NCBI RefSeq assembly: GCF_038397715.1
Contig: NZ_CP151633.1
Span: forward strand, 1,426,001 to 1,490,000
Direction of reading: 5' to 3'
DNA: 64,000 nt
DNA from: Microbacterium sp. LWO14-1.2
GTDB lineage: Bacteria > Actinomycetota > Actinomycetes > Actinomycetales > Microbacteriaceae
Shown here piece by piece: positions 1-64,000 of this stretch. The position numbers and the translations under genes are program-made. Numbering within the stretch: position 1 is the first letter of the stretch; every line of letters starts with the position of its first letter. Under the pieces are notes generated by a model that saw only the letters and a list, made by a program, of their open reading frames with translations, was not told the DNA's origin and ran no database searches.

Positions 1-1169
1 ATGGTCTTGCCCGAGCCGGTGCGGCCGCGGGCGAGCACGTCGCGTCCTTCGAGCACGGCCGGGATGCTGGCCGCCTGGATCGGGAACGGGCTGGCCGCCC
101 CCATGTTGGCAAGCGTCTCGACGATGTTCGATCCGAGTCCGAGATCGGCGAACGTCACATCGGTCACCTCGACCGCCTGCACGGCCTTGGCCTCGAGGCG
201 CTCATGCACGACGTCCTCGGTCGGCTCGAAAGCGGCCTTGGGGGTGGCGTTCCAGTCGCTGCGGCTCGGACGCGCGTCGCGGCCGGTGCGGTCGTCGCGA
301 CGAGGACGCTCGGTGCGGTACGCGCCGCCGGTCGACGGACGCGAACGCTCGTCGCGGCCGCCCTCGATCGCACGCTGAGTGCGGTCGCGGTCGAAGGCGC
401 GACGGGCACGGTCGGCGTCGTAGGACCGTGCGGGACGGTCGGATGCTGCGCGGTCGTCGCGCTGCGGACCCGCATCGCGGTCGAAACGCGGACGCTCGGC
501 GCCGCGGTCGCTGTACCGGGGGCGGTCGCCGCCACGGCCGGCGCGGTCGCCGAACCCACGGTCGTCGCGCTGCGGACGCGCATCGCGGTCGAAACGCGGC
601 GTGCGACGATCATCGCGATCGCTGTACCGGGGGCGGTCGTCACGCTGCGGACGCGCGTCGCGGTCGTAACGCTGCCCGCCGCGGTCGTCGCGGTCGTAAC
701 GGGGACGGTCGGAACCGCGGTCGTCCCGACGCGGACGGTCGTCGAAGCGACGCCCACCGGCGCGGTCGTCGAACCGGGGGCGCTCGTCGAAACGGCGCTC
801 GTCGGAACGGGGGCGCTCGCGGTCGTCACGACGATGCGGCGCCTCGCGGCGTCCGGACTCGGCGCGGTTGCGGATGCTGCGGGCCTCGTCGCGGCCTGCG
901 CGCTCCTGCGAGGACCAGCGCTGCTTGGGAGCACCACCCTCGTCGGTCGCACGGTAACCGCGGTGGCCGGGGCTGCGGCTACCGGGACGGCGGTCGAAGC
1001 CGGCCGCCGCAGGACGCCGCTCCCCGGCATCCGCACGTCCGCCGCGGGTGTCGCGGGCTCCGTCGCGGCCGCCGGCGTGACGGTCGTGGAACGAGGTCTT
1101 CTTGGCGCCGTAGCGCGGCTCGAAGTTGGCAGCGGGGCGTCCGCCGCGGGGCTTCTTGTTCTTGGGCAT
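1..1169 (-). CDS. DEAD/DEAH-box RNA helicase, 5' part (truncated by window edge)
   Basis: The visible 389 codons hold the N-terminus of an ATP-dependent RNA helicase, a family that remodels structured RNA and ribosome precursors. Residues 1-55 begin MPKNKKPRGGRPAANF. Residues about 55-290 are a low-complexity stretch rich in Arg, Asp, Tyr and Phe, with repeats such as FDRDARPQRDDR and PRYSDRDDR. The helicase core starts with a Q-motif region (F340 ... Q365) and the Walker A motif GRTGSGKT (382-389), where the window ends; the DEAD and SAT motifs lie outside. The ATG is preceded by AGAAGGA 8 nt upstream. The long basic/acidic tail is N-terminal, whereas in many bacterial DEAD-box proteins it is C-terminal. 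Function is inferred from the Q-motif and P-loop only. Confidence 0.9.
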   Translation of the reverse strand, partial: MPKNKKPRGGRPAANFEPRYGAKKTSFHDRHAGGRDGARDTRGGRADAGERRPAAAGFDRRPGSRSPGHRGYRATDEGGAPKQRWSSQERAGRDEARSIRNRAESGRREAPHRRDDRERPRSDERRFDERPRFDDRAGGRRFDDRPRRDDRGSDRPRYDRDDRGGQRYDRDARPQRDDRPRYSDRDDRRTPRFDRDARPQRDDRGFGDRAGRGGDRPRYSDRGAERPRFDRDAGPQRDDRAASDRPARSYDADRARRAFDRDRTQRAIEGGRDERSRPSTGGAYRTERPRRDDRTGRDARPSRSDWNATPKAAFEPTEDVVHERLEAKAVQAVEVTDVTFADLGLGSNIVETLANMGAASPFPIQAASIPAVLEGRDVLARGRTGSGKT

Positions 1170-1430
1170 GGGTGTGTCCTTCTGGGTTCTCGCACGAGAA
1201 CAGCGCCGCGCACACGCGCGAGCACCCGGCATCCGATCGAGTGATCGTGCTGCGAGTCCGGACTGTCAGCGGCCGGGGCCATTCATGTGATGGTTGATTT
1301 ACGTCGATCGACGCTCACCATCGGCCCCTGGGCTCACACTTCTTGCACAAAAACGTCCGCGTCCATACGCGGGTGCCCGAAGCCGACCACACCAGTGTAC
1401 CGGTCGCACCTGGGAGGACGCCCTCCGCCC

Positions 1431-1436
1431 TACGAT
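1431..1436 (+). promoter_or_regulatory. -10 hexamer TACGAT for a leaderless mRNA
   Basis: TACGAT lies exactly 6 nt before the ATG at 1443, and no Shine-Dalgarno sequence intervenes. Transcription would start at or next to the A of the ATG. The same arrangement recurs at several other genes in the window. Confidence 0.6.
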
Positions 1437-1442
1437 GGCGGC

Positions 1443-2339
1443 ATGAGCACCGCATCCCCCACCGGCACCCAGGTCCATCTCCAGCTCGGCGAGGTGTCCG
1501 CGCAGATCGCGCAGGTGGGCGCCTCGCTGCGCTCGTTGCGCATCGGATCGGTCGATCTGATCGCCCCGTACCCGCTCGACGCGCCGACGCCGTCGTGCTC
1601 GGGCGTCGTGCTCGTGCCCTGGCCGAACCGCGTGCGCGACGGTCGGTGGGACGACGAGGGCACAGACCGGCAGCTGGCGATCACCGAGCCGAAGTTCGGC
1701 AACGCCAGCCACGGCCTGCTGAGGTTCACGGCCTACGAGGTCACGGAGGGCGCGTCGTCGGCGACCCTGCGCACGTCGGTGGTGCCGCAGACCGGCTACC
1801 CGTACCTGCTCGAGACGAGCGTGACCTACACGCTGCGCGTGGACGGCATCGACGTCGAGCACGTCATCACGAACCAGTCGGCGACGCCGGCACCTGTGGC
1901 CGTCGGTTCGCACCCGTTCCTCACGATCGGCGACGTCGCCGAGGAGGACCTCGTGCTGCGCGTCTCGGCACGCACGGCGATCGAGACCGACGAGCGGATG
2001 CTGCCGGTCGGCACGAGCCCGATCGACGCGGCCGTGCGGGAGGGCGTGCGCCTCGGCGACGTCTCGCTCGACACGGGATTCATCGACCTCGAGCGGGATG
2101 CCGACGGCCTCGCGCGCCACTCGCTCACCGCACCGGACGGCCGCCGTCTGACGCTCTGGCAGGGCGAGGGTTACGAGGTCGTGCAGGTCTTCACGACCGA
2201 CAAGTACCCCGGGCGCCCGCTCGCCGTCGCGATGGAGCCGATGACGGCGCCGGCCGATGCGTTCAACAGCGGAACCGGACTGCGGCGCCTCGCCCCCGGC
2301 GAGACCTGGACCCTGCACTGGGGCATCACGCTCGACTGA
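1443..2339 (+). CDS. Aldose 1-epimerase family protein
   Basis: A 298-aa galactose-mutarotase-fold protein, expected to interconvert alpha and beta anomers of a hexose in the cytoplasm. Family landmarks are the substrate-site segment NRVRDGRW (62-69), NASHGLLR (87-94), the catalytic-type histidine in SHPFL (H157) and the acidic residue in AMEPMTAP (E265) near the C-terminus. Length is normal for bacterial aldose epimerases. The ATG at 1443 is chosen because it begins the conserved domain and has a TACGAT -10 element 6 nt upstream; the longer in-frame reading from 1287 crosses promoter-like DNA. It stands alone, so the sugar cannot be deduced from context. It could act on another hexose or hexose-6-phosphate. 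Confidence 0.85.
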   Translation: MSTASPTGTQVHLQLGEVSAQIAQVGASLRSLRIGSVDLIAPYPLDAPTPSCSGVVLVPWPNRVRDGRWDDEGTDRQLAITEPKFGNASHGLLRFTAYEVTEGASSATLRTSVVPQTGYPYLLETSVTYTLRVDGIDVEHVITNQSATPAPVAVGSHPFLTIGDVAEEDLVLRVSARTAIETDERMLPVGTSPIDAAVREGVRLGDVSLDTGFIDLERDADGLARHSLTAPDGRRLTLWQGEGYEVVQVFTTDKYPGRPLAVAMEPMTAPADAFNSGTGLRRLAPGETWTLHWGITLD

Positions 2340-2355
2340 CCCGCAGCCCCCTGCC

Positions 2356-5300
2356 CTACTCGCCGCGCTCGCGCAGCTCGCGTCGCGTGAGCTGCGGGGC
2401 GTGCGGGAGCGCGGACGCGGATGCGGATGCCGTGGCGTCCACCAACGCGGGCGAGTCGCCGGCATCCTTCCCGCCTCCGTGCTTCCGGGCCCGGCGCCGC
2501 TCCTTCGCCCCCTCGACGAGGTTGTACAGCGTCGGGAGCACGATCAGGGTGAGCACCGTGGAGGACAGGAGCCCGCCGATCACGACGATCGCGAGCGGCT
2601 GCGAGATGAAGCCGCCGTGACCGGTGATGCCGAGCGCCATCGGGGTGAGCGCGAGGATCGTCGCGAGAGCGGTCATGAGGATCGGCCGAAGGCGCTTCTC
2701 ACCACCCGCCATCACCGCCTCGGCGGTCGACAGACCCTTCTCCCGGTACTGGTTCACGAGGTCGATGAGCACGATCGCATTCGTCACCACGATGCCGATC
2801 AGCATCAGCACTCCGATCAGCGAGGCGACGCCGAGCGGCACGCCGGTCACGATCTGCAGCAGGATCGCCCCGGTCGCCGCGAACGGCACCGAGATCAGCA
2901 GCAGCAGCGGCTGACGGAGTGACTTGAACGTCGCGACCATCACGACGTACACGATGAGGATGGCCGCGAGCATCGCGAGTCCGAGCTGCGAGAACGAGTC
3001 GGCCTGCTGCGAGGCGACGCCGCCGACCTCGGCAGACGCGCCGTCCGGCAGGTCGACCGCGGCGAGCGCCTCGGTCACCGACTGGGTCGCGGTGGCGAGG
3101 TTCTCGGATGCCGGGGGCACGGTGATCGTGGCGGTGCGACGGCCCTGCTCGGTGGTGATCGAGGTGGGGCCGTTGCGCTCCTCGACGGCCGCGAGGTCCT
3201 GCAGCTGCACGACGCCCGTCGGGGTGGGGATCGTGAGCTCGCGCAGCGCCTGGGCGGTCGTGGGCGGGGTGGCGTTCGCGAGGTAGACGGTCAGCGAGGA
3301 GTCGTCGATCTCGACGGATCCGAGCTGCTGCGGACGCATGGTGTTCGACACGATCGCACCGACGGCGACCTCGGAGAGCCCGCGCGCCGCGGCGGCGTCG
3401 CGATCGACGACCACCGCGAGATAGGGCAGGGCGGCGGCGAGGTTGTCGGTGACCTGGCCGATGCCGTCGCGGCCGTCGAGCTCGTCGACCACGGCAGAGG
3501 TGGCTGTGGCGAGGTCGTCGCTGCTCGAGGCGGTGACGGTGATCTCGATGTCGCTCGATCCGAGGCCGGCGGATGCCGCGACCGACACCTCTCCGACGTC
3601 GGTCAGCTTCTCGATCGCGTCCTGCACCTCGGCGCGGAGGGCCTCCTGGTCGGCGTCGCTGTCGGTGAGCACCGAGTAGGTGACTCCGGCGCCGCCCGAG
3701 AACGCGTCGCGCAGCGCGGAGCCGCTGGAGCCGATCGACGCCTGCACGTGCTCGACGCCGTCGATGTCGAGCAGGGCGTCCTCGACGGCGATCGCCGCAT
3801 CGGACTTCGTCTCGAGGCTGGCGGTCGGACCGAGGTCCTGCGTGACCGTCATGGTGTTCTGGCCGGAGTCGCTGAGGAAGTTGATCTTCATGAGCGGTGC
3901 GGCGGCGATCGTGCCGCCGAGCACGATCACGGCGAGGAGCACGGTGATCCACGAGTGCTTGAGCGTCCAGCCGAGGATCGGACGGTAGCCGCGCTGCAGG
4001 CGGGTCGGCGGAGCATCCGGGTGCTCGGGGTCGATCTGCACGCCGTCCTCGTCGAGCAGCGGCTTGCCGGGGCGCAGGAACCAGTAGGCGAGAACCGGCA
4101 CGATGGTCAGCGACACGAGCAGCGAGGCGACCATCGCGATCGACACGGTCATGGCGAACGGCCGGAACAGCTCGCCCACGGCGTCGCCGACGAAGACGAG
4201 CGGCAGGAACACGGCGACGGTGGTGATGGTCGACGAGGTCACCGCCATCGCGACCTCGCGCACGGCGAGCCGGATCGCGTCGCCCTTGTCGGCGTCTCCG
4301 ACGTAGTGTCTCTTGATGTTCTCGATGACGACGATCGAGTCGTCGACGACGCGTCCGATCGCGATGGTGAGGGCGCCGAGGGTGAGCACGTTGAGCGAGT
4401 AGCCGAACGCCTGCAGTCCGATGAAGGTGATGAGCACGCTCGTCGGGATCGAGATCGCGGTCACGAGCGTCGAGCGGATCGACAGCAGGAACACGAGGAT
4501 CACGATCACGGCGAACGCCAGACCCAGGAGTCCCTCGGTGGCGAGCGTCTCGATGGACTGCTCGATGAAGGGCGCCTGGTCGAAGATGATCGTGAACTCG
4601 GCATCCGGCAGCGCCTCGCCGATCTCGTCGAGCGCGGCGATGATGCCCTTCGACACCTCGACGGTGTTCGCGGCGGGGAGCTTGGTGATCGAGATCGACA
4701 GGGCGTCCTCGCCGTCGACGCGCGAGATCGACGAGACGGGATCGGCCTGCTGCACGACCGTCGCGACGTCGCCGATCGTGACGTCGGTGCCGACGATGGG
4801 GAGTGCGGCGATCTCGTCGACCGAGGTGATCTTCGCGCCGGTCTGCACGGTGAGCGTCTGACCGTTCTCGGTGATGTCGCCGCCCGGGAACAGGGTGCCG
4901 TTCTGCTCGAGCGCGTCGCTGATCGCCTGGGTGCTCTCGCCCTGCGCGGCGAGCGCGGCGACGTCGGGCGTGATGGTGATGCGCTGTCCGACGCCACCGA
5001 TGATCTGCGCCGCGTTGACGCCGTCGACGTCTTCGAGGTCGGGGATCGCGACGTTCTCGAGCTGGGTCTGCGCCTCCTGCGCGTTCTCGAAGCCGGTCAC
5101 CGCGACCTGGATGACGGGGAAGTCGTCGACCGACACCGCGAGCACCTGCGGACTGATGCCTTCTGGGAGCTGCGCCGAGATGCGGTTGATGGCCTGCTGC
5201 ATCTTCTGCTCGGCCGTCGCGAGGTCGGTGCCGTAGGCGAACGTCGCCTGCACGACCGACGCATTGGTGGTGCTCGTCGCGGTGGTGCTCTCGAGACCGG

Positions 5301-5526
5301 GCACGCCCTGGATCGCCGCTTCGATCGGCGTCGACACGTCGTTCTCGACGACCTCGGGCGAGGCGCCGGGGTAGGTCGCGGTGACGACGAGGTTCGGCAG
5401 CTCGAGCGACGGGATGAGCTCCTGCTTGAGGTTCGTGAGAGCGAGTCCGCCGAACACCGCGGCGACGATCGTGATGAGGGCGATCAGCGCACGGTTCTTC
5501 AGACTCAGGACGGCGAGTTTCGACAC
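2356..5526 (-). CDS. RND superfamily efflux permease (AcrB/HAE1-like)
   Basis: A 1056-aa inner-membrane proton-driven exporter of the RND superfamily. Residues 12-33 form the first membrane helix, followed by a large extracytoplasmic loop (about 35-330) and a helix bundle. The proton-relay motif GRVVDDSIVVIEN (391-403) contains the paired aspartates D395/D396 typical of helix 4. A second loop and helix bundle repeat the layout in the C-terminal half. The start is GTG, preceded by a GA-rich stretch. Its only partner in the window is the TetR gene 19 nt upstream on the same strand. No periplasmic adaptor or outer-membrane channel gene is adjacent, as expected for a Gram-positive monoderm. Substrates are probably drugs, detergents or lipids; not determinable here. 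Confidence 0.93.
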   Translation of the reverse strand: MSKLAVLSLKNRALIALITIVAAVFGGLALTNLKQELIPSLELPNLVVTATYPGASPEVVENDVSTPIEAAIQGVPGLESTTATSTTNASVVQATFAYGTDLATAEQKMQQAINRISAQLPEGISPQVLAVSVDDFPVIQVAVTGFENAQEAQTQLENVAIPDLEDVDGVNAAQIIGGVGQRITITPDVAALAAQGESTQAISDALEQNGTLFPGGDITENGQTLTVQTGAKITSVDEIAALPIVGTDVTIGDVATVVQQADPVSSISRVDGEDALSISITKLPAANTVEVSKGIIAALDEIGEALPDAEFTIIFDQAPFIEQSIETLATEGLLGLAFAVIVILVFLLSIRSTLVTAISIPTSVLITFIGLQAFGYSLNVLTLGALTIAIGRVVDDSIVVIENIKRHYVGDADKGDAIRLAVREVAMAVTSSTITTVAVFLPLVFVGDAVGELFRPFAMTVSIAMVASLLVSLTIVPVLAYWFLRPGKPLLDEDGVQIDPEHPDAPPTRLQRGYRPILGWTLKHSWITVLLAVIVLGGTIAAAPLMKINFLSDSGQNTMTVTQDLGPTASLETKSDAAIAVEDALLDIDGVEHVQASIGSSGSALRDAFSGGAGVTYSVLTDSDADQEALRAEVQDAIEKLTDVGEVSVAASAGLGSSDIEITVTASSSDDLATATSAVVDELDGRDGIGQVTDNLAAALPYLAVVVDRDAAAARGLSEVAVGAIVSNTMRPQQLGSVEIDDSSLTVYLANATPPTTAQALRELTIPTPTGVVQLQDLAAVEERNGPTSITTEQGRRTATITVPPASENLATATQSVTEALAAVDLPDGASAEVGGVASQQADSFSQLGLAMLAAILIVYVVMVATFKSLRQPLLLLISVPFAATGAILLQIVTGVPLGVASLIGVLMLIGIVVTNAIVLIDLVNQYREKGLSTAEAVMAGGEKRLRPILMTALATILALTPMALGITGHGGFISQPLAIVVIGGLLSSTVLTLIVLPTLYNLVEGAKERRRARKHGGGKDAGDSPALVDATASASASALPHAPQLTRRELRERGE

Positions 5527-5545
5527 GGGATTCTCTCTCTGTCGG

Positions 5546-6142
5546 TCAGGCGGATGCTGCAGCGGCGGTGGATGCGGGTGCGGACGCGGGTACGGGACAG
5601 AGGATCCCGGCGAGGGCGTCTCGGATCAGCTCTTCGTCGAGCGGCTCGTCGTGGATCTGTGCGTGCCAGAGTACGCCGTCGATGAAGACGGCTGCCGCCC
5701 TGGCGCGGTCGCGGCCGTGAACGGGCGCCATGAAGCCGACGATCTCGTCGGACCACTGGCGCGCGAACGCCCGCACGCGGGGGTCGTGCACGGCGGCGGT
5801 GACGACCGCGCGATCGGCATGAACGGCGCGGGCGTCGTCGAGGGCCTGACGCACAAGACGGGCGATGCCGGCCGGCGTCACGCCCTCCGCGACGACGGCT
5901 TGCCTGGTCTCTTCGATGCGTCCCTGGATCTCGGCGGCGAGCGCATCGAGGGCTGCTTCGCGCAGATCGTCGAGGGTCGCGAAGTACTGCGTGGTGGCGC
6001 CGAGCGGCACGCCCGCCCGCGTCGCCACCTTGCGGTGCGTGAGGGCGTCGACGCCGATCTCGACGATGAGCTCCGCGGCGGCGGTCACGATCTCGCGGCG
6101 ACGCGCCTCGGGGTCGCGACGGCGTCGGGTGACCTCGCTCAT
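5546..6142 (-). CDS. TetR family transcriptional regulator of the RND exporter
   Basis: A 198-aa repressor-type protein with an N-terminal TetR helix-turn-helix at about residues 31-55 (GVDALTHRKVATRAGVPLGA, then TTQYF) and a variable C-terminal ligand domain. The chosen start is ATG at 6142 (MSEVTRRRRDPEARRREIV), because the longer reading from 6250 would translate through the operator. It is 19 nt upstream of the RND exporter on the same strand, so the two probably form one transcript controlled by this protein. The adjacent GTAC-rich palindromes at 6152-6180 are the likely binding site. The inducing ligand is unknown, presumably a substrate of the exporter. Confidence 0.9.
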   Translation of the reverse strand: MSEVTRRRRDPEARRREIVTAAAELIVEIGVDALTHRKVATRAGVPLGATTQYFATLDDLREAALDALAAEIQGRIEETRQAVVAEGVTPAGIARLVRQALDDARAVHADRAVVTAAVHDPRVRAFARQWSDEIVGFMAPVHGRDRARAAAVFIDGVLWHAQIHDEPLDEELIRDALAGILCPVPASAPASTAAAASA

Positions 6143-6151
6143 CGAACCTCC

Positions 6152-6180
6152 TGTACGGGCGTACATGTACGTTTGTACAT
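6152..6180. promoter_or_regulatory. Putative TetR operator with interlocking GTAC palindromes
   Basis: Four GTAC tetramers start at 6153, 6161, 6167 and 6175. They form TGTAC-4-GTACA (6152-6165), GTACATGTAC (6161-6170) and ATGTAC-4-GTACAT (6165-6180), all within 10-40 bp of the TetR start codon. Such overlapping dyads suit two TetR dimers. Binding is inferred from position and symmetry. Confidence 0.7.
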
Positions 6181-6318
6181 CTTGCCCGTCGAAGCTGAGC
6201 GTTCGCCCGGCGCCCGCACTGGGATTGAGGCCGAGCGTGTTCACGCGCACCGGACGGATGCTGTGAACGCCCCGCTCCTAACGTGGGACGGTCCCCCGCC
6301 GCCTGCCGAGAGTCAGCC

Positions 6319-7056
6319 ATGTCCGAATCCCCCATCATCCGCGCCGAAGGCCTGACCAAACGATTCGGCTCGGGCGACGAGGTCACGCACGCCCTTCGGG
6401 GCATCGACATCGAGTTCGAGCCCGCGACGGTCACCGCGCTCATGGGCCCGTCCGGCTCGGGCAAGTCGACCCTTCTCTACAACCTCGCCGGCCTCGACAC
6501 CCCGACGAGCGGACGATCACTGCTGCAGGGCGTCGACATCGCCGTGCTGAACCGCGCACAGCTCGCCGAGTTCCGCCGCGATCACGTCGGCTTCGTCTTC
6601 CAGCAGTACAACCTCATTCCCTCGATCAGCGCGTTCGAGAACGTCGCCCTGCCGCTGCGGCTGGCGAAGAGGAGGGTCGACGCCGAGCACATCCGACGCA
6701 CGATCGCCGAGGTCGGATTGGCCGGCAAGGACAACCGGAAGCCGAGTCAGCTGTCGGGTGGACAGCAGCAGCGCGTCGCCATCGCGCGGGTCATCGCGTC
6801 GCGCCCGGAGATCGTGTTCGCGGATGAGCCGACGGGCGCGCTCGACACCGTCACCGGCGAGGCCGTCCTTCGACTCCTTCAGCGCTCGGCGAAGCAGCAC
6901 CGTCAGTGCGTGGTGATGGCCACGCATGATCCGACCGTCGCTGCGCAGTGCGACCGCGTGGTGTTCCTGCGCGACGGCTCGCTCTTCGGCGAGATGGCCG
7001 CCCCCACGGCCGAGAGCGTCGCCGAGAAGCTCGTCGAGCTGCGCAAAGCGGCCTGA
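6319..7056 (+). CDS. ABC transporter ATP-binding protein (MacB/FtsE-like)
   Basis: A 245-aa nucleotide-binding subunit of an FtsX-type ABC system. Walker A is GPSGSGKS (43-50), the Q-loop region [10 protein letters not shown] follows, the signature is LSGGQQQR (145-152) and Walker B with catalytic Glu is [12 protein letters not shown] (165-176). It ends 2 nt before the permease gene, so the pair is co-transcribed and assembles as a heteromeric membrane complex. ATG at 6319 is preferred; an in-frame GTG at 6283 would add 12 residues not typical of the family. A TAACGT element at 6279-6284 may be the -10 box. The family uses ATP hydrolysis for mechanotransmission or export of peptides, lipids or antibiotics; the substrate is not evident. 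Confidence 0.92.
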
Positions 7057-7058
7057 GC

Positions 7059-8453
7059 ATGAAGAACCTCGTCATCGCCGACCTCCGGCATTCGATCCGG
7101 ATCTGGGCCGGATCGCTCCTCGTGCTCTCCGTCGTGCAGCTCTGCTCCATGTGGGTGGTCGGCCTGATGATGGTCGGGATCACGAACTCCGCGACTGACT
7201 ACGCCTCGGCAGCTCCTGGGTCCCTCCAGGATGCGGCGGGCACGCCGCTCACTCCCGACGACCTCGCGCTTCTCAGCTCCGGGATCGTCACCGCGACGAG
7301 CTTCGCGCTCACGATCACCCTCATCGTGGGCGGCATCACGGTGCGCAACGTGGTCAATGCGATCGTCTACCAGCGCCGCCGGGTCATCGCCCTCTGGCAG
7401 CTGGCGGGGATGACCGAGCGGCAGACCCTGCGCATCCTGCGCGGCCAGGTGGCGCTGCTGTCGCTGCTCGCGCTCGTCATCGCGGGAGTCGCCGCCACGC
7501 TGAGCACGGAGTGGAACCTGAGTGTGCTGAGAGACACCGACATCCTCTTCACGCCGCCGATGTCCACCGAAGGCGTCTACCTCGGCTATCCGATCGGTGG
7601 TGTCATCGGCCTGGCCATCAGCGTGTTCGCGGTGCGCGGCGTCAGCAAAGAGCTGAGGTCGATCAGCGCGCTCGAGGCCATGCGATCCGAGGGCGTACGG
7701 GAGATCCCCATGACCAGACGGAAGTGGGTGGGGATGCTCATCTGGGGCGCCATCGCGATCACCCTGCTCGTGCTCGCCTCCACCATGACCCGCCTCGACG
7801 CCGCTCTCAACCTCGCTCTCTACGGCGGCATCCTCGCGATCGTCGCTGTGAACATCGGCGGTCCGCTGATCATGGTCGGTCTCGTCGGCGCCTGGACCCG
7901 GTCGGTGCCGAAGCACGTGTCCGCGTCGTGGTTCCTCGCCCGGCAGACGCTGCTTGCCGCAAGCGCGCGGACGGTGGCAGCCGCAGGGTCGATCTCCGTC
8001 GCCGTCTTCCTCTTCACGGGCGTCTTCTCGATGCAGACCGCGATCGGCGGCGACACGGACATCAACGGCTTCGTGCTCCTCGTAGGATTCCCGCTGTTCA
8101 TCTCGACCTCGGGATCGATCGTGCTCGTCTTCATGGCCGGCCAGCAGCGGGAGCGGGAGATCCACCTGGCCGAGCTCGCCGGCGCCACTCCCGCGCAGCA
8201 GAGACGTCAGGCTCTCTTCGAAGCGCTGATCGTCGTGGCCACCGGCAGCGGCATCGGCCTCGGTCTCTCCGTGGCCATGATCGCGGTCATGCAGCCGGCG
8301 ATCATCCTGGCCGTCGGCCATCTGTCGATGAACGTGTCCTGGGGACACTTCTTCGGTGTCACGGCTGCGCTGCTCGTTCTCAACGTCGCCGCCACGCTGA
8401 TCCCGACCGTGATCGCGCACGCCGCTCGGGAGCGCATCGCGATCGCCGAGTGA
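7059..8453 (+). CDS. FtsX-like ABC transporter permease
   Basis: A 464-aa integral membrane subunit partnered with the ATPase 2 nt upstream. Predicted helices include residues 17-40, 73-93 and 131-147. Two FtsX-type four-helix halves are separated by a cytoplasmic stretch near residues 210-235 (RSEGVREIPMTRRKWVG). The extracellular loop after helix 1 is short (about 40 residues), unlike the large MacB periplasmic domain; this resembles actinobacterial and Firmicute peptide-antibiotic detoxification permeases. The stop TGA is 2 nt before the target-site duplication of an insertion sequence, so the gene narrowly escaped disruption and now lacks its native downstream sequence. Start ATG follows GCCTGAGC; coupling to the upstream gene is likely. 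Confidence 0.88.
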   Translation: MKNLVIADLRHSIRIWAGSLLVLSVVQLCSMWVVGLMMVGITNSATDYASAAPGSLQDAAGTPLTPDDLALLSSGIVTATSFALTITLIVGGITVRNVVNAIVYQRRRVIALWQLAGMTERQTLRILRGQVALLSLLALVIAGVAATLSTEWNLSVLRDTDILFTPPMSTEGVYLGYPIGGVIGLAISVFAVRGVSKELRSISALEAMRSEGVREIPMTRRKWVGMLIWGAIAITLLVLASTMTRLDAALNLALYGGILAIVAVNIGGPLIMVGLVGAWTRSVPKHVSASWFLARQTLLAASARTVAAAGSISVAVFLFTGVFSMQTAIGGDTDINGFVLLVGFPLFISTSGSIVLVFMAGQQREREIHLAELAGATPAQQRRQALFEALIVVATGSGIGLGLSVAMIAVMQPAIILAVGHLSMNVSWGHFFGVTAALLVLNVAATLIPTVIAHAARERIAIAE

Positions 8454-8455
8454 GC

Positions 8456-8461
8456 GCTAGG
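8456..8461. repeat. Left target-site duplication GCTAGG of the IS481-family element
   Basis: GCTAGG directly borders the left inverted repeat and is repeated exactly at 9551-9556. It matches the NCTAGN target known for IS481. The complement of CTA at 8457-8459 supplies the TAG stop of the transposase. Confidence 0.93.
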
Positions 8462-9458
8462 TGTTCTTCTCCGGCAGGTTGTGAACGCGGGCTGAGGGTG
8501 TGAGTCCGCCGATTCCGCTGTGGGGTCGGTGGTGATTGTAGTGATGAAGCCACTCGGGATAGGCGGCTTCGCGTTCGGTCTCGGATGTGTAGGGGCGGGC
8601 GTAGGCCCATTCGGCGGCGAGGGTGCGGTTGAAGCGTTCGACCTTGCCGTTCGATTGGGGGCGGAACGGTCGAGTGCGTCGATGCTTGACGCCGTCTCCG
8701 AGTGCTGTGGCGAAGGCTCGTGAGCGATAGCAGGCGCCGTTGTCCGTCATCACCGCAGCGACCGTGATGTCGTGTTCAGCGAAGAAGCTGCGGGCTCGAC
8801 TCCAGAACGCGGCGGCTGTGTCGCCGCGTTCGTCGCCCAGCCGTTCGGAGTAGGCCAGTCGGCTGTGGTCGTCGACCGCGTGATGCAGGAACACGTATCC
8901 GCGCGACGGTGACGCGCCTCGACGGGCAGCGCGATCACGGACGACGCCGGCTCGGCGGTCTTGCTGGGACCCTCGACCATAAGCACGCCAGCCGCCACCG
9001 TCAGGGATCCTGCTGAGCTTCTTGATATCGACGTGAACCAGCTCGCCCGGGACGCTCATCTCGTAACGAAGCGCCTTCGGTCTGCGAACGGGCAGGCCGG
9101 TGGCTTGATCCAGGTGCTGCAGCAACGGCATCCGATAGCGGGTCAGTACCCGGCCGACCGTCGAGCGCGGAACCCCCAGATGCCAAGCGATCCGGTGCGG
9201 ACCCCATCGTCTCGTGAATCGCAGCGCGATGATGCGACGCTCCAATCGCAGCGCCACCCGGTTCGGTGACGAAGCCGGCCGTGAGCTGCGATCCGTCAAT
9301 GGCAACCCGGCCCGATAACGGCGCGACCACCGCGACGCCGTCGCGGGCGAGCATTGGAACCGTTGCGCGGCGACGCGGACCGACCAACCATGATCAACAA
9401 TCGACGACGCGAGACGACGACGCCCTTCAGGCGTCAAGGGAGCATTAGCGTGAGTCAC
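8457..9458 (-). CDS. IS481 family transposase
   Basis: A 333-aa DDE transposase. The N-terminal helix-turn-helix region (about 10-55, WSVRVAAQRFQCSPATASRW) recognises the element ends. The rve-type catalytic core has D144 (VHVDIKK), D239 (MTDNGACY) and E274 (NGKVERFNR), the DD(34/35)E spacing. The start is GTG at 9458, beginning MTHANAPLTP as in related transposases, with GGAGG 6-10 nt upstream; an in-frame ATG at 9497 lies nearer the element end and lacks a better site. The TAG stop is formed by target DNA (8457-8459), outside the inverted repeat, so the frame is closed only by insertion at a CTAG target. Confidence 0.95.
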   Translation of the reverse strand: MTHANAPLTPEGRRRLASSIVDHGWSVRVAAQRFQCSPATASRWSRRYRAGLPLTDRSSRPASSPNRVALRLERRIIALRFTRRWGPHRIAWHLGVPRSTVGRVLTRYRMPLLQHLDQATGLPVRRPKALRYEMSVPGELVHVDIKKLSRIPDGGGWRAYGRGSQQDRRAGVVRDRAARRGASPSRGYVFLHHAVDDHSRLAYSERLGDERGDTAAAFWSRARSFFAEHDITVAAVMTDNGACYRSRAFATALGDGVKHRRTRPFRPQSNGKVERFNRTLAAEWAYARPYTSETEREAAYPEWLHHYNHHRPHSGIGGLTPSARVHNLPEKNT

Positions 9459-9550
9459 GAAGACCTCCGGTGAACGAAGTGAGGGTGGTACCCACATCGT
9501 CCCGGAGGTCTTCGCTACATCAAACGATCACAACGTCCCGGGGAAGAACA
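8462..9550 (-). mobile_element. Complete IS481-family insertion sequence, 1089 bp
   Basis: The element is bounded by near-perfect terminal inverted repeats: TGTTCTTCTCCGG at 8462-8474 and CCGGGGAAGAACA at 9538-9550 (12 of 13 pairs). Identical 6-bp direct repeats GCTAGG flank both sides. It carries one transposase gene on the minus strand. The unmutated duplication and intact reading frame indicate recent insertion. It lies between the convergent ABC permease gene and the oxidoreductase gene, whose stop codon is within the duplicated target. Confidence 0.95.
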
Positions 9551-9556
9551 GCTAGG
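9551..9556. repeat. Right target-site duplication GCTAGG
   Basis: Exact copy of 8456-8461. The complement of its CTA (9552-9554) is the TAG stop codon of the neighbouring oxidoreductase, which is therefore preserved despite the insertion. Confidence 0.93.
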
Positions 9557-10733
9557 CGGCGGAGACCTCCACCTGACCGCGTTCGAAGTAGGCGACGAGG
9601 TCGGCATCCAGCGCGGGGACCTCGATCGCCGAGCCGTCTGCGCGCAACGACTCCGTCGCGAGGATGCCGGCCGCGACCGCCTCACGGGCGGCGACCGGCG
9701 ACGTCTCGGTGAGGCCGCCGTCGCGCACGAACCGCAGGAACTCGGCGACGAGCAGGGCGTCGGCGCCGTCGTGTCCGGCATCGACGACCTCCGGCACGAT
9801 GAACGTCTCGTCGGCGGCGGCGGCACCGCGATGCCTGCGGTTCCACAGCCGCACCTCGCTGCCGGCGGTGTCGCCGACGTTCTCGATGCGCCCCTCCGTG
9901 CCGATCACCGTGTAGTTGCGCCAGTAGTCGGGCGTGAAATGGCACTGCTGGTACGACGCGAGGATGCCGCCGGCGAGCCGCAGGTTCACCATCGAGATGT
10001 CCTCGACATCGACCACGGGGTTGAGTCCGGTGAGGGAGGCGGGCGGCCAGTTGTCGACGCTGAACCAGTCCGGCATCCGCTCCCCCGGCCGCTCCCGACG
10101 GTCGGCGATCGCTCCGTACACGCTGAGCTCGCCCATCGCCGCGACCTGCTCGGTGTAGGCGCCGGCGAGCCAGTGGATGATGTCGATGTCGTGCGCACCC
10201 TTCTGCAGCAGCAGCCCGGTGGTGCGGCGGCGGTCGGCGTGCCAGTCCTTGAAGTAGTAGTCGCCGCCGTGCCCGACGAAGTGCCGCACCCAGACGGCCT
10301 TGACGTCGCCGATGCGCCCGTCCTGGATCAGGCCGCGCATGAGCGTGATCACGGGCATGTGCCGCATGTTGTGGCCGATGTAGAGGCGGCTGCCGGTGCG
10401 GCGCGCGGTGCGCAGCATGGCGTCGGCGTCGGCGAGGTCGATCGCGAGGGGCTTCTCGCAGAACACCGCGACACCGGCCTCGAGGGCGCGGATGCTGAGC
10501 GCGGCGTGGGTGTCGTCCGGCGTCAGCACCATCACGGCATCCACCCCCGAGGCGAGCAGCTCGTCGAGCGAGTCGGTGACGAGGGCGTCGGGCAGCAGAC
10601 GGCGCGCGTCGTCGCGCGCCCGCTCCGAGGGGTCGCACACCGCGGTGATGCGCGACCCGCGGCCGGGGCGGTGCACTTCTTCGCGGAGAGTGGCGCGCGC
10701 GCCGAAGCCGATGATTCCGATGGTGAGATCCAC
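9552..10733 (-). CDS. Gfo/Idh/MocA family oxidoreductase
   Basis: A 393-aa NAD(P)-dependent sugar or inositol dehydrogenase-type enzyme of the cytoplasm. The N-terminal Rossmann fold begins MDLTIGIIGFGARA; the family motif CEKPLAID has E93, K94 and P95. The C-terminal substrate domain contains KGAHDIDIIHWL (from K178), whose Lys and His/Asp residues match the catalytic set of the family. The start is GTG at 10733 with AGAAGGA 6 nt upstream. It is the last gene of the sugar ABC operon, 44 nt after the LacI gene, which suggests it oxidises the imported sugar or a derivative. Its stop codon lies in the IS481 target duplication. The precise substrate is not recognisable. Confidence 0.9.
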   Translation of the reverse strand: MDLTIGIIGFGARATLREEVHRPGRGSRITAVCDPSERARDDARRLLPDALVTDSLDELLASGVDAVMVLTPDDTHAALSIRALEAGVAVFCEKPLAIDLADADAMLRTARRTGSRLYIGHNMRHMPVITLMRGLIQDGRIGDVKAVWVRHFVGHGGDYYFKDWHADRRRTTGLLLQKGAHDIDIIHWLAGAYTEQVAAMGELSVYGAIADRRERPGERMPDWFSVDNWPPASLTGLNPVVDVEDISMVNLRLAGGILASYQQCHFTPDYWRNYTVIGTEGRIENVGDTAGSEVRLWNRRHRGAAAADETFIVPEVVDAGHDGADALLVAEFLRFVRDGGLTETSPVAAREAVAAGILATESLRADGSAIEVPALDADLVAYFERGQVEVSAA

Positions 10734-10777
10734 GGTGGTCCTTCTGGGGTTGGAGTGCGGTGTGCGAGACGTCGACG

Positions 10778-11839
10778 TCAGCGCATGCGAGATGCCGGGG
10801 CGTCGAGATCCGTCGACGCCCCGGGGAAGAGCGACCAGGGGAACTCGTGCAGCCGGGCAGGAGAGTCGTCGGGGGCGAGGGCTCGGTCGACGATGATCCG
10901 CGCCTGATCCTCGAAGAAGTCGGTCGGGCCCACCGTGGTGAGGGTGGGGGCGACGCGCTGCGCGTCGGGGGTGTTGCCCACGCCGATCACCGCCACGTCG
11001 TGCGGCACCCGCAGACCGAGCATGTGCGCGGCGTTGATGGCCGCGATCGCAGCGAAGTCGGTCGTGGCGTAGATCGCCGACGGACGCCGCTCGCGCGACA
11101 GCAGCCGCACGGCGGCCTCGAACGCGCTCGACTGGGTGTCCCCGTACGTGACGGTCCAGCCGGGATCGGCGTCGATCCCCGCGGCCTCCAGGCGCTCGAG
11201 GTACGGCGTGTACCGCGTGACCTGGGTGGCGGCGAGGCGCACGGCGCCCTCGGCCGCGAGGCATCCGATCTCGGTGTGCCGTTCGAGCAGGTGGTCCATC
11301 GCGATCCCGCAGCCGGGGATCGCGTCCGACCGCACGACGTCGAACCCGGCCGGGTCGAGCGGGCTCTCGGTGAAGACGACGAGCCGCTGCCCGCGCTGCA
11401 CGAGGTCGCCGAGCTTGCCCGCGGCATCCGCTCCGAGTCCGATGCCGTCGAGGTAGGCGACGTCGCTCTCGACGCGGTCCAGGGCTGCGTGCCAGTCGCC
11501 GTCCGCGAGGATCAGCGTCGTCAATCCGTGCTTGTTGGCCTCCGCGTTCACGGCGTCGGACACGGCGAGCGACCACGGGTCGCTGAGCATGTGCAGCGAC
11601 AGCTGCACCATGCCGCTGCGTCCCGTGCGCACCGCCCGCGCCGCACTGTTCGGGCGGTAGTTGAGCTCGTCGGCCGCGGCCAGCACCTTGGCGGCGGTCG
11701 CCTCGGCGACACCGGAACCGGATGCGGCGCCCGCGCGTCCCGAGAACACGTACGAGACGGTCGCGGTCGAGACCCCGGCCCGCTCGGCGACCATCCGCAG
11801 CGTCGGACGCCGGGGAGGATGCTGTCTGCGCTCCGCCAT
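10778..11839 (-). CDS. LacI family transcriptional regulator
   Basis: A 353-aa repressor: an N-terminal LacI helix-turn-helix (about residues 13-33, TLRMVAERAGVSTATVSYVF), a hinge region (NYRPNSAARAVR), and a periplasmic-binding-protein-like ligand domain. It begins 3 nt after the MalG-type permease gene and is within the sugar operon, so it is probably co-transcribed and autoregulating. The likely operators are two TAAACGWTTA dyads upstream of the binding-protein gene (14997-15021). An unusual insertion, GRAGAASGSGVAEATA, sits between the HTH and hinge helix. Confidence 0.9.
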   Translation of the reverse strand: MAERRQHPPRRPTLRMVAERAGVSTATVSYVFSGRAGAASGSGVAEATAAKVLAAADELNYRPNSAARAVRTGRSGMVQLSLHMLSDPWSLAVSDAVNAEANKHGLTTLILADGDWHAALDRVESDVAYLDGIGLGADAAGKLGDLVQRGQRLVVFTESPLDPAGFDVVRSDAIPGCGIAMDHLLERHTEIGCLAAEGAVRLAATQVTRYTPYLERLEAAGIDADPGWTVTYGDTQSSAFEAAVRLLSRERRPSAIYATTDFAAIAAINAAHMLGLRVPHDVAVIGVGNTPDAQRVAPTLTTVGPTDFFEDQARIIVDRALAPDDSPARLHEFPWSLFPGASTDLDAPASRMR

Positions 11840-11842
11840 CGC

Positions 11843-12736
11843 TCAGCCCTTCGATCCGCTGAACGCGATGCCCTGGATGAACTGCCGCTGCAGGATCATG
11901 AAGGTCACCAGCATCGGCAGGGTCGCGAGCAGCGCACCGGCCATGAGCACGGGGTAGTCGGTGCCGTGGATGCCGACGAGCTGCGACAGCCCGACCGACA
12001 GCGGCATCCTGGCAGGGTCGGTCGTCACGATCAGGGGCCAGAGCAGATCGTTCCAGGACCACAGCACGGTGAACACCACAAGTGCGATGATGCCAGGCTT
12101 CGCGAGCGGAACCATGATCCGCCAGAAGGTCTGCCACGGATTCGCGCCGTCGATGCGCGCCGCCTCCTCGAGCTCGGCGGGCATCGACATGAAGAACTGC
12201 CGCATGAGGAACGTGCCGAAGGCGCTGAAGATGCCGGGGACGATCAGCGCCTGCAGCGTGTTGAGCCAGCCGAGCGACTGGATGATCTCGTACTGCGGCA
12301 GCAGGTAGAGCTGCGAGGGCACCATGAGCACCGAGAGGAACACGACGAACAGGGCGTTGCGGCCGGGGAACGGGATGCGGGCGAACGCGTATCCGGCCAT
12401 GGTGCAGAGCACGACCTGCCCGACCGTGCGGCCGACCGTGAGCAGCACCGAGTTCGCGAACATCTGCGCGAAGGGCATCGAGTCGAACACCTCGGCGAAG
12501 TTCGTGAACACCCACTCGCGCGGCAGCAGGCTCGGCGGCACCTGCACCGAGTCGGACAGGGTCTTGAACGAGGTCAGCAGCTGCCAGATGAACGGGAACA
12601 CCATGAGCACGGCGCCCACGATCAGCACGAGGTGCACGATCCACAGTCCGCGGTTCTTCGGAGTCCCGGCCGCGCGGCGGCGACGGGATGCGTCGGCGCC
12701 CACGATCGCGCGGGTGTCGAGGGAGAGGTCACTCAT
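11843..12736 (-). CDS. Carbohydrate ABC transporter permease (MalG type)
   Basis: A 297-aa CUT1-family membrane subunit with about six helices; the first is near residues 30-50 (GLWIVHLVLIVGAVLMVFPF). The cytoplasmic EAA loop reads EEAARIDGANPWQTFWRIMV followed by PLAKPG, which docks the shared ATPase (an MsiK-like ATPase encoded elsewhere; none is in this operon). It overlaps the upstream MalF-type gene by 8 bp. Together with the binding protein it imports a mono- or oligosaccharide. The C-terminus (FIQGIAFSGSKG) is typical of MalG permeases. Confidence 0.92.
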   Translation of the reverse strand: MSDLSLDTRAIVGADASRRRRAAGTPKNRGLWIVHLVLIVGAVLMVFPFIWQLLTSFKTLSDSVQVPPSLLPREWVFTNFAEVFDSMPFAQMFANSVLLTVGRTVGQVVLCTMAGYAFARIPFPGRNALFVVFLSVLMVPSQLYLLPQYEIIQSLGWLNTLQALIVPGIFSAFGTFLMRQFFMSMPAELEEAARIDGANPWQTFWRIMVPLAKPGIIALVVFTVLWSWNDLLWPLIVTTDPARMPLSVGLSQLVGIHGTDYPVLMAGALLATLPMLVTFMILQRQFIQGIAFSGSKG

Positions 12737-13688
12737 AGTGCACCCACTTCTTCTGCAGACGGAACTGCACGACCGTCAGCACGAGGATGATGAGGAGCAG
12801 CAGGAACGCGACGGCTGCCGCGTAGCCGCGGTCGTTGTCGAGGAAGCCCGCCTGGTAGAAGAGGTAGACGACCGTGCGGGTGTTCGGCATCGCCGGGTTG
12901 TTGCGGCCGAGCATCATGTAGACGAGGTCGAACACCTGCAGCGCGCCGATCACGCTGATCACGCTGACGAAGAAGATCGACGGCGACAGCAGTGGGATCG
13001 TGATCGAGAAGAACTTGCGCACGGGACCGGCGCCGTCGAGGTCGGCCGCCTCCATGATCGTGTCGGGGATGCCCTGGAGACCGGCGAGGAAGATCACGAT
13101 GTTCGTGCCGAGTCCCGCCCAGATGCCGACGACCGCGATCGCCACGAGCGCGGTGCTCGGGTCGGTGAGCCAGCTGCGGCCGTCGATGCCGACGGCGCCG
13201 AGCGCCGCGTTGAGCACGCCGTAGTCGCCGTTGTAGATCATGCGCCAGACGAGGGCGATCGCCGCGGGCATCGTCACGACGGGGATGAAGTACAGCGTGC
13301 GGTAGGCGCTGCGGCCTGTGAGACCGGTGGTGTTCAGCAGCGCGGCGATGGCGACGGCGAGCGGGATGCCGATGAGCGCGATGACCGTGTAGATCGCGGT
13401 GTTGCGCAGCGCGCCGATCAGCTCGGGGTCCTCGAACAGACGCGCGTAGTTCTCGACGCCCACCCACTCCGACCCGCCGAACGGCCCGGACTTCGTGAAC
13501 GAGATGATGAGCGTGCGCACGGTCGGCCACAGATAGAAGACGGCGATGCCGACGGCGGTGGGGCCGAGGAACACGAGCGCCCACCAGGGCGAGGCGCCCG
13601 GCGCGCGCCGGCGGCGACGGATGCCGGGGCTCTGCGCCTCGGGCATCCGCGCCGCCTGCGCGGCCTCGCGCGGGGCGACGACGGTCAT
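12729..13688 (-). CDS. Carbohydrate ABC transporter permease (MalF type)
   Basis: A 319-aa CUT1-family membrane subunit. After a cytoplasmic N-tail with an RRRRR cluster, the first helix is at about 35-55 (WALVFLGPTAVGIAVFYLW). The EAA loop reads DTIMEAADLDGAGPVRKFFS and then ITIPLLSPS. The start ATG is preceded by GGAGTGACC and lies 4 nt after the binding-protein stop codon. The 8-bp overlap with the next permease gene suggests translational coupling. Confidence 0.92.
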   Translation of the reverse strand: MTVVAPREAAQAARMPEAQSPGIRRRRRAPGASPWWALVFLGPTAVGIAVFYLWPTVRTLIISFTKSGPFGGSEWVGVENYARLFEDPELIGALRNTAIYTVIALIGIPLAVAIAALLNTTGLTGRSAYRTLYFIPVVTMPAAIALVWRMIYNGDYGVLNAALGAVGIDGRSWLTDPSTALVAIAVVGIWAGLGTNIVIFLAGLQGIPDTIMEAADLDGAGPVRKFFSITIPLLSPSIFFVSVISVIGALQVFDLVYMMLGRNNPAMPNTRTVVYLFYQAGFLDNDRGYAAAVAFLLLLIILVLTVVQFRLQKKWVHYE

Positions 13689-13692
13689 GAGG

Positions 13693-14964
13693 TCACTCCT
13701 GCTCGGCGTCCAGCGCCGTCTGCATCTGCGCTGCGAGGTCCTTCAGGCCCGCCTCGGGCGTGACGGCACCCGACCAGACCTGCGACAGCACCTCGCTCTC
13801 GATGCTCGTCCACGCGGACGTGTTCTTCGAGACGGGGTAGGGCACGGCGGTGTCGAGCGCGTCGATGTAGACCTGCAGGTCGAACTGCGGCTGCGCGTCG
13901 ACCCAGGCCTGCTGCGTGTCGTGGAACGCGGGGATCACGGTGCCGGTCTCGGCCTGGATCTTCGCGGCCTGCTCGCCGCTCGCGAATGCGGCGAACGCCT
14001 TCGCCTCGGCGAGGTGCGGGCTCTTGGCGTTCGCCACGTTGCCGACTCCGTGGATCACGCTCTGGTTCCCCGTCGGCCCCTCCGGCAGCGGCGCGACGTC
14101 GACCTGGTCGGAGATGTCGGCGTTCTCGCCGTAGGCGATCGCGGCCCACGAGCCGTTCTGGAACATCGCGACCTTGCCCGAGAGGAAGAGGTCCTCGGGA
14201 TTGGTGTCGGTCATCTGCTGCGCGGTCGGCGACGACCCCGCCTCGATGAGATCGGTCCACAGCTCGATGCCCTCGAGTGCCTCGGGGCTGCCGTAGCCCG
14301 ACTCCGTGCCGTCGGCCGAGATGACCTCGCCGCCGGCCTGCGCGATCGAGTTGTAGTAGTTCTCCTGACCGTACTGGCTCGCCGCGACGCCGTATTGGCC
14401 GGTCGCGGGATCGGTCAGGGCTGCGGCGGCGGCGGTGAAGTCGTCCCACGTCCACCCCGCCGCGGGGTAGGCGACTCCTGCCGCGTCGAACAGCGCCTTG
14501 TTGTACCAGAGCGCCACGGTGTCGAAGTCCTTCGGGGCGCCGTAGAGCGTGCCGTCGAACGTGTAGAGGTCGATGAGTCCCTCGGGGTAGTCCGCGGCAT
14601 CCACCCCGGCGTCGTCGAGCGGCGCGAGCTGGCCGTTCGAGGCGTACAGCTGGAAATTCGGACCGTTCATCCAGAACACGTCTGCCGCCGAGCCGCCGGT
14701 CGCCGCGGTCTGCAGCTTCGTGAAGTACTCCTTGTACGGCGTGACCTGGATGTCGATCGAGACGTTCGGGTTCTCCTTCTCGAAGGCTGCGGCGATCTCC
14801 TCCATCGCGGGCTTCTGGTTCTCGTCCCAGATCGCGTGACTGAGGGTGACATCGCCCCCGGAGGACTCGCCGCCCCCGGTCGACGAGGAGCAGGCGGTGA
14901 GCGAGACGACGGCCGCCGTGGCGGCGGCGAGGGCGCCCAGGGCGCGGCGGGAGGTGCGGGGCAT
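13693..14964 (-). CDS. Extracellular sugar-binding lipoprotein
   Basis: A 423-aa family 1 solute-binding protein. A lipoprotein signal peptide ends in the lipobox LTAC (Cys25), followed by a Ser/Gly-rich linker, so the mature protein is lipid-anchored outside the membrane. The body (VTLSHAIWDENQKPAMEEI onward) has the alternating Rossmann-like lobes of the family. It is the first gene of the operon, with GAAGGAGA upstream of its ATG and two LacI-type dyads in the promoter region. The ligand is unknown; the Gfo/Idh partner hints at an inositol, uronate or rare hexose. Confidence 0.9.
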   Translation of the reverse strand: MPRTSRRALGALAAATAAVVSLTACSSSTGGGESSGGDVTLSHAIWDENQKPAMEEIAAAFEKENPNVSIDIQVTPYKEYFTKLQTAATGGSAADVFWMNGPNFQLYASNGQLAPLDDAGVDAADYPEGLIDLYTFDGTLYGAPKDFDTVALWYNKALFDAAGVAYPAAGWTWDDFTAAAAALTDPATGQYGVAASQYGQENYYNSIAQAGGEVISADGTESGYGSPEALEGIELWTDLIEAGSSPTAQQMTDTNPEDLFLSGKVAMFQNGSWAAIAYGENADISDQVDVAPLPEGPTGNQSVIHGVGNVANAKSPHLAEAKAFAAFASGEQAAKIQAETGTVIPAFHDTQQAWVDAQPQFDLQVYIDALDTAVPYPVSKNTSAWTSIESEVLSQVWSGAVTPEAGLKDLAAQMQTALDAEQE

Positions 14965-14996
14965 CGGTGTCTCCTTCGACGGGTGCAGGTCTGTGT

Positions 14997-15021
14997 TAAA
15001 CGTTTAGCAGTTAAACGATTA
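14997..15021. promoter_or_regulatory. Tandem LacI-type operators
   Basis: TAAACGTTTA (14997-15006) is a perfect dyad with the central CG typical of LacI-family sites, and TAAACGATTA (15012-15021) is an imperfect second copy 15 bp away. They lie 33-57 bp upstream of the binding-protein start, where they can block the promoter. The cognate regulator is probably the LacI gene of the same operon. Confidence 0.75.
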
Positions 15022-15062
15022 GCAAGAGAGTAGCCGGGCACCCGCGTGGCGCGCAAGAGGTG

Positions 15063-15422
15063 TCAGAGCTGTGCGCCGAGCAGCAGCCCGGCCGCTGCGG
15101 CCGCGAGGCCGAGCACCAGCATCCCGACAGCGTCGAAGAGGGATGCCGCGCGCTCGCCGTCCCGCCACAGCGCGACGGCGTCGAGCATGGCGGTGCTGAA
15201 GGTCGTGTATCCGCCGAGCAGACCGGCGCCGACGAGGAAGGCAGCGTCGGGCAGCGCGGTGGTCACCACGCCGAGGGCGAACGAGCCGGTGAGGTTCACC
15301 ACGAGGATGCCCCACGGGAACCGCCGACCCGCGATCGATCCCACGGCGAGGTCGAGGACGTACCGGAGCACCGCGCCCGCTCCCCCGGCGAGCGCCGCCG
15401 CCACGAACAGCAGCGGGCTCAC
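15063..15422 (-). CDS. crcB: CrcB family fluoride channel subunit
   Basis: A 119-aa four-helix membrane protein of the Fluc/CrcB family, which exports toxic fluoride passively as a dual-topology dimer. Landmarks are GGAGAVLRYVL near the N-terminus, VNLTGSFALG in helix 2 and the pore motif GLLGGYTTFSTAML (about 67-80). The GTG start at 15422 overlaps the stop of the partner gene in a GTGA arrangement. Tandem crcB genes usually encode oppositely oriented halves of a heterodimer, and this pair fits. No fluoride riboswitch was recognised upstream. Confidence 0.9.
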   Translation of the reverse strand: MSPLLFVAAALAGGAGAVLRYVLDLAVGSIAGRRFPWGILVVNLTGSFALGVVTTALPDAAFLVGAGLLGGYTTFSTAMLDAVALWRDGERAASLFDAVGMLVLGLAAAAAGLLLGAQL

Positions 15423-15808
15423 GACGCAGCCCCCGCCCCGGCGGTGGAGTCGTTCGGCCGGCCGAGGCGCAGCCCCAGCGCGGCGGCCGCGAGTCCGAGA
15501 ACCAGGCTCCCGACCGCATACGCCGCGGCGAGGGCGGGCGCGGCGGCCCAGAGCTCCACCGTGCCGGTCATGAAGGCGCTGTAGGTCGTGAATCCGCCCA
15601 GCACCCCGGTGCCGAGCAGCACGCGCAGGTCGGTGGTCTGCGGCATCCGGGCCGCGAGGAGCCCGATGAGGAACGCGCCGACGATGTTCACGGCGAAAGT
15701 CGCCAGGGGGATGCCGCCGGCATCCGGCACCCACAGGCCCACCGCGAGGCGGGCCGCCGTACCCGCGGTGCCCCCGAGGAAGACGAGGAGCACGCGGCGG
15801 GGAGTCAC
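15419..15808 (-). CDS. crcB: CrcB family fluoride channel subunit (partner)
   Basis: A 129-aa homologue of the adjacent CrcB protein. It has GGTAGTAARLAVG near the N-terminus, VNIVGAFLIG in helix 2 and GVLGGFTTYSAFM as the pore segment, with a Ser in place of the second Thr-Phe-Ser pattern. The start is GTG at 15808. Its last codons overlap the GTG of the second crcB by 4 bp, so the two subunits are translationally coupled and presumably made in equal amounts. The C-terminal tail is short and Ala/Gly-rich. Confidence 0.88.
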   Translation of the reverse strand: MTPRRVLLVFLGGTAGTAARLAVGLWVPDAGGIPLATFAVNIVGAFLIGLLAARMPQTTDLRVLLGTGVLGGFTTYSAFMTGTVELWAAAPALAAAYAVGSLVLGLAAAALGLRLGRPNDSTAGAGAAS

Positions 15809-15918
15809 CCGGCAACTCTAGCCCCGACCTCGGCCGCCTCAGGGTCGGACCGTCGCAGGACCACCGCGGAATGTCAACCCGCTGTGCAGCCGGGCGATGC
15901 GAGGCGAACACTTGTGCC

Positions 15919-17445
15919 ATGAAGCCGCTGTGGAAGCTCGACCGCACCCCGCCCACAGGCACCCCCTTCGACCCCGGAGCACGACACGACGTCATCGTCG
16001 TCGGCGCCGGTCTCACCGGCCTCTCGACCGCCGTGATGCTGACCAGAGCGGGACTCGACGTCGCGGTGCTGGAGTCGGGATCGGTCGGCGAGCTCGCGTC
16101 CGGAGGCAACACCGGCAAGCTGTCGTTGCTGCAGGCGCAGCGGCTCGCCGAGATCCGCCGCCACCACTCGGCGACGCTGCTGCAGGCCTACGTCGACGGC
16201 AACCGCGCGGGCATGGACTGGCTCACCGCGTTCGCCGACCACGCCGGAGTGCCGTACGAACGACGCATCGATCACACCTACGCGCAATCGGCAGACGGAC
16301 TCGAATCGGTGCGCGCGCAGCATGCCGCCGCCCAGGAGGCGGGACTCCCGACGCGCATGCTCACACGAGGCGAGCTTAGCGTCGACTTCCCGGCCGTGGG
16401 AGCCGTCGCCCTCGACGACCAGGTCACGATCGACCCCATGCGGGTGACCGAGGCGCTGGCGTTGGAGCTCCTCTCCGCCGGCGGCACGCTGCACACCGGC
16501 GTGCGGGTGACGGCGACGCACGCGCTTCCCGACCCGCGGGTTGAGACGACCACCGGCCCCCTGTTCGCCCAGCACATCGTCATCGCGACCGGGTATCCGA
16601 TCCTCGACCGCGGTCTGTACTTCTCGAAGATGCGGGCGTTCCGGTCGTACTGCGTGTCGTTCCGGGTACCCGGCGGCATCCCCGACTCCACGTTCATCTC
16701 GACCGACCAGCCGACGCGGTCCATCCGCCCCGTGTCCGCGTCCGACGGCCCTGCCTCCGCGGCGCAGCTGGTCGTCGGCGGCAACGGGCACCCGGTCGGG
16801 CGGTCCGACGGTGAGCGCGCCGCGGTCGACGAGCTCGTCGAGTGGACGCAGAAGTACTTCCCCGGCGCGGAGGAGACGCATCGCTGGTCGGCGCAGGACT
16901 ACGAGTCGCACAACCAGATCCCGTTCGTCGGCGCGATGCCGCGGGGTCTCGGCCGCATCCGGTTCGCGACCGGCTACGCCAAGTGGGGACTGTCGAACGC
17001 GCCGGCCGCGGCGCTGCGACTGACCACGGAGATCCTCGGCGCGAGCTGGCACGATCGTCCGGGGTGGATGGTGAAGATCGGCACCCGTCTGACCGTGCCC
17101 GCCGACCTCGCCCGCGGCGCCGTCGAGGGCGTGAAGGTCGCGGCCGCCGCCACCAAGGGATGGGTGGATGCCGAGAAGACCCCCGTGCCCGTGCCTCAGC
17201 CCGCCGAGGGCGAGGGCGTCGTGGCGAACCGCGGAGGGCTCCCGGTCGGCATCTCGACCGTCGACGGCGTCACCAGAGCCGTCGACGCCGTGTGCCCGCA
17301 CCTCGGCGGCGTCCTCGACTGGAACGACGCGGAGTGCACCTGGGACTGCCCGCTGCACGCCTCCCGCTTCACCGCCGACGGGACGCGCATCGAAGGACCG
17401 GCGCTCAGCGATCTGAAGAAGCTGCCCCGCACCCCGAAGGCCTGA
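15919..17445 (+). CDS. FAD-dependent oxidoreductase with C-terminal Rieske domain
   Basis: A 508-aa fusion of a DAO-type flavoprotein and a [2Fe-2S] Rieske domain. The FAD-binding Rossmann motif VVGAGLTGLS is at 27-36. The Rieske ligands are C459/H461 (CPHLGG) and C477/H480 (CPLHASRF). Related proteins are annotated as glycine/D-amino-acid oxidase-like flavoproteins with Rieske clusters; the substrate is generally unknown. ATG at 15919 (MKPLWKLDRT) is preferred because it starts the conserved part; an upstream in-frame ATG at 15871 adds a low-quality segment. It is transcribed divergently from crcB and convergently with the nitroreductase gene. Confidence 0.88.
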   Translation: MKPLWKLDRTPPTGTPFDPGARHDVIVVGAGLTGLSTAVMLTRAGLDVAVLESGSVGELASGGNTGKLSLLQAQRLAEIRRHHSATLLQAYVDGNRAGMDWLTAFADHAGVPYERRIDHTYAQSADGLESVRAQHAAAQEAGLPTRMLTRGELSVDFPAVGAVALDDQVTIDPMRVTEALALELLSAGGTLHTGVRVTATHALPDPRVETTTGPLFAQHIVIATGYPILDRGLYFSKMRAFRSYCVSFRVPGGIPDSTFISTDQPTRSIRPVSASDGPASAAQLVVGGNGHPVGRSDGERAAVDELVEWTQKYFPGAEETHRWSAQDYESHNQIPFVGAMPRGLGRIRFATGYAKWGLSNAPAAALRLTTEILGASWHDRPGWMVKIGTRLTVPADLARGAVEGVKVAAAATKGWVDAEKTPVPVPQPAEGEGVVANRGGLPVGISTVDGVTRAVDAVCPHLGGVLDWNDAECTWDCPLHASRFTADGTRIEGPALSDLKKLPRTPKA

Positions 17446-17450
17446 GCCCG

Positions 17451-18266
17451 TCAGTCGCGGGCGGCATCGGCCGGCGGCGCATCCCACCCCTGCTGGGGCT
17501 GCTCGCAGGTCTCGCGGAACACGTACTGCGACACGAGCTTGCGCTGATGACTCGACCAGTCGATCGCGGGACGACGCTGGTCAGGGGGCAGATACCCGAG
17601 CCGGTACACGGCCATGAGCTCGAGGTCGTCCGGCACGTGCAGGAGGTCGATGATCTCCTCCCACTTGCCCGGCACCTCCATGGGGAACGAGATGAACTGG
17701 ATCCCCATGCCGAGCTCCACCGTCGTGAGCCACACGTTCTCCATCGCGGCGCCCATGCTGAAGACCGAGTAGAACGACGACAGCTGTCCGGGCCGGTACT
17801 CGCTGCGGTCGAGCATGACCCCGAGGAGCAGCGGCGACCCGGCGACGAGCTTGTGGTTCTCCTCGCCGAGCGTCTTCGGCACGCCGAACGTGTTCATGAG
17901 CTTCTGTCCGCGCTTCGTGAACACCTGACTCGTGAAGGGCCGCAGGGCCGCAGGCAGCTTGTCGAACAGCATCCCGCTGCGCTTCTCCTCCATCTCCGCC
18001 TGGCTGAAGCGGAAGTACGGCTTGTAGCGCTCGAAGAACGTGCCATTCGACATCGCCTCCGTCATGCTCTCGCCCGAGATCTGCGCGATCCTGTCGATCG
18101 TCTCGCGGTTCTCGATCACGACGAACCGCCAGGGCTGGCTGTTCAGCTGCGAGGGCGCACGGCCCGCCGCCTCCAGCAGGATGCGCTGATGCTCCTCCGA
18201 CACGGGGTCGGGCAGGAACGGCCCGTTCGTGGTCTTGCGGCGGCGGATGACATCGAGCAGTTCCAT
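17451..18266 (-). CDS. Nitroreductase family protein
   Basis: A 271-aa FMN-dependent reductase of the nitroreductase fold. The N-terminus [20 protein letters not shown] carries the FMN-phosphate-contacting Arg residues. [17 protein letters not shown] is the flavin-binding Ser/Asn-Gln-Pro-Trp segment. GAAMENVWL and [11 protein letters not shown] mark the C-terminal part. Such enzymes reduce nitroaromatics or quinones using NAD(P)H. The gene begins 4 nt after the stop of a small membrane-protein gene on the same strand, suggesting one transcript. A weak ribosome site (GGAAG) lies about 10 nt upstream. Confidence 0.88.
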
Positions 18267-18270
18267 GCGT

Positions 18271-18645
18271 TCACTTCCGGTCGGAGGGGATGCGCGAGCA
18301 CACCAGGCCCGCGACGAGGAAGGGGGCTGCGGCGAGCGCGACCAGCGGATGCCGACGCGTGTGCGTGCCGAGATACGGGATCGCCGCGAGGGGCACGACG
18401 GCGGGGACGAGGGATGCCGCGGCCCGACGACTCGCCATCCTCGGTCGGGCCCAGAACGCGGCGCTGACCGCGGCTCCGGTCGCGGCGAACGTGGCGATGT
18501 AGAGCGCGTGGTGGAGCCAGCGGCACCCGCTCGTGTCGATCGTCTTCGTCGCGACGGCGGTGCCCAGCGCGGCGTTCGCGGCATATGCGACGGCGGCCGC
18601 GACGAACAGCGGAGCCGCGTTCGTGCGCTTCCGACGGGGGGCCAT
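18271..18645 (-). CDS. Small four-helix membrane protein, function unknown
   Basis: A 124-aa protein with a basic N-terminus (MAPRRKRTN) and four predicted helices at about 12-31, 47-65, 77-95 and 101-118. I do not recognise the family. It precedes the nitroreductase gene by 4 nt on the same strand. TAGTGT lies 6 nt before its ATG, so the transcript is probably leaderless. A CACCCC-type inverted repeat lies just upstream of this promoter. Confidence 0.75.
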
Positions 18646-18651
18646 GGCACG

Positions 18652-18657
18652 ACACTA
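18652..18657 (-). promoter_or_regulatory. -10 hexamer TAGTGT for a leaderless mRNA
   Basis: On the minus strand TAGTGT is followed by exactly 6 nt (CGTGCC) and the ATG at 18645, with no Shine-Dalgarno sequence. Confidence 0.5.
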
Positions 18658-18676
18658 CGCCCGGACACCCTCTGCC

Positions 18677-18749
18677 GAGCCACCCCCTTGCGCGCGAAAC
18701 ACCCCTTTGGATAGGAGCCACAAGGGGGTGGCTCGCACCCAAGGGGGTG
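18677..18749. repeat. CACCCC-type four-arm intergenic repeat, copy 1
   Basis: Two CACCCC units (GAGCCACCCCCTTG at 18677-18690; CACCCCTTTGG at 18700-18710) are followed by two inverse units (CAAGGGGGTGGCTC at 18721-18734; CCCAAGGGGGTG at 18738-18749). The first and third arms pair perfectly over 14 bp. It begins 15 bp past the stop codon of the MerR gene, so it may act as its terminator. Related copies are at 42627, 44595 and 63931. Confidence 0.85.
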
Positions 18750-18763
18750 TGTCGGCGGGGTCG

Positions 18764-19552
18764 TTAGAGGTTCGCCTCCGCGTACACGCGAAGCGCGTCG
18801 CGCACGAACTCCGCCCCGTGCGTCCCGCCCGACGATGTCGCGTAGTTCGCACCGAAGCGCGGGTCGGCCACGTACATCTCGCCGAGACCGATCACGTAGG
18901 CCTTGACGTCTCCGCCCGGCGCCGACGCCGGGGTGCCTGGCACACCGGTGAGCCAGTCGACGTGACGGCGGGCGAGCTGCTGCGCTTCTGCGGATGCCGG
19001 GTCGCTGCCGCTCTCGGCGGCGGCGATCCAGTCGCGTCCGAGGTCGGACACGCGCTGCTGCCAGTCGGCGCGCTCGGCCTCGGTCATCCCGCGCCACCAG
19101 CGGTCGCCGTCGGCGTAGGCCTGACTGCCCCAGCGCTGCTCGACCTCGTCCTTGTACCGGGTGTGGTCGAAGCCGTCGAACATGTCCTCTGCCATGAGTT
19201 GTTCACCTCCTCTCAATGCAGTTATGGTCTTCTCCACCGACGCGATCTGCCGCGCCAGCCTGTCCTGCTCCTCGCGCAGCACCGCGAGATGGGTCTCCAG
19301 GGCCGCCTCTTCCGTGCTCCCCTGCGCACCGGCGCGCAGCACCTCCGCGATCTGCGGGAGCCCGAGTCCGAGCTCGCGCAGCAGCAGGATCCGCTGCAGA
19401 CGCATCAGAGCCGCCTCGTCGTAGTGCCGGTACCCGTTGCCGGCGATGCGCGAGGGCGGCAGCAATCCGATGTCGCCGTAGTGGCGAAGCGTCCTGCTGG
19501 TCGTGCCGGCGAGGCGTGCGATCTCCTGGATCGACCAGTCCCTCCGTGCCAT
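18764..19552 (-). CDS. MerR family regulator with TipAS-like ligand domain
   Basis: A 262-aa regulator resembling TipAL. The MerR winged helix-turn-helix occupies about residues 6-75 ([20 protein letters not shown]), followed by a dimerisation coiled coil (about 85-115, [18 protein letters not shown]) and a TipAS-type domain (about 125-258) containing [17 protein letters not shown]. TipAS domains bind thiopeptides and other macrocyclic or multidrug ligands and switch the regulator to an activator. Its own promoter has the long spacer and dyad characteristic of MerR control. It is divergent from the candidate peptide operon at 19.7 kb, which may be its target or its ligand source; that link is inference. 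Confidence 0.9.
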
Positions 19553-19591
19553 CTCCTCCTCCTTCAGCCACGTCGTCCGGGTGATATCTCC

Positions 19592-19622
19592 ACGGTAGAG
19601 GTTGACGTTGCGTCAAGGTCAA
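19592..19622 (-). promoter_or_regulatory. MerR-type promoter with 19-bp spacer and dyad
   Basis: Reading the minus strand, -35 is TTGACC (19617-19622) and -10 is TACCGT (19592-19597), separated by 19 bp. The spacer contains the inverted repeat TTGACG-3-CGTCAA (19602-19616). An over-long spacer with a dyad is the hallmark of promoters twisted into activity by MerR proteins, so the merR gene is probably autoregulated. Confidence 0.8.
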
Positions 19623-19734
19623 ACCCTCTGTCCGAGGTAGTCGATCCGGCATATACGACTCATATGACGGCATTAAAGAGTCGAATGACTTGTTCTGTCG
19701 ACGTGCGGACTGCGAGCATCGGGACGAATCGACG

Positions 19735-19746
19735 AAAGGAGGTGAT
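19735..19746 (+). promoter_or_regulatory. Full-length Shine-Dalgarno sequence AAAGGAGGTGAT
   Basis: AAAGGAGGTGAT ends 2 nt before the ATG at 19749. It is complementary over 11-12 bases to the 3' end of 16S rRNA, far longer than any other ribosome site in the window. Very strong initiation, or sequestration of the leader, is suggested for the small peptide gene. Confidence 0.8.
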
Positions 19747-19748
19747 TC

Positions 19749-19991
19749 ATGTCTGTGATGACTCTCATGGAACCGACGCTCATGCGTCGACGGGTGAGCG
19801 ATGCACTCGACGACGCGCTCGTGCGCCTCGACGGCTGGTGGCTGGTGCTCATCGCCGCGCTGATCGTGTTCGGCGTCGCGTTCCTCGCAGCGCTCGCGCT
19901 GTGGTGCTTCTTCTCCAACGGCGGACGCCGTTTCAGCGGCAACTGGAAGTGGGGAAAGAGCGGCGTATCCGTCTGGATCGAGTGCATCTGA
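19749..19991 (+). CDS. 80-aa membrane-anchored peptide, candidate secreted-peptide precursor
   Basis: Not a family I recognise. Residues 1-29 are a polar segment with RRR at 13-15, 30-55 a hydrophobic helix (LVLIAALIVFGVAFLAALAL), and 56-80 a tail starting SNGGRR. The tail is cationic and Trp-rich (W66, W68, W76; R60, R61, K67, K70) and ends in ...ECI with C79; a Gly-Gly pair sits at 58-59. The positive-inside rule predicts N-in, C-out, the topology of site-2-protease substrates. It is the first gene of an operon with an ABC exporter-like pair and a HELGH metalloprotease, after an exceptionally strong ribosome site, and is followed by a hairpin. This suggests a peptide precursor processed in or next to the membrane. 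It could instead be a small accessory subunit of the transporter. Confidence 0.6.
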   Translation: MSVMTLMEPTLMRRRVSDALDDALVRLDGWWLVLIAALIVFGVAFLAALALWCFFSNGGRRFSGNWKWGKSGVSVWIECI

Positions 19992-19999
19992 TGAACAAC

Positions 20000-20032
20000 G
20001 TCCCTCGGCGTCGCCTCCCGGCGCCGAGGGAC
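20000..20032 (+). terminator. Hairpin between peptide gene and ABC genes
   Basis: An 11-bp perfect stem (GTCCCTCGGCG at 20000-20010 with CGCCGAGGGAC at 20022-20032) and an 11-nt loop lie 9 nt after the peptide stop codon. There is no T-run, so it is more likely an attenuator, processing site or 3'-end stabiliser than a full terminator. It would let the peptide be made in excess over the downstream proteins. Confidence 0.6.
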
Positions 20033-20056
20033 CCGCAGTGAAGTGAAAGGCGCAGC

Positions 20057-20779
20057 ATGCTCCTCCAGGTCTCCTCCGTCTCCTTCGCGTACGCGAAGCG
20101 GGCTCCCGTCCTCCGAGACGTGTCGTTCGCGATCGACCGCGGCGAGCGGGTCGCGCTCGTCGGCCCCAACGGCTCGGGCAAATCGACGCTGATCCGTCTG
20201 CTGGCCGATCTGCTGCAGCTTCGCGGCGGCAGCATCCGCGTCGACGGGCGCTCGCATCAGGATCGTGATGCCAGGCAGAGCGTGGCGTACGTCGCCAGCA
20301 ACGACTTCCTCCCCCAGTTCCTCACCGGCGCCGAGTACGTCGGCCTGATGCACCGGCTGTACGGACTCAGGGCCGACGAGAATCAGGTGGCGCAGGCGTT
20401 CGCGCGCTATCAGATGGCCTCACGGGAGTCCGATCTCATCGAGGACTATTCGCACGGCATGCGCAAGAAGGTGCAGGTCATCTCCAGCCTGCTGGTCCGG
20501 CGGCCGCTGACGATCGTCGACGAGACCCTCAACGGAGTGGATGCCGATGCCCTCCGTGCCTTCACCGAGGATGCGCGGACTCTCACGGACGACACCGCGC
20601 TCCTCTTCTGCAGCCATGACTTCCGGCTGATCCAGGCGACCTGCGACCGGGTCATCGTGCTGTTGGACGGTCGACTCCGCCACGACCTGTCGCTCGACGA
20701 GGTGCTGGCGCGCTTCGGGTCCGTCGACGCCCTGGTGAAGCAGACGACAGGCGACTCCTCGGCATCCTCGCGATCATGA
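20057..20779 (+). CDS. ABC transporter ATP-binding protein of the peptide operon
   Basis: A 240-aa single-domain ATPase. Walker A is GPNGSGKST (36-44), the signature is the divergent YSHGMRKK (131-138) in place of LSGGQ, and Walker B is LTIVDE (151-156) followed by TLNGVD. The divergent signature and length resemble ABC-2-type and peptide/bacteriocin export or immunity ATPases. Its stop overlaps the start of the permease gene (ATGA), so the two are translationally coupled. It is predicted to energise the membrane protein encoded downstream; the cargo is plausibly the 80-aa gene product or its processed tail. Confidence 0.88.
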   Translation: MLLQVSSVSFAYAKRAPVLRDVSFAIDRGERVALVGPNGSGKSTLIRLLADLLQLRGGSIRVDGRSHQDRDARQSVAYVASNDFLPQFLTGAEYVGLMHRLYGLRADENQVAQAFARYQMASRESDLIEDYSHGMRKKVQVISSLLVRRPLTIVDETLNGVDADALRAFTEDARTLTDDTALLFCSHDFRLIQATCDRVIVLLDGRLRHDLSLDEVLARFGSVDALVKQTTGDSSASSRS

Positions 20780-22287
20780 CTCCCTCGCTGACGCTCGCGC
20801 GCTTCCTCACGCTCTTCCTCGTCCGCCGAGTCCTGCGCCGTGGAGCCCTGCAGGTGCCCCTCGTGCGATGGACCCTGGTCGTAGTGATCGTCATGGCGGT
20901 CGTCGCGCTGTTCGCCTTCGGCGTGGTCACCCTGCGCCAGCTGATCGTCGATCCCGAGATGCTGCGGCCCCTGCTCCGCGTGGCGGGAGCAGCCGTGCCG
21001 CTGTGGGTGGTCGCGCTCTTCACCCTGGTCAGGATCCTCTTCCTGAAATCCGGCGATCTCGTGGAGCTGACGTACTGCCTGCCGATCACGAACCGGGCGC
21101 GGATGCTGGGATTCATGCTGTTCGAGGCGCTCCTCGTCGGCGGCGGGCTGGTGCTGATCCTCGGCGCCCTGATCTGCGGATCCCTGTCGATCGGAGGCCC
21201 CGGCGTCCTCGACGACATCACGACCTGTCTCCTGATGCCGGCGGTGGTCGCCTACCTGCTCGCGAGCGCCTACTACCTCGCGCTCGAGCGGATGCTGATG
21301 AGACTACGCCTCGCCCGCCTGCGCTCGTTCCTCGTGCCGATCGTGCTCGCGGCGACGCTCGTCGCCCTGTACGCGTGGGTGTCGTCGCAGTCCGAGGCGG
21401 TGCTCTTCGCCTCGGTCGGACAGGGCACGCATTTCGCCCTGCCGCTCGTGTTCGCCGATATCGCCGAGGCGCAGGGGCTGCTCCTCGCGACACTCTGCTG
21501 GCTCGCTGCGGTCGTCCTCGCCGCGGCGATCGTGCTCGTCGTCAATCCGCGCTCGTTCGAGCCGACGCGACGCTTCGCCGCCGCCCCGCGGCTCCTGGGC
21601 GGCTCGGAGTTCGGCGCCTACTTCGACGCCCACCTGCGCGCCATCGAGACCATGACGGTCTACGGGCTCGCCTTGGCCGGCTCCTACGCCCTGCTGCTGC
21701 TGGACATCGCCCTGCCACCCTTCCTGCTGCTCGCGGTGACCGTGCAGTCGGTGTACGCCTACGTGTCGACCGAGCCGCTGCGAGCCTGCGGTCCGCGACG
21801 GCACGACCCGCTCGTGCGGTACCTGCTGCTGCTCGGGCCGCAGCTCGTGGCGTTCCTGCTGTGCGCTGTGCCGACCGGCGTGATGTCGGCGGTCACCGGA
21901 ATCGACATCGTGTCGATCCTCGCGGTCGTGGGCTTCGGGGTCGTCAACATCGTGGTGCTGACGCTGGCCGGCATCACGTTCCCGCCCGAGAAGGGCAATC
22001 CGTTCTCGGTGGTCGTCGGCGTGGTGACGACGGGTCTCGCGACCGGGGCGCTGCTGCTCGGCACGAACCTGCTCGGACTCCCCGCCTGGGCGAGCATCAC
22101 CGCGCTCATCGTCATCGGGGTCGGCGCCGCCGCCCTGTCGCTTGTCGGAATGCAGAGAATCGAAAGGACGGAACGTCATGAAGTGGTTGTTCAGAGTGCT
22201 CGGAAGCGCGGTCGGCGCGGTCGTGATCCTCGCCGGGGTGGTGGTGACGACGTTCGTGTGGCTCATGTTCTCGGCCGGGTCGACTGA
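20776..22287 (+). CDS. Multispan ABC permease of the peptide operon
   Basis: A 503-aa integral membrane protein with about twelve hydrophobic segments, beginning with helices near residues 32-55 and 70-90. A cytoplasmic motif LTYCLPITNRARML (about 98-111) resembles the PLS-type coupling segment of ABC-2-like exporters with a fused 2x6-helix layout. The start overlaps the ATPase stop codon. The final 37 codons overlap the next gene by 110 bp and read as low-complexity Arg/Gly-rich sequence (RKRGRRGRDPRRGGG), unlike the rest. Either the reading frame runs past its natural end because a stop was lost, or a frameshift lies near 22140-22175. Transport role is inferred from the ATPase partner. Confidence 0.8.
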   Translation: MTPSLTLARFLTLFLVRRVLRRGALQVPLVRWTLVVVIVMAVVALFAFGVVTLRQLIVDPEMLRPLLRVAGAAVPLWVVALFTLVRILFLKSGDLVELTYCLPITNRARMLGFMLFEALLVGGGLVLILGALICGSLSIGGPGVLDDITTCLLMPAVVAYLLASAYYLALERMLMRLRLARLRSFLVPIVLAATLVALYAWVSSQSEAVLFASVGQGTHFALPLVFADIAEAQGLLLATLCWLAAVVLAAAIVLVVNPRSFEPTRRFAAAPRLLGGSEFGAYFDAHLRAIETMTVYGLALAGSYALLLLDIALPPFLLLAVTVQSVYAYVSTEPLRACGPRRHDPLVRYLLLLGPQLVAFLLCAVPTGVMSAVTGIDIVSILAVVGFGVVNIVVLTLAGITFPPEKGNPFSVVVGVVTTGLATGALLLGTNLLGLPAWASITALIVIGVGAAALSLVGMQRIERTERHEVVVQSARKRGRRGRDPRRGGGDDVRVAHVLGRVD

Positions 22288-22492
22288 GGGACGGCGACTC
22301 GGCTGGTTCGGCTCGCTCTTCGTCGAGGTCGACCAGCGGGTCGACGGCTCGGCCGGACTCGGGGTCGGGTTGCACGACCCGCTGCCCCTCGTCGTCACGG
22401 GAGTGATCATCGTCGTGCTGCTGCTGGCGGTGTTCGCCGTCTACGACGTGCTGCTCGAGAGGCGCCGCCAGTTGCTCTCCGGCACCGACTGA
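22178..22492 (+). CDS. Two-helix membrane protein of the peptide operon
   Basis: A 104-aa protein with helices at about 8-33 and 69-90 separated by an extracytoplasmic segment rich in Gly (STEGRRLGWFGSLFVEVDQR), and a basic C-terminal tail (LLERRRQLLSGTD). The ATG at 22178 is preceded by GAAAGGACG. It is embedded in the end of the permease frame and followed after 1 nt by the metalloprotease gene, so it belongs to the same operon. No family recognised; an immunity or accessory subunit is a reasonable guess only. Confidence 0.65.
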   Translation: MKWLFRVLGSAVGAVVILAGVVVTTFVWLMFSAGSTEGRRLGWFGSLFVEVDQRVDGSAGLGVGLHDPLPLVVTGVIIVVLLLAVFAVYDVLLERRRQLLSGTD

Positions 22493-22493
22493 C

Positions 22494-23015
22494 GTGTGGG
22501 CGGCGACGGTCGACAGACTGACCGCGGGAGCGACCGCCCGTTGGCTTCTCCCCGCAGGGTGGCCGGGCCATCTGGCATTCGCGGTGTGCGTGTCGGCCAC
22601 GGGGGTTTTCGCGATCATCACGTCCCAGTCCGCCGTCGTCACCGCGCTGCTGACGCTGTGCCTGCACTACATCGTCGGACTCTGCGGCTCATTCGCGCTG
22701 CATGAGCTCGGTCATGCGCTCGTGCTCCTCCGCGCAGACGGTGGCACGAGCGTGACGCTCGAACGCACGGCCTGGCGCATCTCGGTCAGGGCGACCGGCG
22801 CGATTCGGGGCCGGGACGCCTTCCTCGCGGCGTTGGCCGGACCGGGCGGATGCGCGGTCGCCGGCGGCATCCTTCTGCTTGCCTGCCCGCACGCCCTGCT
22901 TCACGTGTGGTTCTTCGCGCATGCGGTGTTCCTGCTGCCCGTCTTCGGCGACGGACGCGCGCTGATCTCGGGCGCGCGACGGTGGGATCGACGCCTCGGC
23001 GAGATCACCCCTTGA
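22494..23015 (+). CDS. Short M50-like (site-2) membrane metalloprotease
   Basis: A 173-aa membrane protein with the zinc-protease motif HELGH (H70, E71, H74) in a hydrophobic helix. It also has the M50-type segment LAALAGPGG (111-119) and a second metal-site motif LLPVFGDG with D153. These are the three landmarks of site-2 intramembrane proteases, here in a very compact protein. The GTG start is 1 nt after the preceding stop codon, indicating coupling. As last gene of the peptide operon, its natural substrate may be the N-in single-pass 80-aa product. The stop TGA overlaps the -35 box of the next promoter. Catalytic activity is inferred from motifs. Confidence 0.78.
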   Translation: MWAATVDRLTAGATARWLLPAGWPGHLAFAVCVSATGVFAIITSQSAVVTALLTLCLHYIVGLCGSFALHELGHALVLLRADGGTSVTLERTAWRISVRATGAIRGRDAFLAALAGPGGCAVAGGILLLACPHALLHVWFFAHAVFLLPVFGDGRALISGARRWDRRLGEITP

Positions 23016-23063
23016 CACGATCGAGATATATCGTGTTACTCTGTCGCAACACGATATATCGTG
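23012..23063 (+). promoter_or_regulatory. Promoter with paired PadR-type operators
   Basis: A consensus -35 TTGACA (23012-23017) is followed by a -10-like region near 23035-23042 (TACTCT). Two dyads overlap and follow it: CGAGATATATCGTG (23022-23035) and the perfect CACGATATATCGTG (23050-23063). The downstream operon ends in a PadR gene, so autoregulation is likely. Confidence 0.8.
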
Positions 23064-23090
23064 ATCCGTCTCAACACAGGAGAAGCAGAC

Positions 23091-23933
23091 ATGACCGAGA
23101 AGTGGCTCATCGCCCCGGGCGAGGAACGCGTCATCGACATCGAGAACGTCAGCAGGCTGAAGGTCGGTCTGGTCGGCGGGCAGGTCGACGTGATCGCCCA
23201 CGACGAACCCGGCATCCGCATCGAGGTGCACGGCGTCACCACCAAGGACCTCCGTATCGAATCCCATGACGGCGAGGTCGAGATCGACCACCCGCAGCTG
23301 GGATGGGACAACTTCCTCGAGGTGTTCCGGAACTTCGGCTCGGGCGGCCCCAAGGCCGAGGTCAGCATCGCCGTGCCCCGCGCGATCGCCCTCACCCTGG
23401 GCGTCGTCAGCGCCGGCGCCCTCGTCTCCGGCATCCGCAACGACGCCCGTCTGAACACGGTCTCGGGCGACATCATCGTCGACACGCTCATCGGCGACCT
23501 CACCGTGAACTCGGTGTCGGGCGACGTGCAGGTGCGCGGACTGACCGGCTCCATCACCGCGAACAGCGTCTCGGGCGACGTCGCCGTCACCGGCACCGTG
23601 CGCAAGGCGACCGTCGACATCGTCTCGGGATCGACCCTCGTCGACGCCGCGGGCGACGTCAACACCATCAACATCAACTCGGTCTCGGGCGGCACCACCG
23701 TGCGGCTCGACGAGTCGCTGGCCGCGAACTACGTGATCCGCTCGCTGAGCGGACGACTTCTCATCGACGGCGTCGAGCGCGGTTCCTCCGGCATCAACAA
23801 CTACACCGGCTCCACGGGCGAGCTCGCCGGACGATTCGTCGACCTGCGCGCCAACTCCGTCTCGGGCGGCGTGACGGTGCTGCGCCGCACGCCCGCATCG
23901 ATCGAGAACGACGCCGAATGGGAGGAAGCATGA
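23091..23933 (+). CDS. DUF4097-type beta-strand repeat protein
   Basis: A 280-aa protein dominated by repeated NSVSGDV-like beta-strands (about residues 115-270: LNTVSGDIIVDT, VNSVSGDVQV, ANSVSGDVAV, INSVSGGTTV), the right-handed beta-solenoid pattern of DUF4097. There is no signal peptide or anchor, so it is probably cytoplasmic. The ATG at 23091 follows AGGAGAAG. It overlaps the PadR gene by 4 bp (ATGA) and shares its operator region. The function of DUF4097 is unknown; association with PadR regulators is common in actinobacteria and suggests a role in envelope stress or in regulator activity. Confidence 0.88.
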   Translation: MTEKWLIAPGEERVIDIENVSRLKVGLVGGQVDVIAHDEPGIRIEVHGVTTKDLRIESHDGEVEIDHPQLGWDNFLEVFRNFGSGGPKAEVSIAVPRAIALTLGVVSAGALVSGIRNDARLNTVSGDIIVDTLIGDLTVNSVSGDVQVRGLTGSITANSVSGDVAVTGTVRKATVDIVSGSTLVDAAGDVNTININSVSGGTTVRLDESLAANYVIRSLSGRLLIDGVERGSSGINNYTGSTGELAGRFVDLRANSVSGGVTVLRRTPASIENDAEWEEA

Positions 23934-24556
23934 GTCCCGCCGTCTTCTCCCACGGAGACCTGCGCCTCTACCTGCTCTCGCTGCTGGCCGAATCCCCCCA
24001 GCACGGGTACGGCATCATCCAGGCGCTCACCGACCGCACCGGCGGCACGTACACGCCGAGCGCCGGCACCATCTACCCGCGACTCGCGAAGCTCGAAGAG
24101 GAGGGCCTCGTCTCGAAGACCGTCGACGGCCGCACCACGATCTACGCGATCACCGATGCCGGACGCGCCGAGCTGTCGTCCCGTGAGGGCGACCTCGCGG
24201 GCATCGAGGCGGGGCTCACCGATTCAGTGCGCCTGATCGCGAACGAGGTGCGCCAGAGCGTCAAGGAGGCGATGAAGAGCCTGAGGGCCGACTTCGCCAC
24301 CGCCGAGAAGGACGACCGCGCAGCATCCAAGTCCCGCCCGCGCACGCCGGGTGACGACGAGCGCATCGTCAGCCGCGAGGAGCTCCACCGGGCGGACGCC
24401 GTGATCAACGCATTCCGTGCCCGCATCCGCACCGACCTCCGCACGCACGTCGCGAGGGGCGGCGTGCTCCCGGCCTCCGTCGTCTCGGAGCTGGAGGACG
24501 GACTGGATGCCGCGGCCCGCGGCATCACGACGGCCCTCGCCGCGCTGTCGCGCTGA
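23930..24556 (+). CDS. PadR family transcriptional regulator
   Basis: A 208-aa regulator with the PadR winged helix (about residues 8-85: LRLYLLSLLAESPQHGYGII then TYTPSAGTIYPRLAKLEEEG). A C-terminal helical region (about 95-205) probably dimerises and senses a ligand. GGAGGAAGC precedes the ATG, which overlaps the stop of the DUF4097 gene. The perfect CACGATATATCGTG palindrome in front of the operon is the expected binding site. A long hairpin terminator follows. Confidence 0.9.
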   Translation: MSPAVFSHGDLRLYLLSLLAESPQHGYGIIQALTDRTGGTYTPSAGTIYPRLAKLEEEGLVSKTVDGRTTIYAITDAGRAELSSREGDLAGIEAGLTDSVRLIANEVRQSVKEAMKSLRADFATAEKDDRAASKSRPRTPGDDERIVSREELHRADAVINAFRARIRTDLRTHVARGGVLPASVVSELEDGLDAAARGITTALAALSR

Positions 24557-24564
24557 TTCGCCCG

Positions 24565-24606
24565 ACGCGTCGACCCCCGCGGAACCTTCCGCGGGGGTCG
24601 ACGCGT
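24565..24606 (+). terminator. Strong intrinsic-type hairpin after the PadR gene
   Basis: Arms 24565-24584 and 24587-24606 are perfectly complementary over 20 bp (ACGCGTCGACCCCCGCGGAA on the left). The stem is followed by TTTCA. It ends the DUF4097/PadR operon. Confidence 0.85.
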
Positions 24607-24620
24607 TTCACCGCGCTAGC

Positions 24621-24752
24621 AAAGCCCCACCGGGTCACCGCGTTTCGTCTCGGTCGGCTCCGCCGTCCTCGCTCAACGACCGGAGACCCACCGGGTCACC
24701 GCGCGAGCAAAGCCCCACCGGGTCGTTGAGCGAGCGAAGCGAGACGAAACGC
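24621..24752. repeat. Intergenic repeat cluster containing GAGCGAGCGAAGCGAGACGA
   Basis: GCGTTTCGTCTCG (24640-24652) and CGCTCAACGACC (24670-24681) are repeated in inverse orientation as GGTCGTTGAGCG (24721-24732) and CGAGACGAAACGC (24740-24752). The 16-bp direct repeat AAAGCCCCACCGGGTC occurs at 24621 and 24709. A single copy of the inverse unit recurs at 47602-47632. The cluster separates two convergent genes and encodes nothing. Confidence 0.85.
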
Positions 24753-24770
24753 GCCGAACGACGCGCGACG

Positions 24771-25313
24771 CTACTCCGTCCAGATCTCGGGCTGCGAGTC
24801 GGGAACCGGCTCCTCCAGCGGCACGACGAGCACAGACCGGTGCTGCCGGTGAGCGAGGCGCGCGGCCACCGATCCGGTGAAGAACTCCCGGATCGACTCC
24901 CCGATGCCGCGCTTGCGGGTGCCCACCACGATCAGCTGGGCGTCGAGCTTGTTCGCGAGGGCTTTGATCGCGAGTGCCGGGTCACCGACGAGCTGGCGTG
25001 CGGTCCAGGTCAGGCCCGTGCCGTCGAGGGCCTGAGCGGCCTCGGCCTGCACGGCTTCAAACTCCGCGGTGCCCGCGTCGAAGTTGATGTCGATGGGCGC
25101 CGAGTGCACGTAGCCGTCCGGATCCTCGTAGGTCACGAAGCGCGTGACGTCGACGTGCACGACGACGAGCGGCACCCGCAGCAGGCGCGCAAACCGCGAC
25201 GCCTCCTGGATGACGCGAGGACTCTGACCCGGCTGGATGCCGACGATCACCGCCTTCTGCAGCGTCGCGTTCTGGACGGCCTCGTCCGAGGGAGAAGAGG
25301 TGTTGTCGGTCAT
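24771..25313 (-). CDS. Universal stress protein family protein
   Basis: A 180-aa UspA-like protein. KAVIVGIQPGQSPRVIQEAS starts the alpha/beta fold at about residue 21. The ATP-binding signature GTRKRGIGESIREFFTGSVA (about 132-151) has the Gly-x2-Gly-x9-Gly-Ser pattern, followed by the VLVVP strand. The nucleotide-binding class is therefore likely. ATG at 25313 is preceded by AAGGGAG about 10 nt upstream; an in-frame ATG at 25331 is possible but lacks this. The gene is monocistronic and faces the PadR operon across a repeat cluster. Confidence 0.9.
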   Translation of the reverse strand: MTDNTSSPSDEAVQNATLQKAVIVGIQPGQSPRVIQEASRFARLLRVPLVVVHVDVTRFVTYEDPDGYVHSAPIDINFDAGTAEFEAVQAEAAQALDGTGLTWTARQLVGDPALAIKALANKLDAQLIVVGTRKRGIGESIREFFTGSVAARLAHRQHRSVLVVPLEEPVPDSQPEIWTE

Positions 25314-25463
25314 CGAGATCGCTCCCTTCACCAGCCTGGCTATCAGGCAGTGCGGTCTACCCGCGTGCTATTCTGAATGCTACTCTTACCGGCCTCGAGC
25401 CGGTGTCGTGAATGCATCGGGCCCCAGCTAGCCCGCAGCTCAACTCGTGAGGGGGTCTCTGGC

Positions 25464-25652
25464 ATGGGCCGTGGCCGTCAGAAGGCGAAGCACACCAAAA
25501 TCGCCCGCGAACTGAAGTCATTCAGTCCGTCCGTCAACTACTCGGCGCTCGAACGAGAGCTCGGTCACCCGAGCGACTCGGAAGACGAGTACGTCGACAA
25601 GTGGGCTGACGAGTACGCCGACGAAGACGAGGACGAACTAGAGAAGGCCTGA
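25464..25652 (+). CDS. DUF3073 family small acidic protein
   Basis: A 62-aa actinobacterial protein starting MGRGRQKAKHTKIARELK, with a basic first half and an acidic C-terminus (ADEYADEDEDELEKA). This is the DUF3073 pattern: small, conserved, of unknown function. GAGGGGG lies about 10 nt upstream of the ATG. TATTCT (25369-25374) may be the -10 box, giving a leader of about 80 nt that contains a short ACCGGC/GCCGGT hairpin. A terminator follows 22 nt after the stop. Confidence 0.9.
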   Translation: MGRGRQKAKHTKIARELKSFSPSVNYSALERELGHPSDSEDEYVDKWADEYADEDEDELEKA

Positions 25653-25674
25653 CCGCCCTCTCGTCTCGTCGTCT

Positions 25675-25695
25675 CCCCCGTGCACCGCACGGGGG
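25675..25695 (+). terminator. Intrinsic terminator after the DUF3073 gene
   Basis: CCCCCGTGC (25675-25683), loop ACC, GCACGGGGG (25687-25695), followed by TTTCGTCGT. The perfect 9-bp GC stem and short T-run match a rho-independent terminator. Confidence 0.85.
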
Positions 25696-25764
25696 TTTCG
25701 TCGTGTCCGGGCGCGCTGCAGTGTCCGTGAGTGGTCACCGCGCTCCTGCACGGCCGGCGATCAC

Positions 25765-27066
25765 TCACCACCGGCCGTAGCGGCGTTCCCAGTCCTCTTC
25801 GATCGTGCGGCGCCGTCCGGCGACGAGACCTGCCGGGATCGACAGCACGAGCACGGCGATCACGACGAGGATCGGCACCGTCCAGCCGCCGGTGGTCTCG
25901 TGCAGCAGGCCGATGAGCAGCGGGAACACCGCCGCGATGGCGTAGCCGATGCTCTGCACGAACCCGCTGAGTGCGACGGCGCTCTCGGGAGTACGTGCGC
26001 GGACGCTCAGCAGCACGAGGCTGAGCGGGAACAGGATGGCCGTGAGGCCGTAGATCAGCACCCAGAGCGCGGGGGCGGCGGTCGGCGCGAACAGCAGTCC
26101 GAGAAGACCGGCGATGCCCGCCGCCACCGCGAACAGGTACAGCGGCCGCGTCGCCTGGAACCGCACGACGAGCACGGGCACGAGCAGTCCGCACGGCAGA
26201 CCGGCGAGCGCGAACAGTGACAGCAGGAAGCCGCCCGATGCGGGGGTGACCCCGGCGATGTCGACGAGCAGGGTCGGCAGCCAGGCGAACGCGACGTACG
26301 CCACGGTCGACGACGTGCCGAACACGAGGGCGAGTGCCCACGCGAGGGGAAGACGCCACAGCCGCCCGAACACCCGGGGGTTCGCGGGCACCGTCGTGAT
26401 CGGGCCGGTGCCGACGACGGCCGCGTCGAGGCGCTCGTCGACGGGCTCGTGGTCGGGCAGCGGGGGCGCGGCGACAGCCGGAGCGGCAGGGCGTCGTCGA
26501 TCGCCGATCAGCACTCCGATCCAGGGCAGCAGTGCGAGCACCGAGAACAGGCCCCACAGACCCAGCGAGACCCGCCAGCCCAGGGAGTCCGCGAGCGGGA
26601 CGGCCACGAGCGGCGGCACGAACGTCGAGATCGACAGCGTCGTCGAATAGAGGGTCATCATCACGCCGAGTCGGTCGGCGAAGTACTTCTTGACCAGCGG
26701 CGGCAGCAGCACGTTGCCCGCACCGACCCCCGCGAACACGACGACGGTGGCGGCGAGCAGGCTCGTCGAGTCCGCGGCGAAACCGCGCAGCAGCAGACCG
26801 AGCGACATGAGCGCCAGCGCAGCGACCGCGACGCGCTCGAGCCCGAACCGCCGCTCGACAAGCGGGGTCACGAGCCCGAAGACGGCGAAGCACACCGGAG
26901 GCGCGGCGCCGATGAGTCCGACCACGACGGGCGAGACCGGGAAGTCCTCAGCGATGTGGTCGATGACCGGCGAGAGGGATGCCACGGCGGAGCGCAGCGA
27001 GAATGCGACCAGCACGATGCCGATCAGCGCGAGGGCCCGCCCCCGCCACAGCGGCTGACTGCTCAT
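25765..27066 (-). CDS. MFS transporter (CynX/NimT-like)
   Basis: A 433-aa major facilitator with twelve predicted helices and a central cytoplasmic loop at about residues 190-235 (GDRRRPAAPAVAAPPLPDHE). The N-terminal SLRSAVASLSPVIDHI and the overall pattern match the CynX/NimT group (cyanate, 2-nitroimidazole and related small solutes). The ATG has AGGAACC upstream. The gene lies 40 nt downstream of purF on the same strand, so read-through from the purine genes is possible. The substrate is not determinable. Confidence 0.88.
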   Translation of the reverse strand: MSSQPLWRGRALALIGIVLVAFSLRSAVASLSPVIDHIAEDFPVSPVVVGLIGAAPPVCFAVFGLVTPLVERRFGLERVAVAALALMSLGLLLRGFAADSTSLLAATVVVFAGVGAGNVLLPPLVKKYFADRLGVMMTLYSTTLSISTFVPPLVAVPLADSLGWRVSLGLWGLFSVLALLPWIGVLIGDRRRPAAPAVAAPPLPDHEPVDERLDAAVVGTGPITTVPANPRVFGRLWRLPLAWALALVFGTSSTVAYVAFAWLPTLLVDIAGVTPASGGFLLSLFALAGLPCGLLVPVLVVRFQATRPLYLFAVAAGIAGLLGLLFAPTAAPALWVLIYGLTAILFPLSLVLLSVRARTPESAVALSGFVQSIGYAIAAVFPLLIGLLHETTGGWTVPILVVIAVLVLSIPAGLVAGRRRTIEEDWERRYGRW

Positions 27067-27106
27067 GAGCGGTTCCTGTGCCCGTCGAAGGGCAGGGACC
27101 CCGCCG

Positions 27107-28579
27107 TCACGAGGTCTGCGACCCCTCCACCCACGCGAGGTACTCGTCGGAGACCGTGCCGGTCACGTAGCGGCCGTCGAAGCAGCTCATGTCGAGGTCG
27201 GTCAGCACCGATCCCTCGGTGATCGCGGCCTTGAGGTCGTGGACCTCCTGATACACGAGGTGGTCGCAGCCCAGCTCCTCCGCGATCTCGGGGATCGTGC
27301 GGCCGTGCGCGATGAGCTCGTGCCGCGAGGGCATGTTGATTCCGTAGACGTGCGGATGCCGCACGGGCGGCGCCGCGGAGGCGAACGTGACCGAGGTCGC
27401 GCCGGCATCCCGAGCCATCTGGATGATCTGCTTCGAGGTCGTGCCGCGCACGATCGAGTCGTCGATCAGCAGCACGTTCTTGCCCTGGAACTCCGTCGAC
27501 ATGGCGTTCAGCTTCTGCCGCACGCTCTTCTTGCGCACCGCCTGACCGGGCATGATGAACGTCCGGCCGACGTAGCGGTTCTTGTAGAACCCCTCGCGGT
27601 ACTCGATCCCGAGCTTGCGGGCGACCTCCATGGCCGCAGGCCGCGCGGAGTCGGGGATGGGCATGACGACGTCGATCTTGTCCATCGGCACGTGCTTGGC
27701 GATCGTGTCAGCGAGACGGTCGCCCATGCGCAGGCGGGACTCGTACACCGAGATGCCGTTCATGACGGAGTCGGGGCGAGCGAGGTAGACGTACTCGAAC
27801 GCGCACGGCGCGAGCGTCGCGTCGGTCGCGCACTGCTTGGTGTGCAGCTCGCCGTCGTTGGTGATGAACACGGCCTCGCCGGGCTCGACCTCGCGCACGA
27901 TGTCGTAGTCGCCGTTCTCGAGCACGAGCGACTCGCTCGCGACGACCCACTCGTCCTTGCCCTCTGCGCCGGCGACGGTCGACGGGCGACGCCCGAGGAT
28001 GAGGGGTCGGATGCCGAACGGGTCGCGGAACGCGAGCAGACCGTATCCGGCGATCACCGCGATGACCGCGTACGCGCCCTCGATGCGCTCGTGCGTGCGG
28101 GCGACGGCCTCGAACACGCGCTCCGGGTCGAGGTCGACGGTCGAGGTGGTGTTCTGCAGCTCGCCCGCCAGCACGTTGAGCAGCAGCTCGGTGTCGCTCG
28201 ACGAGTTCAGGTGGCGGCGGTCGCGCTTCGCCATGTCGGCGGTGAGCTCACGCGTGTTGGTGAGGTTGCCGTTGTGGATGAGGATGATGCCGTAGGGCGC
28301 GTTCACGTAGAACGGCTGCATCTCCTCCTCGCTCGAGGCCGTGCCCTTGGTGGCGTAGCGCACGTGCCCGAGGCCGACGTTGCCGAGCAGTCCGCGCATG
28401 TCGCGGGTGCGGAACGCTTCGCGCACCATGCCCTGCGCCTTCGCGTTGTGCATGACGCCGTTCGCCTCGGCGGTGGCGATGCCCGTCGCATCCTGGCCGC
28501 GGTGCTGCAGCAGGAGGAGAGCGTCGTAGATGTCCTGATTGACCGGGGCCGTCCCGACCATTCCGACGATGCCGCACAT
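27107..28579 (-). CDS. purF: Amidophosphoribosyltransferase
   Basis: A 490-aa enzyme catalysing the first committed step of purine synthesis: PRPP plus glutamine gives phosphoribosylamine. The class II glutaminase starts immediately after Met with the catalytic Cys2 (MCGIVGMVGT), so there is no propeptide beyond Met1. LLLQHRGQDATGI follows. The phosphoribosyltransferase PRPP loop is VLLIDDSIVRGTTS. Several Cys residues (in APCAFEYVYLARPDS, ELGCDHLVY, MSCFDGRYVTG) could bind the Fe-S cluster of Bacillus-type PurF. The gene begins 6 nt after purM, so both are co-transcribed. Confidence 0.97.
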   Translation of the reverse strand: MCGIVGMVGTAPVNQDIYDALLLLQHRGQDATGIATAEANGVMHNAKAQGMVREAFRTRDMRGLLGNVGLGHVRYATKGTASSEEEMQPFYVNAPYGIILIHNGNLTNTRELTADMAKRDRRHLNSSSDTELLLNVLAGELQNTTSTVDLDPERVFEAVARTHERIEGAYAVIAVIAGYGLLAFRDPFGIRPLILGRRPSTVAGAEGKDEWVVASESLVLENGDYDIVREVEPGEAVFITNDGELHTKQCATDATLAPCAFEYVYLARPDSVMNGISVYESRLRMGDRLADTIAKHVPMDKIDVVMPIPDSARPAAMEVARKLGIEYREGFYKNRYVGRTFIMPGQAVRKKSVRQKLNAMSTEFQGKNVLLIDDSIVRGTTSKQIIQMARDAGATSVTFASAAPPVRHPHVYGINMPSRHELIAHGRTIPEIAEELGCDHLVYQEVHDLKAAITEGSVLTDLDMSCFDGRYVTGTVSDEYLAWVEGSQTS

Positions 28580-28585
28580 GGGTGG

Positions 28586-29713
28586 TTACTTCGCTCCGTC
28601 CGCGTAGGCGCCGACCAGGCGCACCGCTCCGCCGTCGACGCCCTTGGCGCCCTGTTCGAATTCGCCGCTCGGGCGCTGCCCGAAGCCGACCGTGCCGACC
28701 TGCCACGCGGGCAGACCCTCTGCGTCGAGCGCCGCGATCGCGGCATCCTTCTCGTCCGCCGCGACGACCGCGAGGAATCCGATCCCGAGATTCCAGGTGC
28801 CCTCCGCCGACTCCAGCGTCGATCCGGCGATGTCGCTCAGCACGCGGAAGACGGGGCTCGGCGACCACGTGCTGCGGTCGACCTCCGCCCAGCTGCCCTG
28901 CGGAAGGACGCGTGCGAGGTTCGCCGCGATGCCGCCGCCGGTCACGTGGCTGAGAGCGTGCACGCCCGAGCTCGTCGAGGAACCGAGCCGATCGATGAGA
29001 CGCAGCAGCGGCGACGTGTACAGGCGGGTGGGCTCGAGCAGGGCCTCGCCCCACGTCGTGCCGAAGTCGGCGGCGTTGTCGCCGTAGCCGATGCCGGCGT
29101 TCGTGACGATGTGGCGCACCAACGAGTAGCCGTTGGAGTGCAGACCGCTCGAGGCGATCGCGAGCACGACGTCGCCGTCCTGCACGCGCTCGGCGCCGAG
29201 GATGCGGTCGGCCTCGACGACACCCGTCGCTGCTCCCGCCACGTCGTAGTCGCGCGGGCCGAGGAGGCCGGGGTGCTCGGCGGTCTCGCCGCCGACGAGA
29301 GCGGTGCCTGTCGCGGCGCAGGCCTCTGCGATGCCGCGGACGATGTCGGCGATGCGCTCGGGGAAGACCTTGCCGCAGGCGATGTAGTCGGTCATGAAGA
29401 GCGGCTTCGCTCCCATGACGACGATGTCGTCGACGACCATGCCGACCAGGTCCTGGCCGATCGTGTCGTGCTTGTCGATCGCCTGCGCGATCGCGACCTT
29501 CGTGCCGACGCCGTCGGTGCTGGTCGCGAGCAGCGGACGACGGAAGTCGCGCAGGGCGCTGGCGTCGAACAGGCCGGCGAATCCGCCGACGCCGCCGAGC
29601 ACTTCCGGCCCGTGCGTCGCACGGACCGACGACTTCATGAGTTCGACCGCGAGATCACCGGCAGCGGTGTCGACGCCGGCTTCGGAATAGGGGTTGGTGG
29701 GGGAGGCAGCCAC
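28586..29713 (-). CDS. purM: Phosphoribosylformylglycinamidine cyclo-ligase (AIR synthetase)
   Basis: A 375-aa ATP-dependent cyclase making aminoimidazole ribonucleotide from FGAM, step five of purine synthesis. Landmarks are GGVGGFAGLFD (about 40-50), the ATP-site segment STDGVGTKVAIA, DDIVVMGAKPLFMTDYI and the C-terminal HVTGGGIAANLARVLP. The start is GTG at 29713, with TAGTCT exactly 6 nt before it, indicating a leaderless transcript. It is the promoter-proximal gene of a purM-purF unit and diverges from the flavoprotein gene at 29858. Confidence 0.97.
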   Translation of the reverse strand: MAASPTNPYSEAGVDTAAGDLAVELMKSSVRATHGPEVLGGVGGFAGLFDASALRDFRRPLLATSTDGVGTKVAIAQAIDKHDTIGQDLVGMVVDDIVVMGAKPLFMTDYIACGKVFPERIADIVRGIAEACAATGTALVGGETAEHPGLLGPRDYDVAGAATGVVEADRILGAERVQDGDVVLAIASSGLHSNGYSLVRHIVTNAGIGYGDNAADFGTTWGEALLEPTRLYTSPLLRLIDRLGSSTSSGVHALSHVTGGGIAANLARVLPQGSWAEVDRSTWSPSPVFRVLSDIAGSTLESAEGTWNLGIGFLAVVAADEKDAAIAALDAEGLPAWQVGTVGFGQRPSGEFEQGAKGVDGGAVRLVGAYADGAK

Positions 29714-29719
29714 CCGTCA

Positions 29720-29725
29720 AGACTA
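29720..29725 (-). promoter_or_regulatory. -10 hexamer TAGTCT, leaderless purM
   Basis: On the minus strand TAGTCT is followed by TGACGG (6 nt) and the GTG start at 29713. No ribosome-binding sequence fits between them. Confidence 0.6.
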
Positions 29726-29857
29726 CCGCCCGTCGAGGCCCTGGATCGCCGGGGCGGAAGCTCGCTCGGGCGCTGCCGGCGCGACCGACGGATCATCCAT
29801 GGACAGAACCGCCGCCACGGGCGAGACTGGCATCCGATACGCCCGGAGGGAGACCAG

Positions 29858-31504
29858 GTGGGAGCAGCGGAGGAGCAGGTCGACGCCGTGGAGATGGATG
29901 CTGTGATGTCGCCGACGCTGAGCGACGAGCAGTGGGACCGCCTGGTGGCCGCCGGCACCCCGGAGGACGTCGCGGTCGGCGATTACGTGTTCCGCACCGG
30001 GGAGTCGGGGTACGACCTGATCGTCATCGAGTCGGGGGAGGTCGAAGTCGTCCGCGACGCGCTGCGCTGGGTCAGCGAGGTCGTCATCACGACGATGGGT
30101 CCGCGCACCTTCGCCGGGGAGCTCGGTCTGCTCAACGGTCAGGGCGCCTTCCTGTCCGCTCGGGTGACGAAGCCGGGCCGCGTCCACCGTGTGACGCGAG
30201 CGCAGCTGCGCGCCCTCATGAACGAGGACGACGAGCTGTGCGACCTGATCCTGCACGCGCTGTGGGCGAGGCGCGAGTCGCTGCGCACGGGCCCTGCGGC
30301 CATGACACTGAAGTTCGTCGGCACGGGCTCCTCGAACGACTTCCTGGCGCTGCGCCGTTTCGCCGAGCGCCTCGATCTCGTGCACAAGGCCGTGGCGTTG
30401 CCTCCCGGGGATCTCGGGACCCTCGACACCCACGAGATCACGGTCGACGATCTGCCGGTCGCGTTCATCCAGGGCGAGCCGCTGCTGCGCGCCACCCCCG
30501 GTCTCGTGGCCGAGCAGCTCGGGCTGAGCTATCAGGCGCAGGCCGACGAGATCGTCGTCGTCGGCGGAGGCCCGGCCGGTCTCGCGGGCGCCATCTACGG
30601 TGCCTCGGAGGGGCTCAGCACCGTGCTGCTCGACGCCGTCGCGCCCGGCGGTCAGGCCGCCGCGACCTCGCGGATCGAGAACTTCCTGGGCTTCCCGTTC
30701 GGCGTGAGCGGCGGCGACCTCATCGGGCAGGCGATCCTGCAGGCGCTGAAGTTCGGCGTGCGCGTGTACGCGCCGTGCGAGGCGACGGGCTTGACGCGGA
30801 TCACCCCCGACCTGCTCGACGTCGCCCTCTCGGACGGTCGCCTCATCCGCGCGCGCAGTGTGATCGTCACGTCGGGTGCCGCGTACCGCCGCCTCGACCT
30901 CGACCGCTGGCAGGACTTCGAGCGCTCCGGCGTCTACTACGCCGCGACGCCGCTCGAGCTGCGTCAGGTGCAGGGCAAGCCCGTCGTGGTGGTCGGCGGC
31001 GCGAACTCCGCCGGCCAGGCGGCGCTCTACCTGTCGGCCCACGGATCCCCCGTGCACCTCGTCGTCCGCGGGGAGCAGCTGGGCACCCGGATGTCGAGCT
31101 ACCTCGCCGACCGGCTCGCCGACGACCCGCGGGTGCGCGTGCACACCTCGTCGAACGTCGTCGGACTCGACGGCGACGACACGCTCGAATCGGTGAGGAT
31201 CGACACCGTGGGCGACGTCGACGCCCGCGGCCTGTTCTGCTTCATCGGCGCGACGCCGGCCACCTCCTGGCTGCCGGCGCTCGACCGTGACCCCGAGGGC
31301 TTCATCCGCACCGGCACCGACGTCGCCGTGCAGACCCTCGCGCAGTGGCAGGGCCTGGGTCGCGAACCGCTCCCCTTCGAGACGTCGGCGCCGCGCGTGT
31401 TCGCGGCCGGCGATGTGCGCAGGGGATCGATGAAGCGCGTCGCCGCGGCGGTCGGCGAGGGATCGAGCGCGGTGGCGTCCGTCCACCGCGCGCTGGCCTA
31501 CTGA
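29858..31504 (+). CDS. Cyclic-nucleotide-binding domain fused to thioredoxin-reductase-like flavoprotein
   Basis: A 548-aa two-domain protein. Residues about 20-135 form a cNMP-binding (CAP-family) beta-roll (GDYVFRTGESGYDLIVIESG, then FAGELGLLNGQ). Residues about 228-548 are a thioredoxin-reductase-type flavoprotein: FAD motif GGGPAG (236-241), NAD(P)H motif GGANSAG (380-386) and the C-terminal FAD motif FAAGDVRRGSMKRVA. The redox-active CxxC of thioredoxin reductase is missing: the equivalent stretch is GVYYAATPLE (358-367). It therefore cannot act as a classical disulfide reductase. GTG at 29858 is chosen for its GGAGGGAG upstream. It is followed 23 nt later by a UBP zinc-finger gene, a recurrent actinobacterial pairing. 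Confidence 0.88.
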   Translation: MGAAEEQVDAVEMDAVMSPTLSDEQWDRLVAAGTPEDVAVGDYVFRTGESGYDLIVIESGEVEVVRDALRWVSEVVITTMGPRTFAGELGLLNGQGAFLSARVTKPGRVHRVTRAQLRALMNEDDELCDLILHALWARRESLRTGPAAMTLKFVGTGSSNDFLALRRFAERLDLVHKAVALPPGDLGTLDTHEITVDDLPVAFIQGEPLLRATPGLVAEQLGLSYQAQADEIVVVGGGPAGLAGAIYGASEGLSTVLLDAVAPGGQAAATSRIENFLGFPFGVSGGDLIGQAILQALKFGVRVYAPCEATGLTRITPDLLDVALSDGRLIRARSVIVTSGAAYRRLDLDRWQDFERSGVYYAATPLELRQVQGKPVVVVGGANSAGQAALYLSAHGSPVHLVVRGEQLGTRMSSYLADRLADDPRVRVHTSSNVVGLDGDDTLESVRIDTVGDVDARGLFCFIGATPATSWLPALDRDPEGFIRTGTDVAVQTLAQWQGLGREPLPFETSAPRVFAAGDVRRGSMKRVAAAVGEGSSAVASVHRALAY

Positions 31505-31527
31505 GGACCGGTCTACCGAGGAGAGAG

Positions 31528-31872
31528 ATGAGCACCGACATCGATGTGAACGTCGCACCGTCCGGCACCGGATGCGTCGAGTGCGACCGACAGGACGGCT
31601 TCTGGGTGCATCTGCGCCGCTGCGCGGCGTGCGGGCACGTGGGATGCTGCGACACCTCCCCCGGTCAGCATGCGACGGCGCACTTCCGGGAGACCGGCCA
31701 CCCGCTCATCCAGAGCTTCGAGCCGGGCGAGGACTGGTACTGGGACTACACCGACGAGACAGTCGTCGACGGGCCGGAGCTCGCGGCACCGACCAGCAGG
31801 CCGCAGGACCAGCCCTCCCCCGGACCCGCCGGCCGCGTGCCCGTCAACTGGCGCGAGCTCATCCACACCTGA
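31528..31872 (+). CDS. UBP-type zinc finger domain protein
   Basis: A 114-aa protein consisting mainly of a zf-UBP domain. Zinc ligands are visible as CVECDRQDGFWVHLRRCAAC, then CCDTSPGQHATAHF and GHPLIQ (about residues 13-75), followed by the family element EPGEDWYWDYTDE. In eukaryotes this fold binds the free C-terminus of ubiquitin; in actinobacteria its ligand is unknown. GAGGAGAG precedes the ATG. The 23-nt gap to the flavoprotein gene suggests an operon and joint function, perhaps as electron acceptor or partner. Confidence 0.88.
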   Translation: MSTDIDVNVAPSGTGCVECDRQDGFWVHLRRCAACGHVGCCDTSPGQHATAHFRETGHPLIQSFEPGEDWYWDYTDETVVDGPELAAPTSRPQDQPSPGPAGRVPVNWRELIHT

Positions 31873-31908
31873 CCGACCCGGGACTGCCGCGCGGCGCCGA
31901 GCGCCGCC

Positions 31909-31914
31909 TACGAT
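31909..31914 (+). promoter_or_regulatory. -10 hexamer TACGAT for a leaderless mRNA
   Basis: TACGAT is followed by 6 nt (GGGGCC) and the ATG at 31921, the same hexamer and spacing as at 1431-1443. Confidence 0.6.
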
Positions 31915-31920
31915 GGGGCC

Positions 31921-32553
31921 ATGGCCGACAAGCCGCAGTGGCTGATCCGCGAGGACGCGAGCGTCCCCGTGCTGGTCGCGCTCGCACTGCGTCAGGCCCT
32001 CGGCATCCGCGCCCCCGACGATCTGCCCAGCCTCCGCGACCTGCCGGTGCGGGCTCCCGACGCGACCGATGTGACCCCCGCTCTCGAGAAGCAGTGGCGT
32101 GACTACTGGGACATGACGGTCGAGCCGCGCGCGCATCCGTCCGGCGTTCCGCTGGAACTCGTCGACGGGTTCGACACGCTCGTCGCCCTCCCCGCATCGG
32201 GCGCGGAGGAGCTGGTCGACGCGATCGGGCCGCACGCGGCATCCGCCCTGCACTTCGCCCGGGTCGCGCACGACCGCTACCTGTCGTCGATCCGCAGCTC
32301 GGTGGGCACCCGCACGGCCGGGGGCACGGCGAACGGAGAGTCCTACCGCGCCTACGCCAGCGCGATCGCGGAGTTCGAGCGCGACATCGGGCGACGGGCG
32401 CACTCGTTCGAGCTGAACGTGCAGGTGCTGCCGTTCTCGCAGCGCGGCATCTGGTGGATCGGGGCGCTCACCGTGGCCGTGACCGACGGGCTGCGCCGCG
32501 ACGTCGTGTCGTTCGACTCGGCGATCAGGCCGATCATCGCCGAGCTCGCCTGA
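31921..32553 (+). CDS. Uncharacterised 210-aa cytoplasmic protein
   Basis: No signal peptide, membrane segment or known motif is evident. The protein is mixed alpha/beta, starts MADKPQWLIREDASVPVLVA and has a conserved-looking C-terminal half (FELNVQVLPFSQRGIWWIGA). It probably belongs to an actinobacterial family of unknown function. A TACGAT -10 element 6 nt upstream supports the ATG and suggests leaderless translation. It is convergent with the small membrane-protein gene at 32581. Confidence 0.8.
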   Translation: MADKPQWLIREDASVPVLVALALRQALGIRAPDDLPSLRDLPVRAPDATDVTPALEKQWRDYWDMTVEPRAHPSGVPLELVDGFDTLVALPASGAEELVDAIGPHAASALHFARVAHDRYLSSIRSSVGTRTAGGTANGESYRAYASAIAEFERDIGRRAHSFELNVQVLPFSQRGIWWIGALTVAVTDGLRRDVVSFDSAIRPIIAELA

Positions 32554-32580
32554 CGGGTGCTCCGGCGATGCGGCGCGCGG

Positions 32581-32895
32581 TCAGTCGTTCGTGACGATGG
32601 TCTCGTGCTCGACGCGCACGACGCGGTCGTGGCGACGGGACATCCGCTCGAAGATCAGACCGACGACACCGCCGAGGGCGAGTCCGATCGGGACGGTCCA
32701 CAGCAGCAGGAACCCGAAGACCTGGCCGGGCGGGTAGACGACGTTCACGGCGTCGGACGGCTCGTAACTGCCGATGAGCGTGAGGATGCCGGCCACGATG
32801 ATGCCGACGACGACGCCGATCCCCATGAACACGCCGTAGCGCGGTACGCGACGGACAGTCGCCTCGACCGTCTCGGGGGAGTGCTGGGATGCCAT
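32581..32895 (-). CDS. Small two-helix membrane protein, function unknown
   Basis: A 104-aa protein, MASQHSPETVEATVRRVPRY at the N-terminus, with helices at about 21-43 and 60-83 and a charged C-tail (ERMSRRHDRVVRVEHETIV). The pattern matches a widespread actinobacterial family without assigned role. GACAAT lies 6 nt before the ATG on the minus strand, so this transcript may also be leaderless. It sits between the terminator of the haem-uptake protein gene and a convergent unknown gene. Confidence 0.78.
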   Translation of the reverse strand: MASQHSPETVEATVRRVPRYGVFMGIGVVVGIIVAGILTLIGSYEPSDAVNVVYPPGQVFGFLLLWTVPIGLALGGVVGLIFERMSRRHDRVVRVEHETIVTND

Positions 32896-32941
32896 GCGTC
32901 CATTGTCCCACCGTCGGCTGTGCAGCGGCACCGGATGCAGA

Positions 32942-32980
32942 GCACCGCCCTCCCCGCGTCCGCTGCGGGAAGGGCGGTGC
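32942..32980 (-). terminator. Hairpin terminator after the HtaA-domain gene
   Basis: GCACCGCCCT (32942-32951) pairs with AGGGCGGTGC (32971-32980), extended inward by CCCGC/GCGGG with one mismatch. It starts just past the stop codon of the 1290-aa gene. A T-run is absent. Confidence 0.7.
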
Positions 32981-32990
32981 GGTCTGCTGG

Positions 32991-35900
32991 TCAGGCTCCC
33001 GTCGTGGCGTCCGCGCCCTCCGCGTTCGCCCGGTTGCGTCGGGCGATGAGCACGCCGGCGCCGGCACCGAGGGCGACGATCACGAGACCGCCCACGATCC
33101 ACGGCCATACCGGTGCGCCCTCCACGTCGGCGACGGCGGTGACGGATGCCGCGGCTGCGGTGCCCTGCGACTCCTCCTCCGGCTCGTCCTCCGCCGCGAC
33201 GCCGCACGCCGCGGGGACCGGGATCGACGCCGTCACCGGGTCGAGCTCCTCGCCGGCGCCGTATGTGCCGAAGGCGGCGGCCCCTGCCTCGGTGAGCGTG
33301 GCCGGCAGCGCGGTGAGCGACAGCATCCCGTCGACGACCGCGGAGTCGCCGAGCGCGAACTCCGCGAAGCGGACGCCCTGCTGATCGACCCCCTGCCCGT
33401 CCTGGGTGGTGCCGAGCACGTCGAACACCAGGTAGCCGGTGTCTCCGGCCAGTTCGAGGCGCGCGTTCGACAGCGTCGTGTTCAGGGCGCCGCCGTGCCC
33501 CGTGAACGCGATGCTCCCCCCGAACCCGACGAGTCCGGTGAGCGTCTGGTCGTCGAACGAGCCGGTGCCGTTCTCCCAGACGTACTCGGGGTAGCGGTAG
33601 TCGACGTCGGTGAGGGTCCAGCCGCCGGCGGCGATGCCCTCGATGTACGTGCGGAAGGACTCCTTGAAGCCCCACTGCAGCGTCGCGCCCTCGACCGTGC
33701 ACTGCCCGATCGCGGCCGTCGCACGGGTGAGCGTGAACTCGAGCCCGTGCGAGACCGAGCCCTGGAGCGTCAGCGTGTGCGCCCCGTCCTCGAGCGTCGC
33801 CGGCAGTGAGCCCGACCAGGTCGCGACGCCCGAGGAATCGGCGTCGACGGACCCCAGCAGCACGGGCGTCGAATAGACCACGACCTGGATGCCCGTCTCG
33901 TTCGGACGGAACCCGGATGCCGAGATCGTGGCCGCCCCGCCGGACTGCAGCGCCGCGAGGTTCGCCTCGTCGATCTGGATGCCGGTGGTCGCCGGAGGCG
34001 TCGCGGGGATCGCGGTCTTGGCTTTGGTGACCGCCGCCGCGACGGTGCCCGTGGTCCCCGCCGGGGCTGCCGCGACCGAGCCGATCGTGAACGTCACCGG
34101 GTCGAGAGAGGTCGAGTAGCCCGAGAGCACGCGGTCACGCCCCTGGGCCGTGAGCGTCGCGGGAGCGCCGGAGTAGGTGACCGCACCGTTCGCGGTCACG
34201 ACGACGGCGCGCGACAGATCGAGCGTCGCGAACGGCACCTGGGCGCCGGCGTGCGTCACCGACAGCGTCGCCGCGGTCGCCGAGGTCACGGTGATCTGCG
34301 GGTTGGAGACCGTGACGTCGAGCACGCCGCCGTGACCGGTGAAGCGCACCGCGCCCTGGTAGACGACGCTGCCGAGCCCGCTGGCGGCGCTGTAGTCGCC
34401 GCCGACCGTCTGTCCGAACTGGAACATCCCGCCCGATCGGGTCGCCCCGCCGGAGACCTCGATCGCGCCCTTGGCGATCCCGCCTGTGACGTAGCTCGTG
34501 AACGACGACGAGATCGCCCACCGCAGCGACCCGCCGGGCACGGGCACGCCGGGCGCCGTGGGCTGCGTCGTCGGCGGGGTCGTCGGCGGCACCTCGACGA
34601 TCGGTCCGAGCAGGGCGTCCCACTGCTGCGGCGTGATGGTCACGGCGCTGCGTCCGTAGATGGTCTGCGCGGTCGGCATGGTGTGCTGCTGCCAGGCGAT
34701 GACCTCGTAGGTCTTGGCGCGGTCGAGCAGCTTCGCGGCGGCCGTGAGGTCGACCGAGAACTCGCCGCCGGTGATCGGCCGCACGTATTGCATGGCCGCG
34801 AAGCCGCCGCCGGCGGTGACGTCGGCCTCGGTGCCGGTCTCGATGAGTGCGACGTAGGCGCCGGTGGCGGCGCCGAGCCGAGAGCCCGTCGCGTGGACGA
34901 CGAGTCCGCCCGCGGCGGTCGCCGAGGTGACGGTCGAGGTGATCGTCGGCGCGGTGCCGTAGTTCAGCGGCACGCTGCGCTCCTGCGCCGCGTTGACCAC
35001 GCCGCCTGCTCCGTAGGTGTACACGCCGTACGCGCCGGGGGCGGCTGCGGCGTCCTTCAGCGTCAGAGTGGCCTGGAAGGTGCCGTCGGCGGCGATGTCG
35101 ACCCACTGTCCGCGGATCGCGGCCTGGTACTGGGCCGGCACCTGGTCGAGCACCGACTCGGCGAGCGCCCAGGCCTGTGCTCCGACGGAGCGGGTGGAGC
35201 CGGCTGCGCCGGTCGAGGGCTGCCACTGCGACGCGAAGTTGCCGAACACGACGTAGGTGCCCTGCGGGAGGTTCGAGGGGATCGGGACACCGCGGCCGCC
35301 GACGTTCGCCGTCGGGTCGTAGCCGGTGCCCTTCACGACCACGGTGTCGCCGGCCTTCAGCGCCGTGGTGCCCGCCGGCGTCGTGCCGTCGGCGAGGAAC
35401 ACCGTGATCGCTGGCTCCGCGGGGGCGATCGTGTTCCAGATCGCGTCGCTGATCGCGACCGGAGTGCGGGCGAGGATCGTCTGCGCGTTCGGCATGGTGT
35501 GCTGCTGCCAGACGATGACCTCGTAGGTCTTCGTGCGGTCGAGGGAGGCCGCCTTCGCCGTGAGGTCGACGGTGAACGCGCCGCCCGAGACCGAGCGGAC
35601 GTACTGCATGGCCGCGAAGCCCCCGCCCGCGGTGACCTGAGCCTCGGTGCCGGTCTCGATGACCGCCGCGTACACGCCGGTGACGCTGCCGAAGCCCGAA
35701 CCGGTCACGGTCGTGGTGACGCCGGGATCGCCTGTCGCGAGCGCGGCTGCGGCGGTGATCTTCGGGGCGACCGAGTAGTTCAGGGCGACGCTGCGCTCCT
35801 GCGCGGCATTCGTGACGCCACCTGCGCCGTACGTGTAGATGCCGTAGGCGCCGGGGGTGGTCTTGGTGTCGTGGAGCGTCAGAGTGGCCTGGAAGGTGCC

Positions 35901-36863
35901 GTCCGCGGCGATGTCGACCCACTGCCCGCGGATCGCGGCCTGGTACTGCGCAGGAACCTGGTCGAGCACAGACTCGGCGAGCGCCCACGCCTGCGAACCC
36001 ACCGAACGGGTCGACGACGCCGCGCCCGTCGAGGGCTGCCACTGCGACGCGAAGTTGCCGAACACGACATAGGTGCCCTGCGGAAGCGTCGCGGGGATCG
36101 GAACGCCCCGGCCGCCGACGTTCGCCATCGGGTCGTAACCCGACCCCTTCACGACCACGGTGTCACCCGTCTTCAGCGCCGCGGTGCCCACAGGCGTCGT
36201 GCCGTCGGCGAGGAACACCGCGATCGAGGGAGCGGCCGGCTCGGGAGTCGTGCCGGGATCGGTGCCCGGGTCCGTCCCGGGATCGGTGCCCGGGTCCGTG
36301 CCGGGATCGGTGCCCGGGTCCGTCCCGGGGTCGGTGCCCGGGTCCGTCCCGGGATCGGTGCCCGGTTCCGTCCCGGGGGCGGGCGTCGCGGGCGGGAACA
36401 CGGCATCCCACTGCGAGCCCGAGATCGCGACGTCGCCGCGGGCGTAAATGGTGTCGGCGTTCGGCACGGAGTGCTGCTGCCAGACGAGCACCTCGTAGAC
36501 CTGCGTGCGGTCGAGCTTGTCGGCCGGAGCGGTCAGCGTGAAGGAGCTCGCGCCGGCGTCGACCGCGGGGAACGGCGTCGCGAATGCGGCGTAGCCGCCA
36601 CCAGGGCCCGACAGTCCGCTCTCCGTGCCCTTGACGATGAGGGCGGCGTAGACGCTGGCGACGTCGGGGAGTCCGCTCGCCTCGACCTGCACGGTCAGGC
36701 CGCTCGTGCCGGCGGAGGTGACGGAGGCCGCGACCGACCCGCTCGCGGCGTGCGCCGGGGGCACGATCACCGCGCCGGCGGCTATCAGGAGGAAGGAGAC
36801 GAGGGCGGCGAGAAGCACGCGGATGCGGCTGCTCCCCGGGGATGCGATGGCTGTGTCGTTCAC
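32991..36863 (-). CDS. Large surface protein with two HtaA haem-binding domains
   Basis: A 1290-aa exported, membrane-anchored protein. A signal peptide spans 1-40 (ends PAHAA). Ig-like modules follow in the order A (41-155), a PGTD repeat linker (163-206), B (213-365), A (367-478), B (485-635), A (637-752). The two B modules are nearly identical. HtaA domains are at about 778-930 (LRWAISSSFTSYV, RFTGHGGVLDVTVSNP) and 1060-1215 (LQWGFKESFRTYIEG, AFTGHGGALNTTLSN). The C-terminus has a helix (about 1253-1275) and a basic tail. HtaA domains bind haem at the corynebacterial surface and pass it to HmuT. GTG start with CTGGAGA upstream. It diverges from hmuTUV and has its own DtxR-like box. Confidence 0.92.
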   Translation of the reverse strand: MNDTAIASPGSSRIRVLLAALVSFLLIAAGAVIVPPAHAASGSVAASVTSAGTSGLTVQVEASGLPDVASVYAALIVKGTESGLSGPGGGYAAFATPFPAVDAGASSFTLTAPADKLDRTQVYEVLVWQQHSVPNADTIYARGDVAISGSQWDAVFPPATPAPGTEPGTDPGTDPGTDPGTDPGTDPGTDPGTDPGTDPGTDPGTTPEPAAPSIAVFLADGTTPVGTAALKTGDTVVVKGSGYDPMANVGGRGVPIPATLPQGTYVVFGNFASQWQPSTGAASSTRSVGSQAWALAESVLDQVPAQYQAAIRGQWVDIAADGTFQATLTLHDTKTTPGAYGIYTYGAGGVTNAAQERSVALNYSVAPKITAAAALATGDPGVTTTVTGSGFGSVTGVYAAVIETGTEAQVTAGGGFAAMQYVRSVSGGAFTVDLTAKAASLDRTKTYEVIVWQQHTMPNAQTILARTPVAISDAIWNTIAPAEPAITVFLADGTTPAGTTALKAGDTVVVKGTGYDPTANVGGRGVPIPSNLPQGTYVVFGNFASQWQPSTGAAGSTRSVGAQAWALAESVLDQVPAQYQAAIRGQWVDIAADGTFQATLTLKDAAAAPGAYGVYTYGAGGVVNAAQERSVPLNYGTAPTITSTVTSATAAGGLVVHATGSRLGAATGAYVALIETGTEADVTAGGGFAAMQYVRPITGGEFSVDLTAAAKLLDRAKTYEVIAWQQHTMPTAQTIYGRSAVTITPQQWDALLGPIVEVPPTTPPTTQPTAPGVPVPGGSLRWAISSSFTSYVTGGIAKGAIEVSGGATRSGGMFQFGQTVGGDYSAASGLGSVVYQGAVRFTGHGGVLDVTVSNPQITVTSATAATLSVTHAGAQVPFATLDLSRAVVVTANGAVTYSGAPATLTAQGRDRVLSGYSTSLDPVTFTIGSVAAAPAGTTGTVAAAVTKAKTAIPATPPATTGIQIDEANLAALQSGGAATISASGFRPNETGIQVVVYSTPVLLGSVDADSSGVATWSGSLPATLEDGAHTLTLQGSVSHGLEFTLTRATAAIGQCTVEGATLQWGFKESFRTYIEGIAAGGWTLTDVDYRYPEYVWENGTGSFDDQTLTGLVGFGGSIAFTGHGGALNTTLSNARLELAGDTGYLVFDVLGTTQDGQGVDQQGVRFAEFALGDSAVVDGMLSLTALPATLTEAGAAAFGTYGAGEELDPVTASIPVPAACGVAAEDEPEEESQGTAAAASVTAVADVEGAPVWPWIVGGLVIVALGAGAGVLIARRNRANAEGADATTGA
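36246..36377 (-). repeat. In-frame 12-bp tandem repeats encoding Pro-Gly-Thr-Asp
   Basis: Eleven consecutive 4-residue units, PGTE then PGTD nine times then PGTT. At DNA level they alternate between two 12-bp variants, giving a 24-bp period. The array forms an extended linker between the first two domains and is prone to copy-number change without frameshift. Confidence 0.9.
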
Positions 36864-36943
36864 GGTTCTCCAGGCGCCGGGCGCGCGAAAGGGGGTACGC
36901 GCCAGCGGTGCCGCTGTGCAGTCGAGCGAAGGGTGATTGTTGG

Positions 36944-36961
36944 TTAGGCTTAGCTAAGTAA
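36944..36961 (-). promoter_or_regulatory. DtxR/IdeR-like iron box upstream of the HtaA gene
   Basis: TTAGGCTTAGCTAAGTAA resembles the DtxR consensus half-site TTAGG and its dyad, and lies 80 bp before the GTG start at 36863. Iron-dependent repression is expected by analogy with corynebacterial haem loci. Confidence 0.65.
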
Positions 36962-37006
36962 GCGCTGGTCCCGAGACTAGAGGCGGCGATGAGATCCCGT
37001 CAAGTT

Positions 37007-37025
37007 TTAGGATAGCCTTGCCTAA
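37007..37025 (+). promoter_or_regulatory. DtxR/IdeR iron box overlapping the hmuT promoter
   Basis: TTAGGATAGCCTTGCCTAA is a 19-bp dyad with perfect TTAGG/CCTAA ends. It contains the -10 hexamer TAGCCT (37013-37018), which is 6 nt before the ATG at 37025. Repressor binding would cover both the -10 box and the start of a leaderless mRNA. Confidence 0.85.
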
Positions 37026-38140
37026 TGCGCCGCATCCCTGCCGTCCTCCTCGCTGCCGCGCTCGCCCTCGGTCTCGCCTCCTGCGCGACGCCCGGACCCG
37101 CGACGCCGCAGCACGCGGAAGAGGTCGACGCCTGCCCCCAGGCATCCGCACCGCTCTCGTCCCTCGACCTCGTCGACGACGTGCGCTCCGCGACCGGCGT
37201 CTCGACCGCCTGCCTCTCCAGTCACGCGATCGAGCCGGTCGCCGACGACACCGCGCCCGCCCTGCCGGTCACGGTCACGGACGCCGAGGGGCGCGAGGTC
37301 GAGATCAGCGAGGTCGACCGCATCCTGCCGATAGACATCTCGGGCACGATCGCGTCGACCGTGTTCGCCCTCGGACTCGGCGACCAGGTCGTCGGACGCG
37401 ACTCGTCGACGCAGTTCGCCGGCACGGAGGACCTTCCGGTCGTGACGAAGACCGGTCACACGCTCAACGCCGAGGCGATCCTCGAGCTCGCCCCCACCGT
37501 CATCCTCACCGACACCACGATCGGCCCCAAGGAGGTTCGCCAGCAGCTGCGCGACGCGGGCATCGCGGTCGTCGTCATCTCCGGCGATCGACGCCTCGAC
37601 ACCACCGACGAGCTCGTCACCGAGATCGCCGCAGCGCTCGGAGTGCCGTCGCGAGGCGAGGCCCTCATCGAACGGCTGGATGCCGATCTCGAGGCGTCCC
37701 TCGCCGAGATCGCCGAGGTGGTCCCCGCATCGGTCGACGACCGCGCACGGATGCTGTTCCTCTACGTGCGCGGGAGCGCGAACGTGTACTACATCTTCGG
37801 CGAGGACTCCGGTGCCGACTCGCTCATCGACGCGGTCGGCGGAGTCGACGTGGCCGGTGAGATCGGCTGGCAGGGCATGAAGCCCATGACCGCCGAGGCG
37901 CTCGTCGCCGCCCAGCCCGATGTGCTGGTGATGATGACCGACGGGCTCGAATCCGTCGGCGGCGTCGACGGGCTCCTGGAGCGCATCCCTGCGATCGCGC
38001 AGACTCCAGCCGGCGCGAACCGTCGCGTGATCGACATGGCAGACAGCGAGATCCTCAGCTTCGGACCGCGGTCGGCCGAGGTGATCGGCGCGATCGCTCG
38101 CGCGCTCTACGCTCCCGATGCCGCCGAGTCCGCGAAGTGA
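37025..38140 (+). CDS. hmuT: Haemin ABC transporter substrate-binding lipoprotein
   Basis: A 371-aa lipoprotein of the type III binding-protein fold. The lipobox is LASC with Cys20. A spacer is followed by the two-lobed domain (about 85-365), including TKTGHTLNAEAILELAPTVI and IGWQGMKPMTAEALVAAQPD, both characteristic of HmuT/HemT. It receives haem from HtaA-type proteins and delivers it to the permease. The ATG overlaps the iron box and lacks a ribosome site, so translation is probably leaderless. The stop overlaps the hmuU start (GTGA). Confidence 0.93.
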   Translation: MRRIPAVLLAAALALGLASCATPGPATPQHAEEVDACPQASAPLSSLDLVDDVRSATGVSTACLSSHAIEPVADDTAPALPVTVTDAEGREVEISEVDRILPIDISGTIASTVFALGLGDQVVGRDSSTQFAGTEDLPVVTKTGHTLNAEAILELAPTVILTDTTIGPKEVRQQLRDAGIAVVVISGDRRLDTTDELVTEIAAALGVPSRGEALIERLDADLEASLAEIAEVVPASVDDRARMLFLYVRGSANVYYIFGEDSGADSLIDAVGGVDVAGEIGWQGMKPMTAEALVAAQPDVLVMMTDGLESVGGVDGLLERIPAIAQTPAGANRRVIDMADSEILSFGPRSAEVIGAIARALYAPDAAESAK

Positions 38141-39210
38141 CCGGCGAAGTCGTCACCCGCACCCCGGCCACCCATCGGGGTCTGCGTTTCACCCTCGTCG
38201 TCGTCGGACTCGTCGCAGCCCTCGTCGTCACCTGCATCGCCTCGATCACGAGCGGTCAGTACGCCCTCTCCCCCACCGACCTCCTGGGCGTACTCCTCAA
38301 GGGCGTGGGCATCGACACCGCGTGGGCGCCGACCTCGGCCGCCGACTACGGAGTCATCTACAACCTCCGACTGCCGCGGCTCGCACTCGGCATCCTCGTC
38401 GGGGCCGCCCTCGCCGTCTCCGGCGTGCTCATGCAAGCGATCTTCGGCAACCCGCTGGCGGATGCCGGAGTGGTCGGAGTCTCCTCCGGCGCGGCACTGG
38501 GAGCGGCGGCGAGCATCACCCTCGGACTCGCGTCGTTCGGCATGTGGACGACGCCCGTGTTCGCGTTCCTCGGCGGGCTCGCCGCGGTGCTCGCCGTCTA
38601 CTTCATCAGCCGATCCGGCGGACGGACCGAAGTCGTCACGCTGCTGCTCACCGGCATCGCCATCAACGCGATCGCCGGAGCCGGCATGGCCTTCCTCACG
38701 TTCCTGGGCACCACGTCGACACGCGAGCAGATCGTGTTCTGGCAGCTCGGCTCGCTCAACGGCGCCCTCTGGTCGAACGCCGCGCTCGTCGCCCCCCTGG
38801 TCGCGGTCGGGGTGATCGTGGCGCTGCTCGTCGCCGGGCGCCTCGACCTCTTCGCCCTCGGCGAGCGCACCGCACGGCACCTCGGCGTGAACGTCGAGGC
38901 TCTGCGGATGGTGGTCATCGTGACGGTGGCGGTGCTCGTGTGCGCGGCGGTCGCCTTCGCGGGCATCATCGGGTTCGCGGGGCTCGTCGTCCCCCATCTC
39001 ATGCGGATGCTGATCGGTCCGGCCCACCTGCCGCTCGTGATCTCGTCGGCGCTCGGCGGGGCGTTGCTGATCGCGCTCGCCGACCTCGTCGCCCGCACCG
39101 CGGTGCCGCTGGCAGACTTACCGATCGGCATGATCACCTCGCTGGTCGGCGGGCCGTTCTTCCTCTGGCTGCTCGTACGAACGCGCCGTCGCTCGGGCGG
39201 CTGGGCGTGA
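38137..39210 (+). CDS. hmuU: Haemin/iron ABC transporter permease (FecCD family)
   Basis: A 357-aa permease of the BtuC/FecCD family with about ten helices. Motifs include LRLPRLALGILVGAALAVSG (N-terminal), FGNPLADAGVVGVSSGAALG and the coupling segment around LGVNVEALR. The GTG start overlaps the hmuT stop and its own TGA overlaps the hmuV GTG, so hmuTUV are translationally coupled. Iron repression is expected through the box at 37007. Confidence 0.94.
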   Translation: MTGEVVTRTPATHRGLRFTLVVVGLVAALVVTCIASITSGQYALSPTDLLGVLLKGVGIDTAWAPTSAADYGVIYNLRLPRLALGILVGAALAVSGVLMQAIFGNPLADAGVVGVSSGAALGAAASITLGLASFGMWTTPVFAFLGGLAAVLAVYFISRSGGRTEVVTLLLTGIAINAIAGAGMAFLTFLGTTSTREQIVFWQLGSLNGALWSNAALVAPLVAVGVIVALLVAGRLDLFALGERTARHLGVNVEALRMVVIVTVAVLVCAAVAFAGIIGFAGLVVPHLMRMLIGPAHLPLVISSALGGALLIALADLVARTAVPLADLPIGMITSLVGGPFFLWLLVRTRRRSGGWA

Positions 39211-39995
39211 ACGCGACAGAGGGCGCCGTGCGGCTGCAGGCTCGCGGTGTGACGATGCGCATCGGAGGAGCGCGCGCCATCCTCGACGATGCGTCGATCG
39301 ACGTCAGGGCGGGCGAGATCCATGCCCTCGTCGGACCCAACGGAGCCGGCAAGTCGACGCTGTTCGGTGTGCTCGCCGGCGACCTCGTCCCGCTCGCGGG
39401 AGACGTGCTCCTCGACGGGACGCCGCTCGCCGGCATCCGCTCGCCCGACCTCGCCCGCGCCCGCGCGGTGCTGCTGCAGGAGAACGCGGTCTCGTTCCCG
39501 TTCACCGCCGAGCAGGTCGTGCGCATGGGACGGGCGCCGTGGGCGCGCACCGACGCCGCAGAGGACGACGATCAGCGCGTGGCCGCCGCGATGGCCGCGA
39601 CCGAGGTCACGGCGCTCGCGACGCGCCCGGTGACCTCGCTGTCGGGCGGAGAGCGCGCCCGCGTGGCGCTCGCCAGGGTGATCGCTCAGAGCACCGGCAT
39701 CCTGCTGCTCGACGAGCCGACCGCCGCACTCGACCTCAAGCATCACGAAGACGTCATGCGACTCGTGCGCGGACAGGCGGATGCCGGCGACGCCGTCGCC
39801 CTCGTGCTGCACGATCTCAACGCGGCGCTCGCGCACGCCGACCGGGTCACCCTGCTCGCCGACGGACGCGTCGCCGCCACGGGCACCCCGGCCGAGGTGC
39901 TGACCGCCGAGCGGATCCAGGCCGTCTACGGTCAGCCGGTCGACGTCTTCCCGCATCCTGTCACGGGCGTGCCTCTCGTCGTCGCCCGGCGGTGA
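39207..39995 (+). CDS. hmuV: Haemin ABC transporter ATP-binding protein
   Basis: A 262-aa ATPase. Walker A is GPNGAGKST, then QENAVSFPFTAEQVV, the signature LSGGERARVALAR and Walker B LLLDEPTAALD; the H-loop is VLHDLNAA. Length and the VRMGRAPW segment match HmuV. The GTG start at 39207 overlaps the hmuU stop by 4 bp. It completes the haem importer. A long imperfect hairpin follows 11 nt after the stop codon. Confidence 0.94.
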   Translation: MNATEGAVRLQARGVTMRIGGARAILDDASIDVRAGEIHALVGPNGAGKSTLFGVLAGDLVPLAGDVLLDGTPLAGIRSPDLARARAVLLQENAVSFPFTAEQVVRMGRAPWARTDAAEDDDQRVAAAMAATEVTALATRPVTSLSGGERARVALARVIAQSTGILLLDEPTAALDLKHHEDVMRLVRGQADAGDAVALVLHDLNAALAHADRVTLLADGRVAATGTPAEVLTAERIQAVYGQPVDVFPHPVTGVPLVVARR

Positions 39996-40005
39996 CCCTC
40001 CGGGC

Positions 40006-40070
40006 GGTTTCGAATCGCTTGATGTGCAACTCCGACGCCGCCACAACGGTAAATCAAGCGATCTGAAACC
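40006..40070. terminator. Long hairpin between convergent hmuV and the sterol-carrier gene
   Basis: GGTTTC (40006-40011) and ATCGCTTGAT (40014-40023) pair with ATCAAGCGAT (40053-40062) and GAAACC (40065-40070), leaving one 2-bp mismatch and a 29-nt loop. A run of nine G follows at 40073-40081, ending 1 nt before the opposite gene's stop codon. It may terminate both genes. Confidence 0.7.
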
Positions 40071-40081
40071 CCGGGGGGGGG

Positions 40082-40453
40082 TCAGGGACGCAGCGGCAGC
40101 ACGTCGAGCAGGTCGGCCCGCGTGCCGGAGGCGTGGATGCGGCCGGCGGTCTCGGCATCCGTCCAGTGCTCGACGCCCGTGGCGACGGCGATCCAGGTCG
40201 CGGCATCCATCTCGACGACGTTCGGAGGAGTGCCGCGGGTGTGGCGCGGACCCTGGATGACCTGCACGGCCCCGAACGGCGGGACGCGCACCTCGACGCT
40301 GTTGCCCGGCGCCTTCTCGTCGAGCAGCTGCAGCAGGTAGCGCACGGCGGTGGCGAGGTCGTTCCTGGCCGGCTTCTCCCCCGCCGACTCCGCAGCCCGC
40401 ACGGCGTCGAGCGCGGTGCGTCCGTCGATGATGTCGATCTTGCGAGGGGGCAT
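40082..40453 (-). CDS. Sterol carrier-like family protein
   Basis: A 123-aa cytoplasmic protein, MPPRKIDIIDGRTALDAVRA at the N-terminus. The C-terminal part (VEVRVPPFGAVQVIQGPRHT, then PPNVVEMDAATWIAVATG) matches the SCP2-like fold found in actinobacterial sterol-carrier family proteins. The ligand and role are unknown. TACCCT lies 7 nt before the ATG, so it is probably leaderless. It is next to purD and the Nudix gene but transcribed oppositely. Confidence 0.8.
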   Translation of the reverse strand: MPPRKIDIIDGRTALDAVRAAESAGEKPARNDLATAVRYLLQLLDEKAPGNSVEVRVPPFGAVQVIQGPRHTRGTPPNVVEMDAATWIAVATGVEHWTDAETAGRIHASGTRADLLDVLPLRP

Positions 40454-40460
40454 GGGATCC

Positions 40461-40466
40461 AGGGTA
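40461..40466 (-). promoter_or_regulatory. -10 hexamer TACCCT, near-leaderless mRNA
   Basis: On the minus strand TACCCT is followed by 7 nt and the ATG at 40453, without a ribosome-binding sequence. Confidence 0.5.
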
Positions 40467-40491
40467 CGCCGCGCCTCGGCATCCCTCTCCC

Positions 40492-40558
40492 GTCGCAGAA
40501 TCGCGCCCGTGTCGCAGGAATCAGGCTTGTCCGTGCGACGCGGGCGCGTTTCTGCGAC
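40492..40558. repeat. 25-bp-arm palindromic intergenic element
   Basis: Arms 40492-40516 (starting GTCGCAGAATCGCGCCC) and 40534-40558 (ending GCGTTTCTGCGAC) are complementary at 23 of 25 positions around a 17-nt loop. It lies between two divergent genes, upstream of both promoters, so it is not a simple terminator. Confidence 0.85.
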
Positions 40559-40591
40559 CAGGGCGCACGCCGCCCGGGCTCGCCGCGGGCA

Positions 40592-40597
40592 TAGGCT
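40592..40597 (+). promoter_or_regulatory. -10 hexamer TAGGCT, near-leaderless mRNA
   Basis: TAGGCT is followed by 7 nt and the ATG at 40605. The same hexamer is used 6 nt before purD. Confidence 0.5.
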
Positions 40598-40604
40598 CGA
40601 GACG

Positions 40605-41285
40605 ATGACCGAGAACCCCGAGACCCTGCACGGCGCGCGGGCCGAGCTGATCGCCGCGGCGCAGCGTGCGGACGGGTGGGCGAAGCCGTTCCCGCCGCTC
40701 GTGGGCGACGCGCATCCGGCATCCGTGCTCGTGCTGTTCGGACGCCTCGACAGCACCCCCGCGCGGACCGACGAGGCCACGGTCGCCGCCGACCTCGACG
40801 TGCTGCTGCAGCGACGTGCCGCGACGCTGTCGTCGCATCCCGGACAGGTGTCGTTCCCCGGCGGACGCCGGGAGGAGCAGGATGCCGACGCCGTCGCCAC
40901 CGCGCTGCGCGAGGCGCAGGAGGAGACCGGCCTCGACCCCGCGGGCGTCGAGGTGCTCGCCACGCTCGGCGAGCTGCCCCTCGCCGCGAGCAACCACGTC
41001 GTCACGCCCGTGCTGGCCTGGTGGCGGTCTCCGTCGCGCGTCGCGGCGGTCGACCACGCCGAGACGGTCGAGGTGTTCCGCGTACCCGTCGCGCAGCTGC
41101 TCGATCCGGAGACCCGCTTCACGTCCCGTCTGCACCGGTTCGGCCGCACCTGGCGCGGCCCCGCCTTCGACGTCGACGGCACGGTCGTGTGGGGATTCAC
41201 GGCCATGGTGCTCGACGCGCTGTTCGACGCGGCGGGGTGGACGCAGGACTGGGACCGCTCCGTCGAGCGCCCGATCGACCTCTGA
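40605..41285 (+). CDS. Nudix hydrolase, CoA pyrophosphatase type
   Basis: A 226-aa Nudix protein. The Nudix box region is at 86-110 (GGRREEQDADAVATALREAQ then EETGL), preceded by SSHPGQVSFP, the sequence context of CoA diphosphatases that cleave CoA and its oxidised forms to phosphopantetheine and ADP. Cytoplasmic, no signal. TAGGCT 7 nt before the ATG points to a leaderless transcript. It precedes purD by 50 nt on the same strand but purD has its own promoter. Confidence 0.87.
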   Translation: MTENPETLHGARAELIAAAQRADGWAKPFPPLVGDAHPASVLVLFGRLDSTPARTDEATVAADLDVLLQRRAATLSSHPGQVSFPGGRREEQDADAVATALREAQEETGLDPAGVEVLATLGELPLAASNHVVTPVLAWWRSPSRVAAVDHAETVEVFRVPVAQLLDPETRFTSRLHRFGRTWRGPAFDVDGTVVWGFTAMVLDALFDAAGWTQDWDRSVERPIDL

Positions 41286-41323
41286 GGCGGCGGATCCGAC
41301 CGAAACGCCGCGCACCGCGTCGG

Positions 41324-41329
41324 TAGGCT
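41324..41329 (+). promoter_or_regulatory. -10 hexamer TAGGCT, leaderless purD
   Basis: TAGGCT is followed by GGTCGG (6 nt) and the GTG start at 41336. Confidence 0.6.
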
Positions 41330-41335
41330 GGTCGG

Positions 41336-42613
41336 GTGAAGATCCTCGTCCTCGGTTCCGGTGCCCGTGAGCACGCGATCATCCTCGGCCTGCGGGCGGA
41401 GCAGACGGAGCACGAGATCTTCGTCGCCCCCGGCAACGCGGGCATCGCCCAGGATGCCACCCCGGTGAGCCTCGACCCGCTCGACGGCGCGGCGATCACG
41501 GAGTTCGCCAACGAGAACGCCGTCGACCTCGTGGTCGTCGGCCCGGAGGCGCCACTCGTCGCGGGTGTCGCCGATGTGCTGCGCGAGCGCGGCATCCCGG
41601 TGTTCGGTCCTGGCAGGGCGGCCGCACAGCTCGAAGGATCGAAGTCTTTCGCGAAGCGGATCATGGATGCCGCGGGCGTGCCCACCGGCCGCGCCGTGCG
41701 CGCCGCGACGACCGCCGAGGTCGAGGCGGCCTTCGACGATCTCGGCGCCCCGCACGTGGTGAAGGCCGACGGCCTCGCGGCAGGCAAGGGCGTCATCGTG
41801 ACCTCCGATCGCGCCGAGGCCCTCGCCCACGCCGAGCAGTATCTGCCGTCGGGTCCGGTGCTCGTCGAGGAGTTCCTGTCGGGCCCCGAGGTCTCGCTCT
41901 TCTTCCTCAGCGACGGCGACACGGTGCGCGCGCTCAGCCCCGCGCAGGATTTCAAGCGTGCGCTCGACGGCGACGAAGGGCCCAACACGGGGGGCATGGG
42001 CGCGTACTCGCCGCTGCCCTGGCTCGCCGAGCAGTTCGGCAGCGAGCAGGCGTTCGTCGATGAGGTCACGCGCGACGTGGCGCTGCCCGTGATCCGTCAG
42101 CTCGACGGCGAGGGCACCCCGTTCATCGGTCTGCTCTACGCGGGGCTCATCCTCACGCCGGCCGGCGTGCGCGTGATCGAGTTCAACGCCCGCTTCGGCG
42201 ACCCCGAGACGCAGGTCGTGCTGCCGCGCCTCGTGACGCCGCTGTCGGAGCTGCTGCTGGCCGCGGCATCCGGCACCCTCGAGGATCAGCCCGACCCGGA
42301 GTTCCGCGACGACGTCGCGATCACGGTCGTGGTGGCGAGCGAGGGCTACCCCGAGGCGCCGCAGACCGGCCGCCCGATCGAGGGTCTGGCCGAGGCGGCG
42401 TCGGTCGAGGGTGTCCGTCTCGTGCACGCGGCGACCGCGAGTCCCGACGCTCCTGGCGGCTCGCTCGTCGCGACGGGCGGACGTGTGCTGAACGTCGTGG
42501 CGACGGCATCCGATTTCCGCACCGCGCGCGACCGCGCGTACGAGGCCATTGGACGCATCCGCCTCGAGGGCTCGCACCACCGCACCGACATCGCCGCGCG
42601 CGTCGCGGAGTAA
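41336..42613 (+). CDS. purD: Phosphoribosylamine-glycine ligase (GAR synthetase)
   Basis: A 425-aa ATP-grasp enzyme joining glycine to phosphoribosylamine, step two of purine synthesis. The N-terminus MKILVLGSGAREHAI is diagnostic. ATP-grasp features are VVKADGLAAGKGVIV and EEFLSGPEVSLFF; the catalytic region has EGPNTGGMGAYSP and VIEFNARFGDPETQ. Full length. The GTG start has a TAGGCT -10 element 6 nt upstream and no ribosome site. It is separate from purF/purM and from purC. A CACCCC-type repeat follows 13 nt after the stop codon. Confidence 0.97.
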   Translation: MKILVLGSGAREHAIILGLRAEQTEHEIFVAPGNAGIAQDATPVSLDPLDGAAITEFANENAVDLVVVGPEAPLVAGVADVLRERGIPVFGPGRAAAQLEGSKSFAKRIMDAAGVPTGRAVRAATTAEVEAAFDDLGAPHVVKADGLAAGKGVIVTSDRAEALAHAEQYLPSGPVLVEEFLSGPEVSLFFLSDGDTVRALSPAQDFKRALDGDEGPNTGGMGAYSPLPWLAEQFGSEQAFVDEVTRDVALPVIRQLDGEGTPFIGLLYAGLILTPAGVRVIEFNARFGDPETQVVLPRLVTPLSELLLAAASGTLEDQPDPEFRDDVAITVVVASEGYPEAPQTGRPIEGLAEAASVEGVRLVHAATASPDAPGGSLVATGGRVLNVVATASDFRTARDRAYEAIGRIRLEGSHHRTDIAARVAE

Positions 42614-42626
42614 CGCTCTCCTCTCC

Positions 42627-42709
42627 GCCGAACCACCCCTCTGCGTTCGACCCACCCCTCTGCGACGCGTTCGCAGGGGGGTGGTTCGCGCAGAGAGGGG
42701 TGGTTCGGC
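42627..42709. repeat. CACCCC-type four-arm intergenic repeat, copy 2
   Basis: Outer arms begin GCCGAACCACCCCTCTGCG and end CGCAGAGAGGGGTGGTTCGG. Inner arms are CCCACCCCTCTGCGA and TCGCAGGGGGGTGG. The order is nested (outer, inner, inner, outer). It starts 13 nt past the purD stop codon. Confidence 0.88.
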
Positions 42710-42729
42710 GAAGTGGCGGGGGCGCGCGC

Positions 42730-42758
42730 TTGACAGCATCCACTTTCTTCAAGAAAGT
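42730..42758 (+). promoter_or_regulatory. Promoter and 17-bp palindromic operator of the HxlR gene
   Basis: A consensus -35 TTGACA (42730-42735) is followed by ACTTTCTTCAAGAAAGT (42742-42758), a perfect 8-bp-arm dyad ending directly at the ATG. It covers the spacer/-10 region, so binding by the encoded HxlR protein would repress its own operon. Confidence 0.75.
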
Positions 42759-43232
42759 ATGAGGATGCCGCTCCGCTCCGACTGGTCGACCGCCACGTGC
42801 CCGATCGCCCGTTCCGCCGATGTGCTCGCCGACCCCTGGGTCCTGCTGATCCTGCGCGAGCTCTTCTCCGGGCGTTCCCGTTTCGACGAGCTGCGCGACG
42901 CCACCGGCGCCGCCGACTCCGTGCTCGCCCGTCGCCTCAGCGCGATGGCCGAGGCCGGGCTCCTCGCCCGCGACGCCGAGCGCGGCTACGCGCTGACGGA
43001 TGCCGGACGCGAGACGCTTCCGATCCTCCACGCGTTCGCGCGCTTCTCCCGCGTGACCGACCCCGATGGCCCCTGGGGTCTGCAGACCTCGTGCGCCCGG
43101 TGCGGCCGCGCCGCGGCATCCGTCGACTGGTGCACGCACTGCGCGGCCCCGCTCGACGCGGCGTCGACCCGGTGGGCGCGGCGCAGCATGGGCGGCGAGC
43201 CGTTCGCGCTGGTCACAGGAGTTCCCGCGTGA
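42759..43232 (+). CDS. HxlR family transcriptional regulator
   Basis: A 157-aa winged-helix regulator. The HxlR core (about 10-95) includes CPIARSADVLADPWVLLILR, then ELFSGRSRFDEL. The C-terminus carries two CxxC pairs (CARCGRAAASVDWCTHC), a small zinc-ribbon-like or redox-sensitive extension not found in minimal HxlR proteins. ATG at 42759 or the in-frame ATG at 42765 are both possible. Its stop overlaps the GTG of the MFS gene, so it likely controls that transporter together with itself through the palindrome at 42742. Confidence 0.88.
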   Translation: MRMPLRSDWSTATCPIARSADVLADPWVLLILRELFSGRSRFDELRDATGAADSVLARRLSAMAEAGLLARDAERGYALTDAGRETLPILHAFARFSRVTDPDGPWGLQTSCARCGRAAASVDWCTHCAAPLDAASTRWARRSMGGEPFALVTGVPA

Positions 43233-44539
43233 CCGCCGAATCGGTCGAGGAGCCCGCCGGCACCTCGGCATCCCGCCCGCGTCGTGTGCATCCGGCGTGG
43301 ATCGTCGCGCTCGTCGCCCTCATCGCACTGATCGGCGCCGCCGGGTTCCGCGCCGCGCCGGGCGTGCTCATGCTCCCGCTGCAGGACGAGTTCGGCTGGA
43401 CCACCGCCGAGCTGTCGCTCGCCGTGACCGTCAACCTGCTGCTGTTCGGGCTCACCGCTCCCTTCGCGGCAGCGCTCATGCAGCGCTTCGGCATCAGGGC
43501 GGTCACCGTGACGGCGCTGTTCGTGATCGGCGCGGGCGCAGCGCTGAGCGTGTTCGTCGCGACGCCCGCGCAGCTGATCCTCACCTGGGGCGTGCTGATC
43601 GGACTCGGCACCGGGTCGATGGCCCTCGTGTTCGCCGCGACCATCACCGACACGTGGTTCGCCACCCGCCGCGGACTCGTGTCGGGTGTGCTCACCGCCG
43701 GGAGCGCGACCGGTCAGCTCATCTTCCTGCCCGTGATCGCGACGTCGGCCGAGCAGATCGGATGGCGGGGCGCCTCCCTCATCATCGCCGGCGGCGCGCT
43801 CGCGGTCGTGCCGCTCGTCTGGATCTTCCTGCGCAACCGCCCGAGCGATCTCGGCGTCGGACGCTACGGCGAGGCGGCTCCGACGACTCCGGCCGCGCCG
43901 AGACCGCGCGGCAACGCCTGGGGTGCGGCCCGCCTCGCCGTGACGACGCTGCGCGACGCCGCACGCACGAAGACGTTCTGGGCCCTCGCGATCGGCTTCG
44001 CGATCTGCGGCGCCTCGACCAACGGACTCATCGGCACGCACTTCATCCCCAGCGCCCACGACCACGGGATGCCGACGACCACCGCCGCCGGGCTCCTCGC
44101 CGTGGTCGGGATCTTCGACATCGTCGGAACCGTGTTCTCGGGCTGGCTCACCGACCGGGTGAACCCCCGCATCCTGCTCGCGGCGTACTACGCACTGCGC
44201 GGTGTGAGCCTGCTGTTCCTGCCGAACCTGCTGTCGGCCGAGGTGCAGCCGAGCATCGTCGTGTTCATCGTGATCTACGGCCTCGACTGGGTGGCGACCG
44301 TGCCGCCGACGATCGCGCTGTGCCGCGAGGTGTTCGGCGACCGCGGACCGCTCGTCTTCGGATGGGTGTTCGCCGCGCACCAGATCGGGGCCGGCATCGC
44401 CTCGGTGCTCGCGGGCATCGTGCGCGACCAGACCGGCCAGTACACGATCGCCTGGTTCGCCGCCGCCGGGCTCTGCGCGGTCGCTGCGCTGGTCAGCGCG
44501 ACGATCCGCCGGCATCCCGCCCCCACCCCGCTCCCCTGA
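43229..44539 (+). CDS. MFS transporter (OxlT/MCT-like)
   Basis: A 436-aa twelve-helix major facilitator. Helix 1 is near residues 20-42, and a central loop lies at about 210-240 (RYGEAAPTTPAAPRPRGNAW). PGVLMLPLQDEFGWTTAELS and the motif-A-like GWLTDRVNPR agree with the monocarboxylate/oxalate-formate antiporter-like group. The GTG start overlaps the HxlR stop (GTGA). It probably exports a toxic compound sensed by HxlR, or imports a carboxylate. A CACCCC repeat separates it from the convergent amino-acid transporter. Confidence 0.88.
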   Translation: MTAESVEEPAGTSASRPRRVHPAWIVALVALIALIGAAGFRAAPGVLMLPLQDEFGWTTAELSLAVTVNLLLFGLTAPFAAALMQRFGIRAVTVTALFVIGAGAALSVFVATPAQLILTWGVLIGLGTGSMALVFAATITDTWFATRRGLVSGVLTAGSATGQLIFLPVIATSAEQIGWRGASLIIAGGALAVVPLVWIFLRNRPSDLGVGRYGEAAPTTPAAPRPRGNAWGAARLAVTTLRDAARTKTFWALAIGFAICGASTNGLIGTHFIPSAHDHGMPTTTAAGLLAVVGIFDIVGTVFSGWLTDRVNPRILLAAYYALRGVSLLFLPNLLSAEVQPSIVVFIVIYGLDWVATVPPTIALCREVFGDRGPLVFGWVFAAHQIGAGIASVLAGIVRDQTGQYTIAWFAAAGLCAVAALVSATIRRHPAPTPLP

Positions 44540-44594
44540 CGCGCCCGCGCGCGCGCCGGCGCCCGCCCGCCCCCGCCCCCGCCCGCGCCACCAC

Positions 44595-44676
44595 GCCGAG
44601 CCACCCCCTTCTCACCGAACCACCCCCTCGCAAACGGTGCGCGAGGGGGTGGTTCGACGCGAAAGGGGTGGTTCGC
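44595..44676. repeat. CACCCC-type four-arm intergenic repeat, copy 3
   Basis: GCCGAGCCACCCCCTT and CGAACCACCCCCTCGC are followed by GCGAGGGGGTGGTTCG and AAAGGGGTGGTTCGC, nested around a 9-nt loop. It lies between the convergent MFS and amino-acid ABC genes, after a GC-only stretch (44540-44590). Confidence 0.88.
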
Positions 44677-44697
44677 GGGAAGGGAAGGAGGGGCGAG

Positions 44698-45426
44698 TCA
44701 GAGCACCTTCGAGAGGAAGTCCTTCAGACGCTCGTTCTTGGGGGCTCCGAACAGCTCGGCGGGAGGCGCCTGCTCGACGACGACACCGCCGTCCATGAAC
44801 ACCGTGCGGCCCGAGACCTCGCGCGCGAAGCCCATCTCGTGGGTGACGAGCACCATGGTCATGCCACCGGACGCGAGGTCGCGGATGACCTGCAGCACCT
44901 CTCCGACCATCTCGGGGTCGAGTGCGCTGGTCGCCTCGTCGAAGAGCATGATCTCGGGGTCCATCGCGAGCGCGCGGGCGATCGCCACACGCTGCTTCTG
45001 ACCGCCGGAGAGGGATGCCGGCTTCGCACCGGCCTTCTCCGAGAGACCGACCCGGTCGAGCAGCGCGAGGGCGCGCTCGCGGGCCTCCGCCTTCGTCATC
45101 TGCCCCGTCTCGACCGGCGCGAGCGTGATGTTCTCGAGCACCGTCATGTGCGGGAAGAGGTTGAAGTGCTGGAACACCATCCCGATGCGCTGCCGCACCT
45201 CGTCGAGCTTGACGCTCCTGTCGGTGAGGTCGACGCCGTCGATGACGACGTGTCCCGACGTGGGCTCCTCCAGCTTGTTGAGGCAGCGCAGCAGCGTCGA
45301 CTTGCCCGAGCCCGACGGGCCGATCACCGCGATGACCTCGCCGTCTTCGATGGTCAGGTCGATGCCCTTGAGCACCTCGTTGTCGCCGAAGGACTTGTGC
45401 AGGTCCTTGACCTCGATCTTGCTCAT
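44698..45426 (-). CDS. Polar amino acid ABC transporter ATP-binding protein
   Basis: A 242-aa ATPase of the PAAT family (GlnQ-like). Walker [11 protein letters not shown]-loop [16 protein letters not shown], signature [13 protein letters not shown], Walker [15 protein letters not shown] and H-loop VTHEMGFA. These closely match glutamine/glutamate/arginine importers. The start overlaps the stop of the fused binding-protein/permease gene (ATGA), so the complete importer comes from two genes. Confidence 0.95.
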
Positions 45427-46913
45427 GCGTTGAACGTCCTCTCCAGGCGGTTCGCGAGCAGCGTCAGCAGCGTGATCACGACGAAGTAGATGATGGCGAC
45501 GATCGTCAGCACCTGGGCCGACAGGTAGGTCGAGGCGATGATCTGCCGCGACTGGAACGTGAGCTCCGCGAGACCGATGACGCTGATGAGCGACGTGTCC
45601 TTGAGGGTGATGATGCCCTGGTTCACGAACGACGGGATCATGATGCGGAACGCCTGCGGCAGCACGACCTTGCGCATCGTCTTCCAGTGGCTGAGGCCCA
45701 GCGACCGCGACGCCTCGTTCTGGCCGGGGTCGACGGCCTGGATGCCGCCGCGGATGATCTCGGTCATGTACGCGCCGGTGTTCAGCGAGAGGGTGATCGC
45801 CCCCGCGACGAACGGGTCGAACGTGAGGCCAGGGATCAGCTGCGGGATGGCGAAGAACACGAAGAACGCCTGCACGAGGATCGGGGTGCCGCGGAACACG
45901 AAGACGTACGCCGTGGCGATCCAGCGGAACGGCGCGATGCGCGAGATGCGCCCGAACCCGAAGACGAGCCCGAGGATGAAGGCCGCCACGATCGCCACGA
46001 GCGTCGCGAGGATCGTGAGCCACAGGCCCTGCATGAGCGCTGGCCAGTACTTCACGGCGACCGAGATGATGTCGGTGGCCTGGGCCTGTCCGCCCTCGCC
46101 GGCCTCCGCGTCGCCGAGGTAGCGGTCGACGATCTCGTCGTACTCGCCCGAGTCCTGCAGGTTCTTGAGCCCCGCGTTGAACATCTCGATGAGCTCGGGG
46201 TTCATCCCCTTGTTCACGGCGAAGCCGTACTCGCCGCCGAGCTCCGGGTCGCCGACCAGGCGGAAGCCCGAGCCCTGCTGGATGCCGTACGCGAGCACCG
46301 GGAAGTCCTCGAAGTATCCGACGGCCTGGCCGGCCTTCACGGCATCCACCATGTCGGTCGTGTCCTGATACGGCGTGATGCGGAAGCCGTACTCGTCCTG
46401 GTTCTCCTCGGCGAACGTCTGACCCTGCGTGCCAGTCTTGACCGCCACGGCCTTGCCGTCGAGGTCGTCCAGCGACTGGATGTCGCTGGAGTCGAGCACA
46501 CCGAGCTGGATGCCGCTGGTGAAGTACGGGTCGCTGAAGTCGAAGGTCTGCTTGCGCTCGTCGGTGATCGACATGCCGGCCATGACCGCGTCGACCTGGT
46601 TGGCCTGAAGCGCCTGGACCGCGGCGTCGAAGCCGAGCTGGCGGATCTCGACCTCGAACCCCTGGTCCTCCGCGATCGCGCGGAGCAGGTCCATGTCGAT
46701 GCCGACGAGGTCGCCCTCGGGCGAGGTGAACTCGAACGGCGCGAACGTGGTGTCGGTGCCGATGACGTAGGTCTCGCCGGTGGTGTCGGCCGTGGCGGCG
46801 GTCGCGCCGCCGAGCAGGGCGCCCGCGGCGACGAACGCCGTCAGCGCCATCGCGCCGACGGTGCGACCGAGTCGGCGCAGGCGCGCGGTCGCGGGGAAGG
46901 GATTCGGGATCAC
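45423..46913 (-). CDS. Fused amino acid-binding protein and ABC permease
   Basis: A 496-aa fusion. Residues 1-42 are a signal peptide. About 45-275 is a family 3 solute-binding domain ([34 protein letters not shown]). After a Gly/Ala-rich linker, about 298-496 is a HisM/GlnP-type permease with an EAA-like loop ([20 protein letters not shown]). The binding domain is thus tethered outside to its own permease, as in some Gram-positive glutamine transporters. The start is GTG with GAGGAG about 10 nt upstream. With the coupled ATPase it forms a complete importer; the exact amino acid is not evident. Confidence 0.93.
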
Positions 46914-46967
46914 GACGGATGCTCCTCGGATCGGATGTTGCGACCGGACAGCCGCCGAGGTTCCACC

Positions 46968-47522
46968 CTACTTGGCGCGCGCCTGCGGCTCCGCGACGTC
47001 GATCCAGTACCGGCGCAGCATCGAGTGGCCGCGAGCGCTCTGGTCCGTCACGTCCTGCAGCACCCCGCCCGCCCGCTCGATCGTGCGGTACGACCCCACG
47101 TTGTCGTCGTCGCAGGTGACGAGCACCCGATCGAGGCCGAGTTCGCGGGCGCGATCCAGTGCGAGCGCGAGGCCCGCCGAGGCGTACCCCTCGCGGCGCC
47201 GCGATGCGCGCACCGCGTACCCGATGTGGCCGCCGACCTCGCGCAGCCATTCGTTGAGCTCGTGCCGGAACGAGACGAACCCGACGACCTCGCCGTCATC
47301 GACGATCCAGTACAGGTCGTTGTGCACGGAGTCGGCGGGCAGTTCGGCCGACGTGTCCGCCAGCAGTTCGGACTTCGCGATGAGGGCATCGAGCGTGGCC
47401 CGGTCGGGCGTGACCGGCGCGTGGAGACCCGATCCGTCGATGTGACCCTCACCGAACTCGGCGACGGCCGAGGCCCAGGAGTCGAAGAGGGCGGACGTGG
47501 GGCGGACGAGTTCGACGCTCAT
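46968..47522 (-). CDS. GNAT family N-acetyltransferase
   Basis: A 184-aa acetyl-CoA-dependent transferase. The GNAT core shows [20 protein letters not shown], the acetyl-CoA motif [21 protein letters not shown] (about 106-125), and motif B ([19 protein letters not shown]). The C-terminus [10 protein letters not shown] is typical of RimJ/YitI-like proteins. ATG at 47522 is preferred over a TTG 12 nt upstream. No ribosome site is clear. The substrate is unknown. Confidence 0.85.
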
Positions 47523-47601
47523 CGCCCGATGCAATCACACCCCGTCCCGCCCGCCAAACCGCGCGCCGCGACGGCTGGCGTCGGATGAGCAGCATCCCGC
47601 C

Positions 47602-47632
47602 GGTCGTTGAGCGAGCGAAGCGAGACGAAACG
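47602..47632. repeat. Single copy of the GAGCGAGCGAAGCGAGACGA repeat
   Basis: It runs GGTCGTTGAGC ... GACGAAACG and is the same unit found in inverted pair at 24640-24752. Here it lies next to the end of a transposase remnant. Confidence 0.85.
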
Positions 47633-47635
47633 GGC

Positions 47636-47761
47636 TCATCCGATTCCAGGGTGTAGTCGCGGTCTGAAGCCGCCGGTCTCGAGCAGGGACCTGGCGATGT
47701 AGTTGGTGAGGTTGCGGAACCCGAGGGCTGAGCCGCGGAGGTGTTCGAGCCGGCCGTTGAT
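47636..47761 (-). pseudogene. C-terminal remnant of an ISL3-family transposase
   Basis: The minus strand reads I NGRLEHLRGSALGFRNLTNY ... RSLLETGGFRPRLHPGIG and a TGA stop at 47636-47638. This is the conserved C-terminus of ISL3-type DDE transposases. Upstream of 47761 the frame continues as unrelated sequence, and no start, catalytic core or second inverted repeat remains, so the element is a dead 5'-truncated fragment. The rest of 47523-47857 holds the repeat at 47602 and nothing else recognised. Confidence 0.75.
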
Positions 47762-47857
47762 CGCGAGCCGCTCCAGAGCCGCCCGTTGGTTTACCTGTTG
47801 AGTTTGTGACCGACAGCGCTCGTGTTGTGCTTCGCGTTGCGAACGTGCGCGGGCGGA

Positions 47858-48169
47858 CTACGGGAGCTTGGACGCGAGGACGTCGGCCGGCAGGATCTCG
47901 GGTGCTGCGCCGAGGAGATGCTGGTTGGCCGTCAGGGCTGCGACGATGGCGCCGTTGGCGTGGGTGTCGCGAGCGGCTTCGTCGGGGAATGCATCGAAGA
48001 TCCAGAAGGTGTCGGCGTGAGTCCTGACCGCGAACCAGACAATCGTTCCTACTTCTTCGTTGGCGAGTGCGACAGCGCCGGCGAGCAGATCGGCGACCGC
48101 GTCGTGCTGTCCATCGGCCGCGACGATCTTGGCGACGAAGGCATACGGAAGTGATGCGGGTGTGGACAT
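47858..48169 (-). CDS. Antibiotic biosynthesis monooxygenase (ABM) domain protein
   Basis: A 103-aa protein with the ABM dimeric alpha/beta-barrel fold: AFVAKIVAADGQHDAVADLL, then GTIVWFAVRTHADTFWIFDA and a C-terminal helix. Members act as quinol monooxygenases or degrade small aromatics. AAGGAG lies 8 nt before the ATG. It diverges from the AraC-type regulator gene, with only 107 nt between the starts, so the regulator probably controls it. Confidence 0.85.
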   Translation of the reverse strand: MSTPASLPYAFVAKIVAADGQHDAVADLLAGAVALANEEVGTIVWFAVRTHADTFWIFDAFPDEAARDTHANGAIVAALTANQHLLGAAPEILPADVLASKLP

Positions 48170-48263
48170 GAGTGGTTCTCCTTGACGTCGGGGTTCTTCG
48201 TGGGACGAGTTCAGCGTATGACGAGCGAGGGCCGGTGGGGAGTGGCGTATACGGCAGTATTGC

Positions 48264-48269
48264 TATTGT
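48264..48269 (+). promoter_or_regulatory. -10 hexamer TATTGT of the AraC-type regulator
   Basis: TATTGT is followed by 7 nt and the ATG at 48277. The region upstream contains GTATAC (48247-48252), a possible regulator half-site. Confidence 0.45.
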
Positions 48270-48276
48270 TTACGTC

Positions 48277-49218
48277 ATGCGTATCGGACTGATCGCGATC
48301 GACGGCTGCTTCGGTTCGGCGGTCGCGTCGATCATCGACATCGTGCGGGTGGCCGACGGAGTCCGCGGCGATGTCGACCCGCGGATCGATCCGATCGAAC
48401 TCGCCATCCTCGGACCGAAACGGCGAGTGACCACGACGGCATCGATGACCCTGTCGGTGGACCACCCGCTGCCGGAGTCCGGGGAGTTCGACGTGGTCGT
48501 CGTCCCTGCGCTTGGAACCCTCACGGCCGCCGCGACCCACGACGCCCTCCAGAGTCGAGATGCTCGTTCGGTCATCGCCTCGCTCGAGCGCCTCGACGAG
48601 GCGACCACCCGGATCGCCGCGGCGTGCACCGGCGTGTTCGCTGTCGCCGAGACCGGACGGATGCATCATCGGAGGGCGACGACCAGCTGGTTCCTGGGGC
48701 CGGAGTTCCTGAAGCGCTATCCGACCGTCGCCCTCGATCTCGACAGCATGGTCGTGGTCGACGGGAACCTCGTCACCGCCGGCGCCGCGTTCGCCCACAT
48801 CGACCTCGCGCTCTCACTCGTGCGATCGATCAGCCCCGACCTGGCCCAACATGTCGCCAAGCTCCTCATCATCGACGAGCGCCCGTCGCAGGCGGCCTTC
48901 GTCGCCTACGAACATCTCCGGCACGAGGACCCGATCGTCGTCGAGTTCGAACGCTTCGTGCGCGCCCGCCTGGACGAACCATTCAACGTCGCCTTCGTCG
49001 CGCAGTCGCTCGGCACCAGCCGGCGCACCCTCGAACGACGAGTCCGTGCGGCGCTCAACCTCACTCCGCTCGGCTTCGTCCAACGGCTTCGCACCGAACG
49101 AGCTCGACACCTCTCAGCAACCACGGACCTCACCTCCGCCGAGATCGCGCTACGGGTCGGCTACGCAAACGCCGAGACTCTGCGCTCCCTCCTGCGCAGG
49201 GAGCGACGCCGTTCCTGA
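48277..49218 (+). CDS. GlxA/AraC family transcriptional regulator
   Basis: A 313-aa regulator with an N-terminal DJ-1/PfpI-like domain (about 1-170: MRIGLIAIDGCFGSAVASII, FDVVVVPALG, AACTGVFAVAETG) and a C-terminal AraC double helix-turn-helix (about 215-310: FNVAFVAQSLGTSRRTLERR, SAEIALRVGYANAETLRSLL). The Cys in AACTG corresponds to the nucleophile-elbow position but catalysis is not expected. ATG at 48277 is chosen because it starts the domain. Divergent from the ABM monooxygenase gene, its probable target. Confidence 0.88.
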   Translation: MRIGLIAIDGCFGSAVASIIDIVRVADGVRGDVDPRIDPIELAILGPKRRVTTTASMTLSVDHPLPESGEFDVVVVPALGTLTAAATHDALQSRDARSVIASLERLDEATTRIAAACTGVFAVAETGRMHHRRATTSWFLGPEFLKRYPTVALDLDSMVVVDGNLVTAGAAFAHIDLALSLVRSISPDLAQHVAKLLIIDERPSQAAFVAYEHLRHEDPIVVEFERFVRARLDEPFNVAFVAQSLGTSRRTLERRVRAALNLTPLGFVQRLRTERARHLSATTDLTSAEIALRVGYANAETLRSLLRRERRRS

Positions 49219-49655
49219 CCTATCGCCATGCCTGCAGCTTGTGTCCTAGCGCTCGGTTGGAACCACCTCTCAGCACGTCGCGTCGACGCTCCTGCGTCGC
49301 CCCTGGACTACCCACTCGACACGCCCGCAGCACAGCCCATGTGACGTGCCCCGGCTTCCCGGACGGTCGGGGTTGGGTGGCTGTGATGTCGCTGCGTTCT
49401 CGTCGAGAGGGTCAGCAGACCCGATCAGAGCCGATTGGGATGAGCCGCGAAGGCGGTTAGGTCAGGGCGGCCGAAGCCGGCCGGCGGGGTAGCGTCGGGC
49501 ACGTCGAGGTCTTTCGGATGGATGGCGTAGGAACCTCCATCGTCGGGAGACCTCGACGTCTATCTGCGGACCGACCTACACCTTCATCTGGGAAGAGCCA
49601 CGAAACGTGCCGAGCCGTCTTGTCATCCGGTCAGACGCCGTGTGCAGGTAGGGCG
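49219..49655. other. Non-coding region with degenerate mobile-element-like sequence
   Basis: No convincing gene is present. On the minus strand 49425-49544 reads as a stop-bounded 40-codon fragment (DDGGSYAIHPKDLDVPDATP ... AAHPNRL then TGA) with protein-like composition but no start codon. ACGTCGAGGTCT (49501-49512) and AGACCTCGACGT (49548-49559) form a 12-bp inverted repeat. These features suggest debris of an insertion sequence, but no transposase motif could be identified. Confidence 0.45.
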
Positions 49656-49736
49656 GGATGAGCGACTCCTCGTTAGAGGTAAAGAGGCACCGAGGATGTC
49701 GCTATCTCGGTATAGAGCGGTCTCATCCTCTTTTCG
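49656..49736. other. Possible structured RNA or terminator
   Basis: GGATGAGCGAC (49656-49666) can pair with GTCGC (49698-49702) and CTCATCC (49722-49728) around internal CCTCG/CGAGG pairs. The outer stem is followed by TCTTTTC. The closed structure with a T-run resembles a terminator or small-RNA 3' end. No promoter was identified. Confidence 0.3.
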
Positions 49737-49810
49737 GGACCTTTGCTCTCCATTTCACTGGTGACGCGAGCGACTGAGGCTCGCGTGATTCAGACGACAA
49801 GGAGTTCAAC

Positions 49811-50117
49811 ATGTCCCCAAAAACCAAGCGGCGCATAGCTCTTCTTAGCCTCGCACTGGTTGCCTTTCTCGGGTTCAGCCTTCCCACGGCTGCGGAAGCT
49901 GCCGTGCAAGGCAACCGCGAAATGCCAGGTGGTGCAGATCAAGCCTCATAGCGTCTTGGGCTACGTCGAAGGCTACGGTGAGGGTAACAGCGAACTGAAC
50001 GCCCGTTCGGCCGCGCTGAAGGACGTCGATACTCGGATTGAGACTGGGCAGTACAAGCGCCACTGCCAAGTCGATGTGTCTTCACGCAGTGGTCGTCCTG
50101 GCGGACGTCGATTCTGA
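49811..50117 (+). pseudogene. Small secreted protein gene interrupted by a frameshift
   Basis: AAGGAG 7 nt upstream and ATG at 49811 start MSPKTKRRIALLSLALVAFL with a signal peptide ending PTAAEAA, but this frame stops at 49951 after 46 codons. From about 49905 another frame continues KATAKCQVVQIKPHSVLGYV ... HCQVDVSSRSGRPGGRRF to 50117. Joined near 49900-49910 they give a secreted protein of about 100 aa with two cysteines (KCQ, HCQ) that could form a disulfide. Base composition is near 53% GC, well below the neighbours. A true mutation, sequencing error or programmed shift cannot be separated. Family not recognised. Confidence 0.55.
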
Positions 50118-50130
50118 GAAGAGGCGCATT

Positions 50131-50343
50131 ATGGCGAATTCATCTGAAGCCCATGTCGTGGAGTTTCGAATCGCGCTCATCGCAGATTCTGAGATAACAG
50201 GAAGATTGAAGCGTGAGCTCGCGAGACTATTGGAGGCAGAACCCTACGACGAACTGCCGTGGATGATCACGTCAATCGACTCCGACGAAGTGGCGGATGC
50301 CTACCCGGATTTGTTGCGGGAGGCGGCTCTCCGCGACAGATGA
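50131..50343 (+). CDS. Uncharacterised 70-aa protein in the low-GC islet
   Basis: Starts MANSSEAHVVEFRIALIADS; a small acidic alpha/beta protein (ARLLEAEPYDELPWMITSID) without signal peptide or membrane helix. A purine-rich GAGAAGAGG lies upstream of the ATG, 13 nt after the end of the frameshifted secreted-protein gene, so they were probably one operon. Its composition matches that gene, suggesting joint acquisition. An immunity or chaperone role for the secreted protein is speculation. Confidence 0.55.
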   Translation: MANSSEAHVVEFRIALIADSEITGRLKRELARLLEAEPYDELPWMITSIDSDEVADAYPDLLREAALRDR

Positions 50344-50364
50344 CGCGCTGCAGGCCGCTCCCCG

Positions 50365-51927
50365 TCAGGCCGTCGGCGCGGGGTCGGCGGCAGGAGCGGA
50401 TGCGGCGGGCGCACCGGCATCCGTCGCCTTGGGCGCTCCGCGCAGGAAGAACGCCGCGATCAATCCGATGACGATCACGCTCGCCGGGAGCAGGATCGCC
50501 TGCGACATGGCCGCGGCGAACCCGTCGGCGACCTGCGGGGGCAGGGTGCCACCCGAGCTGATCGACCCGGCGGAATCGCCCATGCCGGGCAGGTTCGCCT
50601 CGAGCCGCGCCTGCATGAACGTCGCGATCGCGGCCGATCCGATGACCGAGCCGATCGTGCGGGTCGTGTTGTAGATGCCGGCGCCGGCCCCTGCTTGACG
50701 CATCGGGAGGCGACGCGTGGCCGTGGTGGCGAGCGGCCCCCACATGCCCGCGCTGCCGATGCCGAGCAGCGCCGACGGGAACAGGAACATCCAGATCTCG
50801 GTGTCCATGCGCACGAGCGAGGAGTACCAGGCGAGCGCCGACGCGAAGATGACGAGACCGGGGATGAGGATGAACCGCGGGTCGGTGCGGTCGAGGATCT
50901 TCCCGGCCAGTGGAGCGAGCACGCCCGAGAACACGGCCATCGGGATCATCAGCAGCGCCGCCTGGGTCGGCGCGAGTCCGCGCGCGATCTGCAGGAAGAA
51001 CATCAGCGGCAGCGACATGCTCGTCACGGCGAAGCCGACGGTGGCGATCGCGATGTTGGCGCCCGAGAAGTTGCGGTCGCGGAAGAGTTCGAGGGGCACG
51101 AGCGCCTCGCTCTTCGTCTTCCACTGCTGCAGGATGAACAGTCCCATCACGACGATGCCCGCGATGATCAGGCCCCATACCGAGATCGGGCCCCAGATGA
51201 CGCCCCAGTCGTACTTCTCGCCCTCCTGCAGTCCGAAGACGACGAGGAAGATGGCGGCCGCGCTGAGCAGGACGCCGAGGATGTCGAAGCGGTGCGGGTG
51301 CGTCTGCAGCTTGGGTACGAGGATCCACGCGGCGATGAACGCGATGACGCCGACGGGGAGGTTCACGAAGAAGATCCACTCCCAGCCGAGGCCGTCGACG
51401 AGGACGCCGCCGAGCAGCGGGCCGACGAGCGTCGCGACACCGGCGGTCGCACCCCAGAGGCCCATGGCGGCGCCCCGGCGGTTCGGCGGGAACGTGCGCG
51501 TGATGACCGCCATCGTCTGCGGCGTCATGAACGCCGCGCCGAGTCCCTGCGCGGCGCGCGCCACGATCAGCCCCTCGAGCGAGGTGGACAGACCGCACCA
51601 GAGCGACGCGAGCGTGAAGATCGCGAGGCCGATGAGGTAGATGTTCTTCGGGCCGAAGCGGTCGCCGAGGCGTCCGGTGATGAGCAGCGGCACGGCGTAG
51701 GTGAGCAGGTAGGCGCTGGTGACCCACACGACGTTGTCGAGGTTGTTGGTGTTCGGGTCGAGCGCGGCCTTGATCGCCGGGTTCGCGACCGAGACGATCG
51801 TCGTGTCGACGAGGATCATGAAGAAGCCGATGACGAGCGCCCACAGGGCGGGCCAGGGGCTCGAGGGGCGCTGTCCGGCGGCGAAGGTCCCGGTGTCGGG
51901 TCCTGTCGCCTGACGGGATTCGGTCAT
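50365..51927 (-). CDS. MFS drug transporter, DHA2/EmrB-QacA family
   Basis: A 520-aa fourteen-helix proton-coupled multidrug exporter. N-terminal PWPALWALVIGFFMILVDTT and motif A-like LLITGRLGDRFGPKN fit the DHA2 family, as does the helix-5 motif AGVATLVGPLLGGVLVDGLG (motif C, antiporter type). The C-terminal tail is Ala/Pro-rich. Its start overlaps the PadR stop by 4 bp, so the regulator and transporter are one operon with the regulator first. Confidence 0.93.
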   Translation of the reverse strand: MTESRQATGPDTGTFAAGQRPSSPWPALWALVIGFFMILVDTTIVSVANPAIKAALDPNTNNLDNVVWVTSAYLLTYAVPLLITGRLGDRFGPKNIYLIGLAIFTLASLWCGLSTSLEGLIVARAAQGLGAAFMTPQTMAVITRTFPPNRRGAAMGLWGATAGVATLVGPLLGGVLVDGLGWEWIFFVNLPVGVIAFIAAWILVPKLQTHPHRFDILGVLLSAAAIFLVVFGLQEGEKYDWGVIWGPISVWGLIIAGIVVMGLFILQQWKTKSEALVPLELFRDRNFSGANIAIATVGFAVTSMSLPLMFFLQIARGLAPTQAALLMIPMAVFSGVLAPLAGKILDRTDPRFILIPGLVIFASALAWYSSLVRMDTEIWMFLFPSALLGIGSAGMWGPLATTATRRLPMRQAGAGAGIYNTTRTIGSVIGSAAIATFMQARLEANLPGMGDSAGSISSGGTLPPQVADGFAAAMSQAILLPASVIVIGLIAAFFLRGAPKATDAGAPAASAPAADPAPTA

Positions 51928-52559
51928 TGCTGTGCAGCCTTCCGCTGAGCGAGGTAGCGATCTGTGTCGGTGAAGGCGGTCGGCCCCCAGGGGAGGTCGT
52001 CGCCGTCGAGTCGGGCGAGGAGCGAGTCGAGCCAGCGCAGTTCGGCGCCGAGCAGGATCTCCTCCCTCTCGATCTCGACGAGCACCTGGGCGGGGACGCC
52101 CTTCGCCCTGGCCTTGTCGAGGCCGTGGCGGTGCATGTCGTGGGTCTCGACGAGTGCGGCGCGACGCTCCCGCAGCAGCGCGCGCACGTCGTCTCGTTCG
52201 AGGTTGTGGGATTCAGCGAGCGCGATGCGGAAGTCGGTCTCCCGATCGACGCGCGGCAGCTCGCGGCGCACCCACGCGATGACGGTGTCGCGCCCGGCAT
52301 CCGTTAGCGTGTAGGTGGTGCGCTCGGGGCGGTTGCCGTCGCGGTCGATGCCGATCTCGTCGATCAGCCCGTTCTTCTGCAGCCGGGAGACGGTGTGGTA
52401 CAGCGTCCCGTTGGTGATGGCGATGAGGCGGTCGTCGTGGCGGGCGCGCAGCAGACGCACCATCTCATAGGGGTGCATGTCGCTCTCGCGCAGCAGCGCG
52501 AGCACCATGACCCCCATGGGCGTGAGTGTGTCGACCGGGCTCTTCACCGCATCCTCCAT
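51924..52559 (-). CDS. PadR family regulator of the DHA2 exporter
   Basis: A 211-aa regulator with the PadR winged helix (about 10-95: LTPMGVMVLALLRESDMHPY, then ITNGTLYHTVSRLQKNGLID) and a C-terminal Vir-type helical dimerisation domain (about 100-190). The ATG at 52559 lies about 11 nt after the predicted transcription start, so there is little room for a ribosome site. The perfect 16-bp palindrome over the -10 box is the expected autoregulatory operator. Confidence 0.92.
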   Translation of the reverse strand: MEDAVKSPVDTLTPMGVMVLALLRESDMHPYEMVRLLRARHDDRLIAITNGTLYHTVSRLQKNGLIDEIGIDRDGNRPERTTYTLTDAGRDTVIAWVRRELPRVDRETDFRIALAESHNLERDDVRALLRERRAALVETHDMHRHGLDKARAKGVPAQVLVEIEREEILLGAELRWLDSLLARLDGDDLPWGPTAFTDTDRYLAQRKAAQQ

Positions 52560-52565
52560 CTCGAC

Positions 52566-52583
52566 TAGTCCACGTGGACTATA
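52566..52583 (-). promoter_or_regulatory. PadR operator TAGTCCACGTGGACTA overlapping -10 TATAGT
   Basis: TAGTCCACGTGGACTA (52566-52581) is a perfect 16-bp palindrome. On the minus strand TATAGT (52578-52583) overlaps its edge as the -10 element, with TTGTGA (52602-52607) as a weak -35 at 18 bp. Binding would occlude the promoter of the PadR-DHA2 operon. Confidence 0.85.
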
Positions 52584-52613
52584 CGCCTGATCGAGGATGG
52601 ATCACAACCTGCG

Positions 52614-52829
52614 TCAGCTCGCGAGCTTGCGCAGCGCCGACCCCTTGTGCGCCGCCTCATCGCCGCTCTTCTCCGACTTCACGATGTACGCCGGCTCGTC
52701 GGCGGATGCCGTGAAATGCTGCCCCGCGAACTCGAAGTCGGCGGTCTTCTTCTGCTGCACGGTGCCGCGGGTGCGGCCCTGCGAGGTGTTCCAGCTCACC
52801 CGGTCGCCCTTGGACAGGTTCTTCGACAT
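52614..52829 (-). CDS. DUF2945 (TUDOR-like) small protein
   Basis: A 71-aa cytoplasmic protein, MSKNLSKGDRVSWNTSQGRT at the N-terminus, followed by GTVQQKKTADFEFAGQHFTA and PAYIVKSEKSGDEAAHKGSA. This is the DUF2945/hypervirulence-associated TUDOR-like pattern: an SH3-like barrel of unknown function. GGAGGA lies 5 nt upstream of the ATG. It is monocistronic, just downstream of the PadR promoter region, and divergent from purC. Confidence 0.88.
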   Translation of the reverse strand: MSKNLSKGDRVSWNTSQGRTRGTVQQKKTADFEFAGQHFTASADEPAYIVKSEKSGDEAAHKGSALRKLAS

Positions 52830-52918
52830 GATTCCTCCGCTCGTCCCTTCGAGCGTCGCGGACAGCGGATGCCGACACCAGCCCTTGACACGGGGCCGAC
52901 GGCCGCTCGACGACCCGC

Positions 52919-52924
52919 GATAAT
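52919..52924 (+). promoter_or_regulatory. -10 hexamer GATAAT, leaderless purC
   Basis: GATAAT is followed by GGGCGG (6 nt) and the GTG start at 52931. Confidence 0.6.
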
Positions 52925-52930
52925 GGGCGG

Positions 52931-53821
52931 GTGAGCACACCTTCCGACAGCACCGGTTCCGACGGCGCGGCGCAGACGATCCCCGGCTGGCGTCACCTCT
53001 ACTCGGGCAAGGTCCGCGACCTGTACGCCTCCGCCGACCCGGGAGACACACGCATCCTCGTCGTGGCGTCCGACCGTGTCAGCGCGTTCGACGTCGTGCT
53101 GTCGCCCGGCATTCCGCAGAAGGGCGCCCTGCTGACGCGGCTGAGCCGCTGGTGGTTCGACCGCCTCGAGGTGCCGAACCACCTCGCCGAGGGCGACGTG
53201 CCCGCGTCGGTCGCCGACCGCGCCATGCTCGCCCAGTCGCTCGAGATGCTGCCGATCGAGTGCGTCGTGCGCGGATACATCACCGGCTCCGGATGGGCGG
53301 AGTACACCGAGAGCGGCACCGTCTGCGGCATCCCCCTTCCCGAGGGTCTGCAGAACGGCGATCGCCTGCCCGAGCCCCTGTTCACGCCGGCGTACAAGGC
53401 TCCGATGGGCGAGCACGACGAGAACATCACCTTCGAGAAGGTCGAGGAGCTCGTCGGCTCCGAGCGCGCCGCCGAGCTGCGCGACGCGTCCCTCGCGATC
53501 TACGCCCGCGCCGCGGCCATCGCCGAGGAGCACGGCCTCATCCTCGCCGACACGAAGTTCGAGTTCGGCACCGACGTCGACGGCGTGCTGCGTCTGGCCG
53601 ACGAAGTGCTCACCAGCGACTCGTCGCGGTACTGGGATGCCGAGGCCTGGCGCACCGGGACGACCCCGAGCGAGCGCATGGCCAGCTTCGACAAGCAGAT
53701 CGTGCGCGACTGGCTCGCCGCGAACTGGGACAAGCAGGGCGAGCCGCCGGTGCTCCCCGAGGATGTCGTGGAGCGCACCGCCGACCGCTACCGCGAGCTG
53801 ATCGACCGCCTGGGAGCCTGA
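52931..53821 (+). CDS. purC: Phosphoribosylaminoimidazole-succinocarboxamide synthase
   Basis: A 296-aa SAICAR synthetase joining aspartate to CAIR with ATP. Landmarks are LYSGKVRDLY (about 23-32), VVASDRVSAFDVVL, ECVVRGYITGSGWAEY and LADTKFEFGTDVDG with the catalytic Asp/Glu cluster. Full length, single domain. The GTG start has GATAAT 6 nt upstream and no ribosome site. It is not linked to the other pur genes; a nucleobase permease follows after a large hairpin. Confidence 0.97.
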   Translation: MSTPSDSTGSDGAAQTIPGWRHLYSGKVRDLYASADPGDTRILVVASDRVSAFDVVLSPGIPQKGALLTRLSRWWFDRLEVPNHLAEGDVPASVADRAMLAQSLEMLPIECVVRGYITGSGWAEYTESGTVCGIPLPEGLQNGDRLPEPLFTPAYKAPMGEHDENITFEKVEELVGSERAAELRDASLAIYARAAAIAEEHGLILADTKFEFGTDVDGVLRLADEVLTSDSSRYWDAEAWRTGTTPSERMASFDKQIVRDWLAANWDKQGEPPVLPEDVVERTADRYRELIDRLGA

Positions 53822-53849
53822 CGCGCGCCCGTCTTCGCTCACACGCTGC

Positions 53850-53916
53850 GAAGGAGATCTCACGCAACGAAGGACCCGCTCCCGGTTTCGGTCCTTCGAT
53901 ACGAGAGATCTCCTTC
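53850..53916. terminator. Two-tier perfect hairpin after purC
   Basis: Outer arms GAAGGAGATCTC (53850-53861) and GAGATCTCCTTC (53905-53916) enclose inner arms CGAAGGACC (53868-53876) and GGTCCTTCG (53890-53898), all perfectly paired. It starts 28 nt past the purC stop codon. No T-run follows, so it may stabilise or terminate through structure. Confidence 0.75.
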
Positions 53917-54019
53917 ATCACGTGCGAGCGGTCGAGCGGCCGCCCGCACCCAGGGAACACTCAGGAATCGATAGGGTTGCTCCAGCACTCCCACACCCCC
54001 CGATCACTGAGGAGCCCGC

Positions 54020-55375
54020 ATGCCCCTGTGGAAGATCCACGGAAACGGCCGCACGGTCGAACCAGGCGCCGTCGTCACCCCGGGTGAGCGCCTGAACTGG
54101 CCCGCCACGATCGCGATCGGCGCCCAGCACGTCGTCGCCATGTTCGGCGCCACGTTCCTCGTGCCGACGCTCACCGGATTCCCCGTCTCGACGACCCTGC
54201 TGTTCAGCGGTCTCGGCACCCTCATCTTCCTGCTGATCACGAAGAACCAGCTGCCCAGCTACCTCGGCTCGTCGTTCGCGTTCATCGCGCCGATCACCGC
54301 CGCGGTCGCCGCCGGCGGTACGGGGTCGGCCCTCGCGGGCGTGGTCGCCGTCGGCATCCTGCTCGCGGTCGTCGGCCTGGTCGTGCAGTTCGCCGGCCTG
54401 CGCTGGGTCGACGCGCTGATGCCCCCGGTCGTCGCCGGCGCGATCGTCGCGCTGATCGGCTTCAACCTCGCGCCGACGGCGTGGAACAACTTCCAGCTCG
54501 ACCCGGTGACCGCGACCATCACGCTCGTCGCGATCATCCTGTTCGCAGTGCTGTTCCGCGGGTTCCTCGGCCGCATCTCGATCTTCCTCGGCGTCGCGGT
54601 CGGTTTCGTCTGGGCCGCGTTCAACGGGTCGTTCGACGTGCCGAACGCGCTCCGCGACGGCAAGACTCCCGCCGAGCTCATCGCCGACGCCCCCTGGGTC
54701 GGCCTCCCCGACTTCCAGCTCCCCGACTTCGTCGAGCCGGGCACCTGGTCGACGATCGCGATGTTCCTGCCCGTCGTGCTCGTGCTCATCGCCGAGAACG
54801 TCGGCCACGTGCGCGGCGTCGCGACCATGACCGAGGACGCGTCGATCAACAAGCAGACCGGCCGCGCGCTGATCGCCGACGGCGTCGCGACGACCATCGC
54901 CGGCGGCTTCGGCGGCTCGGGCACCACGACGTACGGCGAGAACATCGGCGTGATGGCCGCGACCCGCGTCTACTCGACAGCGGTGTACTGGGTGGCCGGC
55001 CTCTTCGCGATCCTGCTGGCGTTCTCGCCGAAGGTCGGCGAGGTGTTCAACTCGATCCCGGCGGGCGTGCTGGGCGGAGCGACGACCGCGCTCTACGGCC
55101 TGATCGGCATCATCGGCATCAAGATCTGGGTCGACAGCAAGGTCGATTTCTCACGCCCCGTGAACCAGTACACGGCCGCGGTGTCGCTCGTGATCGGCAT
55201 CGCCGGCTTCTCGATGAACCTCGGCGACTTCGCGTTCGGCGGCATCGTACTCGGCACGGTCGCCGCTCTGCTCATCTACCACCTGGGCAACCTCATCGCC
55301 CGGGCGCGCAAGACGGGCGCCGACGACCCGAAGCCCCTCGAGGCGGTCGGACCGCTCGGCGGCGACCCCGCCTGA
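54020..55375 (+). CDS. Nucleobase:cation symporter-2 family permease (uracil/xanthine)
   Basis: A 451-aa NCS2 permease with about fourteen helices. The N-terminal helix reads IGAQHVVAMFGATFLVP, with the His and motif of UraA-type uracil carriers. The family signature FGGSGTTTYGENIGVMAATR lies at about 298-317, and the conserved Glu of the substrate site is in VLIAENVGHVRGV. The match favours uracil over xanthine but this is inference. GAGGAG precedes the ATG. The gene follows purC after the hairpin and may be transcribed separately. Confidence 0.92.
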   Translation: MPLWKIHGNGRTVEPGAVVTPGERLNWPATIAIGAQHVVAMFGATFLVPTLTGFPVSTTLLFSGLGTLIFLLITKNQLPSYLGSSFAFIAPITAAVAAGGTGSALAGVVAVGILLAVVGLVVQFAGLRWVDALMPPVVAGAIVALIGFNLAPTAWNNFQLDPVTATITLVAIILFAVLFRGFLGRISIFLGVAVGFVWAAFNGSFDVPNALRDGKTPAELIADAPWVGLPDFQLPDFVEPGTWSTIAMFLPVVLVLIAENVGHVRGVATMTEDASINKQTGRALIADGVATTIAGGFGGSGTTTYGENIGVMAATRVYSTAVYWVAGLFAILLAFSPKVGEVFNSIPAGVLGGATTALYGLIGIIGIKIWVDSKVDFSRPVNQYTAAVSLVIGIAGFSMNLGDFAFGGIVLGTVAALLIYHLGNLIARARKTGADDPKPLEAVGPLGGDPA

Positions 55376-55395
55376 CGACTCGGGACACAGACGAT

Positions 55396-55442
55396 GGCTC
55401 GAACTCCGGATGCTGCGCGCAGCGGCATCCGGAGTCCGAGCC
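55396..55442. terminator. Bidirectional hairpin between permease and TetR genes
   Basis: GGCTCG-A-ACTCCGGATGC (55396-55413) pairs with GCATCCGGAGT-C-CGAGCC (55425-55442) with a single mismatch. It sits between convergent genes, 20 nt past the permease stop and 12 nt past the TetR stop, and can serve both. Confidence 0.85.
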
Positions 55443-55454
55443 GTCGTCCGTTCC

Positions 55455-56117
55455 TCAGCAGCTGCGCACGGCGCGGATCGCGCGGATGCGCAGGTCCTCA
55501 TCGCGCGGGGGCAGGTCGAGGGCGAGCGGTGCCGCGGGCTCGGGGAGTCCGTAGAGCCGGTGCATCCAGCGCCGGGCGTCTTCGAGCGGGAACGACTCGC
55601 CGTACACGGCGTACTTGATGATCGCGCCCTCGAGGGTGCTGCGCAGCATGACCTCTTCGAGAGCGGGGTCGTCGGCGCCGCGTTCGCGGAAGAGCTCGCG
55701 CACGATGTTCTCGGACTCCGTGGCCTGCTGTCCGAAGCGCTGCTCGGACTCCGCGAAGAGGCGGTGCGTGACCGGCTGCTGCTGCATCGACAGCACGGCA
55801 CGCTGCACGGGCATCGCGAAACCTGTCGCCATGAAGACGCCGTCGATGATGCCGGCGAGACGCTCGTCGGGGGTGCCGGGAACCTGCGGGATGCCGAACA
55901 GCGTCTCGAACCACCGGTCGATGACGGCGGAGATCAGCTGGTCCTTGCCGCCGAAGTGGTAGTTGGCGAGTCCCTGCGCGACGCCGGCGCGGCGGGTGAT
56001 GTCGGAGATGCTGGCGCCCGCGACGCCCTTCTCCCCGAAGAGTTCTATCGCCGCGAGGAGGATCTTCTCGCGCGCCCGCTCACGGGCTTGCCTGTTCTGC
56101 TCGTCGGAACGGGCCAT
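55455..56117 (-). CDS. TetR family transcriptional regulator
   Basis: A 220-aa regulator from ATG at 56117. The helix-turn-helix is at about 30-53 (VAGASISDITRRAGVAQGLA then NYHFGGKDQL), with a large C-terminal ligand domain. GGAAG lies about 9 nt upstream of this ATG. An in-frame ATG at 56147 would add 10 residues. TGAACGAGCATTCA in the promoter is a good TetR-type dyad. No co-directed target gene is adjacent; the convergent nucleobase permease and divergent ceb genes are not obvious targets, so it may be self- or remotely acting. Confidence 0.85.
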   Translation of the reverse strand: MARSDEQNRQARERAREKILLAAIELFGEKGVAGASISDITRRAGVAQGLANYHFGGKDQLISAVIDRWFETLFGIPQVPGTPDERLAGIIDGVFMATGFAMPVQRAVLSMQQQPVTHRLFAESEQRFGQQATESENIVRELFRERGADDPALEEVMLRSTLEGAIIKYAVYGESFPLEDARRWMHRLYGLPEPAAPLALDLPPRDEDLRIRAIRAVRSC

Positions 56118-56168
56118 GGTGTCCACTTCCCCAGGATCGGACGACATCGAAATCGACGCCAAACCTCT

Positions 56169-56193
56169 ATACTAATCTTTGAACGAGCATTCA
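56169..56193 (-). promoter_or_regulatory. TetR-type operator and -10 box
   Basis: TGAACGAGCATTCA (56180-56193) is a near-perfect dyad of the TGAATG/CATTCA type. The minus-strand -10 TAGTAT (56169-56174) lies just downstream of it, so binding would cover the -35 to -10 region. Confidence 0.7.
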
Positions 56194-56296
56194 GCGTTTC
56201 GCGTTCGGTCATATGTCAGTCCGCCCGCGCACGCCACACGGGTGCGGGCCCCCTTGGAGGGGCGTCGGGTCCGCACCCGTGTATCTCCCGCTCGGG

Positions 56297-57292
56297 TCAG
56301 GCGGAGCCGCGCACGACCAGTTCGGTGGGCAGGATGGTCGTCGTCTCGGGCGCCTCACCGGCGAGGTTCGACAGCAGCACGCCCGCCATCGCCTCGCCCT
56401 GCGCGTACATCGGCTGCCGGACGGTCGTCAGCTGCGGATCGGTCGTCAGGGCGACCGACGAGTCGTCGTATCCGACGAGCGCCACGTCGTCGGGCACGCG
56501 GATGCCGGTGGCGCGGAGCGCCGTCAGCGCCCCCCTCGCCATGAGGTCGCTCGCCACGAAGATCGCGTCGGGGGTGCCCGTCGCGAGGATGCGGCGCGCG
56601 GCATCCGCCCCGCTGGCCTCGCTGTAGTCGCCGGCCTCCTCCGCGAAGGGCGCGAGCCCGGCATCCGCCAGCGCGTCGCGGAAGCCCTGCAGGCGGTCCC
56701 CCGACGACACCATGGTGAGCGGACCCGTGATCGTCGCGATGCGACGGCGACCGGTGCTGAGCAGATGCTGCGTCGCGGTGCGGGCGCCCGCGACGTTGTC
56801 GACGTCGACCACGAAGTCGCCGTCGCGGCGCTGCATCGGGCGACCGCCCCACACCACGGGCACGGCGTCTGCCACGCGCTCGATGAACGCGTCGCTCGTG
56901 TGGTGCGAGACGATCAGCGCGCCGTCGACCCCGCCGTTGCGCACGAAGCTGGCCATCTTGTCGCCGGGGTCGTCGGTCGCGATGAGCAGGTTGAGCAGGT
57001 AGTCCGAACCGCGCAGCGCGCCCGTGATGCCGGCGACGATCGCCGCGAAGAAGGGGTCGCCGAAGAACGTCGTCGTGTCCTCGGGCACGATCAGGGCGAT
57101 CGCGTGCGTCTGCCGCGACGCGAGCGATCGCGCCGCACGGTTGGGCACGTAGTTGAGCTCGGCGATGGCACGCTGCACGGCGTCGAGCGCCTCGGGGCTC
57201 ACCGCGGTCGAGCCGTTCACCACACGGGACACCGTCGATCGGGACACCCCGGCCGCCGAGGCCACCTCTTCGATGGTCGCGCGAGTCGTCAC
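56297..57292 (-). CDS. cebR: LacI family repressor of cellobiose utilisation
   Basis: A 331-aa LacI-family protein. The helix-turn-helix is ATIEEVASAAGVSRSTVSRV (about 4-23), then the hinge helix NYVPNRAARSLA and a ligand-binding core (LIVPEDTTTFFGDPFFAAIV). GTG start at 57292 with GGAGGGGAGAG upstream. It is the last gene of the cebEFG-bglC cluster, and two perfect TGGGAGCGCTCCCA sites, the known CebR target in Streptomyces, lie in front of cebE. In Streptomyces cellobiose or cellotriose releases CebR. The identity is inferred from the operator and gene order. Confidence 0.88.
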   Translation of the reverse strand: MTTRATIEEVASAAGVSRSTVSRVVNGSTAVSPEALDAVQRAIAELNYVPNRAARSLASRQTHAIALIVPEDTTTFFGDPFFAAIVAGITGALRGSDYLLNLLIATDDPGDKMASFVRNGGVDGALIVSHHTSDAFIERVADAVPVVWGGRPMQRRDGDFVVDVDNVAGARTATQHLLSTGRRRIATITGPLTMVSSGDRLQGFRDALADAGLAPFAEEAGDYSEASGADAARRILATGTPDAIFVASDLMARGALTALRATGIRVPDDVALVGYDDSSVALTTDPQLTTVRQPMYAQGEAMAGVLLSNLAGEAPETTTILPTELVVRGSA

Positions 57293-57348
57293 GGCTCTCC
57301 CCTCCACCCGGCCGACGGTCGGGTCTTCCCAGATCCGCCGACCCGGCG

Positions 57349-58779
57349 TCAGAGCGCTCGGGCGGCGATGATCCGAGCGTACTCCCGGCCCGAGTCCTTC
57401 ACACTGCGCTCCTGCGTGTCGTAGTCGACCCGTACGATGCCGAAGCGCTTGTCGTAGCCCCAGGCCCACTCGAAGTTGTCGAACAGCGACCAGTAGAAGA
57501 AACCGCGCACGTCGACCCCGGCGTCCGCCGCGTCGAGCACGGCATCCAGGTGCAGGCGGAGGAACTCCGCGCGGTCCTCGTCGTGCACGCGGGTCTCGCC
57601 GTCCTCGATCACGGCGACGTCGTCGTAGGCGGCGCCGTTCTCCGTGACGGAGAGGACGGTGCCGGCGGGCTCGGCGTACTCCGTCCACAAACGCTGCAGC
57701 AGACGCGTGAGACCCTCGGGCTGCACCTCCCAATCCTGCGCCGTGCGCGGCAGACCGCGCTCCACCGGGTGGATGCCGGCGCTCGACGGGTACGGGCTGC
57801 GGCCGGGCCGGTCGGTCGCCGGTCCACTGACCTGCGGCGGCACGGCCTGCGGCTCTCCTGCCACGAGGTCTCCGTGGTAGTAGTTCACGCCCTGCGTGTC
57901 GATGCGCTGCGCGATGGTCGCGAGGTCGCCGTCGTGCACGGCATCCTCGAAGCGGTCCACCGCCCCGGCGTCGACCGCACGGATGTCCTCGACGATGTCG
58001 GCGGGATACTGCGCCAGGTAGATGGGATCGAGGAACCAGCGGTTGAACTGCCCGTCGACCCGCCGCGCGGCGTCGACGTCGGCCGGGTTCGCGGGGTCGG
58101 CCGGATCCGCGACCGTGTGGTTGAGCGTGATGCCGAGGTTGAGGCTCGCGTCGCGCCCGCGCAGCTCGCGCACCGTCTCGCCGTGCGCGAGCAGCAGGTG
58201 GTGCGAGGCGAGCAGCCCCTCGGCGATGCTCGTGTGGCCGGGTGCGTGCTCCCCTCCCGTGTACGACAGGAACGACGAGCACCACGGCTCGTTGAGCGTC
58301 GTCCACACGTTCACGCGGTCGCCGAGCGCGTCGTGCATCGTGCCCGCGTACTCGAGGAACCGCCCCACGGTGTCGCGATTCGTCCAGCCGCCCGACTCCT
58401 GCAGCGCCTGCGGCATGTCCCAGTGGTACAGCGTCAGCCAGGGCAGGATGCCGGCGCCGAGCAGCTCGTCGACGAGCCTGTCGTAGAAGTCGACGCCCTG
58501 CGGGTTCACGGCGCCCCCGTCCGGACGCACCCGCGACCACGAGGTCGAGAAGCGGTAGGTCTGCAGCCCGAGCTCCTTCATCAGCGCGACGTCCTGCGGG
58601 TAGCGGTGGTAGTGGTCGCAGGCCACGTCGCCGTTGTCGCCGCGCACCACGGCACCGGGCTCCCTGCTGAACGCGTCCCAGATCGACGCCGTCCGGCCGT
58701 CTTCGAACGCCGCCCCCTCGATCTGATAGGCCGCCGTGGCGGCTCCGAACAGGAAGTCCTCGGGGAAGGCTCGGGTCAT
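57349..58779 (-). CDS. bglC: GH1 beta-glucosidase
   Basis: A 476-aa intracellular retaining beta-glucosidase of glycoside hydrolase family 1. The acid/base Glu is in TTLNEPWCSSF and the nucleophile Glu in LSVTENGAAYDD. Other landmarks are FLFGAATAAYQIEGA at the N-terminus and FYWSLFDNFEWAWGYDKRFG near the C-terminus. No signal peptide, so imported cellobiose is cut inside the cell. ATG at 58779 is preferred because AAAGGA lies 8 nt upstream; another ATG at 58788 overlaps the cebG stop and has no spacing. Confidence 0.93.
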   Translation of the reverse strand: MTRAFPEDFLFGAATAAYQIEGAAFEDGRTASIWDAFSREPGAVVRGDNGDVACDHYHRYPQDVALMKELGLQTYRFSTSWSRVRPDGGAVNPQGVDFYDRLVDELLGAGILPWLTLYHWDMPQALQESGGWTNRDTVGRFLEYAGTMHDALGDRVNVWTTLNEPWCSSFLSYTGGEHAPGHTSIAEGLLASHHLLLAHGETVRELRGRDASLNLGITLNHTVADPADPANPADVDAARRVDGQFNRWFLDPIYLAQYPADIVEDIRAVDAGAVDRFEDAVHDGDLATIAQRIDTQGVNYYHGDLVAGEPQAVPPQVSGPATDRPGRSPYPSSAGIHPVERGLPRTAQDWEVQPEGLTRLLQRLWTEYAEPAGTVLSVTENGAAYDDVAVIEDGETRVHDEDRAEFLRLHLDAVLDAADAGVDVRGFFYWSLFDNFEWAWGYDKRFGIVRVDYDTQERSVKDSGREYARIIAARAL

Positions 58780-58784
58780 GGACG

Positions 58785-59672
58785 TCATCCTTTCACCGCG
58801 CCGGCCATGATGCCACTCACCAGCTGGCGCCCCGCGACGACGAACAGCGCGAGCAGCGGGAGCGTCGCGAGCACGGCACCCGCGAGCACGATCGAGTAGT
58901 CGATGTAGTAGCCAGACTGCAGCTGACTGAGCGCGGTCTGCAGGGTCGGGTTCTGCGGCGACAGCACGATCAGCGGCCAGAGATAGTCGGTCCAGGCGGT
59001 CATGAACGTGAACAGTCCGAGAATGGCCATGGCCGGACGAGCCGCCGGCACGCCCACCGTGAGGAACGTGCGGAACTGGTTGGCGCCGTCGACCCGCGCC
59101 GCCTCGATGAGCTCGTCGGGGATCACGTCGACCAGGTACTGCCGCATGAAGAAGACGCCGAACGCCGTCACCAGGGTCGGCACGATCACGGCGCCGATCG
59201 ACCCGGTCCAGCCCAGCTCGCGCATGAGCATGAAGAGCGGGATGATGCCGAGTTGCGTGGGGATCGCCATGGTCGCGATCACGAAGACCATCAGCCCGTC
59301 CCTGCCGCGGAACCGGAGCTTCGCGAACGCGTAGCCGGCGAGCGTCGAGAACGTCACGACCGAGAGCGTGATGATCGCGGAGATGAGGAAGGAGTTGCCG
59401 AGCGCGAGCCAGAACGGGATGGCGTCGAGCACCTTCGCGGCATTGGCGAAGAAGTTGCCGCCGGGGACGAGCGGCAGCGTCTCGCCGCGCGTCGCGTTGG
59501 TGCCGCTGGCCACGACGATCGACCACCACAGCGGGTACACGCTGCCGATGATGAATGCCGCGAGCAGCCCGTAGGTGAGGAAGCCGGGACGGCTGCCGAT
59601 GCCCGCGTTGCCGCCGGCGGCCCGGCGCCGACGGATCTTCTCGGGCACGCTGAGTGCCTGCGTGGCGGTCAT
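58785..59672 (-). CDS. cebG: Cellobiose ABC transporter permease (MalG type)
   Basis: A 295-aa CUT1 permease with six helices; helix 1 is at about 32-52. The EAA loop is DELIEAARVDGANQFRTFLT then VGVPAARPA. GGAGGA lies 7 nt before the ATG, which overlaps the cebF stop. As in Streptomyces, no ATPase is in the operon; a shared MsiK-type ATPase elsewhere would be needed. The operon context with CebR sites and bglC supports the cellobiose assignment. Confidence 0.88.
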   Translation of the reverse strand: MTATQALSVPEKIRRRRAAGGNAGIGSRPGFLTYGLLAAFIIGSVYPLWWSIVVASGTNATRGETLPLVPGGNFFANAAKVLDAIPFWLALGNSFLISAIITLSVVTFSTLAGYAFAKLRFRGRDGLMVFVIATMAIPTQLGIIPLFMLMRELGWTGSIGAVIVPTLVTAFGVFFMRQYLVDVIPDELIEAARVDGANQFRTFLTVGVPAARPAMAILGLFTFMTAWTDYLWPLIVLSPQNPTLQTALSQLQSGYYIDYSIVLAGAVLATLPLLALFVVAGRQLVSGIMAGAVKG

Positions 59673-60706
59673 CGTGCGTCCTCCGAGGTCGTGGTGCGAG
59701 CGCGTCGTCGTGCCGAGCGGGTCCGTGGTCCGTCCCCCGTCGAGATCCGTCGCGAGATCAGGAAGTTGATTACACCGATGCCGACGATCAGCAGGAACAG
59801 CAGGATGGCGACCGCCGACGCCTCGCCGAGGTCGCGGCGGAAGAACGCCATCTCCCACAGGAACAGCACGGTCGTCTGGAACTGCCGGTCGCTGCCGCCG
59901 ATGCCGCCGGCCGTCGACACGTCGAACAGCCGCGGCTCGGCGAAGATCTGCAGGCCGCCGATCGTGGCCGTGATGATCACGAAGATCAGCGTCGGCCGGA
60001 TCGTCGGGATCGTGATCGAGAAGAACCGCCGAGCCGCTCCCGCGCCATCCAGCGCCGCCGACTCGTACAGGTCTCGGGGCACGGCCTGCATCGCCGCGAG
60101 GAGGATCAGCGCGTTGTAGCCCGTCCAGCGGAAGTTCACCATCACCGCGATCGCGATGTGCGACAGGAACGTGTCGTGCTTCCACTGCTGGTCGGCGACC
60201 CCGATGAGGTTGAGGAGGTTGTTCGCGAGGCCGTCGGCCTCGTTGAAGATGCTCGAGAAGATGATCGCCACCGCGACCGGCGTCACCACGAACGGGATCA
60301 GCACGCTCATGCGCCAGAACGTGGGCGCCCGCAGACCCCGGTCGAGGAGGTAGGCGATCAGCAGAGCAACGGCCAGCTGCGGGACGGCCGAGAGCACGAA
60401 GATGCTCAGGGTGTTGCCGACCGAGTTCCAGAACATGCCGTCGGCGAGGATCTCGGCGAAGTTGCCTGCGCCGACGAACTCGCCCTGCCCCTTGAGCAGA
60501 TCCCACTCGTGCACCGCCACCCACACCGTGTACAGCAGCGGGAAGAGCCCCACGAGGCCGAACAGCAGGAAGAACGGCGAGATGTAGAAGTACGGCGAGG
60601 CGTTCTGGTCGAACCGCGAGAGGCGATGGCGCCAGGAGCGCGGTGGCACGGCATCCGCCTTCGACGCGACGGATGCCGTCGCCGGACGCTCTTCGGTCAG
60701 AGTCAT
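59669..60706 (-). CDS. cebF: Cellobiose ABC transporter permease (MalF type)
   Basis: A 345-aa CUT1 permease. A long cytoplasmic N-tail precedes helix 1 (about 37-60, FYISPFFLLFGLVGLFPLLY). The EAA loop reads RDLYESAALDGAGAARRFFS then ITIPTIRPT. The start is separated from cebE by 76 nt that contain a 15-bp hairpin repeat; GGAACCCCC precedes the ATG. Overlaps cebG by 4 bp. Confidence 0.88.
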   Translation of the reverse strand: MTLTEERPATASVASKADAVPPRSWRHRLSRFDQNASPYFYISPFFLLFGLVGLFPLLYTVWVAVHEWDLLKGQGEFVGAGNFAEILADGMFWNSVGNTLSIFVLSAVPQLAVALLIAYLLDRGLRAPTFWRMSVLIPFVVTPVAVAIIFSSIFNEADGLANNLLNLIGVADQQWKHDTFLSHIAIAVMVNFRWTGYNALILLAAMQAVPRDLYESAALDGAGAARRFFSITIPTIRPTLIFVIITATIGGLQIFAEPRLFDVSTAGGIGGSDRQFQTTVLFLWEMAFFRRDLGEASAVAILLFLLIVGIGVINFLISRRISTGDGPRTRSARRRARTTTSEDAR

Positions 60707-60726
60707 GGGGGTTCCTTCTCCAGAGG

Positions 60727-60770
60727 CTTCGACAGGCTCAGCAACCCATGGGTCCCTGAGCCTGTCGAAG
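60727..60770. repeat. CTTCGACAGGCTCAG hairpin repeat inside the ceb operon
   Basis: CTTCGACAGGCTCAG (60727-60741) and CTGAGCCTGTCGAAG (60756-60770) pair perfectly over 15 bp with a 14-nt loop. It is a familiar actinobacterial intergenic repeat. Its place between cebE and cebF can lower permease expression relative to the binding protein or protect the cebE mRNA 3' end. Confidence 0.88.
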
Positions 60771-60782
60771 GGTGGTCTCGGG

Positions 60783-62090
60783 TCAGCCGACGAGCTCGTT
60801 CAGCAGACCGATCGCCTGCTCCCAGGCGCCCTGGGTGTCGGTCTCACCGCGGTCGAGTGCGCTGAGTGCGGGCCCGAACACGTTCTCCTGGATGACGGAG
60901 TCGTCGGCGCCCTTGAACTGCGCGACCACGCCCTTGGCACGCTCGGCGAGGATCGCACCGGTCGGGGCGTCGTTGAAGAACGCGTTGGGTGTGGCATCCG
61001 CGGCGAGCGTCTCCTGTGCCTTCACGGTCGACGGGAAGTTGCCCGCTGCCGCAGACTGCTTGACCTGCTGCTCGGGCTGCGTCAGCCAGTCGGCGAGCTC
61101 GGCCGCCGCCTCCTTGTGCTGCGACGACTCCGGGATCGACAGGAACGCACCGCCCCAGTTGGCCGCGCCGCCGGGGAAGACGTCGGCGAAGTCCCAGCCG
61201 GTGGTCGCGTCGCCGCCGCCTGCCTCGACCTGCCCCTGCACGACGCCCAGCATCCAGCCCGGGCAGACGAACGTGGCGAAGGTGCCGTCGACGAACGACT
61301 TGCCCCCGTTCCAGTCCCACGCGGTCTGCGCGGCCGACTGTCCGCCCTCGGTCGCCGCGCCGAGCAGCTCGAAGCGCTCCTGCAGCTCGGCGTTGCCCTC
61401 GACGTTGAGCTCGCCGTCGGCGGTGTAGTAGCCCTCGTCGAGCTGGTTCACCATGGCGTTCCACACGAAGCCGGAGTGGTCGTACCAGGCCTTGCCGGTC
61501 TTGGCGGTGTAGTCGGCGCCGACGGCGAAGTAGTTCTCCCAGTCGCCGTCGAGCAGCTGGGCGACCGACTCGCGGTCGCTCGGCAGGCCCGCTGCTTCGA
61601 ACGCGGCGCCGTTGTAGCAGATGCCGCTCGGGCCGATGTCGGTGCCGTAGCCGATGACGCGGCCCTCGGCATCCGTCGCCTGTCCGTACTTCCAGTCGAC
61701 CCAGTCGCCCTTGCGGTCCTCGATGCCGTAGTCGCGCAGGTCGACGAAGGTGTCGGACACGTCCATGATGGCGCCGAGCCACCCCTCCTCGATCGCGACG
61801 ATGTCGCTGAGGCCGGAGCCGGCGGCGATCTTGGTGAACGCGTCGGTGCGGGCGTTGCCGCCGGTGTCGATGTTGGTCGCCTCGATCGTGATGTTCGGGT
61901 GCGCCTTCTCGTACTCGTCGTAGAGGTCGTCGTAGCCGAAGGTGCCGAACGTGGTGACGGTGAGCGTGATGTCGCCGTCGCCTCCTTCGGCGTCGCCGGA
62001 TCCGGTCGCTGCGCAGCCGGCGAGGGCGAGGGCGGAGACGGATGCCGCGGCTGTCGCCGTCAGGATCCGGGTGCGGGCACGTGTGTTCAC
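60783..62090 (-). CDS. cebE: Cellobiose/cello-oligosaccharide-binding lipoprotein
   Basis: A 435-aa family 1 solute-binding lipoprotein. The signal peptide ends in the lipobox LAGC (Cys26), followed by a Gly/Asp linker and the binding domain (DITLTVTTFGTFGYDDLYDE onward). GTG start with AAGGAG 7 nt upstream. It heads the operon and has two perfect CebR palindromes in its promoter, so it is the probable cellobiose receptor. Ligand assignment rests on operator and gene neighbourhood, not on binding-site residues. Confidence 0.87.
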   Translation of the reverse strand: MNTRARTRILTATAAASVSALALAGCAATGSGDAEGGDGDITLTVTTFGTFGYDDLYDEYEKAHPNITIEATNIDTGGNARTDAFTKIAAGSGLSDIVAIEEGWLGAIMDVSDTFVDLRDYGIEDRKGDWVDWKYGQATDAEGRVIGYGTDIGPSGICYNGAAFEAAGLPSDRESVAQLLDGDWENYFAVGADYTAKTGKAWYDHSGFVWNAMVNQLDEGYYTADGELNVEGNAELQERFELLGAATEGGQSAAQTAWDWNGGKSFVDGTFATFVCPGWMLGVVQGQVEAGGGDATTGWDFADVFPGGAANWGGAFLSIPESSQHKEAAAELADWLTQPEQQVKQSAAAGNFPSTVKAQETLAADATPNAFFNDAPTGAILAERAKGVVAQFKGADDSVIQENVFGPALSALDRGETDTQGAWEQAIGLLNELVG

Positions 62091-62146
62091 AGGTCACTCC
62101 TTCGTGGTGGGTCGTGCGGTGGGGTGGTGCAAGGTCGTGGATGCTG

Positions 62147-62205
62147 TGGGAGCGCTCCCACGGGCAGTGGTGGCGACTCTATGGGAGCGCTCCCACGAAT
62201 GTCAA
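62147..62205 (-). promoter_or_regulatory. ceb promoter with two CebR operators TGGGAGCGCTCCCA
   Basis: The palindrome TGGGAGCGCTCCCA occurs perfectly at 62147-62160 and 62182-62195. On the minus strand -35 TTGACA (62200-62205) and -10 TAGAGT (62176-62181) are separated by 18 bp, and the second operator fills that spacer. The first operator lies just downstream of the start site. Strong repression by CebR is expected. Confidence 0.92.
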
Positions 62206-62223
62206 GCGCGGGCCTGGTGCGAA

Positions 62224-62280
62224 CTTCTGCGGCCATCGCCACCTTTTGCGGCCCGACACTGGGGTTCCAGGCCGCAGAAG
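62224..62280. repeat. CTTCTGCGGCC palindromic intergenic element
   Basis: CTTCTGCGGCC (62224-62234) and GGCCGCAGAAG (62270-62280) are perfect inverse copies around a 35-nt segment with further partial symmetry (TTTTGCGGCCC). It lies between the divergent ceb and apt promoters. Its ends resemble those of the element at 40492 (CTGCG). Confidence 0.7.
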
Positions 62281-62319
62281 GCGCTCCCGTCCGAAATTCT
62301 CGACGGTGCGGAGACGGCG

Positions 62320-62325
62320 TACCCT
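62320..62325 (+). promoter_or_regulatory. -10 hexamer TACCCT, leaderless apt
   Basis: TACCCT is followed by TGACCG (6 nt) and the GTG start at 62332. Confidence 0.6.
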
Positions 62326-62331
62326 TGACCG

Positions 62332-62862
62332 GTGCCCGACACCGAACTCTCCCCCGCCCTCACCCGCGCCGAGTCGCTGATCCGCAGCATCCCGGACTAC
62401 CCGGAACCGGGCATCATCTTCCGCGACATCACGCCGCTGCTGGCGGATGCCGAGGCGCTGAAGGCCACGACCGACGCGATCGTCGAGCCGTTCGCCGGTC
62501 AGTTCGACGTGGTCGCCGGCATCGAGGCACGCGGGTTCATCCTCGCCGGCGCCGCGGCCATCGCTGCGGGTGTCGGCCTCATCCCGATCCGCAAGGCGGG
62601 GAAGCTGCCGCGCCCCGCGGCATCCGTCGACTACGCCCTCGAGTACGGCACGGCGACGATCGAGATGCACGACGACCTGCCCGTGGGGTCACGCGTGCTG
62701 CTGATCGACGACGTGCTCGCGACAGGCGGCACGCTCGCGGCCGGACGCGAGCTCGTGGAGCGCCTCGGCAGCCACGTCGTCGGCATCTCGGTGCTGTTCG
62801 AGATCGACGGCCTGGGCGGACGCGAGGCGATCGGCGACCTGCACACCGTCTTCCACGCCTGA
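62332..62862 (+). CDS. apt: Adenine phosphoribosyltransferase
   Basis: A 176-aa purine salvage enzyme converting adenine and PRPP to AMP. Landmarks are SIPDYPEPGIIFRDITPLLA (about 19-38), the GIEARGFILA base-site segment and the PRPP loop VLLIDDVLATGGTL. Length is typical. GTG start, probably leaderless. It lies directly before purS-purQ but with its own promoter. Confidence 0.96.
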   Translation: MPDTELSPALTRAESLIRSIPDYPEPGIIFRDITPLLADAEALKATTDAIVEPFAGQFDVVAGIEARGFILAGAAAIAAGVGLIPIRKAGKLPRPAASVDYALEYGTATIEMHDDLPVGSRVLLIDDVLATGGTLAAGRELVERLGSHVVGISVLFEIDGLGGREAIGDLHTVFHA

Positions 62863-62900
62863 CCCGCGCCCGCTCGCGAATCGACGCGCCGGCGAGCCGG

Positions 62901-62906
62901 TAGACT
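62901..62906 (+). promoter_or_regulatory. Probable -10 TAGACT of purS-purQ
   Basis: TAGACT would start transcription near 62913, about 30 nt before the purS ATG, leaving room for the TTGGAG ribosome site. Unlike purM, purD and purC, this unit has a leader. Confidence 0.5.
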
Positions 62907-62942
62907 GACGGTGCCCGTCCGCCCGCGACTCTTGGAGCCGTC

Positions 62943-63191
62943 ATGCCCACCATCGTCGTCGACGTCATGCCCAAGCCCGAACTGCTCGACCCGCAGGGGA
63001 AGGCCGTCTCCGGAGCGTTCGCGCGCCTCGGCGTCGAGGGCTTCACCGACGTCCGCATCGGCAAGCGCTTCGAGCTCACCGTCGAGGGCGAGGTCACCGA
63101 AGAGGTGCTCGCCGAGGCCCGTCGCATCGCCGACGACGTGCTGTCGAACTCCGTGATCGAGGACGTGGTCGGCATCGAGGTCGCCGAATGA
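62943..63191 (+). CDS. purS: Phosphoribosylformylglycinamidine synthase subunit PurS
   Basis: An 82-aa subunit that bridges PurL and PurQ in the three-part FGAM synthase of Gram-positive bacteria. [20 protein letters not shown] is the family N-terminus, with [13 protein letters not shown] [19 protein letters not shown] following. Its stop overlaps the purQ start (ATGA), ensuring balanced synthesis. Confidence 0.95.
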
Positions 63192-63895
63192 CCACGCGCA
63201 TCGGGGTCATCACGTTCCCCGGTTCGCTCGACGACCGCGACGCGCAGCGCGCCGTCCGCATCGCCGGAGCCGAGCCCGTCGCCCTGTGGCACGGATCGCA
63301 CGACCTCGAAGGCGTCGACGCGCTCGTGCTGCCCGGTGGCTTCAGCTACGGCGACTATCTGCGCGCCGGCGCGATCGCCGCGCTCTCGCCGATCATGGCC
63401 GAGGTGAAGGATGCCGCGGCGAAGGGCATGCCCGTGCTCGGCATCTGCAACGGGTTCCAGATGCTCGTCGAGGCGCACCTGCTGCCCGGCGGCCTGATCC
63501 GCAACGACCACCAGCACTTCGTGCGTCGCGACCAGAGGCTCGTCGTCGAGAACTCCGACACCGCGTGGACCAACCGGTTCCGCACCGGCCAGGAGATCGT
63601 CATCCCGCTGAAGAACGCCGACGGCGGCTACATCGCCGACGACGAGACGCTCGACCGCATCGAGGCCGAAGGGCTCGTGGCGTTCCGCTACGCGGGCGTC
63701 AACCCCAACGGGTCACTGCGCGACATCGCGGGTCTGACGAACGAGGCGGGCAACGTCGTGGGTCTCATGCCGCACCCCGAGCACGCCACCGAGCCGGGCT
63801 TCGGCCCCGACACGACCGCCGCGATGCGCAGCGGTGTCGACGGCCTCGACTTCTTCACGAGCGCCGTCGCGGCAGTCGCCCGCGCCGCCGCCTGA
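63188..63895 (+). CDS. purQ: Phosphoribosylformylglycinamidine synthase subunit PurQ
   Basis: A 235-aa class I glutamine amidotransferase subunit that feeds ammonia to PurL. The nucleophile Cys is in [12 protein letters not shown] and the His/Glu of the triad are in [29 protein letters not shown] is also typical. Overlaps purS by 4 bp. purL is not within the window but is expected nearby; a CACCCC repeat follows the stop codon. Confidence 0.96.
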
Positions 63896-63930
63896 CGCCG
63901 GCGCGAACCGCCCCGGCCCCACCCCTCCCA

Positions 63931-64000
63931 CGCGAGCCACCCCTTTTCGCCCGAGCCACCCCCGTGCGTACGGTGCAAACGGGGGTGGCTCGGCGCGAGA
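63931..64000. repeat. CACCCC-type four-arm intergenic repeat, copy 4 (cut by window edge)
   Basis: GCGAGCCACCCCTTTTCGC and CGAGCCACCCCCGT are followed by ACGGGGGTGGCTCG; the fourth arm would lie just past the window end. It starts about 36 nt after the purQ stop codon. Confidence 0.8.

Follow-up and report, generated by a model that had tools for sequence, protein, structure and literature searches.

The five-gene operon at positions 19749-23015 of the window (the whole 64,000-nucleotide stretch of Microbacterium sp. LWO14-1.2 DNA that was analysed) is genuine and belongs to an already described class, the pore-forming bacteriocins known as TMcins. We put the probability that it constitutes a TMcin biosynthetic gene cluster, with the arrangement tmcA-tmcB-tmcC-tmcE-tmcP, at about 0.93. 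A preliminary description of this DNA had called the operon unrecognised, but the class was first published in 2025 (Dickey et al. 2025, PMC12328743) and has a second source in a preprint (Nur et al. 2026, PMC13252029), the two dealing with one strain of S. aureus. There is a gene-for-gene correspondence between the window operon and the core of the TMcin cluster (PMC12328743; PMC13252029), and by this analogy its five genes appear to encode a small antibacterial pore peptide along with the machinery that cuts, escorts and exports it. In hand for the window operon are its gene content, the homology of all five genes, the conservation of catalytic residues and cysteines, and the predicted folds. 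Relative to those parts of PMC12328743 and PMC13252029 drawn on here, we add the patchy, single-site occurrence in Microbacterium, an intercistronic hairpin downstream of tmcA, and the finding that no flanking gene family is common to three or more genera.

Gene content and homology

The listing of open reading frames places five co-directed genes on the plus strand (Table 1), with a 65-bp gap between tmcA and tmcB, overlaps of 4 bp (tmcB/tmcC) and 110 bp (tmcC/tmcE), and a 1-bp gap between tmcE and tmcP; these coordinates and spacings confirm the tight, partly overlapping layout noted earlier. As listed, the tmcE frame begins at a TTG upstream of its ATG. A simple hydropathy count gives one, none, 11, two and four membrane segments for tmcA, tmcB, tmcC, tmcE and tmcP, respectively.

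Table 1. Coordinates, within the window, of features in and just upstream of the operon.
Feature	Position	Strand	Remarks
Repeat pair (TCATATGAC, TCGAATG)	19660..19687	+	21 bp apart, upstream of tmcA
tmcA	19749..19991	+	80-aa TMcin precursor
tmcA leader (predicted)	19749-19832	+	Residues 1-28
tmcA mature peptide (predicted)	19833-19988	+	Residues 29-80
Cys53 codon	19905..19907	+	Outer end of helix; first Cys of predicted disulfide
Cys79 codon	19983..19985	+	Second Cys of predicted disulfide
Intercistronic hairpin	20000..20032	+	Between tmcA and tmcB; 14 bp, 5-nt loop, no T-run
tmcB	20057..20779	+	ABC ATPase, signature YSHGMRKK
tmcC	20776..22287	+	Polytopic permease, about 11-12 membrane segments
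tmcE	22178..22492	+	Putative two-helix escort protein; ATG start
tmcP	22494..23015	+	Compact four-segment site-2 protease, 173 aa; GTG start
tmcP HELGH codons	22701-22715	+	Motif invariant in 30 rows
tmcP distal Asp153 codon	22950-22952	+	Motif invariant in 30 rows

All five genes match, by BLASTP or by profile comparison, those of an operon with the identical gene set on the S. epidermidis plasmid pHOB2 (NZ_CP018844.1; locus L104). The tmcB product is an ABC ATPase (Pfam ABC_tran, 9.9e-27; BLASTP E 1e-51 against the pHOB2 ATPase) in which the signature singled out previously, YSHGMRKK, is present and begins at residue 131. The tmcC product aligns with the pHOB2 permease over 455 columns (hhalign 99.2%, E 3.5e-19), and its hydropathy count makes the earlier figure of about 12 helices a fair one; by Pfam, BLASTP, hhalign and hydropathy, tmcBC thus supply the ABC ATPase and about 12-helix permease that are expected of a TMcin cluster. 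On the basis of its homology to a pHOB2 protein (hhalign 97.3%, E 2e-11) and its two segments, tmcE encodes a putative escort: the two helices first noticed are upheld by hydropathy, and the protein is not incidental, in that tmcE is needed for cleavage in the TMcin-G1905 system (PMC12328743, PMC13252029). That the 173-aa HELGH protein is a site-2 protease is borne out by its invariant motifs and by its structural model, whose best PDB matches are site-2 proteases; its similarity to DUF3267 is weak (E 0.024) and falls below the family cut-off.

TmcA itself matches a staphylococcal relative (E 3e-12; hhalign 99.2%). Because TmcA-type peptides (30 family members) hit no Pfam or NCBIfam family at E 0.001 or better, the best being DUF6574 at E 0.0011, the genes are usually annotated just as hypothetical; the DUF6574 label appears on one of 120 among the relatives listed. 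The pHOB2 peptide gene is annotated as hypothetical. At the same threshold, no Pfam or NCBIfam family was found for the window's own TmcA, the permease or the two-helix protein, and a PDB profile search with the TmcA peptide family returned nothing below E 0.15.

The cluster of TMcin-G1905 (S. aureus plasmid pCT545) and that of the window share five core genes with equal predicted roles, i.e., a peptide with a Trp-flanked helix, two conserved cysteines and a C-terminal beta hairpin, a site-2-type protease with HExxH and a distal Asp, a permease of about 12 helices and a two-helix escort. They differ in that tmcA comes last in TMcin-G1905 but first in the window, in leader length (45 residues as against an inferred 28 or so), in cysteine spacing (25 as against 26) and in location, the former being plasmid-borne and the latter chromosomal. 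Moreover, TMcin-G1905 has tmcD and an HTH regulatory pair, neither of which was recognised adjoining the window operon. A motif scan of window positions 12001-31000 for the CxxC pattern chosen for a DsbA-like tmcD flagged no frame in the 120-330 aa range; since tmcD is reported to be absent outside staphylococci (PMC13252029), its lack here is no argument against TMcin membership. The pHOB2 operon, for its part, has the order B-C-E-P-A rather than A-B-C-E-P, a Lys rather than a Glu before the second cysteine of its peptide, and an HTH regulator gene nearby.

Distribution and integrity of the cluster

The operon is conserved as a block far outside the window genome. Clear tmcP homologues (E 3e-42 or better) occur in 11 of 294 other sampled Microbacterium genomes, and all 11 keep the five genes together in unchanged order, such that the operon cannot be put down to chance; the preliminary description had proposed a search for just this co-occurrence of the 80-aa gene and the protease. 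It had also named precursor homologues lacking the protease as a refutation, and none were found: tmcP is present in both of the tmcA-bearing genomes among 349 genomes of the family. In one of the 11 Microbacterium genomes (L032), the permease match is split over two frames.

Within Microbacterium, the operon is patchily present at one chromosomal site, which some relatives keep without the operon. Weaker protease matches in the genus (L035-L037) were rejected, there being no operon at these loci; L037 offers no more than weak matches to the ABC, protease and peptide genes, and these do not follow the operon order. Across the class, 32 of 394 genomes gave a protease-profile match, but 28 of these matches (E 3e-6 or worse, in frames of at least 320 aa) were judged to be other M50 proteins. 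A single-sequence protease search of genome contigs gave no match, and it was the alignment query that succeeded.

Decay is evident in the related clusters of Canibacter, Leifsonia, Kocuria and one 0.93-Mb genome, which raises the prospect that the TMcin cluster of the present strain is inactive by now. We regard this as improbable, in that all five of its reading frames are open, its catalytic motifs are intact, and pN/pS indicates purifying selection on tmcA. A vaguely tail-like 28-aa frame upstream of the Canibacter remnant found no support.

The precursor peptide and its proposed maturation

TmcA carries the published TMcin hallmarks of a Trp-flanked helix and then a predicted beta hairpin between two invariant cysteines. 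In the AlphaFold2 model, the helix comprises residues 29-56 (30-55 as originally claimed), and strands predicted at 62-69 and 72-79 (pLDDT about 73-75) form the C-terminal two-stranded antiparallel beta-sheet that is a TMcin trait. The flanking W30 and W52 are invariant in 53 rows, as are C53 and C79 in alignments of both 30 and 53 rows, and the spacing of the two cysteines is 24-26 among 64 distinct TmcA-type precursors aligned. The single helix, Gly58-Gly59, three tail tryptophans (Trp66, Trp68 and Trp76) and near-terminal Cys79 had all been correctly noticed, but the partner of Cys79, Cys53, was overlooked; in TMcin-G1905 this conserved pair forms a disulfide (PMC12328743, PMC13252029). A double-glycine cleavage site is unlikely at Gly58-Gly59, given that the invariance of these residues in 31 Microbacterium-type rows does not extend to the wider family.

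In TMcin-G1905, the protease removes an N-terminal leader, and the product consists of the helix and the C-terminal beta hairpin (PMC12328743, PMC13252029). It is from this S. aureus system that we infer topology, cleavage site, disulfide, secretion and killing for the window operon. TmcA would enter the membrane with its N-terminus inside, and the Cys53-Cys79 disulfide would form outside; as no tmcD was noticed next to the operon, we propose that general oxidases make this bond. TmcE would bring TmcA to TmcP, which would cleave ahead of the helix and remove the leader, probably at Asp28/Gly29 (a point placed by reference to where the first cysteine is reported to lie in TMcin-G1905). TmcBC would then pull out and secrete the 52-residue helix-plus-hairpin peptide, which has a predicted average mass of 5802.8 Da with the disulfide. 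Once in the membrane of another Gram-positive bacterium, the peptide may oligomerise and give a beta-barrel pore. By analogy, this supports the original proposal that a small membrane peptide, a compact site-2 protease and ABC export act together as an antimicrobial system, this being the published TMcin pathway; it lends no support to the accompanying idea that the protease separates the tail from the helix. A cytoplasmic tail, first entertained for its positive charge, was abandoned in light of the TMcin work.

Like the window operon, the epipeptide system EpeXEPAB/YydFGHIJ reportedly has a small precursor, a membrane protease and an ABC transporter, but it is also said to have a radical-SAM epimerase and a product without a transmembrane helix. 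Eep with EcsAB similarly combines a site-2 protease with subsequent ABC export of a membrane-derived peptide, but its products are short linear pheromones from signal sequences and its genes are not in one operon. On either pattern, the site-2 protease would free the cationic, Trp-rich tail from the helix, and the tail would then be exported as a soluble peptide that acts as a signal or an antimicrobial. The parts list (membrane peptide, site-2 protease, ABC exporter) is equal, and comparable pairings are known from work on epipeptides and EcsAB/Eep, PMC7157817 included. We nevertheless consider tail release very unlikely: conservation of the helix equals or exceeds that of the tail (pN/pS 0.23 vs. 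0.31), Cys53 at the helix end is invariant along with Cys79, the homologous TMcin pathway retains the helix in its product, and no radical-SAM gene was recognised among the frames at 16500-27000 of the window.

TmcA might instead never be released, serving as a stable small subunit of either a membrane-stress complex or the ABC transporter. This would suit its high conservation (mean column identity of 80% across the 31 Microbacterium-type rows) and the tight co-occurrence of tmcA with transporter genes, but is scarcely credible given that homologous TmcA is processed and secreted, and that the strong Shine-Dalgarno ahead of tmcA and the hairpin after it fit a product made in excess.

Neighbourhood, possible self-immunity and a possible second TMcin model

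The upstream repeat pair is a possible candidate for a regulator site. The 3.78-Mb genome contains a single exact occurrence of the pattern, against none for the reversed control; across 12 aligned loci the repeats are degenerate, and at least four of these loci (L024, L030, L033 and L034) have a poor second copy. Two genes were rejected as parts of the system. The TipAS-MerR protein was rejected as a dedicated regulator, as 38 of the 59 Microbacterium genomes sampled have an orthologue (at least 60% identity), and among these 38 a clear protease match is limited to the genome of the window and one other (G001). The DUF4097 gene lies beside tipAS, no more than 0.9 kb away, at 26 of 30 tipAS loci inspected, and does so without the operon.

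In those parts of PMC12328743 and PMC13252029 drawn on here, self-immunity is assigned to no gene. Because no flanking gene family is shared by at least three of the ten genera compared, self-immunity would sit inside the core, such that the actinobacterial cassette may be fully self-contained in its five genes alone, with TmcE and/or TmcBC pumping the peptide from the producer's membrane. If so, the 0.93-Mb genome would represent an immunity-only remnant: tmcB and tmcC persist there alongside a small membrane frame at the tmcE position, whereas tmcA is missing and tmcP is reduced to its C-terminal half. The frame at the tmcE position has no BLAST match to tmcE, which lowers the odds, and we hold the idea of a self-contained cassette only tentatively, as somewhat doubtful.

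An apparently intact actinobacterial cluster, together with 64 distinct precursors and sites lacking the operon, would offer a second TMcin model. Such a model would reveal which features are general (e.g., the Asp-Gly/Ala cleavage point, the invariant cysteine pair and the near-terminal Glu-Cys), and would show whether five core genes suffice for TmcD-free maturation and self-immunity.

Identity of the operon and its predicted product

The operon in the window is a real and apparently intact cluster for a TMcin, the bacteriocin class typified here by TMcin-G1905 of Staphylococcus aureus. In the published pathway, TmcP, a DUF3267 protein with a site-2 protease fold, an HExxH motif and a distal Asp, cleaves the precursor TmcA; TmcA is escorted by the two-helix TmcE, and its product is exported by the ATPase TmcB and the 12-helix permease TmcC (PMC13252029, PMC12328743). 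Each TMcin core gene has a counterpart in the window, and the correspondence extends over gene content, homology, predicted folds and the conservation of catalytic and cysteine residues. The gene tmcD is missing outside staphylococci (PMC13252029, preprint), and TMcin homologues in three gene arrangements are described for Bacillota and Actinomycetota in PMC12328743 (2025). The TMcin class is already known, if recently described, and the window cluster is an added member. Among the papers listed in a literature search on TMcin/TmcA bacteriocins, with the family tree figure of PMC12328743 outside its scope, none places the class in Microbacterium.

The preliminary description had read five co-directed genes here, which ORF calls bore out, and all the operon features that it listed were present on inspection. 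Going from tmcA to tmcP, the first junction is a gap of 65 bp and the last a gap of 1 bp; in between, tmcB overlaps tmcC by 4 bp and tmcC overlaps tmcE by 110 bp. That same description had the tail of the peptide cut off from its helix, a claim that clashes with the homologous pathway and with the fact that Cys53 and Cys79 are conserved together. By analogy with TMcin-G1905, TmcA would insert into the membrane and form a disulfide, TmcP together with TmcE would remove the leader, TmcBC would extract the peptide, and the exported product may then form a pore.

The first Cys of TMcin-G1905 is at position 25 (PMC13252029), which was taken to be counted along the mature peptide; a mature start 24 residues before Cys53 is thus predicted, at Gly29, with a putative peptide of 52 residues. 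Its calculated mass would be 5802.8 Da with the disulfide, with Cys at 25 and 51, and 65% of its residues are hydrophobic when counted as A/V/I/L/M/F/W/C; the TMcin-G1905 peptide is given in PMC12328743 as 5.8 kDa and 65% hydrophobic, a percentage that may be based on a different residue set. Among 64 distinct peptides, Asp directly precedes the predicted cleavage point in all 64, and Gly or Ala directly follows it in 63. Glu78-Cys79 of the window peptide stands at the place matching Glu49 and Cys50, which are named for TMcin-G1905 (PMC12328743, PMC13252029).

Conservation and decay

Clear tmcP homologues (E 3e-42 or better) occur in 11 of 294 other sampled Microbacterium genomes, and the five-gene block is present in unchanged order at all 11 loci; three further matches in the genus (E 1e-4 to 7e-4) have no operon around them. 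At the 11 loci, TmcA is 69–85% identical to the window protein over 80 residues and TmcP 44–55%. The named relatives that a search with the peptide gave for the window genome are Microbacterium. Because pN/pS in tmcA is 0.33 for residues 1–28, 0.23 for residues 29–56 and 0.31 for residues 57–80 across the 12 loci of the genus, the precursor gene is under purifying selection. One locus (L032) is damaged, its permease being split over two frames, and of the remaining 10 loci, whose tmcC is uninterrupted, 7 encode a permease of 472–473 aa; the window permease has 503 aa.

A TmcP alignment search of titled genome records found 27 loci, in Intrasporangium, Streptomyces, Kibdelosporangium, Glycomyces, Arthrobacter, Paenarthrobacter, Tessaracoccus, Canibacter, Kocuria, Microbacterium, a Propionibacteriaceae MAG and one Bacillota genome (Paenisporosarcina). 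With two more, 29 loci were examined, and a peptide match adjoins other operon genes in 26, two of which, L085 and L087, duplicate contigs already represented in the genus set by L027 and L025; the three without it are L090 and L101, both cut by a contig end, and L099 (Canibacter), a decayed cluster. Weak or damaged members are Tessaracoccus (matches to tmcA, tmcB and tmcP only), Kocuria (L102; tmcB in two frames, tmcC short, no tmcE match) and the Paenarthrobacter locus L091, whose peptide is without an in-frame leader. The precursor gene is last in Paenisporosarcina and first in every other locus where it was found. TmcA matches no Pfam or NCBIfam family at E 0.001 or better; a profile search of 5.8 billion proteins returned 211 cluster representatives at E 0.01 or better, and the names given among the 120 listed are "hypothetical" or "uncharacterized", bar one product name.

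In 349 genomes of the family, the permease and protease profiles hit the same five genomes, two of which have tmcA; genome-wide searches of the other three (G299, G349, G309) gave no tmcA match, and their clusters are decayed. In G299 (Canibacter) tmcB is interrupted, and in G349 (Leifsonia), which gave no match to tmcB, only part of tmcC is left together with tmcE and tmcP. The 0.93-Mb genome G309 retains tmcC and tmcB, the latter with its YSHGMRKK motif, and in the place of tmcE it has a small membrane ORF without a BLAST match to that gene; its tmcP match is limited to the C-terminal half, the catalytic half being missing.

Expression signals

A strong Shine-Dalgarno sequence precedes tmcA in the window. 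At each of the 12 Microbacterium loci, the tmcA stop codon is followed by a hairpin whose longest unbroken helix measures 10–19 bp (z −2.7 to −6.2 relative to 60 dinucleotide-shuffled sequences). Among 21 other loci folded (L085, L087, L090, L091, L096, L099, L101 and L103 being left out, the first two as same-contig duplicates), a helix of at least 9 bp is seen in 17 (z −2.4 to −7.7), and four, L082, L083, L084 and L102, have none of that length (z 0.6 to −1.8). Pairing appears to be kept although stem sequences vary between groups. The arrangement would fit a putative excess of precursor over its machinery. The repeats upstream of tmcA (see table) are degenerate in other Microbacterium loci. 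In two Streptomyces loci (L080, L081), a helix-turn-helix coding stretch lies in frame with tmcA and upstream of it; from its motif we take it to be of LuxR type, possibly a local regulator.

Features of the operon and its surroundings
Feature	Location	Strand	Remark
MerR regulator with TipAS antibiotic-recognition domain	18764-19552	-	Pfam 8.5e-29
Repeats TCATATGAC / TCGAATGAC, upstream of tmcA	19660-19687		21 bp apart; exact pattern once in genome
Five co-directed ORFs, tmcA to tmcP	19749-23015		
Inverted repeats ATATATCGTGTT / AACACGATATAT, upstream of DUF4097 gene	about 23024-23065		
Presumed glgP, between tmcP and DUF4097 gene	L027 5704-8397		also in L029
Decayed cluster of G309	L045 5860-8577		

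Flanks and chromosomal site

When the flanks of the window operon were compared with those of 16 further operon loci (17 in total, from ten genera), no ORF family recurred in three or more genera (BLASTP E 1e-8); two are common to two genera, one plainly a generic ABC ATPase. A CxxC motif scan flagged 11 ORFs in other loci and none in the flanks of the window operon. Therefore a tmcD, tailoring enzyme or dedicated immunity gene common to the loci is not seen beside the core. Elsewhere in the window's genome (3.78 Mb, single contig), VKOR is matched once and Thioredoxin_4 five times.

In Microbacterium, the operon lies between a TipAS-type MerR gene (tipAS; not found at the operon locus L026) and a DUF4097 gene; in the window, a TTGACG..CGTCAA palindrome lies between tipAS and the divergent tmcA. 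The inverted repeats before the DUF4097 gene are perhaps a candidate operator for the gene after it, which we take to be PadR-like. Since a gene that is presumably glgP (glycogen phosphorylase) sits between tmcP and DUF4097 in some Microbacterium, the site took more than one insertion or loss.

Of 59 genomes sampled from the genus, 38 have a TipAS-MerR orthologue. At the best 30 tipAS places from these 59 genomes, the operon is present in two, DUF4097 lies within 0.9 kb of tipAS with the operon absent in 26, one has glgP and one has neither. In a tipAS tree of 39 rows, all 11 rows with the operon sit within one well-supported 22-row part; the best tree requires at least four gains or losses, and the well-supported branches alone allow one operon origin. 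Given these locus counts and this tree, the operon looks like a cassette at one chromosomal site, patchily present in the genus.
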